Below are positions 1 to 22,938 of a stretch of DNA of 22,938 bases, one piece after another (the stretch's first letter is position 1; the number at the start of each line of letters is the position of its first letter). Under the pieces are notes generated by a model. That model saw nothing but the letters and a program-made list of their open reading frames with translations, was not told the origin of the DNA and made no database searches. A program made the position numbers and the translations under genes. The DNA is taken from IMG/VR virus record IMGVR_UViG_3300031227_005837, positions 1 to 22,938 of that record; one strand, written 5' to 3'. Source of the stretch: a virus.

Positions 1-51
1 GAAAGCGAAGGCTACCAAGAAGGAGACGGCGAGGAGTGGAAAAACGCATGA
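1..51 (+). CDS. C-terminal end of an upstream gene (partial)
   Basis: Only the last 16 codons are present, reading ESEGYQEGDGEEWKNA and ending in TGA at 49-51. The tail is acidic and polar and too short to assign. It is the open frame that ends just before the strong Shine-Dalgarno of the next small gene, which supports it being a real coding end. Its base composition is more GC-rich than the bulk of the window. Confidence 0.5.
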   Translation, partial: ESEGYQEGDGEEWKNA

Positions 52-66
52 AAGGAGGTGTTTACC

Positions 67-192
67 GTGCAAATTTGCCCTCACTGCAACCGTGTGAAGT
101 TTCGGCGCAAGCCTTACTTCTGGGTCGCCTACCGGTCATGTCTCAAGTGCTTCAAGCGGCGGAAACGCCAAAGACTCAGGCTCAATCGCTAA
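67..192 (+). CDS. 41-aa basic zinc-ribbon mini-protein, GTG start
   Basis: The gene starts with GTG and has a consensus Shine-Dalgarno, AAAGGAGGTG, at 51-60 (AGGAGG, 8 nt spacing), the best ribosome site in the window. The protein has two CxxC pairs, C4-x2-C7 and C25-x2-C28, separated by an Arg/Lys/aromatic-rich segment, and it ends in a strongly basic tail rich in Arg. This is what a small zinc ribbon that binds nucleic acid looks like, but the function is not known. Arg codons are mostly CGG and CGC, unlike the AGA/CGA usage of later genes. TAA at 190-192 ends it, followed by another in-frame TAA two codons on. The frame that starts at GTG 36 is not preferred because it lacks such a site. 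Confidence 0.72.
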   Translation: MQICPHCNRVKFRRKPYFWVAYRSCLKCFKRRKRQRLRLNR

Positions 193-480
193 CCCTAAAC
201 CCTGTTTCGCTGGACAGGTCAAACAAAACCAGCGAAATTAAGGGCTTAAATGGAGATGGATAGGACGCGTTCCTTACCCTCAACCTGTTCGATTCAGGTA
301 AAGCCCATATTTGTTGCTAGCGAAAGACAAGTTAGGCAACTATTCTATCCGACCATCTCCGTTGGGGAGGTAGATAATCAGGCAAAAGTGTGATAGGTCT
401 ATCGCTCTTAGCCGAAAGCCCGTGTTCGGGAACGGGGCTGGCGAGGTAAAAACTAAAGTCCAAGGTCTCGCCAGAATTAG
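193..480 (+). ncRNA. Gene-free region, candidate structured RNA
   Basis: No convincing coding frame lies here. By eye I see many helices. A 9-bp perfect stem pairs 205-213 with 229-237, and CCTG 201-204 can pair with CAGG 215-218 inside its loop (H-type pseudoknot). GGGCTT 242-247 pairs with AAGCCC 301-306. GGAGATGGATAG 252-263 pairs with 345-350 plus 355-360 around a 4-nt bulge, which crosses the previous helix. A 5-bp, 7-nt-loop hairpin at 283-299 has the T-arm loop TTCGATT. GTTGC 313-317 pairs with GCAAC 336-340. AGCCC 417-421 can pair with GGGCT 435-439. CTGGCGAG 438-445 pairs with CTCGCCAG 467-474. It does not fit a tRNA, tmRNA, RNase P or group I intron that I know. Strand and ends are not certain. 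Confidence 0.4.
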
Positions 481-483
481 ACA

Positions 484-502
484 TTTAACGGTTAAAAGCC
501 AA
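484..502 (+). promoter_or_regulatory. Leader mini-hairpin, copy 1
   Basis: The stretch TTTAACGGTTAAAAGCCAA can fold as GGTT/AGCC with an AAA loop (490-500). It lies 24 nt before the ATG at 525. The same pattern returns before the next two genes. Its role is unknown; a translation or RNA-processing signal is possible. Confidence 0.4.
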
Positions 503-524
503 ATTAAAAGTTTAAAGAAGAAAA

Positions 525-617
525 ATGAATTATAATTTTCTATATCCAATTTGCGGAGCAGTTATCTTTTGGTTAATTTTCATGTTAATTTGTTTTATTC
601 AAGATATTAGAAATTAA
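525..617 (+). CDS. 30-aa single-pass membrane micro-protein
   Basis: ATG at 525 follows a purine-rich AAAGAAGAAAA leader, and TAA is at 615-617. The product is almost all one hydrophobic segment, from about residue 5 to 25 (FLYPICGAVIFWLIF and on), with a short polar end QDIRN. Such peptides in phages are often holin-like, inhibitors, or parts of the envelope interaction, but nothing here tells which. The gene is short, so the call rests on the clean membrane profile and on the conserved leader motif just before it. Confidence 0.5.
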   Translation: MNYNFLYPICGAVIFWLIFMLICFIQDIRN

Positions 618-620
618 CTA

Positions 621-640
621 TTTAACGGCATAAATGCCAA
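621..640 (+). promoter_or_regulatory. Leader mini-hairpin, copy 2
   Basis: TTTAACGGCATAAATGCCAA folds as GGCA/TGCC with loop TAAA (627-638). It matches the motifs at 484-502 and 932-947 in its flanks (TTAA before, GCCAA after). An ATG inside its loop at 634 is therefore probably not the start of the next gene. Confidence 0.4.
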
Positions 641-654
641 TAGAAATAAATAAT

Positions 655-927
655 ATGTCAATCAAACACAAAAAAGAATTATCAAAGTTTTGCCATTATT
701 GCCATAAACCCATTAGGGGTGAGAAAATTTGGTGTGAATTTACGGATGAAGCCATTAAAATTGGATATAAAAGATGTGGAAATAAAGAATGCGGACAAAT
801 TATTGGTGAAAGTCGGGATGGTGAAGAATGGAGGGTTGTTTGGGATGGTATTACAACTCCTCCTTCTAATTATTTCAAAGAATACATTAAGATTATAAAT
901 ATTTCAAAGAATACATTAAGATTATAA
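655..927 (+). CDS. Cys-rich small protein, zinc-finger-like (90 aa)
   Basis: The ATG at 655 is chosen over an in-frame ATG at 634, because 634 lies inside the mini-hairpin that precedes this gene and its neighbours, and because 655 has the same A/T-rich leader (AATAAATAAT) seen before other starts. The protein has CHYC at residues 13-16, then C27, C41 and C46 (CGNKEC), a likely metal-binding site. The middle is charged and aromatic. The last residues, from YFKEYIKIIN on, come from a 29-bp tandem duplication, which changed the frame and added an ISKNTLRL tail. The function is unknown. With the 634 start it would be 97 aa. Confidence 0.65.
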   Translation: MSIKHKKELSKFCHYCHKPIRGEKIWCEFTDEAIKIGYKRCGNKECGQIIGESRDGEEWRVVWDGITTPPSNYFKEYIKIINISKNTLRL

Positions 928-929
928 AT
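872..929. repeat. 29-bp perfect tandem duplication
   Basis: Copies 872-900 and 901-929 are identical. The unit begins ATTTCAAAGAATACATTAAG. As 29 is not a multiple of three, the second copy is read in another frame and moves the stop codon of the gene at 655. Confidence 0.95.
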
Positions 930-931
930 TA

Positions 932-947
932 AATGGTTAAAAGCCAA
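932..947 (+). promoter_or_regulatory. Leader mini-hairpin, copy 3
   Basis: GGTTAAAAGCC at 935-945 repeats the hairpin at 490-500 exactly and ends 14 nt before the ATG at 960. It is followed by AATAATAAATAATT, an A/T-rich leader without a Shine-Dalgarno. Confidence 0.4.
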
Positions 948-959
948 TAATAAATAATT

Positions 960-1589
960 ATGAAAACAATAATCTTAGCTCTGGCTCTCGTCTTGTTATT
1001 TAGTGCTGGTATTGCTCAAGCAATTTCTTGTCCTGCTGGTCAAGAAGTTAGAAGTGTTTTAATTACCCCCGAAGTGATTGCCGTTCCTGCCGTAACTCAC
1101 ACCGTCCACCATGAAGCTATTACCCACGAGGAAACAATTATTGATACCCCCGCTTATTCTTCCTATGTTCATGTTGGCTGGGGACACGGTGATTATATTA
1201 AAATCTGTGATACCTATTTTCCAGTCCAGCACAATCACGGGAATTATGACCTAGTTCATCACCCAGCCGTCACCCACCAAGAAACGGTAATTGATACTCC
1301 AGCGTGGGATGAAGAAGTGATTGATGTCCCCGCCATAATTGAAACCCCTGCCGTTTATGAAGACCAATGCTTTGATCTACCAGCTCCTGTAACTCCCCCA
1401 GTAGTAACATCAAATCAATCAAGTGGCTCTCATTCTATGGGTTATATGCACCCCTGCGGTTATATAAAAGTTTATTCGGACTTACCTTGTAATTACTTGG
1501 ATACCGAAATGCGGGCAAGATTTGGTTGGGATGAGAATTATAGGGAATCAATCCTACGACCTTGGAGAGCGATAATCTTTGGGGGATAA
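960..1589 (+). CDS. Secreted His-rich repeat protein
   Basis: Residues 1-21 form a clear Sec signal peptide (MKTIILALALVLLFSAG, then AQA before the likely cut). The mature part has two related segments, about 43-65 and 102-115, sharing PAVTH and ET(I/V)IDTPA, plus shorter PA-containing echoes near 123-131. It is rich in His (TVHHEAITHE, HNHG, LVHHPAVTHQ) and has five Cys at 24, 83, 137, 166 and 177, which could bind metal or form disulphides outside the cytoplasm. The C-terminal 40 residues, with RARFGWDENYR, look like a small separate domain. I do not recognise the family. It sits upstream of RusA and the terminase, so it may be a cargo gene that alters the host surface. Confidence 0.8.
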   Translation: MKTIILALALVLLFSAGIAQAISCPAGQEVRSVLITPEVIAVPAVTHTVHHEAITHEETIIDTPAYSSYVHVGWGHGDYIKICDTYFPVQHNHGNYDLVHHPAVTHQETVIDTPAWDEEVIDVPAIIETPAVYEDQCFDLPAPVTPPVVTSNQSSGSHSMGYMHPCGYIKVYSDLPCNYLDTEMRARFGWDENYRESILRPWRAIIFGG

Positions 1590-1600
1590 AATATGAAATT

Positions 1601-1708
1601 ATGAATGAAATTTATGAAATTATCGAAAATGTGGTTATATTATTTCTAGTAATAGAATGTTGGGGTTTTAGAGTAAAACTTAATAGATTAGAGAAAAAAT
1701 TAAAATGA
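1601..1708 (+). CDS. 35-aa membrane micro-protein
   Basis: ATG at 1601 to TGA at 1706-1708. The product is a hydrophobic stretch at about residues 10-20 (NVVILFLVIEC) followed by a basic, possibly coiled tail (KLNRLEKKLK). It overlaps the next gene by an ATGA at 1705-1708, which suggests coupled translation and supports both being genes. The function is unknown; a small membrane peptide with a cytoplasmic tail fits. Confidence 0.5.
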   Translation: MNEIYEIIENVVILFLVIECWGFRVKLNRLEKKLK

Positions 1709-1827
1709 AAAAGAAACCAAAATGTAATTGCCAATTTGAAGAAGGCCATAGTCAAGAGTGTCCTTTATACGTTGAAGATAAAAGTGTTTTTGACGCTTTG
1801 ATGAAAAAGAATGAGAAAAGTCGGTAA
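1705..1827 (+). CDS. 40-aa Cys-containing mini-protein
   Basis: Translation starts in an ATGA overlap with the previous gene. The product begins MKKKPKCNCQ and has C7, C9, H15 and C19 (CNC, GH, EC), a possible small metal site, then an acidic stretch and a basic end. Its last codons overlap the earliest possible start of RusA at 1811. It is one of a series of Cys-rich mini-proteins in this part of the genome. I cannot assign a function. Confidence 0.5.
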   Translation: MKKKPKCNCQFEEGHSQECPLYVEDKSVFDALMKKNEKSR

Positions 1828-2191
1828 GGCGGAAACAAGCCAAAAGATGCTGAGAATGAATATTGATCTAAAGCCGATGTCAATTAATAAGGCGTGGCGC
1901 GGTGGTCGAAGGTTCCGGACTAAGGATTATCTCCAATACGAAAAGGATTTATTGTGTTTATTACCTAGAGATGGCGGAATTAAGTTTGATGGGGAGTTTG
2001 AAGTCGATATAATTTTCTATTGTAAGAATAAATTGAGCGATGCCGACAACATTATCAAACCAATAATGGACATTTTGACAAAATCAGGTATAATTAAGGA
2101 TGATAGGTTCGCAATGAGGATACAAGTTACTAAAGTTGAGAGCCTAAAGGATTCATTTGAAATTTCTTTATATGAAATGCAATCGATGTAA
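1811..2191 (+). CDS. rusA: RusA-like Holliday junction resolvase
   Basis: RusA is a dimeric nuclease that cuts Holliday junctions; phages use it to resolve branched DNA before packaging. The signature is at residues 77-100: SDADNIIKPIMDILTKSG, then KDDRF. D77, D79, K83 and D98 have the same spacing as D70, D72, K76 and D91 of the E. coli enzyme, so it should be active. The N-terminal part, DLKPMSINKAWRG, is also family-like. Length fits (about 120 aa). The start is not certain: ATG at 1847 or 1856 would drop a non-conserved leader of 12-15 residues and would avoid the overlap with the preceding gene. The end overlaps the next gene by 20 nt. Confidence 0.88.
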   Translation: MRKVGKAETSQKMLRMNIDLKPMSINKAWRGGRRFRTKDYLQYEKDLLCLLPRDGGIKFDGEFEVDIIFYCKNKLSDADNIIKPIMDILTKSGIIKDDRFAMRIQVTKVESLKDSFEISLYEMQSM

Positions 2192-2321
2192 AGACAATTA
2201 TGAAAAAGGACGACTTCCTTTTTACTGCGATGGCGGAATTTGTTTGTGCCGTTACTGCTACGAAAAGTTATTAGAGGAGAATTTACCACCACCAATCCAA
2301 GAATACCCTGAGAGCTGGTAA
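2172..2321 (+). CDS. 49-aa zinc-binding mini-protein
   Basis: ATG at 2172 overlaps the end of rusA; TAA at 2319-2321. The product has six Cys: C3, C6 (CNRC), C19, C24, C26 and C29 (ICLCRYC), enough for one or two zinc sites. It has a Pro-rich tail (ENLPPPIQEYPESW). No Shine-Dalgarno is seen, so translation may be coupled to rusA. It could assist DNA processing or packaging, given its neighbours, but this is only a guess from position. Confidence 0.62.
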   Translation: MKCNRCKDNYEKGRLPFYCDGGICLCRYCYEKLLEENLPPPIQEYPESW

Positions 2322-2341
2322 TAAGGGGAGTTAAAATAAAA

Positions 2342-2665
2342 ATGGAAGAAAACAAAACAAAAACAGGAAAAGTAAAGAAAAACCTATTCAAACCAGGTGA
2401 ATGTCCTAATCCCAATGGTCGCCCTTTAGGTCAGCGTAATTATTCGACTATCTACAAGGAGGCTTTAATTAAGTTAGCTGAAAGTGAAGGCATCACTCCC
2501 GAAGATGTCGAGAATGAATTAATCAAAGGGGGATTAAAGCACGCTAAAAAGGATTATCGTTTTTATAAAGATGTGTTGGATAGATTACACGGTCAAGCTA
2601 CTCAAAAACATGAACTCGACGCTAGTATCAATGTAACTGGCGTAGAAATAAATGTTAGAGAATAA
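2342..2665 (+). CDS. Putative terminase small subunit (DUF5681-like)
   Basis: The small terminase recognises phage DNA and feeds it to the large subunit. Residues 16-33 hold FKPGECPNPNGRPLGQRN, close to the KPGxSGNPxGRPxG motif of DUF5681 proteins, which are commonly encoded just before large terminases. The rest is helical and charged, with a likely oligomer region around YKEALIKLAESEGI. Length (107 aa) is usual. A weak ribosome site, AGGGGAG, lies about 11 nt upstream. Its end overlaps the large-terminase start by 14 nt. The assignment rests on motif plus position. Confidence 0.72.
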   Translation: MEENKTKTGKVKKNLFKPGECPNPNGRPLGQRNYSTIYKEALIKLAESEGITPEDVENELIKGGLKHAKKDYRFYKDVLDRLHGQATQKHELDASINVTGVEINVRE

Positions 2666-3938
2666 AAAAGTAAACTTTGAGATACACAAATCACACCTAC
2701 CTTTATGGAAGGACAAGTTTAGGTATGCGATTGTCATGGGCGGACGTGGTAATGGACGATCTGGCACAGCTTCTCGTCTTGCCGTCTCTAGTCTTCTAGG
2801 TAAGGAATATACTCGTGGAGCAATTATGCGGGCTACTCACGCTAACATCAGGGCTTCCTGTTGGAGTGAAATCATGGATAGGATCAGAGAGCAAGGTATA
2901 GCCGAGTCTTTTAGAATGACCGAGAACGATATGTTTATTGAAAGAGGGCAGAATAGTTTGCGTTCTCATGGCTTTAGGGCTTCTAGTGGTTCATTAACCG
3001 CTCGGCTTAAATCTCTGGCTGGTTATAACTTTATATGGATTGAAGAAGCGGAAGAAGTTGGCGAAGCGGAGTTTAGAACCCTAGACGACACCCTAAGAAC
3101 GATTAAAGGGGATATTCGGATTATTCTAACCCTGAACACACCACCGAAGAACCATTGGATATTAAGGAAGTGGTTTGACTTAACACCACACACCGAAGCA
3201 CAAGGATTTTATATTCCAAGTATCAAGCCTGAGATTAAGGACGCTATCTATATCGGAGGTAGTTGGCGAGAGAACGAACCCAACCTAGACAAGCATACGA
3301 TTGAACGCTACCAAGAATACAAAGACACCAACCCAGCTTATTACTGGCAAGTGATTGAAGGTCTTTCCCCAGAAGAAGTTAGGGGTAAGATATTCACTGG
3401 TTGGCAAAAGATTGATGTCGTTCCTCAAGAAGCACGACTGGTTCGCTTTGGTGAAGACTTTGGTTGGTTTCCTGACCCAGCTTGTGCGGTAGCAATCTAT
3501 TACTGGAATGGGGCTTATATCATTGACGAAGTCGCCTATGGCACAGAATTAACTAACGAATACTTGGCGAGAGAGATCAAAAAGGTCGGCCAAGCTATTA
3601 CCACCGCTGATAGTGCCGAACCTAAAAGTATTGCCGAGCAAAGAAAATACGGTATTCAAGTTCAAGGAGCTGAAAAAGGTAAGGATAGTGTAGTGTTTCG
3701 CATCAAGGTGGCTTCCCAAAAGAAGATTTACGTTACCAAGAAGAGTGTTAATGTTTGGCAATCTTATGAAAACTACTCATGGGCTGAAGATAAGGACGGC
3801 AACCCTAAAGGTGAACCAAATCACCTATGGAGTCATGCGATGGACGCCGCCACTTATGCCATAGCTTCCTTACACAACAAGACTTCGGATATAATTGTTT
3901 ATCAGCAACCACGAGAGCGTAAAAACATAGCAGTTTAG
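2652..3938 (+). CDS. terL: Terminase large subunit (packaging ATPase-nuclease)
   Basis: This motor packs DNA into the prohead and cuts it. The ATPase domain has a P-loop GGRGNGRSG (30-38), a Walker B FIWIEEAEEV (127-136, E131/E132) and a coupling motif LTLNTP (159-164). The RNase H-like nuclease has FGEDFGW (D269), TADSAEPKSI (D320, E323) and SHAMDA (D398), so all its metal ligands look present. Order and length (428 aa) match the PBSX/SPP1-type Terminase_3 family. The usual P-loop Lys is replaced by Arg (GNGRSG for GSGKSG). It overlaps the small terminase gene and is followed by Cys-rich mini-genes. Confidence 0.95.
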   Translation: MLENKKVNFEIHKSHLPLWKDKFRYAIVMGGRGNGRSGTASRLAVSSLLGKEYTRGAIMRATHANIRASCWSEIMDRIREQGIAESFRMTENDMFIERGQNSLRSHGFRASSGSLTARLKSLAGYNFIWIEEAEEVGEAEFRTLDDTLRTIKGDIRIILTLNTPPKNHWILRKWFDLTPHTEAQGFYIPSIKPEIKDAIYIGGSWRENEPNLDKHTIERYQEYKDTNPAYYWQVIEGLSPEEVRGKIFTGWQKIDVVPQEARLVRFGEDFGWFPDPACAVAIYYWNGAYIIDEVAYGTELTNEYLAREIKKVGQAITTADSAEPKSIAEQRKYGIQVQGAEKGKDSVVFRIKVASQKKIYVTKKSVNVWQSYENYSWAEDKDGNPKGEPNHLWSHAMDAATYAIASLHNKTSDIIVYQQPRERKNIAV

Positions 3939-3951
3939 TTGGAAATTTAGT

Positions 3952-4110
3952 ATGGAAAATGTTAAAATAGAACCAAGAGAAGATGAGGTTAAACCTATCA
4001 AGCCCAAAACAATTAAGTGGATAATTCCTCAATGTTGCCGTGAAGGCTGGGCAAGTTGTCCACATGTTGCCAAAAGACAAAAGCCAATTAAGAAAAATAT
4101 CGGATTGTGA
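3952..4110 (+). CDS. 52-aa CCxxGWxxCPH mini-protein
   Basis: ATG at 3952, 13 nt after the large-terminase stop; TGA at 4108-4110. The N-terminal half is Lys/Pro-rich (VKPIKPKTIKW). The core, QCCREGWASCPH (residues 27-38), gives C28, C29, C36 and H38, a compact possible zinc site. The end is basic (KRQKPIKKNIGL). The next gene starts within its stop codon (GTGA). The function is unknown, but its place right after terL hints at a role in packaging. Confidence 0.65.
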   Translation: MENVKIEPREDEVKPIKPKTIKWIIPQCCREGWASCPHVAKRQKPIKKNIGL

Positions 4111-4412
4111 ACAAATTAGATTTAAAAACTGTCCCTAAGTTAAAGCCAAACCCTGTCTTTAAAGGGTTGCCAGATAACTTAAAAGACCCCAAGACCTTTA
4201 AGAAGGTAGAAAAGAAACTAATCAATGCTATTTTCTCCGATCACAAGCACGCCACCGTTAAGGCTTACCTGAAGTGTAAGCGATGTCAGGATAAGTTTAA
4301 GAAGCGACAAGCCTTCATTAAAGATTTGGGATTTACAAGTTATGAGCAATACACCGAGTGGAAAAAAGTGATGACGATTATTGATAATAAAAAAGACTTC
4401 CAAGTAAAATGA
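4107..4412 (+). CDS. Basic hypothetical protein with CxxC
   Basis: The GTG start overlaps the previous stop (GTGA) and the end overlaps the next start (ATGA), so it is clearly part of the operon. The 101-aa product is rich in Lys. It has one CKRC (57-60) after a His pair (DHKH, 45-48) and then a helical region that ends KVMTIIDNKKDFQVK. The one CxxC could pair with the His residues or with another chain. I recognise no family. Confidence 0.72.
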   Translation: MNKLDLKTVPKLKPNPVFKGLPDNLKDPKTFKKVEKKLINAIFSDHKHATVKAYLKCKRCQDKFKKRQAFIKDLGFTSYEQYTEWKKVMTIIDNKKDFQVK

Positions 4413-4888
4413 AAAAGAAAGATAAAAAAGAAAAAACAATTAGCCCCTACGTGGAGTTTAAACCCACCAAGAAGCACCAGAAAGAGAAGATAGAGCAAGC
4501 CATTATCCTCTTAAACGATATTGTTAAGATTAGACTTGCCCCGTCACCAATTCATGGGATTGGAGTATTTGCTATGAGAAACATCCCCAAAGGTCAACAC
4601 CTTTATCTTGACGCTGTTCCCCATGCCTTCGATGTCCCCTTTAAGGACTTTAAGAAGCTAGAGCCAGAAATCAGGGAGCTATTGCTTGGTCAATGGCCAC
4701 AAGTAGTCAATGGTTCTCACTTTCTTTACCCCGTAACCAAAATGAACGCTTACTTAAATCACTCTGACGAACCCAACTTTGACAACAAAAATGATTTAAC
4801 CCTTAAAAGAATAAAAGCTGGTGAAGAAATAACCGAAGATTATAGGAAGATTGATGACTGGGAGAAGATATTTACTTGGCTTAAATGA
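4409..4888 (+). CDS. SET-domain protein (putative lysine methyltransferase)
   Basis: SET domains transfer methyl groups from S-adenosylmethionine to lysines of proteins. The core motifs are present in order: HGIGVFAMRNIPKGQ (49-63), the NHS motif at YLNHSDEPNF (116-124), and GEEITEDYR (138-146) with the catalytic-type Tyr at 145. The N-terminus is a Lys-rich tail and the length, 159 aa, is that of a minimal SET protein. There is no post-SET Cys cluster. It overlaps genes on both sides by ATGA, so it is cotranslated with the sulfotransferase-like gene after it. Targets could be a phage structural protein or a host protein such as a ribosomal protein; the sequence does not say. Confidence 0.85.
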   Translation: MKKKDKKEKTISPYVEFKPTKKHQKEKIEQAIILLNDIVKIRLAPSPIHGIGVFAMRNIPKGQHLYLDAVPHAFDVPFKDFKKLEPEIRELLLGQWPQVVNGSHFLYPVTKMNAYLNHSDEPNFDNKNDLTLKRIKAGEEITEDYRKIDDWEKIFTWLK

Positions 4889-5406
4889 TTTTAGTTTTAG
4901 GTGTCGGACGAAGTGGCACAAGTGAAGTGGCGAGAATCCTCCAAGAATTAGGTGTTGATATGGGACAAGGACAACAAGGTGATGAATTTAATCCTTTAGG
5001 TTATTACGAGGATAAAGAGTTTCAAGCCAAAAATATGGCATACTTTATGATGGGCTTACACGAAAAACAATCAGAATATCCCCTAAAGCTATGGCGGACG
5101 GAATTTGACAAGTTAATAGCGACCAAGACCGAACCTTGGGGAGTGAAAGACCCTGGCATAGTTGACATGGCGTTCTTGCTTGAAGAATATGCCAAACTAA
5201 ATCCCAAGATAGTTTTATGTTCTAGGGAAAAGGAAGACACGATTGGTTCACTGATGCGGATGAAAGGAATTACTAGAGAGAAAGCCGAGGAGATTTACTA
5301 CAAGCGGATGGAGAACCTAAGCACTTTCTTAAAAGATAAAGACTACCTAGAGATTGACTGCTACGACGAACACAAAGAGGACAAATTAAAAGCGTTAATA
5401 AAATAA
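4885..5406 (+). CDS. Sulfotransferase-like P-loop protein
   Basis: The start MILVLGVGRSGTS carries a sulfotransferase-type phosphosulfate-binding loop (GVGRSGTS, 6-13). NPLGYYED (36-43) and WGVKDP (85-90) are typical of small bacterial and phage members. CSREKEDTIGSL (112-123) fits the second PAPS-binding motif, with an Arg and a Ser about eight residues apart. Such enzymes move sulfate from PAPS to sugars, lipids or proteins. At 173 aa it is shorter than most. It overlaps the SET gene by ATGA, suggesting that both modify something together. A nucleotide kinase is less likely because the loop lacks GxGKS/T. Confidence 0.75.
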   Translation: MILVLGVGRSGTSEVARILQELGVDMGQGQQGDEFNPLGYYEDKEFQAKNMAYFMMGLHEKQSEYPLKLWRTEFDKLIATKTEPWGVKDPGIVDMAFLLEEYAKLNPKIVLCSREKEDTIGSLMRMKGITREKAEEIYYKRMENLSTFLKDKDYLEIDCYDEHKEDKLKALIK

Positions 5407-5408
5407 CT

Positions 5409-5660
5409 ATGGAAAAAGAAAACGAAACATTTCAACATTCATGCATTAAGTGCCAAGAGAATTACAAGGACAACGACCCAGATGCTTATTATTGTCCCAA
5501 GTGTAAAGATGAGAGTAAATCTATTGCCAAAGCGGTTGATAAGAAATTAGCGGGGAGAGTTTCTAAAAGAGTAGGTGGTGCCTTACAACAATATGATGAA
5601 ATCCTAGCTAAAACAGGTGGAAAATTTCCAAATATAGGTGACTTAGGAATTAAATTATAA
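5409..5660 (+). CDS. Zinc-ribbon small protein
   Basis: ATG at 5409 follows the previous stop by two bases. The 83-aa product has a zinc ribbon, C12-x2-C15 and C29-x2-C32 (CIKCQ and YYCPKCK), then a basic helical segment (KAVDKKLAGRVSKRVGGALQQ) and a short tail. This resembles small nucleic-acid or protein adaptors. Its stop TAA joins a start codon for the next frame (TAATG), but a 13-bp duplication has separated the two genes. The function is unknown. Confidence 0.72.
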   Translation: MEKENETFQHSCIKCQENYKDNDPDAYYCPKCKDESKSIAKAVDKKLAGRVSKRVGGALQQYDEILAKTGGKFPNIGDLGIKL

Positions 5661-5683
5661 TGCTCAAACTTAATGCTCAAACT
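5658..5683. repeat. 13-bp perfect tandem duplication
   Basis: TAATGCTCAAACT occurs at 5658-5670 and again at 5671-5683. The unit includes a stop/start pair, so the start codon of the next gene is doubled. Confidence 0.95.
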
Positions 5684-5840
5684 TAATCTACAAGAAGAAT
5701 ACCTGATTAAACTTTTAAGGGATTTAAAACCCTTTGAACAAGTTAAAATCACCGCCGATAAGTGCGGAAAACCCAATTCTTACTTGGTGGTGAGAGAGCA
5801 AAAGGTGATGGTTGAGGATATTATTAGGTCAACCACTTGA
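5673..5840 (+). CDS. 55-aa hypothetical protein
   Basis: ATG at 5673 lies in the second copy of a 13-bp repeat. The ATG in the first copy (5660) reads only eight codons before TAA, so 5673 is the working start. The product begins MLKLNLQEEYLIKLLRDLKP and continues with a mixed alpha/beta part (EQVKITADKCGK, SYLVVREQKVMVEDIIRS). I recognise no family. Its stop codon TGA at 5838-5840 overlaps the -35 box of the promoter that follows. Confidence 0.62.
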   Translation: MLKLNLQEEYLIKLLRDLKPFEQVKITADKCGKPNSYLVVREQKVMVEDIIRSTT

Positions 5841-5864
5841 CTTTTTATTATATAGGTATATACT
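5837..5864 (+). promoter_or_regulatory. Sigma70-like promoter
   Basis: TTGACT (5837-5842) and TATACT (5859-5864) are separated by 16 bp of A/T-rich sequence. Each box differs from consensus by one base. Transcription would begin near 5871 and run into the portal operon. This is the best promoter I can see in the window. Confidence 0.55.
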
Positions 5865-5902
5865 TGTAGGAACTAATTATTAACTCGCAGAGGCAGAACC
5901 TG

Positions 5903-5933
5903 GCGATTAAGTGAACGCTTAATTGCTATTTTT
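5903..5933 (+). terminator. Hairpin with T tract just before a start codon
   Basis: GCGATTAAG (5903-5911) pairs with CTTAATTGC (5918-5926), nine pairs with one G-T, over a 6-nt loop. TATTTTT follows, and the ATG of the next gene abuts it. It can be an intrinsic terminator or attenuator, or a stem that controls ribosome access. A small hairpin may lie upstream (5886-5905). Confidence 0.5.
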
Positions 5934-6242
5934 ATGCCAAAGACAAAAGTTCCTAAGAAAGTTCCTAAGAAAGTAATCAAAGAGGACTACAAAGAGGACT
6001 ACACAGTCACCGCTAAGATTTTTGGTAGAGATTACTCCGCAACTGGCTCAACTCTCATTGAAGCCCTTAATAAACTAGAGATTAGAAACGCTAAAGGTAA
6101 GTGTATTTTAATCGTGGAGAAAGGTAAGAAGAAAAAAGAGGAGAGGATTTTAATGCCTGCCTTAACCTATAGACTATTCAACACCTTAGGAATATCAAAA
6201 GAGGTGTCTATTAAAAATGTAAGTTTAATGTTTGGATTATGA
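5934..6242 (+). CDS. Basic hypothetical protein before portal
   Basis: The ATG follows a T tract without a Shine-Dalgarno site. The 102-aa product begins with a Lys/Pro-rich tail that was grown by two in-frame 12-bp duplications (KVPKKVPKK and KEDYKEDY). The body (TVTAKIFGRDYSATGSTLIEALNKL, broken here by a beta-turn-like ATGST) looks like a small alpha/beta domain, ending in KEVSIKNVSLMFGL. Its stop overlaps the portal start (ATGA), so it may be produced together with the portal. I do not recognise a family. Confidence 0.72.
   Translation: MPKTKVPKKVPKKVIKEDYKEDYTVTAKIFGRDYSATGSTLIEALNKLEIRNAKGKCILIVEKGKKKKEERILMPALTYRLFNTLGISKEVSIKNVSLMFGL
5949..5972. repeat. 12-bp in-frame tandem duplication
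   Basis: GTTCCTAAGAAA is present at 5949-5960 and at 5961-5972, encoding VPKK twice. Confidence 0.9.
5979..6002. repeat. Second 12-bp in-frame tandem duplication
   Basis: AAAGAGGACTAC is present at 5979-5990 and at 5991-6002, encoding KEDY twice, only six bases after the previous repeat. Confidence 0.9.
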
Positions 6243-8056
6243 TAAATTCATCAATTTACGATTATGTAAAAAATGAAGAAAGTGCCTTCGAGACTGATGA
6301 AATCCAAGTAGGTGATAATTGGTATTGGAATTTCCGCAACCACGTTCAATTACTTTTTCATCTAAAGAACGGACTATTCTTTACTGGGGAAAACAACTGG
6401 CTCCGAGCGTTCAAGAACATTATGGAACCAATCCTTAACCTGGCCTTTTGGACGGAAGATATTGAAGTTAAAGACATTGTTTTTTATGTCGAAGGTAAAG
6501 ATGATCGAGTGGCTTCCTTCCTGCTCAAGAAATATCACGATGAAGTTTATGCCAAAGAACACGACTTAGATAAAATGATCGATGATATTACCGAAAGCGA
6601 CATTGAATATGGAGGAGTATTGGTGCAAAAAGGTAAAGAACGACCAGAAGTGTTACCGCTTAATTCAGTCGCCTTCTGTGACCAAACAGATGCGTTGGGT
6701 GGCCCAATCGGTATTAAATACTTCTTCTCACCAAGTAAATTAAGGACAATGTCTAAAGTGGGTTGGGGTGATGAAAAGAATGGAGCAACCATTTCTCTTG
6801 AAGATTTAATCATTCTAGCCACAGATGTTAAAGATTCTGGGACAATGAATACTAATGCCAACGAAGTCACGGGTAAAGTGATTGAAGTTTATATTGTTAG
6901 GGGTGATCTACCGGAACATTATCTCGAAGACAATGACGAAATAAATAAGTATGTTAGCCAGATTCAAATTATTGGCTTCTATACCAACAAAGATAACAAA
7001 AAGGAGGGTGTTACTCTTTATCGCAAGGAAGCAGAAGAAGACTTGAAATTCTTTACCTCAAAGGAAGTTTATAATCGAGCTTTAGGGCGTGGAGTTGGTG
7101 AAACCTTAGTCCAACCACAAATTTGGACGAACTTCTTAACCATCCACAAGACCAATATGTTAGAGGCTGGCTCTAAAGTCCCACTTTATACTGACGATCC
7201 AAACTATTCACAAAAGAATAAGATTCAAGACATGGAGAACCTTGAAATCACTACGATTGAGGATGGAAAAGTAATTAGACAAGTGCCAACAGCTTCTTCC
7301 GCCAATATTCAACTTTATGAAAAAAGTATTAATGAATGGTTTGAACAAGCTCAATTCTCTGGTTCAGCCTTTGACCCGATTTTAGGTAAAGAGGCCGCTT
7401 CTGGCACAACCTTTAGGGGGCAAGAAAGAACTGTGGCTCAAGGACGTGGGATTCACGACAGGCGTAGAGGACAACGAGCCAAGTTTATCGAGGAAATTTA
7501 TCGTTGGGATATTATTCCTAGAATGGTTAAGGAAATAAAAAAAGGTAAAGACTTCTTATCAACTCTATCAAATGAGGAGCTGACATGGATTTCTGAGCAA
7601 ATGGCTACCAATGCGGTAAACAAGAGGATAAAGGAAATAATGCTTGAAGGGAGAATCGTTACCAAAGAGCAACAAGACTTCCTTACCCAGACTTTTATGG
7701 AAACATTTAACAAAAAAGGTAATAGACGACTTCTTAAAATAATTGGCGATGAGTTTAAGGACATTGAAAACAGGGTCGGTATGAATATCGCCTCAAAACA
7801 GAAGAACCTTGCCAACCTATCAGACAAAATCTTGTCAATCTTCCAGTTTGTCTTCGCCAATCCTCAAGGCTTCCAACAAGCTATGCAAATTCCAGCTCTT
7901 TCCAAAGCCTTTGATGACATTCTAGAATTCTCTGGTTTAAGTCCAGCTGACTTTGCCTCACTAACCAAGGCTCAAACAATGTCTCTGGAGCAACCACAAG
8001 CTCAGCAATCCCAAGCAACCCCAGAATTAGCAATAGCTAACGCCCAACCTAACTAA
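6239..8056 (+). CDS. Portal protein (putative)
   Basis: The portal is the 12-mer ring at the capsid vertex that DNA passes through and to which terminase docks. The call is based on size (605 aa), position between terminase and scaffold/capsid, and portal-like features: an alpha/beta N-terminal part with ESDIEYGGVLVQKG, a long helical middle, and SGSAFDPILGKEAASGTTFRGQ (roughly 372-395, split here by the usual Gly/Ser loop) near the position of the tunnel segment. The C-terminus is Gln/Pro/Ala-rich (QQSQATPELAIANAQPN). It starts in an ATGA overlap with the preceding gene. I cannot name a Pfam portal family with certainty. Confidence 0.75.
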   Translation: MINSSIYDYVKNEESAFETDEIQVGDNWYWNFRNHVQLLFHLKNGLFFTGENNWLRAFKNIMEPILNLAFWTEDIEVKDIVFYVEGKDDRVASFLLKKYHDEVYAKEHDLDKMIDDITESDIEYGGVLVQKGKERPEVLPLNSVAFCDQTDALGGPIGIKYFFSPSKLRTMSKVGWGDEKNGATISLEDLIILATDVKDSGTMNTNANEVTGKVIEVYIVRGDLPEHYLEDNDEINKYVSQIQIIGFYTNKDNKKEGVTLYRKEAEEDLKFFTSKEVYNRALGRGVGETLVQPQIWTNFLTIHKTNMLEAGSKVPLYTDDPNYSQKNKIQDMENLEITTIEDGKVIRQVPTASSANIQLYEKSINEWFEQAQFSGSAFDPILGKEAASGTTFRGQERTVAQGRGIHDRRRGQRAKFIEEIYRWDIIPRMVKEIKKGKDFLSTLSNEELTWISEQMATNAVNKRIKEIMLEGRIVTKEQQDFLTQTFMETFNKKGNRRLLKIIGDEFKDIENRVGMNIASKQKNLANLSDKILSIFQFVFANPQGFQQAMQIPALSKAFDDILEFSGLSPADFASLTKAQTMSLEQPQAQQSQATPELAIANAQPN

Positions 8057-8075
8057 CAACAAGTATAAAAACAGC

Positions 8076-8309
8076 ATGAAAAACGAATTAAAAACAGCAA
8101 AAATCCAGCAATTCCTCAATGACGAAGCAATGTCTGAAGCCGTCAAAGAAGAATTACTATACTCATTCCTGAGTGGAAATTCCAAAGATGTCCAATATCT
8201 AGCCGCCTCACGCATTGCCATTGATTTATTAAAGGAAAGTTGGAAAGATTTACAGAAATACAAGCAGTCACAAGAAAATGTTAAAACATCAGGCCAAATT
8301 GGTCTGTAA
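8076..8309 (+). CDS. 77-aa helical hypothetical protein
   Basis: ATG at 8076, 20 nt after the portal stop. The product is helical and charged (TAKIQQFLNDEAMSEAVKEE, then ASRIAIDLLKESWKDLQKY). There is no signal peptide, membrane segment or Cys. Its place after the portal suggests a head-assembly helper or a minor component, but the sequence alone does not establish that. Confidence 0.65.
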   Translation: MKNELKTAKIQQFLNDEAMSEAVKEELLYSFLSGNSKDVQYLAASRIAIDLLKESWKDLQKYKQSQENVKTSGQIGL

Positions 8310-8346
8310 TTAAAAAATTATTAAATTATTAAGTAAATTATAAATT

Positions 8347-8742
8347 ATGAAGAAATACATTATAGCCATCGCTCTCATTTGTATAATCGGTCTTGGAGTT
8401 GGTTATTTAGTCTCAACCAATCAGGCTGTTGGAAGTGTTATTCAGGGAAATGAATACAACTCAACTACCACTTCAGCCTCGTTCTTAAATCACTCTGTTC
8501 TAAAGACTGGTCATGGTTCACTGGCAAATGTTGTTATTACAGGGACTAATCCTGCCGCAATAACCTTCTATGATGCGACCACTACTGATGCCACCAAGAG
8601 AACTAAGGCGGCAACGACCACATTAGCTTCATTCCAAACGACCGCGACCCCTAATTCTTATCCAATCGATAGTAATTTTAGTGACGGACTCCTTGTTGAT
8701 TTTGGAGGTGGAACTGGATCGACAACAATTACTTGGCGTTAG
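8347..8742 (+). CDS. Membrane-anchored or exported Thr-rich beta protein
   Basis: The N-terminus, MKKYIIAIALICIIGLGVGY, is a signal peptide or anchor (hydrophobic core about 4-22). The rest is Thr/Ser/Ala-rich and beta-like: LANVVITGTNPAAITFYDATT, then TTTLASFQTTATPNSYPID, and DGLLVDFGGGTGSTTITWR. A short domain with a V(V)ITGT strand followed by IT(F)YDATT is frequent in small phage decoration proteins, to my recollection, so this could be a head-decoration fold with an added export signal. It sits between portal and scaffold genes. The leader is A/T-rich (AAATTATAAATTATG) without a Shine-Dalgarno. Confidence 0.72.
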   Translation: MKKYIIAIALICIIGLGVGYLVSTNQAVGSVIQGNEYNSTTTSASFLNHSVLKTGHGSLANVVITGTNPAAITFYDATTTDATKRTKAATTTLASFQTTATPNSYPIDSNFSDGLLVDFGGGTGSTTITWR

Positions 8743-8777
8743 TATTATAAATTATTATAAGTTTAACAATTAATAAC

Positions 8778-8945
8778 ATGTCTACATTGAATAAAGCTCG
8801 TATGTCCTCGCTCAAAGATAAGCTCGATGAATTATCAGAAATCGAGAAGGTCGAGAAAAAAGTTAAAGAAAAGAAAGAAAAAATCAAAGATGAAGTGAAA
8901 GAGGAGGAGGAAAAGTTAAAAAAAGTTACAAAGGTCAAAAAATAA
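8778..8945 (+). CDS. 55-aa charged coiled-coil protein
   Basis: ATG at 8778, TAA at 8943-8945. After a short MSTLNKARMSSLKD start, the product is nearly all Lys and Glu in heptad-like order (LDELSEIEKVEKKVKEKKEK, then IKDEVKEEEEKLKKVTKVKK). It should form a long, soluble coiled coil. Its place among exported small proteins and before the scaffold gene fits an assembly helper or linker. Low-complexity codons (many AAA/GAA) make a chance frame possible, but its A/T-rich leader (AATTAATAACATG) is like that of its neighbours. Confidence 0.6.
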   Translation: MSTLNKARMSSLKDKLDELSEIEKVEKKVKEKKEKIKDEVKEEEEKLKKVTKVKK

Positions 8946-8969
8946 AATTATAAGATTAATAAAATAATT

Positions 8970-9491
8970 ATGAAAACAAAAAATTTAGTTATAACGTTAG
9001 TGGTTATCGCCGTCATCGCTCTTGCTGGTTGTGTCTTACCTATTAGTGATGGTGGACAAACCATTGTAGAGAAAATGGTCGGAGCAAACCCAGGTCCAGA
9101 GTCAACAAACTCTTACCAATGTTACGCTGGTGTTTGCACCCACTACGCAAACTCTGCTCTTTACAAGGCAACATCAACCCCTTGCTCGTTTATCTCGCCT
9201 AGTGCGACATCATCACTTGCTTTTGCCTCGATAAATATTGATGTTGCTACTTCAACGGCAACGGAGTGGGTACTTGCGACATCAACACAAATGAACGCAA
9301 CCTCATCAGCAACCGCTCTAGTCACAAATTTGCTAGCTTCAGGTTCAAGGGGGAACTTCAACTATGTTGGTGTAGTGGATAATAATATCTTGCCACCAAA
9401 TACCTATGTTACTTGGGGTGTAACAGGAATACTAAAATATACAAGCACTTACCTTACGGGAAGTTGTAGTGCTGTGTTTATCGAAAATTAA
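8970..9491 (+). CDS. Putative lipoprotein, Thr/Ser-rich
   Basis: The N-terminus MKTKNLVITLVVIAVIALAGC ends in a lipobox, LAGC (18-21), so C21 is likely lipidated after export. The mature part has four more Cys in the region YQCYAGVCTHYAN and around STPCSF and GSCSAVF. It is rich in Ala, Thr and Ser (ATSTATEWVLATSTQMNATSS), a style I associate with surface proteins of Patescibacteria. It is encoded between portal and scaffold genes, an odd place for a lipoprotein. Superinfection exclusion or changed host-surface contact are possible roles. No family is recognised. Confidence 0.75.
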   Translation: MKTKNLVITLVVIAVIALAGCVLPISDGGQTIVEKMVGANPGPESTNSYQCYAGVCTHYANSALYKATSTPCSFISPSATSSLAFASINIDVATSTATEWVLATSTQMNATSSATALVTNLLASGSRGNFNYVGVVDNNILPPNTYVTWGVTGILKYTSTYLTGSCSAVFIEN

Positions 9492-9510
9492 CTTAACAAA
9501 TTAACTTAAC
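9485..9510. repeat. 13-bp perfect tandem duplication over a stop codon
   Basis: AAATTAACTTAAC is at 9485-9497 and 9498-9510. The first copy contains the TAA stop (9489-9491) of the lipoprotein gene; the second lies after it. Confidence 0.9.
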
Positions 9511-9526
9511 GGGGTTATCACACCCC
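9511..9526 (+). other. Small hairpin before scaffold gene
   Basis: GGGGT (9511-9515) pairs with ACCCC (9522-9526) over a 6-nt loop. There is no T tract, so it is not a typical terminator. It follows TTAAC, as do the mini-hairpins near 490 and 627. About 60 nt separate it from the scaffold ATG. Confidence 0.4.
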
Positions 9527-9586
9527 TCAAAAGTGAAGTGCGTTTATGATTAACCGTTCAATAAATCAAGTAAAAAACATATCATT

Positions 9587-10150
9587 ATGGATAATGAAAA
9601 CGACAATATCGTTGAGTCTGAAAACAACGAAATAGAAGGAGAAGGAAACGAGTCAGAGAAAGTCTCCGTTCCTAAAGAGGATTACGAGAAACTAAATCAA
9701 ACTCTTGGCTCACTTAAAAGGGAAATCAAGGACTTGAAAAAGCCCAAAGAGGAATCCAAAGAAGAAACTCCTACAGAAAACCAAAAACAACCAGATAATA
9801 ATTTGTTAGAAAAGACTTTCCTTCGAGCGGCTCAAATTACCGCAGAAGATGAAGTAGAATTTGCTCTTTCCACAGCTAAAAAATGGGGAGTAGAGATTGA
9901 CAAGCTAGTTGATGATGAGGATTTCAAAGTAAAACTTGAGAGAATGAGAACTCAGAAATCTAACGAACTTGCCACCTCCGAAATTAGAGGAAGCTCTGGT
10001 TCCCCGCAAACGAAGAATACTGCCGAGTATTGGATTGCTAAAGGCGTCCCGCCAACAGTAACCGATGTCCCCGACAGGAAAGCTCGTGCCAAGATTGCGA
10101 GAGCAATGATGGCTAACACCAAGAGTGGAAAAAAATTCTACAACGAATAA
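9587..10150 (+). CDS. Scaffolding protein (putative)
   Basis: Scaffold proteins shape the prohead and then leave. The protein has an acidic, disordered N-terminus (MDNENDNIVESENNEIEGEG), a coiled-coil-like segment (YEKLNQTLGSLKREIKDLKK, about 33-52), a charged linker and a basic C-terminus (KARAKIARAMMANTKSGKKF), which is how scaffold proteins bind capsid subunits. It lies directly before the major capsid gene, the usual place. Length 187 aa fits. A capsid protease is unlikely as no catalytic motif is seen. Confidence 0.75.
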   Translation: MDNENDNIVESENNEIEGEGNESEKVSVPKEDYEKLNQTLGSLKREIKDLKKPKEESKEETPTENQKQPDNNLLEKTFLRAAQITAEDEVEFALSTAKKWGVEIDKLVDDEDFKVKLERMRTQKSNELATSEIRGSSGSPQTKNTAEYWIAKGVPPTVTDVPDRKARAKIARAMMANTKSGKKFYNE

Positions 10151-10201
10151 AGTCACAAACAATTATCTGGTCTTATCAGAATTAAGATTGAATAATTACT
10201 A

Positions 10202-11068
10202 ATGGCTTACTCAAATACAATAACCTACTCCACACTATACGAGGATATTCTCCAAGATAGACTTGACCATCCAACTACTTGGAAGGAGATGTGTGATGTC
10301 ACAATCACCGATACTCGGGTCATTTCTTCTTCGTATATGTCAACCACGCCTTCTGTCCAGTCTGTAACTCGTGGTACTGGTCATGAAATGCAAGTCTTCA
10401 TTGAAACCGCTGAGACCTTAACAATCTCAACTGGTCGAGACTTAGGTTTGTTTGTTGATTTTGCTGACCTAGCTCAATCACCATGGACAAAACCAGCTGA
10501 ACTCTTTGACCGAATTGGTGCTTTACTCAATGAATACATTGAAGGTGCTGTTTTGTCTCAACACGCTTCTTGGACTAACTTCGATAATGCCTCTATTGGC
10601 GGTGGTGCTGGTAACATTACCGTTTCCGCCTCCAACATTGATGACATTATCCGTGGTATTAAGCGTGAAATCCGTGAATCTAATGGCCAATCTCAGATGA
10701 ATATGAATGGCGTTGGCTTCGTCTGGCGTGCCGCTGACTTCGAGCTTCTCGAAGCTTTTGTTCAAGCTAATGGTTTTGAAACTGCCGACAAAGCTCTCAA
10801 AGATGGGACTGTCGAAGGTCTGCATTACCTAGGTTGTGATCACTACTGGTCAAATGACCACACTTCTGGTCACGTTTTTGCTGGAGTTAAGAAAATTCAA
10901 CGACTTGGTATCCTACGAGGAACTTATGGTCGTGCTCATACGATTGACTTCCCAGCTGGAGACACTAACTCTTTCCTCTCAGGTAAAGCATTCTACTCTC
11001 GAGTAGATGTGGGACACCTAACACCAACCGCTCATGCGGGTTTGGTTTTTGATGTTCTAGTTGCCTAG
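10202..11068 (+). CDS. Major capsid protein (putative)
   Basis: The 288-aa product follows the scaffold gene and has the mixed pattern of an HK97-fold coat: a long N-terminal arm (TITYSTLYEDILQDRLDHPT), a helix and strand mix around SPWTKPAELFDRIGALLNEY, a Gly-rich loop (GGGAGNITV), and beta-rich C-terminal parts (GRAHTIDFPAGD, HAGLVFDVLVA). Codons differ from the neighbours, with more CGT, GGT, CTC and GCT, as expected for a strongly expressed gene. A long hairpin lies right after it, fitting an abundant, separately stable mRNA. A start without a Shine-Dalgarno (GAATAATTACTAATG). Confidence 0.78.
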   Translation: MAYSNTITYSTLYEDILQDRLDHPTTWKEMCDVTITDTRVISSSYMSTTPSVQSVTRGTGHEMQVFIETAETLTISTGRDLGLFVDFADLAQSPWTKPAELFDRIGALLNEYIEGAVLSQHASWTNFDNASIGGGAGNITVSASNIDDIIRGIKREIRESNGQSQMNMNGVGFVWRAADFELLEAFVQANGFETADKALKDGTVEGLHYLGCDHYWSNDHTSGHVFAGVKKIQRLGILRGTYGRAHTIDFPAGDTNSFLSGKAFYSRVDVGHLTPTAHAGLVFDVLVA

Positions 11069-11077
11069 AGCTAGTAG

Positions 11078-11134
11078 TTTATCCCCTTTGCTTTGAAGTT
11101 TATAACGTAATTCTTCAAGGCAAAGCTGGATAAA
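11078..11134 (+). other. Long hairpin after capsid gene
   Basis: TTTATCC (11078-11084) pairs with GGATAAA (11128-11134), and CTTTGCTTTGAAG (11086-11098) pairs with CTTCAAGGCAAAG (11113-11125) with a single T-G pair. The loop is 14 nt. No T tract follows on the + strand (TTAAAAATAAAAAA instead), so it is more likely an mRNA end-protecting or processing stem than a clean terminator. Confidence 0.65.
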
Positions 11135-11153
11135 TTAAAAATAAAAAATAATT

Positions 11154-11894
11154 ATGTCAATACAGTTTAGCGATACAACAAACAAAAACGGGATTATCCA
11201 AAAGATTGAAGAAACCTGTGGTTTTGATGATGCTGGAATTAGTGACAACACTACTTTACTAGCTCAATTTACAGGTAATATCAATACAACCGTTGACCAA
11301 ATTCTTGGCTTTATGTTCCCACGAGGCGGAACATGGCAATTAGATGACGCCAATCACACCGATTATCCGATTATCTTTGCCAATATAGTTTCTGGGCAAA
11401 GAGATTACACCTTTTCCACCGATGAGGACGGAAACTACATTTTGGACATTGAAAGGGTAATGGTATCTGATGAAAATGGGGTCTTTGGTGACTTGAAACG
11501 GATTGACCAACAAACACCAGATAGCGATGTGGGGATTGTTGATGGACGGGACTTGACGGGAGCTCCTTATGCTTACGACAAGACTGCTAACGGTATTTTA
11601 CTTGAGCCAATTCCTGATTTTAGTTATACAGCAGGATTAAAAGTCTTTATCAGTCGTGAAGCGACTCGTTTTCTAACTACCGATACAGCAAAAGTCCTTG
11701 GCTTTGCTCACCTTTACCATGAATATCTAGTCCTCCGACCATCTTATATCTATGCTCGTAATAATTCCTTGACTAATGTTGATAGATTAAAGCGAGACAC
11801 TAAAGAAATGGAGGAAGAAATTAAAACCTATTTTGAAACTAGGCAAAAAGATGTCAGAAACATTATGAAACCTAAAAAAATACTCTATGTCTAG
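11154..11894 (+). CDS. Head-tail connector-like protein (putative)
   Basis: The 246-aa product follows the capsid gene, where neck and adaptor proteins are usual. It has a helical start (IIQKIEETCGFDDAG), a beta-rich middle (IVSGQRDYTFSTDEDGNYIL) and a helical end (RLKRDTKEMEEEIKTYFETR). This order (helices, beta middle, long C-terminal helix) resembles connector proteins of short-tailed phages. No specific family can be named. The start has the A/T-rich AATAAAAAATAATTATG leader. It overlaps the next gene by 8 nt. Confidence 0.6.
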   Translation: MSIQFSDTTNKNGIIQKIEETCGFDDAGISDNTTLLAQFTGNINTTVDQILGFMFPRGGTWQLDDANHTDYPIIFANIVSGQRDYTFSTDEDGNYILDIERVMVSDENGVFGDLKRIDQQTPDSDVGIVDGRDLTGAPYAYDKTANGILLEPIPDFSYTAGLKVFISREATRFLTTDTAKVLGFAHLYHEYLVLRPSYIYARNNSLTNVDRLKRDTKEMEEEIKTYFETRQKDVRNIMKPKKILYV

Positions 11895-12102
11895 TTGGAC
11901 AAATCAAGCAAAAAATAGCAGTGGGGCGTTCTTTGACATCGCTGCTTTTGGCACTGCCAAATTTAACACTTGGACAAATCAAGCAAAAAATTCGTCAACT
12001 ATTACCAATTTAAGTAAGTCGAGCAGTGGTGCTTTCTTTGATATTGCAACATTTGATAACGCAAAATTCAATGTTTGGACTAATCTCGACAAAAGTATAT
12101 GA
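11887..12102 (+). CDS. WTNQAKN-repeat small protein
   Basis: The 71-aa product has two related units: WTNQAKNSSGAFFDIAAFGT with AKFN, and WTNQAKNSS, then SSGAFFDIATFDNAKFN and WTN. Such Trp/Asn/Ser beta-type repeats with TNQxKN occur in phage tail or collar proteins, to my recollection. The DNA of the repeat is exact over 22 bp, so the duplication is recent. ATGA joins it to the next gene, a tail fibre with a signal peptide, and the two could form one complex. Confidence 0.68.
   Translation: MSSWTNQAKNSSGAFFDIAAFGTAKFNTWTNQAKNSSTITNLSKSSSGAFFDIATFDNAKFNVWTNLDKSI
11895..11991. repeat. Exact 22-bp direct repeat inside a gene
   Basis: A 22-bp sequence starting TTGGACAAATCAAGC lies at 11895-11916 and again at 11970-11991, 75 bp apart (25 codons, in frame), and encodes the WTNQAKN motif twice. 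Confidence 0.9.
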
Positions 12103-13223
12103 AATATTTAGTCACATTCGTTTTACTAGCCCTCCTTCTAACCAGCGTTGCCTCTGCCGGACAATTTGATAGAGATAGAATGGACGTTAATGAGGGAATT
12201 ATTAGTAATTTAATTACTTCTATCAAGGCAAAACTGGGTTTTATTCCTAAATTATTGGGAGCAGGTAACGTTTTTCCAACAACCTTAAATAATTGGAGCT
12301 CTGGGGATACTATCACTTCAGCGTGGGCAAACACCTTGGAAGATAAAATCGGGGCAGATGGCTCAGCAATTATTACTTCCTTGGATTATATCGTTAGTAC
12401 CTTAGTCGCCACGACTTCAATTCCAACATTAGATGTTACTTCTTCTCAGGTTTCTGATTTTGATGCTTCGGTCAATTCTTATGTTCACTCATCAACGACA
12501 ATGGTTAAAACCTATGTTCAACCAACCTTTAGTGTCGTTCCAAAATCAAGTGTTTCTTGCGCCGCCACAGGTGAGCTTTGTGACTATGATTATGTTAATG
12601 CTCAAACTTCGGCAGGGGTCTCATCCTCAACCCCAACTCTCGCTGGTAAAGGTAAATTATCAGTAACGGCTGATGATGTTAATGACCCTATCTTTGTCGG
12701 GGACAATGATATTCGGGTAGAAAATTATACTCAAGTTGTTTCAACTTCTAGTGATACTTTTGTTTTTAATGGTGCTGGTTATGGGACAACAACCTTATCA
12801 GGTATTCCTTTTGGGACTTCCACTGTTTTTGAATTTAATGCTTCATCTACCCGTCCCAGTGCTGAAAACACAGTATTCGGGGTGAGGTTTAACGGTGATG
12901 ATACATCTACTTATTCTTGGAATATTTCTATCTTAACAGGAGGTAGTGTTGCTACTGGTGGGGCTGCGAATAATGACGGGGCAGTTTCACTTCAGTGTGA
13001 CAATTTTTGTTCTTATAGACTTTCTCTTGTTAATTCAACTTCCTCGGTTAAAACAGTAATCGTTAGTGGAATGACATATAATAGTACAAACGACCCCGTC
13101 CATTCAATAATTGGTCAATTTGTTTGGAAAAACACAACTGCCTCAGTTAATAAGATTGAGATTGGACCGCATACACACAATACAGTGGGGACTTCAACTT
13201 TAAGAGCAATTGTATTTAAATAG
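12099..13223 (+). CDS. Tail fibre-like protein with a signal peptide
   Basis: Residues 1-20 (MKYLVTFVLLALLLTSVASA) form a good Sec signal with a cut after ASA. Next comes NNWSSGDTITSAWANTLEDK, a motif of phage fibre N-terminal regions (SGDxIxSxxxNxL), then a stretch SQVSDFDASVNSYV like fibre shaft segments. The remaining Thr/Ser-rich beta part has single Cys residues (SCAATGELCDYD, LQCDNFCS) and may bind a receptor. It is unusual that a fibre should be exported; the segment could instead be a membrane-active N-terminus. It overlaps the previous gene (ATGA) and is followed by a small coiled-coil gene. Confidence 0.75.
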   Translation: MKYLVTFVLLALLLTSVASAGQFDRDRMDVNEGIISNLITSIKAKLGFIPKLLGAGNVFPTTLNNWSSGDTITSAWANTLEDKIGADGSAIITSLDYIVSTLVATTSIPTLDVTSSQVSDFDASVNSYVHSSTTMVKTYVQPTFSVVPKSSVSCAATGELCDYDYVNAQTSAGVSSSTPTLAGKGKLSVTADDVNDPIFVGDNDIRVENYTQVVSTSSDTFVFNGAGYGTTTLSGIPFGTSTVFEFNASSTRPSAENTVFGVRFNGDDTSTYSWNISILTGGSVATGGAANNDGAVSLQCDNFCSYRLSLVNSTSSVKTVIVSGMTYNSTNDPVHSIIGQFVWKNTTASVNKIEIGPHTHNTVGTSTLRAIVFK

Positions 13224-13243
13224 ACAACTAAAGACTATAACAA

Positions 13244-13519
13244 ATGGACGAACTACAAAAACAAATCAATGAATTAAAAGAAAGAACCAAAAAACTTGAG
13301 GAGAGTTCTAATTACTCCTTTTCCGAAGGAATGAAAGACCGTTTCTTTGAAAATTCGGTTATAGTTGCTGATTTTGACACTTCTGCTACGACAAAAGTTA
13401 TAAGTTTAACTGGTGGTCCACAAAACATTACCGTAGTTGACCAAAGTAAATTACCAAAAGTCGCAGGTACACTGACTTTAGTTTATAAGGGAACAAGATA
13501 TAAGTTACTCTATGAGTAG
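13244..13519 (+). CDS. Small coiled-coil plus beta protein
   Basis: The 91-aa product starts with a coiled coil (MDELQKQINELKERTKKLEE) and continues as a short beta domain (VIVADFDTSATTKVISLTGG, then TLTLVYKGTRYKLLYE). This shape, coil then beta domain, suits a small fibre or fibre-adaptor trimer. It lies between two tail genes and its end overlaps the next start by 8 nt. Function inferred from position only. Confidence 0.6.
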   Translation: MDELQKQINELKERTKKLEESSNYSFSEGMKDRFFENSVIVADFDTSATTKVISLTGGPQNITVVDQSKLPKVAGTLTLVYKGTRYKLLYE

Positions 13520-15344
13520 ATTCAAAATACCAAATGATGAAAGAAAGTTTAGCCAAGCCAACGATGGTGATGTGGCCGGTAACATTTGGTTATCACAGAA
13601 TCTTGACACTAAGAGTAATAAGGGAAAATTAAGAGTTAGTCCACGATTGGTTGTAAATGTTGCTGATGATTGTGTTGATGGTCTTCATACAGACATCGGA
13701 CGTGTAGTGGCTTTTGCAAAATTCTTTCATACTAAAAATAGTGGGGTTCAGGGTTATTGGGCTGTTTGTGATACCACCCTATTCAAAACAGGTGGTAATC
13801 CAACTAAACCTACTCTTATCTTCGATAAAGATACGATAAGTGGTTCACCAACTGACCTAGAATATGAATCATCAGATATGATTGTTGCCCCTAATGGACT
13901 TCTTGTTTCCACTCACGATGACATTTACTTCTTAAATGATTCAACCACAGCTGATTGGGTTAGTTATTGGAAAACTACATTAAGTCAAACTTTCTCAAAT
14001 GCCTCTGGTTCTCATATGATGGAAACCTTATTTAACCTAACCATTGCTATTTCTGACGGGAATACAATTTGCACGATTGTTTCTCCTTATACTGATACTT
14101 ACGAAACTAAAGCTAAAGTTACTTTGAGAGCTATAGATAAGATTCTATGGATTAAAACTGGTTCAACAAGGGTCTGGGTCGGAACAGTAAACACTACTGG
14201 TGGTGAGGGTTTAGTTTATGAGTGGGACGGAGTAAGTGAGAGAACAGTTAGAGCTTATAAAGTTGGGGCAACTGGAGCATTCGCAGGTCTTGTGAAAGAT
14301 GATGTTCCTTGGATTGTAACTTCTGATGGTTCGCTTAAATATTTCAATGGTTTAGGTTTTGTATTAGCTCCTAATGGACGACTTCCCCATTCTACGACAT
14401 TTTCAATGTTGAAATTAACAGCTACCGGTGTTTTTTATAATAATGACAAGTGGATTCACCCTAACGGAATGAAACTAATTGACGGCAATATCAATCTTTT
14501 AATAAATAACCTTTTAGATGAAGCTACGGATTATACTACTCTAATTGAGAACGAGCCATCAGGTATTTGGGAATATGACGAGAATGTTGGGCTTTATCAT
14601 AAATATTCGGCAACACTAGATACCGCAGGTGCATTAGATAGTGGTCAAAATACGATTGGCTATGCTGGGGCATTGTGGGAAACTAAAAGTAAAGAGGCGG
14701 CATTATTAGCTGGGGTTTCTGTCTATACTGACGATGCCACAACTCTAAAGCACGCCATTTTCTATGACGAATTACCTAATACTATTGCTAAAACTGGGGT
14801 AATTGTTATCCCTTGGCTTCAATCCTTTGAAATTAAGGATGTCTGGCAGAAGTTATGGGTAAAATTCAAGGATTTAGACAATGCTACCGACGAGATAATT
14901 GTTAAATACCGCACCCAAAAAGATAAAGACTTACCAGCCATTTATTCAGCCACTCATACATCAACTACGACTTTTACCATAACCTCTGCTACTGATCTTC
15001 AAACTACAACCAATATCTTAGATGTCGGCAATGAGGTGGAAATAATCATGGCTTCAGGAGCTGGAAAATCAGCTCATATTTCAAGTGTGGCTGTCTCTGG
15101 GACTTATACTTACACTATTACTCTAGACGAAGCAATTTGCCCAGCTTCCGGCACAGGTAAAGTAAGATTTAATAATTGGACAAAACTTGCCACAATAGAT
15201 ACTCAAAATATCACCGAAAAGGTCTTAGCTCTTGGTAAGACATCAGCTGAGTTACAAATTAAATTAGAATTAAGGGGGACAGGAAATAACCCCGAACTTA
15301 ATCAATTAGTCGCTTTATCAGCAACCCAATTACCAATAAAATAA
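13512..15344 (+). CDS. Large beta-rich tail protein, nozzle-like
   Basis: The 610-aa product is nearly all beta, with recurring strand-turn units (WVGTVNTTGGEGLVYEWDG, DDVPWIVTSDGSLKYFNGLG, SDMIVAPNGLLVSTHDDIYF), as in a beta-propeller. The tail nozzle of short-tailed phages (P22 gp10, T7 gp12) is propeller-like and encoded after the connector, so this is a reasonable match in shape and place, but I cannot verify homology. The C-terminal part (IYSATHTSTTTFTITSATDL, IDTQNITEKVLALGKTSAE) looks like a distinct beta domain. It has no signal peptide. Confidence 0.55.
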   Translation: MSRFKIPNDERKFSQANDGDVAGNIWLSQNLDTKSNKGKLRVSPRLVVNVADDCVDGLHTDIGRVVAFAKFFHTKNSGVQGYWAVCDTTLFKTGGNPTKPTLIFDKDTISGSPTDLEYESSDMIVAPNGLLVSTHDDIYFLNDSTTADWVSYWKTTLSQTFSNASGSHMMETLFNLTIAISDGNTICTIVSPYTDTYETKAKVTLRAIDKILWIKTGSTRVWVGTVNTTGGEGLVYEWDGVSERTVRAYKVGATGAFAGLVKDDVPWIVTSDGSLKYFNGLGFVLAPNGRLPHSTTFSMLKLTATGVFYNNDKWIHPNGMKLIDGNINLLINNLLDEATDYTTLIENEPSGIWEYDENVGLYHKYSATLDTAGALDSGQNTIGYAGALWETKSKEAALLAGVSVYTDDATTLKHAIFYDELPNTIAKTGVIVIPWLQSFEIKDVWQKLWVKFKDLDNATDEIIVKYRTQKDKDLPAIYSATHTSTTTFTITSATDLQTTTNILDVGNEVEIIMASGAGKSAHISSVAVSGTYTYTITLDEAICPASGTGKVRFNNWTKLATIDTQNITEKVLALGKTSAELQIKLELRGTGNNPELNQLVALSATQLPIK

Positions 15345-15355
15345 TAATAAATAAT

Positions 15356-16729
15356 ATGCCACCACTAAAAAAAAGCGAAGAGGGTTTAGTTAAACTAAGT
15401 GAGAACTACTCCGTTAATCCCCAGTTTCTTTCTCAGGAAGGGCTACAATCAGCTCAATCTTTTGCAAGTCAAACACCTATTATTTCGTCGGAAAGTTTGG
15501 CTCAAACCCAACCGATGAACTTAGCTTCAGCCCCCGTCTCCACTACCGCTTCAAGTGTCGTGGCTCAATCGGGGAATTTGGCTGAATTAAATCAAGATGT
15601 GGCTACCAAACAAGCAGAATCACAAGCTAGTCTTGGAGAAGTGACCAATTTAATGACCCAAATAGGTGGTCAAAGAGCAGAAGGTCTATCTTTGGCTGAA
15701 TCTAGTGGTTTAAATGAGAAAAATAAACAAATTGCGGAAAATAATGCCGAGATTTTAGCTCTTAGGAATGCTACTAACCAAGAAAAAGAAAGACTAGGTA
15801 AAGTCCCTGGCATGACCCAAGTCGGACTTCGGGGTATATATAATGATATAGATACTCGTAATGCTTTCAAAATAACTAACCTAGAAATGCAGAATGCTTT
15901 TACTTCTATCAATGCTAACTCTTTAATGAAATCAATCGAAACCCAACTTGCTTTAAAATACGAACCACTAGAAACCCAGCTCCAAATTGCCCAAATGAAT
16001 TATCAAAACAACAAAGACTTATTTAATAAAGCCGAACAAAGACAATTTGAGACAGCACAATTTGAACGGAATGCCCAACTAAACCAACAAAAGCAAGATG
16101 ACGAAAGAAAGTATGACTTATTAAATGTCGCATTAGATAGGGGTATTCAATTACCAGCAGATATTATCTCTTATGCAAATAAGGAGGGGGTAACAGCTCA
16201 AGACTTACAGGCCAAGATGGCCCAAAGGGGAATTAGTTTAGCAAAGCCAGAAGATCCACTAGATAGGCAGCTTAAACAGGCTCAATTAGCTAAACTTAGA
16301 GCTCCTGGTGGCGGTGGAGGCGATGGAGTTTCAAGTGAGAAGCCAATGAGCATTGGTCAAATTGAGCAATTTAGACGAAGTTATGGCTGGACTCCCCCAT
16401 TTGGCTTTACTTTGTCACAATTAAATCAATATATTGCGGACAATCCAAATGCCACCAAAGAAGAATTACAAGCGGGAGCAAATTCAATAGGGGGAGTGGG
16501 TGTGACTGGTGAACAAAAAGAAAAAGACGAGAAAGCAATTAGAGATCAACTCTCAACGGTAGAGCTTAAAAAGCTATCAGATTGGGCTGGCACTTCTAGG
16601 TGGTGGCGACATAAGACTCGTGATGTAAATGACTTCTTTAAAAGGGCTGATGAAGCACAATTAAGCCAGATTAAAAGTGCGATTGACTTCGGTTATCCGA
16701 TAGAGGAGATTATTAGTTTTTTGAAATAA
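15356..16729 (+). CDS. Internal virion protein-like, Gln-rich helical
   Basis: The 457-aa product has a disordered N-terminus, Ser/Gln/Ala-rich, then long coiled coils (LNEKNKQIAENNAEILALRN; YNDIDTRNAFKITNLEMQNA; LNQQKQDDERKYDLLNVALD). A Gly run (GGGGGDG, near residue 318) separates an ordered C-terminal part with TSRWWRHKTRDVNDFFKRAD and the end PIEEIISFLK. It precedes the 1266-aa protein by one base. In short-tailed phages such pairs of helical proteins are packed in the head and ejected with DNA. The start leader is AATAATAAATAATATG, no Shine-Dalgarno. No enzyme motif is seen. Confidence 0.55.
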   Translation: MPPLKKSEEGLVKLSENYSVNPQFLSQEGLQSAQSFASQTPIISSESLAQTQPMNLASAPVSTTASSVVAQSGNLAELNQDVATKQAESQASLGEVTNLMTQIGGQRAEGLSLAESSGLNEKNKQIAENNAEILALRNATNQEKERLGKVPGMTQVGLRGIYNDIDTRNAFKITNLEMQNAFTSINANSLMKSIETQLALKYEPLETQLQIAQMNYQNNKDLFNKAEQRQFETAQFERNAQLNQQKQDDERKYDLLNVALDRGIQLPADIISYANKEGVTAQDLQAKMAQRGISLAKPEDPLDRQLKQAQLAKLRAPGGGGGDGVSSEKPMSIGQIEQFRRSYGWTPPFGFTLSQLNQYIADNPNATKEELQAGANSIGGVGVTGEQKEKDEKAIRDQLSTVELKKLSDWAGTSRWWRHKTRDVNDFFKRADEAQLSQIKSAIDFGYPIEEIISFLK

Positions 16730-16730
16730 A

Positions 16731-19700
16731 ATGGCTTTAAATTTATCAGCACTACAACCCAGAAAAAGACAGGGAACTCTGGACACTACGGCTTTATCTA
16801 CTCCACGTCAAAAAAGTGGTGGTGATATTGTTGATATTTTCCTTAACACAGTTAGGGGTATTCCTAGTGCGGTAAATAAACTATTCTTTGAGCAAGAAAC
16901 TGCTCCCCAGAGATTTCTTAAAGAGATAACGGGGTTTCGTTCCCCAGCCGAAAGACAAAGAGATTTATTAGCTCAAAGTCGTGCCACCCGATTACCGAAA
17001 AAAAGATTAGACAGATTTGGTTTACCGATTGCTACACTTGGCAAGCCAACTAGAGGAGAGAGGGAAATTTTAAAAACTGCTACCCCACAAGAACAGGTTT
17101 TATTAGCCAGAGAGGGTGCAATTATGGCAGCAGGATTTGCTGGTTTCGCCCCACAACGAAAACTTTTAACGGGCGTGGCTAAACAAGTCGCCAAATCTAG
17201 CGATATTCAAGTTATTGCCAAACTTATTAAAAAGGAAGTTCCTGAAATGACAGATGATGTGGCCACGAAGTTTGCCACTATCTTTAAGGATTTAAAGAAT
17301 GTTCGACAAGTTGATACGGCCATCAATAAGATTAAGTTTCAATATGTAAAACCTAAAGCTCCAACCAGAGCCCCAACAGGTGTCGTTACTAAAGCCCTTG
17401 AAACCAAGCTACCCACAGTTACGAGTAAAGGGGTTGCTATAAAACCATCTCCCCTCATCCAAGAAGCAAGGAAGTATAAGAGTGCGGAGGAGTTTGTGAA
17501 AGATTTTAATAGAAATGTATCAACAAGAAGCCAAAGCAGACCAGATGGGGTTGACATTGGAATGGATAATTTTGTTAATTCCCTAGATAATAGACCCGCG
17601 ATAAGAACATTTGACAAAGGTGGTGGATATGACAGAGGAAATACAGATATACTCAAATATGTTCCTGCTAAAGATGCAAAAAATATAAAAGCATATTTCT
17701 CTGATGGAAAAGTTCCTGAAGAAATAATAGTATATCGTGGAGGGGGGAAAAGAGTTAGTGGAGAATTGAGAGATGGAGAATACCTAACGACAAATAAAGG
17801 TGTTGCTCAAGCATACGGAACCAAATTTAAAGAATTTAAGGTTAAGACGAAAGATTTATTATTTGACCCGAAAGAGGCAGTAACGGACAGTTCTGGCAAC
17901 AATCAAGGTGTTGTAGTTTATAACCCAGACCATAGTTTAGCGAAAGTAAATAATTACTTAAAAGAAAATAATACTACACTCACTGACATCTATAATAAGG
18001 CACAAGAGGTTAAACCATTAGAAGAAATCTTTACACCAAAAGTCCGCCAGATAAAAACATCAGCGGAAATACCATCACTAGAGAAGACTGTGGAGGGGAT
18101 TAAGCTCCCAGAAAGACAGCCAGTAGCACGATTGCCAGATACAACCCCAGAAGTTCAAAAAGTCTCATATGTTAATGATACAATAAATGAGACAAAGGTC
18201 AATAATGAAATATACAAAGTTGTGGAAAACAGAGATGTCACTAATACTGTTAAAGATGTCTCTACTACCCCACCAGAACCAGCAAGTGACCTATTAACTA
18301 CTCGTAAAATCAAGCAAACTGAAGGATGGAAGGACTTTGCTAAGTATGCTGAGGAGAATTTACAAGAAAAAGACATAAGCCCAGCGATTGTTTTCCGACA
18401 CGCAACAATGACAATGGAAAGGGTGGCTGAGTTCTTAGATGGTGGAATTGGTGGTCGGACATATCGAGAGATTGTCAAACCAGTTTATGACTCGGCTAGG
18501 AAAATGGCAGATGAGGGAAGTATCATTAAAAACGAGGTGGGGAGTTTTCGTGTCTTAGAGGGAAGCTCTATTGACCGTGATGCTTCACTCTTTGCTCAAA
18601 AGAAAATCACCGATGCTCCTGAAAAATCCAAGGAAATCGCTAAATACATAAGAGGTAAATATGACGAACTGATTGAGCGTTTAAATGAGACTAGGGTAAA
18701 AATTGGCATTGAGCCATTCCAAAAAAGACAAGACTATATTACTCACATAAACGAAATTAATGTCCTATCAGAATTGTTTGGAGGAATGGAAAGGATCTCG
18801 GTTAAACGCCATATTAGTAATTTAAAGTCAGAATTACTAGACGCACATCCAGATTGGACTGATGCTAGGGCTTTTGATGCCGCCAAGCGACAAGTGGAGG
18901 GATTGACTGGGGTTGCTCAATATGTAGATGCTCGTCAACCAATCTTTAAGTTTGCCAAACAACGATTGGGAGAATATGAATCTGACCCAAGTATTACTAG
19001 GTCTTTTAATGCCTATCTTTCAAACGCCTTACGTTATATCTATCAAGCCGAAAATGTTGCAAAAAATAAAGCTCTTAAAGATGTTTTGCCCGCTAACGCG
19101 AAAGAGTTTACAAGATTATGGAATACCGAACAAGTTGCTGGACGACAACCCCCATCATTTCTAAGTCCAGTTGCGAAACGAGCACTATCTGCCCTTCGTG
19201 GCACATTGGGGGCTAACACTATTGCTGGCAATTTATCAACGACAATGATGCAGTTGACATCATTTCCACAGGTCTTTGCTTTAGCTGGCCCAGTCAATAC
19301 TTTTTATGGAATCGGTAGCCAATTACGCTCATACATCCCTGGTCTAACTAATATGTATAAATCATCTCGGACAAAAGCCCTACGTGATTTAGATATTGAT
19401 ATTGGTCTCGGAGATAGTCTTATTGACCAATTACTCATTAAGATTGGTAAACACAACAAGATACGAAATACCTCGGCTCGGACAAGACTCGCAGTTGATT
19501 TAGGGAGGGACTTTACGGCTGGCATTATGAAAACTGCCGACCAATTTACCGTTGGAGCTTCATACCAAGCATTTTACCGTAAGGGTCTTATGGATGGCTT
19601 AGAACCAGCCGAGGCGATGGAGTTTGCTGACATTATGGCTGGCAAGACCCAAGCTAATTATTTCAAGGAAGCCCTACCACCATTTCTAAATACCATTGAG

Positions 19701-20531
19701 GGTAAAACACTTGGTCAATTTGGCACTTATGGGATGAACCAGTGGGAGCTATTTAAGAGAGACTTTGGAAAAGATTTTAAGTTTGATGAAAAAAATCCCA
19801 AGAGTGTTAAGAATTTCTTTAAACAATTTATGGTCTTTCTAACCTCTGCCTATCTGGTTGACTCTATATCAGAAGATACCTTTGGTCGCCAACCCTATGA
19901 TGTCAAGAGTCTCGTTGATGATTCAGTTGGTTTTGCCAAGGGCGAATTGACTAGCGGGCAATTACTTGACACCTCAAAAGAAACCATCAGTTCGTATATC
20001 CCGTTTATGAGTAGTGTTAAATTTAATTCTCTACCCCCAGTTGCTGAATTTGTGAAGGATGTTATTAACGCTGTTGTTGGGACTGGTGATAAACAAGAAA
20101 AATCAACTAAAAACCTTTCAGAAAAGTGGTCGTATAACATACTCTTACCTTATGGTGGAAACCAGTTAAGAAAGTCGTTACAGGGAATAGAGGCATCCGC
20201 AAAAGTTGATTTACCGTTTGTTCGTAATACTTCTAAGAATCTCGATATACAAAACAACCTTGACCAAGCTAAATCTATTCTGTTCGGGCCTTATGCCACC
20301 GAAGAATCAATCAGTTATTTTGAAAACCAAAAGAGAAGGGAGGGTATAAAGGAGCAATATGAAATAACTGGAACAATCACCAGCGATGAAAACATTGCCA
20401 AATTAGACAAGATGTCTGATGAAGAATTTGATATTTACACAGACCAATATGCAACCTCAACAAAAAAGACAATAAATAATAAGATGGGGAAAAGTAGTCG
20501 CCCATCATTAGAAAGTATATTTTCACGATGA
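16731..20531 (+). CDS. 1266-aa internal virion protein with ADP-ribosyltransferase-like segment
   Basis: This is the largest gene and the best candidate for an ejected internal protein. It is helical and Lys/Arg-rich at the N-terminus. Residues about 245-405 form a distinct insert with VPEEIIVYRGGGKR (R336) and DGEYLTTNKGVAQAYG (T353/T354), which matches the Arg of strand 1 and the S/T-x-S/T of ADP-ribosyltransferases, as in polyvalent phage proteins; I see no clear ExE motif, so activity is uncertain. The C-terminal half is helical with hydrophobic stretches (TIAGNLSTTMMQLTSFPQ, then VFALAG; FMVFLTSAYLVDSI) that could insert in a membrane on ejection. The start has no spacing from its neighbour and ATGA links it to the next gene. 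Confidence 0.7.
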   Translation: MALNLSALQPRKRQGTLDTTALSTPRQKSGGDIVDIFLNTVRGIPSAVNKLFFEQETAPQRFLKEITGFRSPAERQRDLLAQSRATRLPKKRLDRFGLPIATLGKPTRGEREILKTATPQEQVLLAREGAIMAAGFAGFAPQRKLLTGVAKQVAKSSDIQVIAKLIKKEVPEMTDDVATKFATIFKDLKNVRQVDTAINKIKFQYVKPKAPTRAPTGVVTKALETKLPTVTSKGVAIKPSPLIQEARKYKSAEEFVKDFNRNVSTRSQSRPDGVDIGMDNFVNSLDNRPAIRTFDKGGGYDRGNTDILKYVPAKDAKNIKAYFSDGKVPEEIIVYRGGGKRVSGELRDGEYLTTNKGVAQAYGTKFKEFKVKTKDLLFDPKEAVTDSSGNNQGVVVYNPDHSLAKVNNYLKENNTTLTDIYNKAQEVKPLEEIFTPKVRQIKTSAEIPSLEKTVEGIKLPERQPVARLPDTTPEVQKVSYVNDTINETKVNNEIYKVVENRDVTNTVKDVSTTPPEPASDLLTTRKIKQTEGWKDFAKYAEENLQEKDISPAIVFRHATMTMERVAEFLDGGIGGRTYREIVKPVYDSARKMADEGSIIKNEVGSFRVLEGSSIDRDASLFAQKKITDAPEKSKEIAKYIRGKYDELIERLNETRVKIGIEPFQKRQDYITHINEINVLSELFGGMERISVKRHISNLKSELLDAHPDWTDARAFDAAKRQVEGLTGVAQYVDARQPIFKFAKQRLGEYESDPSITRSFNAYLSNALRYIYQAENVAKNKALKDVLPANAKEFTRLWNTEQVAGRQPPSFLSPVAKRALSALRGTLGANTIAGNLSTTMMQLTSFPQVFALAGPVNTFYGIGSQLRSYIPGLTNMYKSSRTKALRDLDIDIGLGDSLIDQLLIKIGKHNKIRNTSARTRLAVDLGRDFTAGIMKTADQFTVGASYQAFYRKGLMDGLEPAEAMEFADIMAGKTQANYFKEALPPFLNTIEGKTLGQFGTYGMNQWELFKRDFGKDFKFDEKNPKSVKNFFKQFMVFLTSAYLVDSISEDTFGRQPYDVKSLVDDSVGFAKGELTSGQLLDTSKETISSYIPFMSSVKFNSLPPVAEFVKDVINAVVGTGDKQEKSTKNLSEKWSYNILLPYGGNQLRKSLQGIEASAKVDLPFVRNTSKNLDIQNNLDQAKSILFGPYATEESISYFENQKRREGIKEQYEITGTITSDENIAKLDKMSDEEFDIYTDQYATSTKKTINNKMGKSSRPSLESIFSR

Positions 20532-21331
20532 GTATTCCCAAAGAAAAACTTAAAGAATTAGTCCTAGCCACCGCAATTAAGAAACTGCGGGGTGATCTTG
20601 ACGACTTAAAGGAAAAAGACAAAGGGGACAAAGGAGATACGATTGTCGGCCCAGTTGGCCCTCAAGGTCTTCAGGGTGGAGATGGAAAATCAATTATCGG
20701 CCCGAAAGGGGAAAAAGGTGTTTCTGGCAAGGACGGCAAGGACGCAGACCCCTTGAGGACGGCCGAATTGGCCTCTAAAATCGCTCAGGACGCATTAAAA
20801 CCACTTATCCCTACGATTCCGCAGATTAAAGAAGAATTACCACTTACAGGCGAAAAAATCCGAGATAATCTAGAAGATTTAAAAGGTAAAGAACGACTAG
20901 ATAAAAAAGCAATTCGGGGACTTGACGACCTTGAAAAGAAGGTTGACAAGAATAAAAACGGTGGAGTTCGGGTGATCGGTGGCCGAGCGGGAATATACCT
21001 TTATGTTGACGGTGAAAAAAAGGGTTTAGTCAATACGGTCAACCTAATCGCTGGCACGGGTATAACTTTAACTTATGCACGGGAATTTGGCAGAAACGAC
21101 ATTACTGTCAGCAACGACAGTGTTGCAGGCACAGTTTTGGTGGCAACAGGAACGGTTGATGGGGCAAATGCAGACTTTACCTTTACTAAAAAGCCCTCTG
21201 TTATTATTACTGATGGGGTCGCCTATCAGGAGACCAATAAATTAGGGGAAACAATTTGGACGTGGACGGCTGGAACACTCACAGCCACATTAACAATTCC
21301 CCCACAAAGTGATGTTTATGGATTATCGTAA
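20528..21331 (+). CDS. Collagen-like tail fibre protein
   Basis: Residues 33-73 carry broken Gly-X-Y repeats (GDKGDTIVGPVGPQGLQG and GPKGEKGVSGKDGKD), which form a collagen-type triple helix in phage fibres. A helical, coil-like segment precedes and follows them. The C-terminal part, GAGIYLYVDG-like (GRAGIYLYVDGEKKGLVNTV) then NLIAGTGITLTYA and DITVSND, is of the kind seen in fibre distal domains, ending in a beta domain (LVATGTVDGANADFTFTKKP). ATGA joins it to the previous gene. A trimeric fibre, perhaps a stalk for the next protein, is likely. Confidence 0.8.
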   Translation: MSIPKEKLKELVLATAIKKLRGDLDDLKEKDKGDKGDTIVGPVGPQGLQGGDGKSIIGPKGEKGVSGKDGKDADPLRTAELASKIAQDALKPLIPTIPQIKEELPLTGEKIRDNLEDLKGKERLDKKAIRGLDDLEKKVDKNKNGGVRVIGGRAGIYLYVDGEKKGLVNTVNLIAGTGITLTYAREFGRNDITVSNDSVAGTVLVATGTVDGANADFTFTKKPSVIITDGVAYQETNKLGETIWTWTAGTLTATLTIPPQSDVYGLS

Positions 21332-22938
21332 GTATATTTTAATAGGTTTACTCTTAATTCCTTTAGGGGCGGTGGCTATTAACGTCTCAATTCCGCAAGC
21401 TACTCAATATGGTCAAATCCCAGCTGGACTATCGACTGGTAATTATACTCCTGTGGCTACTTCCACTTTAGGTCTCCCCACTTTTACCTATTTACTAGAT
21501 ACTTTAACTTGGCATATCGTTGGTGGAAAACTCACCCCCACCTCGACTATTGATATTCTGGCTTCACAAAATATGGAAGTGCCAGCCGGTAGTTACTATA
21601 AATACAATGGCACTAATCTCGCCTTTGCTTCAACGACTAAATTTAATTACTTCTTTGGTGATGCTGGCAACTTAACTGCGACTGGAAGATATAATGTCGG
21701 TTCAGGTTATTGGACATTACACGACCTGACTTCTGGTGAAGGTAATACTGGAGTTGGCTATCAAGCATTACGAAGAATGACCACAAGTGACGGTAATGTT
21801 GCTGTTGGACGCTACGCCATGAGAGAGGGTGTTACTGGCACGAATAATGTCGCCTTAGGTTCTTATGCACTTCGCTACAATGACGGTGGTTCTCGTAATA
21901 TCGGAATTGGTTACAATTCTATGAATGGAAACACTACTGGGAATGACAATCAGGCAATCGGTGACTCTGCCCTAACTTCAAATTCAACAGGTTATCAGAA
22001 CGCCGCTATTGGCTCTTGGGCTTTGATTCTAAATGAAGATGGCTATAACAATACCTCTATTGGTTATTATTCAATGCAAAAAAATATCTCTGGTCATAGT
22101 AATGTTGGGATTGGATATAAGGCTGGTGATAAAAGCACTGGTGACGGTAATACCTATATCGGTTTTGAGGCTGGCGCTCAAGCTGTCGGTGATAACAACA
22201 TCTTTGTTGGTATTGGGGCTGACATTGCTTTAACCTCCTCATCTTCTGATAATGTTGTGGTGATCGGCAATAACGTTGAAGCCGATTGTGAAAATTGCTT
22301 AATTCTTGGAGGGGCAAATGGTAGCGGTCAAGCCGTTAAGGTGGGTATTGGCACAACAACTCCTAATACGGGTTTTGGTTTAACAGTCGCTAGCACCACC
22401 GCCTTAATGGGCTATACACATATTGGTTCATCTGTCGTCTCCGTGCCAATTTATGACAATTACCTCCTAGATATTGAGGGAGATTTAGATAGCTACCTAT
22501 CAACGACCATGATTAACACTAATGCTGGAACAGCGGCTAGTGCTGACTTCATTATGAATAATGACGAAGATGAAAGCCTTAGTTATTTTGATATTGGTTA
22601 TGGTAGCTCAAATTATACAGATAATGCTGTTTCTCCAGGTGAGAATTATCAAGGTTACATATTCAATAGTTTAGGGCCAATCTCATTAATGACGGCTGAA
22701 GACCAACCAATTACTTTCCATACTGAATATGAAGACCGAGTGCAAATTGATGGTGATGGCTTAACTGTTTACGGCACCTCGACTCTGGCGACCACCACAA
22801 TGGCTTTTGATTCACAAATTGGTGATGGTTCAACTTATATGGCAGTAGAGGAGTGGGATTGGAATGGAGGTGTAGTTGGTTCAGTTCCTTTAATAAGATT
22901 TGTTTCGCCAACATTTGCGCAAGGTGATTATTGGGGTG
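21318..22938 (+). CDS. Receptor-binding fibre with beta-roll repeats and signal peptide (partial)
   Basis: The gene runs off the window with no stop. ATG at 21318 (or 21312, in frame, two codons earlier) overlaps the previous gene's end. Residues 1-20, MDYRKYILIGLLLIPLGAVA, are a signal-like segment. From about 21735 to 22310 come about ten repeats of 16-18 residues of the form NxxxGxxA(L/M) (NVAVGRYAM, NVALGSYAL, NIGIGYNSM, NQAIGDSAL, NAAIGSWAL, NTSIGYYSM, NVGIGYKAG), like the YadA-head beta-roll of trimeric adhesins and phage fibres. Then GIGTTTPNTGFG, a motif I associate with Patescibacteria surface proteins, and a domain with SADFIMNNDEDE. It probably binds the host surface. Confidence 0.82.
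   Translation, partial: MDYRKYILIGLLLIPLGAVAINVSIPQATQYGQIPAGLSTGNYTPVATSTLGLPTFTYLLDTLTWHIVGGKLTPTSTIDILASQNMEVPAGSYYKYNGTNLAFASTTKFNYFFGDAGNLTATGRYNVGSGYWTLHDLTSGEGNTGVGYQALRRMTTSDGNVAVGRYAMREGVTGTNNVALGSYALRYNDGGSRNIGIGYNSMNGNTTGNDNQAIGDSALTSNSTGYQNAAIGSWALILNEDGYNNTSIGYYSMQKNISGHSNVGIGYKAGDKSTGDGNTYIGFEAGAQAVGDNNIFVGIGADIALTSSSSDNVVVIGNNVEADCENCLILGGANGSGQAVKVGIGTTTPNTGFGLTVASTTALMGYTHIGSSVVSVPIYDNYLLDIEGDLDSYLSTTMINTNAGTAASADFIMNNDEDESLSYFDIGYGSSNYTDNAVSPGENYQGYIFNSLGPISLMTAEDQPITFHTEYEDRVQIDGDGLTVYGTSTLATTTMAFDSQIGDGSTYMAVEEWDWNGGVVGSVPLIRFVSPTFAQGDYWG

Follow-up and report, generated by a model that had tools for sequence, protein, structure and literature searches.

Why should a tailed phage, whose particles are understood to be built in the cytoplasm, place export signals on proteins encoded among its head and tail genes? 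The question is raised by a whole IMG/VR record of 22,938 bases (the window), in which an earlier note had singled out five proteins, named here by the first base of their genes (960, 8347, 8970, 12099 and 21318). The phage belongs to an uncultured family of short-tailed type. Genes for the terminase large subunit, a portal-like protein, a 77-residue protein, 8347, 8970, a scaffold-like protein and a capsid-like protein follow one another; behind these lie genes for the tail, for two large proteins and for two fibres, first one that is collagen-like and then 21318 (Table 1). A near-identical longer record, G001 (31,560 bases), carries the same genes. The positions of 8347, 8970, 12099 and 21318 are referred to below as slots A, B, C and D. 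Gene calls are based on the longest open reading frame and the loci are metagenomic.

Table 1. Features of the window and, where a locus or record is named, of its relatives; a slash marks a putative cleavage point
Feature	Position	Strand	Remarks
Secreted protein	960..1589	+	putative signal peptide (AQA/I), His-rich repeats (VTHxxT..DTPA)
Terminase large subunit	2652..3938	+	PF04466, E 1.6e-25
SET-domain protein	4409-4888		PF00856, E 5e-7
Sulfotransferase-like P-loop start	4885-5406		GVGRSGTS; no Pfam match
Terminator-like hairpin	5901-5928		12 pairs, just ahead of gene 5934 and upstream of portal
Portal-like protein	6239..8056	+	named from location, size and conservation; weak PHROG match (E 0.09)
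77-aa protein	8076..8309	+	immediately after the portal gene; kept in relatives
Slot A	8347..8742	+	putative anchor ~residues 4-22, short linker, VGS junction, 8-stranded beta domain
Small charged protein	8778..8945	+	between slots A and B; recurs in relatives
Slot B	8970..9491	+	putative anchor ~residues 6-25, linker, VGANPGPE junction, beta-sandwich, Cys pair C72-C166
Scaffold-like acidic protein	9587..10150	+	named by place and composition
Major-capsid-like protein, 288 aa	10202..11068	+	most conserved protein; query for relatives
Slot C	12099..13223	+	putative signal peptide (SVASA/G) and fibre-like protein, among head/tail genes
Collagen-like fibre	20528..21331	+	no signal; marks the slot D position in relatives
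Slot D	21318..22938	+	putative signal peptide (GAVA/I) and tail-fibre/spike-like repeats; phrog_6002, phrog_4636
Slot A insertions	L086 slot A; L098 3909-4541; L100 1747-2826; L107 6643-8121; L085 3254-4297
Glycine-rich proteins	L017 record 21813-22715; L032 record 33235-34263; L026 record 13610-15469; L073 record 22541-24394
HNH-like genes	L013 2884-3429; L014 record 13932-14489; L022 6760-7260; L085 5170-5796
Integrase	L055 3769-4854 (G007)		phrog_1, E 3e-41

The names portal, scaffold and capsid rest on place, size and conservation, and databases do not recognise these proteins. The capsid-like protein matched nothing in Pfam, PHROG or PDB, nor HTVC010P in a profile comparison, and neither it nor the portal-like protein had a match in phage records (0 for each). 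It is 68-87% identical across contigs in which the proteins encoded next to it often share no more than 30-60% identity. Among other features of the head region, the SET-domain protein between terminase and portal, unusual inside a phage head block, is found in nearly all relatives at 46-55% identity, while the protein with a sulfotransferase-like start is found among relatives in G001 and G006 (51% identity) only. Free-standing HNH endonuclease-like genes lie between the scaffold and capsid genes of several relatives.

All five of the reading frames in question are present and have plausible starts; the ATG of 12099 overlaps the preceding stop codon (ATGA), and the 21318 gene starts within the last bases of the collagen-like one. 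A Sec-type n-region and hydrophobic core are present at each N-terminus, with Lys or Arg ahead of the hydrophobic segment. Signals were called throughout by one hydropathy rule, calibrated on control phages, rather than by a trained predictor. The best 12-residue hydropathy near the N-terminus is 3.16 for 960, 3.36 for 8347, 3.40 for 8970, 2.87 for 12099 and 2.66 for 21318, with residue-shuffle p values of 0, 0, 0.0005, 0.0025 and 0.001, respectively. The 19 other tested proteins of the window all score 1.04 or less, with p of at least 0.17, and so never reach the range of the five (2.66-3.40, p ≤ 0.0025), whose export-type starts are thus borne out. The residues that follow make 960, 12099 and 21318 look like proteins with cleavable signals. 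The uncharged stretches of 8347 and 8970 are longer than in those three, and their segments, like those of their type in relatives, look like uncleaved membrane anchors. Behind the hydrophobic segment the fraction of charged residues is 0.06-0.13 in 8347, 8970, 12099 and 21318, compared with 0.19-0.38 in signal-free proteins of the window. The earlier note had also marked a lipobox in 8970. The LAGC is indeed present, but homologues carry GYFFP, GWVMP or TGLFLP at this position, without a Cys, so that a lipoprotein is unlikely.

Relatives were sought with the capsid-like protein, which found 31 directly, and then with a profile, from which 80 of 166 loci were kept; counting was done on 61 non-redundant contigs having both portal and capsid. 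In 49 of these 61 at least one hydrophobic N-terminus is encoded between portal and capsid or just after the capsid, and in 41 at least two. Such N-termini are found in 91/158 non-core genes of the portal-capsid region, in 61/728 genes elsewhere and in 1/323 core genes; a stricter rule gives 78/141 for the region against 37/628. The enrichment by gene position has a Fisher p of about 3e-40, a value that ignores shared ancestry. By family, slot A proteins of the anchored type are positive in 27/27 cases and the slot B types in 43/43, against 0/19 for signal-free families, and hydrophobicity is kept at the N-termini although the sequence diverges. The signals of 8347, 8970, 12099 and 21318 are positionally conserved, that of 12099 in a minority of relatives; 960 has a homologue only in G001. 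The feature is also present in two probably complete relatives of 41.6 and 37.6 kb that have terminal repeats. Of 57 control proteins from the morphogenesis regions of T7, P22, lambda and HTVC010P, the one positive is lambda Lom, and none of six deposited fibres or spikes that share the 21318 repeats starts with a hydrophobic segment. These controls agree with the premise that virion proteins of tailed phages normally lack Sec signals.

Proteins of slots A and B share a layout in which ~8-45 linker residues lead from the anchor to an [LVF]G[AS] junction, with the outer domain behind it. Among 90 slot proteins, the motif [LVF]G[AS]..G.[DE] occurs in 50, compared with 11 in shuffles; the net charge of the first 12 residues is at least +1 in 78, and the uncharged stretch is most often 18-21 residues long, a full membrane helix. 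Together, the net-positive N-termini and the length of this stretch imply N-in, C-out anchors. One slot B protein (L070) has a peptidoglycan-binding domain (PF01471, E 3e-11) between signal and junction, which would place that part outside the membrane. The opposite topology, with the domain inside as in a membrane-based prohead assembly, is disfavoured by the positive N-termini and the peptidoglycan-binding domain. It is also doubtful that [LVF]G[AS] is one cleavage site, given the spread of linker lengths and the presence of this domain within one linker.

The outer domains appear to be exchangeable. Two slot B families have in common only a 21-residue stretch behind the anchor (LGAxPGPDxY...F.NG; hhalign E 1.7e-8) and differ completely beyond it, suggesting a constant anchor module with exchanged outer domains; slot A has several outer domain types too. 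Confidence in the structure models is moderate (mean pLDDT 76 and 71). Fold searches with slot proteins returned generic beta-sandwich matches only, those of slot B including weak CBM-like and Kgp adhesin-domain matches; in L069 a Laminin_G/ConA-like domain is found on a signal-bearing protein. When the 90 anchored slot proteins were compared with Pfam, PHROG and NCBIfam, 89 matched no family; Pfam and NCBIfam each matched one, via a single peptidoglycan/cell-wall type domain (PF01471; TIGR02869), and PHROGs gave single-member matches, mostly to endolysins. All-against-all alignment of the slot proteins was useful for batch scans only. A search of 380 genomes from the phylum to which a Parcubacteria MAG containing a relative belongs gave no convincing cellular homologue of slots A and B. 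Two weak matches, to an L,D-transpeptidase-like and a large unrelated protein, were judged to be chance, and a cellular origin was set aside.

The fibre motifs ascribed to both 12099 and 21318 hold for the latter, whose motifs match 100 cultured or deposited phage records, many annotated as tail fibre or spike. These include fibres or spikes of HTVC111P and Escherichia phage P817, which share its repeats; unlike 21318, the six checked counterparts start without a hydrophobic segment. The 21318 gene runs past the end of the window and also past the end of G001. By contrast, 12099 itself has no family match in Pfam or PHROG, and is called fibre-like from its position and N-terminal pattern. Its counterparts in relatives have a signal or anchor, a junction and then a fibre-type N-terminal pattern, and that of L018 has a Tail Collar domain (PF07484, E 1e-17). 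Of 28 genes that follow the collagen-like one, 21 have a signal, and the cleavage pattern of slot D in relatives is often xYA/AP. Extra glycine-rich, signal-bearing proteins are encoded behind the fibre gene in relatives.

The best explanation of these features appears to be export and display at the cell surface. Fibre- and decoration-type proteins of the head/tail block would be made with Sec-type N-termini. In slots A and B an uncleaved signal-anchor would leave the beta-sandwich outside the cytoplasmic membrane of the host, while slots C and D would encode fibres that start with a signal peptide or an anchor. Export to the host envelope, as the earlier note had suggested, is supported by the charged N-termini, the full hydrophobic helices, the L070 domain and the slot D cleavage sites. 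It is also in keeping with the low charge and Ser/Thr-rich composition of the after-anchor domains, and with a Cys pair that is invariant in slot B type 1. From these sequence features, the slot domains are probably translocated. Synthesised late with the head genes, they may coat the exterior of the infected cell, where exported binding domains could occupy or mask surface receptors, so that superinfection is prevented and progeny do not stick to the cell or its debris. If export is granted, masking has roughly an even chance of being right. The whole chain, from export through a late surface coat to masking, is put forward tentatively, at somewhat short of an even chance.

A model for such masking is provided by T5 Llp, a small exported phage protein that is held in the envelope and shows that receptors can be blocked in this way; superinfection-exclusion proteins of this type are described as early (PMC9586334). 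Llp is a lipoprotein, whereas homologues of 8970 lack the Cys of its lipobox-like motif, and the likeness drawn here is an analogy of possible action. It counts against masking that the slot genes lie in the head block, where no promoter or terminator clearly belongs to them, whereas Llp-type proteins are early. A parallel in gene position is lambda Lom, a signal-bearing protein of the late tail region encoded just after the tail gene J. Lom is known to be exported and is assigned by its annotation to the outer membrane of the host, unlike the slot proteins, which are of beta-sandwich or fibre types on N-terminal anchors, are encoded between portal and capsid, are usually paired and have swapped outer domains.

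Curbing confidence in a purely cell-surface role are, mainly, signal-free sisters of slot A. Homologues of the slot A protein are anchored in 27 contigs and anchor-free in 13, and never both in one contig; the two forms are homologous (hhalign E 5e-5). On the portal tree, changes between them need at least 8 steps, so the anchor is repeatedly gained, lost or swapped. A related soluble protein (31% identity between the soluble forms) is encoded behind a P22-like portal gene in Podoviridae sp. ctNMl277 (MW202483). Like the anchored proteins, these signal-free forms occupy the slot behind the portal and have the homologous beta domain, but they lack anchor, linker and junction. That anchored and signal-free forms never occur together suggests two alternatives for a single role, and the P22-like portal context points to a role in the particle; both count against surface display alone. 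The signal-free sisters thus argue for a domain that was at first a component of the particle, or remains one. The fibre-type N-terminal pattern kept behind the anchor by slot C counterparts weighs in the same direction. A soluble slot B family (A6) has no detectable homology to the anchored type, and a signal-free counterpart is therefore shown by homology for slot A only. In some relatives the signal-free slot A protein has large repeated insertions within the beta domain, of up to 492 residues.

These observations bear on the chief rival to surface display, in which the exported proteins join virions after release. Capsid and tail core would be built inside the cell, decoration proteins and fibres would be Sec-exported and tethered outside the membrane, and the two would come together during release or later, whether or not [LVF]G[AS] is cleaved. 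The siting of the genes in the head/tail block, the mutual exclusion of the two slot A forms, the Tail Collar domain and the fibre-type N-terminal pattern that follow the slot C anchor, and the excess of the junction motif over shuffles all favour such a scheme. However, we know of no tailed phage that assembles in two compartments, the peptidoglycan-binding domain ahead of the L070 junction suggests retention in the envelope, and linkers of 8 to ~45 residues are unlike one processing site; we regard both the divided assembly and the late joining as unlikely. Within the library of papers searched, none on Patescibacteria phages described such export or post-release joining, an absence that is weak evidence. 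Alternatively, the proteins could stay in the cytoplasm and be packed in virions, which on infection would pass through the host membrane or make it permeable by means of the intact hydrophobic N-termini; use of the segment inside the virion was another option given in the earlier note. Entry proteins with hydrophobic segments are known from virions, and the slot genes adjoin portal and scaffold. The positive-inside N-termini, the canonical cleavage sites of slot D and the Sec-like starts on long fibres, which would have little use for a helix of this kind, nevertheless make this unlikely, and 15356 and 16731 may be other large, signal-free candidates for ejected proteins.

Surface display might instead serve conversion, with adhesins on the infected or lysogenic cell altering its attachment to partner cells, as the earlier note had envisaged. 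The adhesin-like folds (the weak slot B matches to CBM-like and Kgp domains), the signal-bearing Laminin_G/ConA-like protein of L069 and the precedent of Lom, as annotated (for adhesion, see the Lom paper as cited in PMC7067206), are in its favour, as is the integrase in G007, which implies that some members of the family are temperate. Set against these are the position of the genes within the head block, which does not look like one of separate expression, and a host known from MAG binning alone; we consider it very unlikely. Finally, hydropathy rules can misfire, and the N-termini might be ordinary and without meaning. The positional enrichment (uncorrected for relatedness), the conservation of hydrophobicity while sequence diverges, the near-absence of positives among the controls and the strict association with families reduce the likelihood of this to next to nothing.

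As to the host, relatives were found in the MAGs of Parcubacteria group bacterium GW2011_GWB1_40_14 (0.9 Mb), nzgw467 (1.2 Mb, from groundwater) and a member of the Methylococcaceae. From this co-binning the hosts are probably Patescibacteria, tiny parasitic bacteria, which fits the first two MAGs, and an episymbiont host is plausible. A groundwater study with nzgw-numbered MAGs ranks Patescibacteria second in frequency among predicted virus hosts (PMC10980836). Shine-Dalgarno sequences are absent at the starts of 960, 8347, 8970, 10202 and 11154 and in relatives, the upstream regions being rich in A, which stands at -3 and -6, and having T at -1; this may be a clue to the host's translation. 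As a host clue, a Shine-Dalgarno difference between anchored and signal-free phages was looked for, and there is none, the sequence being absent in both.

The presence or absence of an export anchor in the same slot across one phage family offers a natural comparison for what export does. If the hosts are Patescibacteria, these phages would provide a rare handle on how phages face the surface of cells that live on other cells, together with a set of surface-displayed, fast-swapping binding domains.
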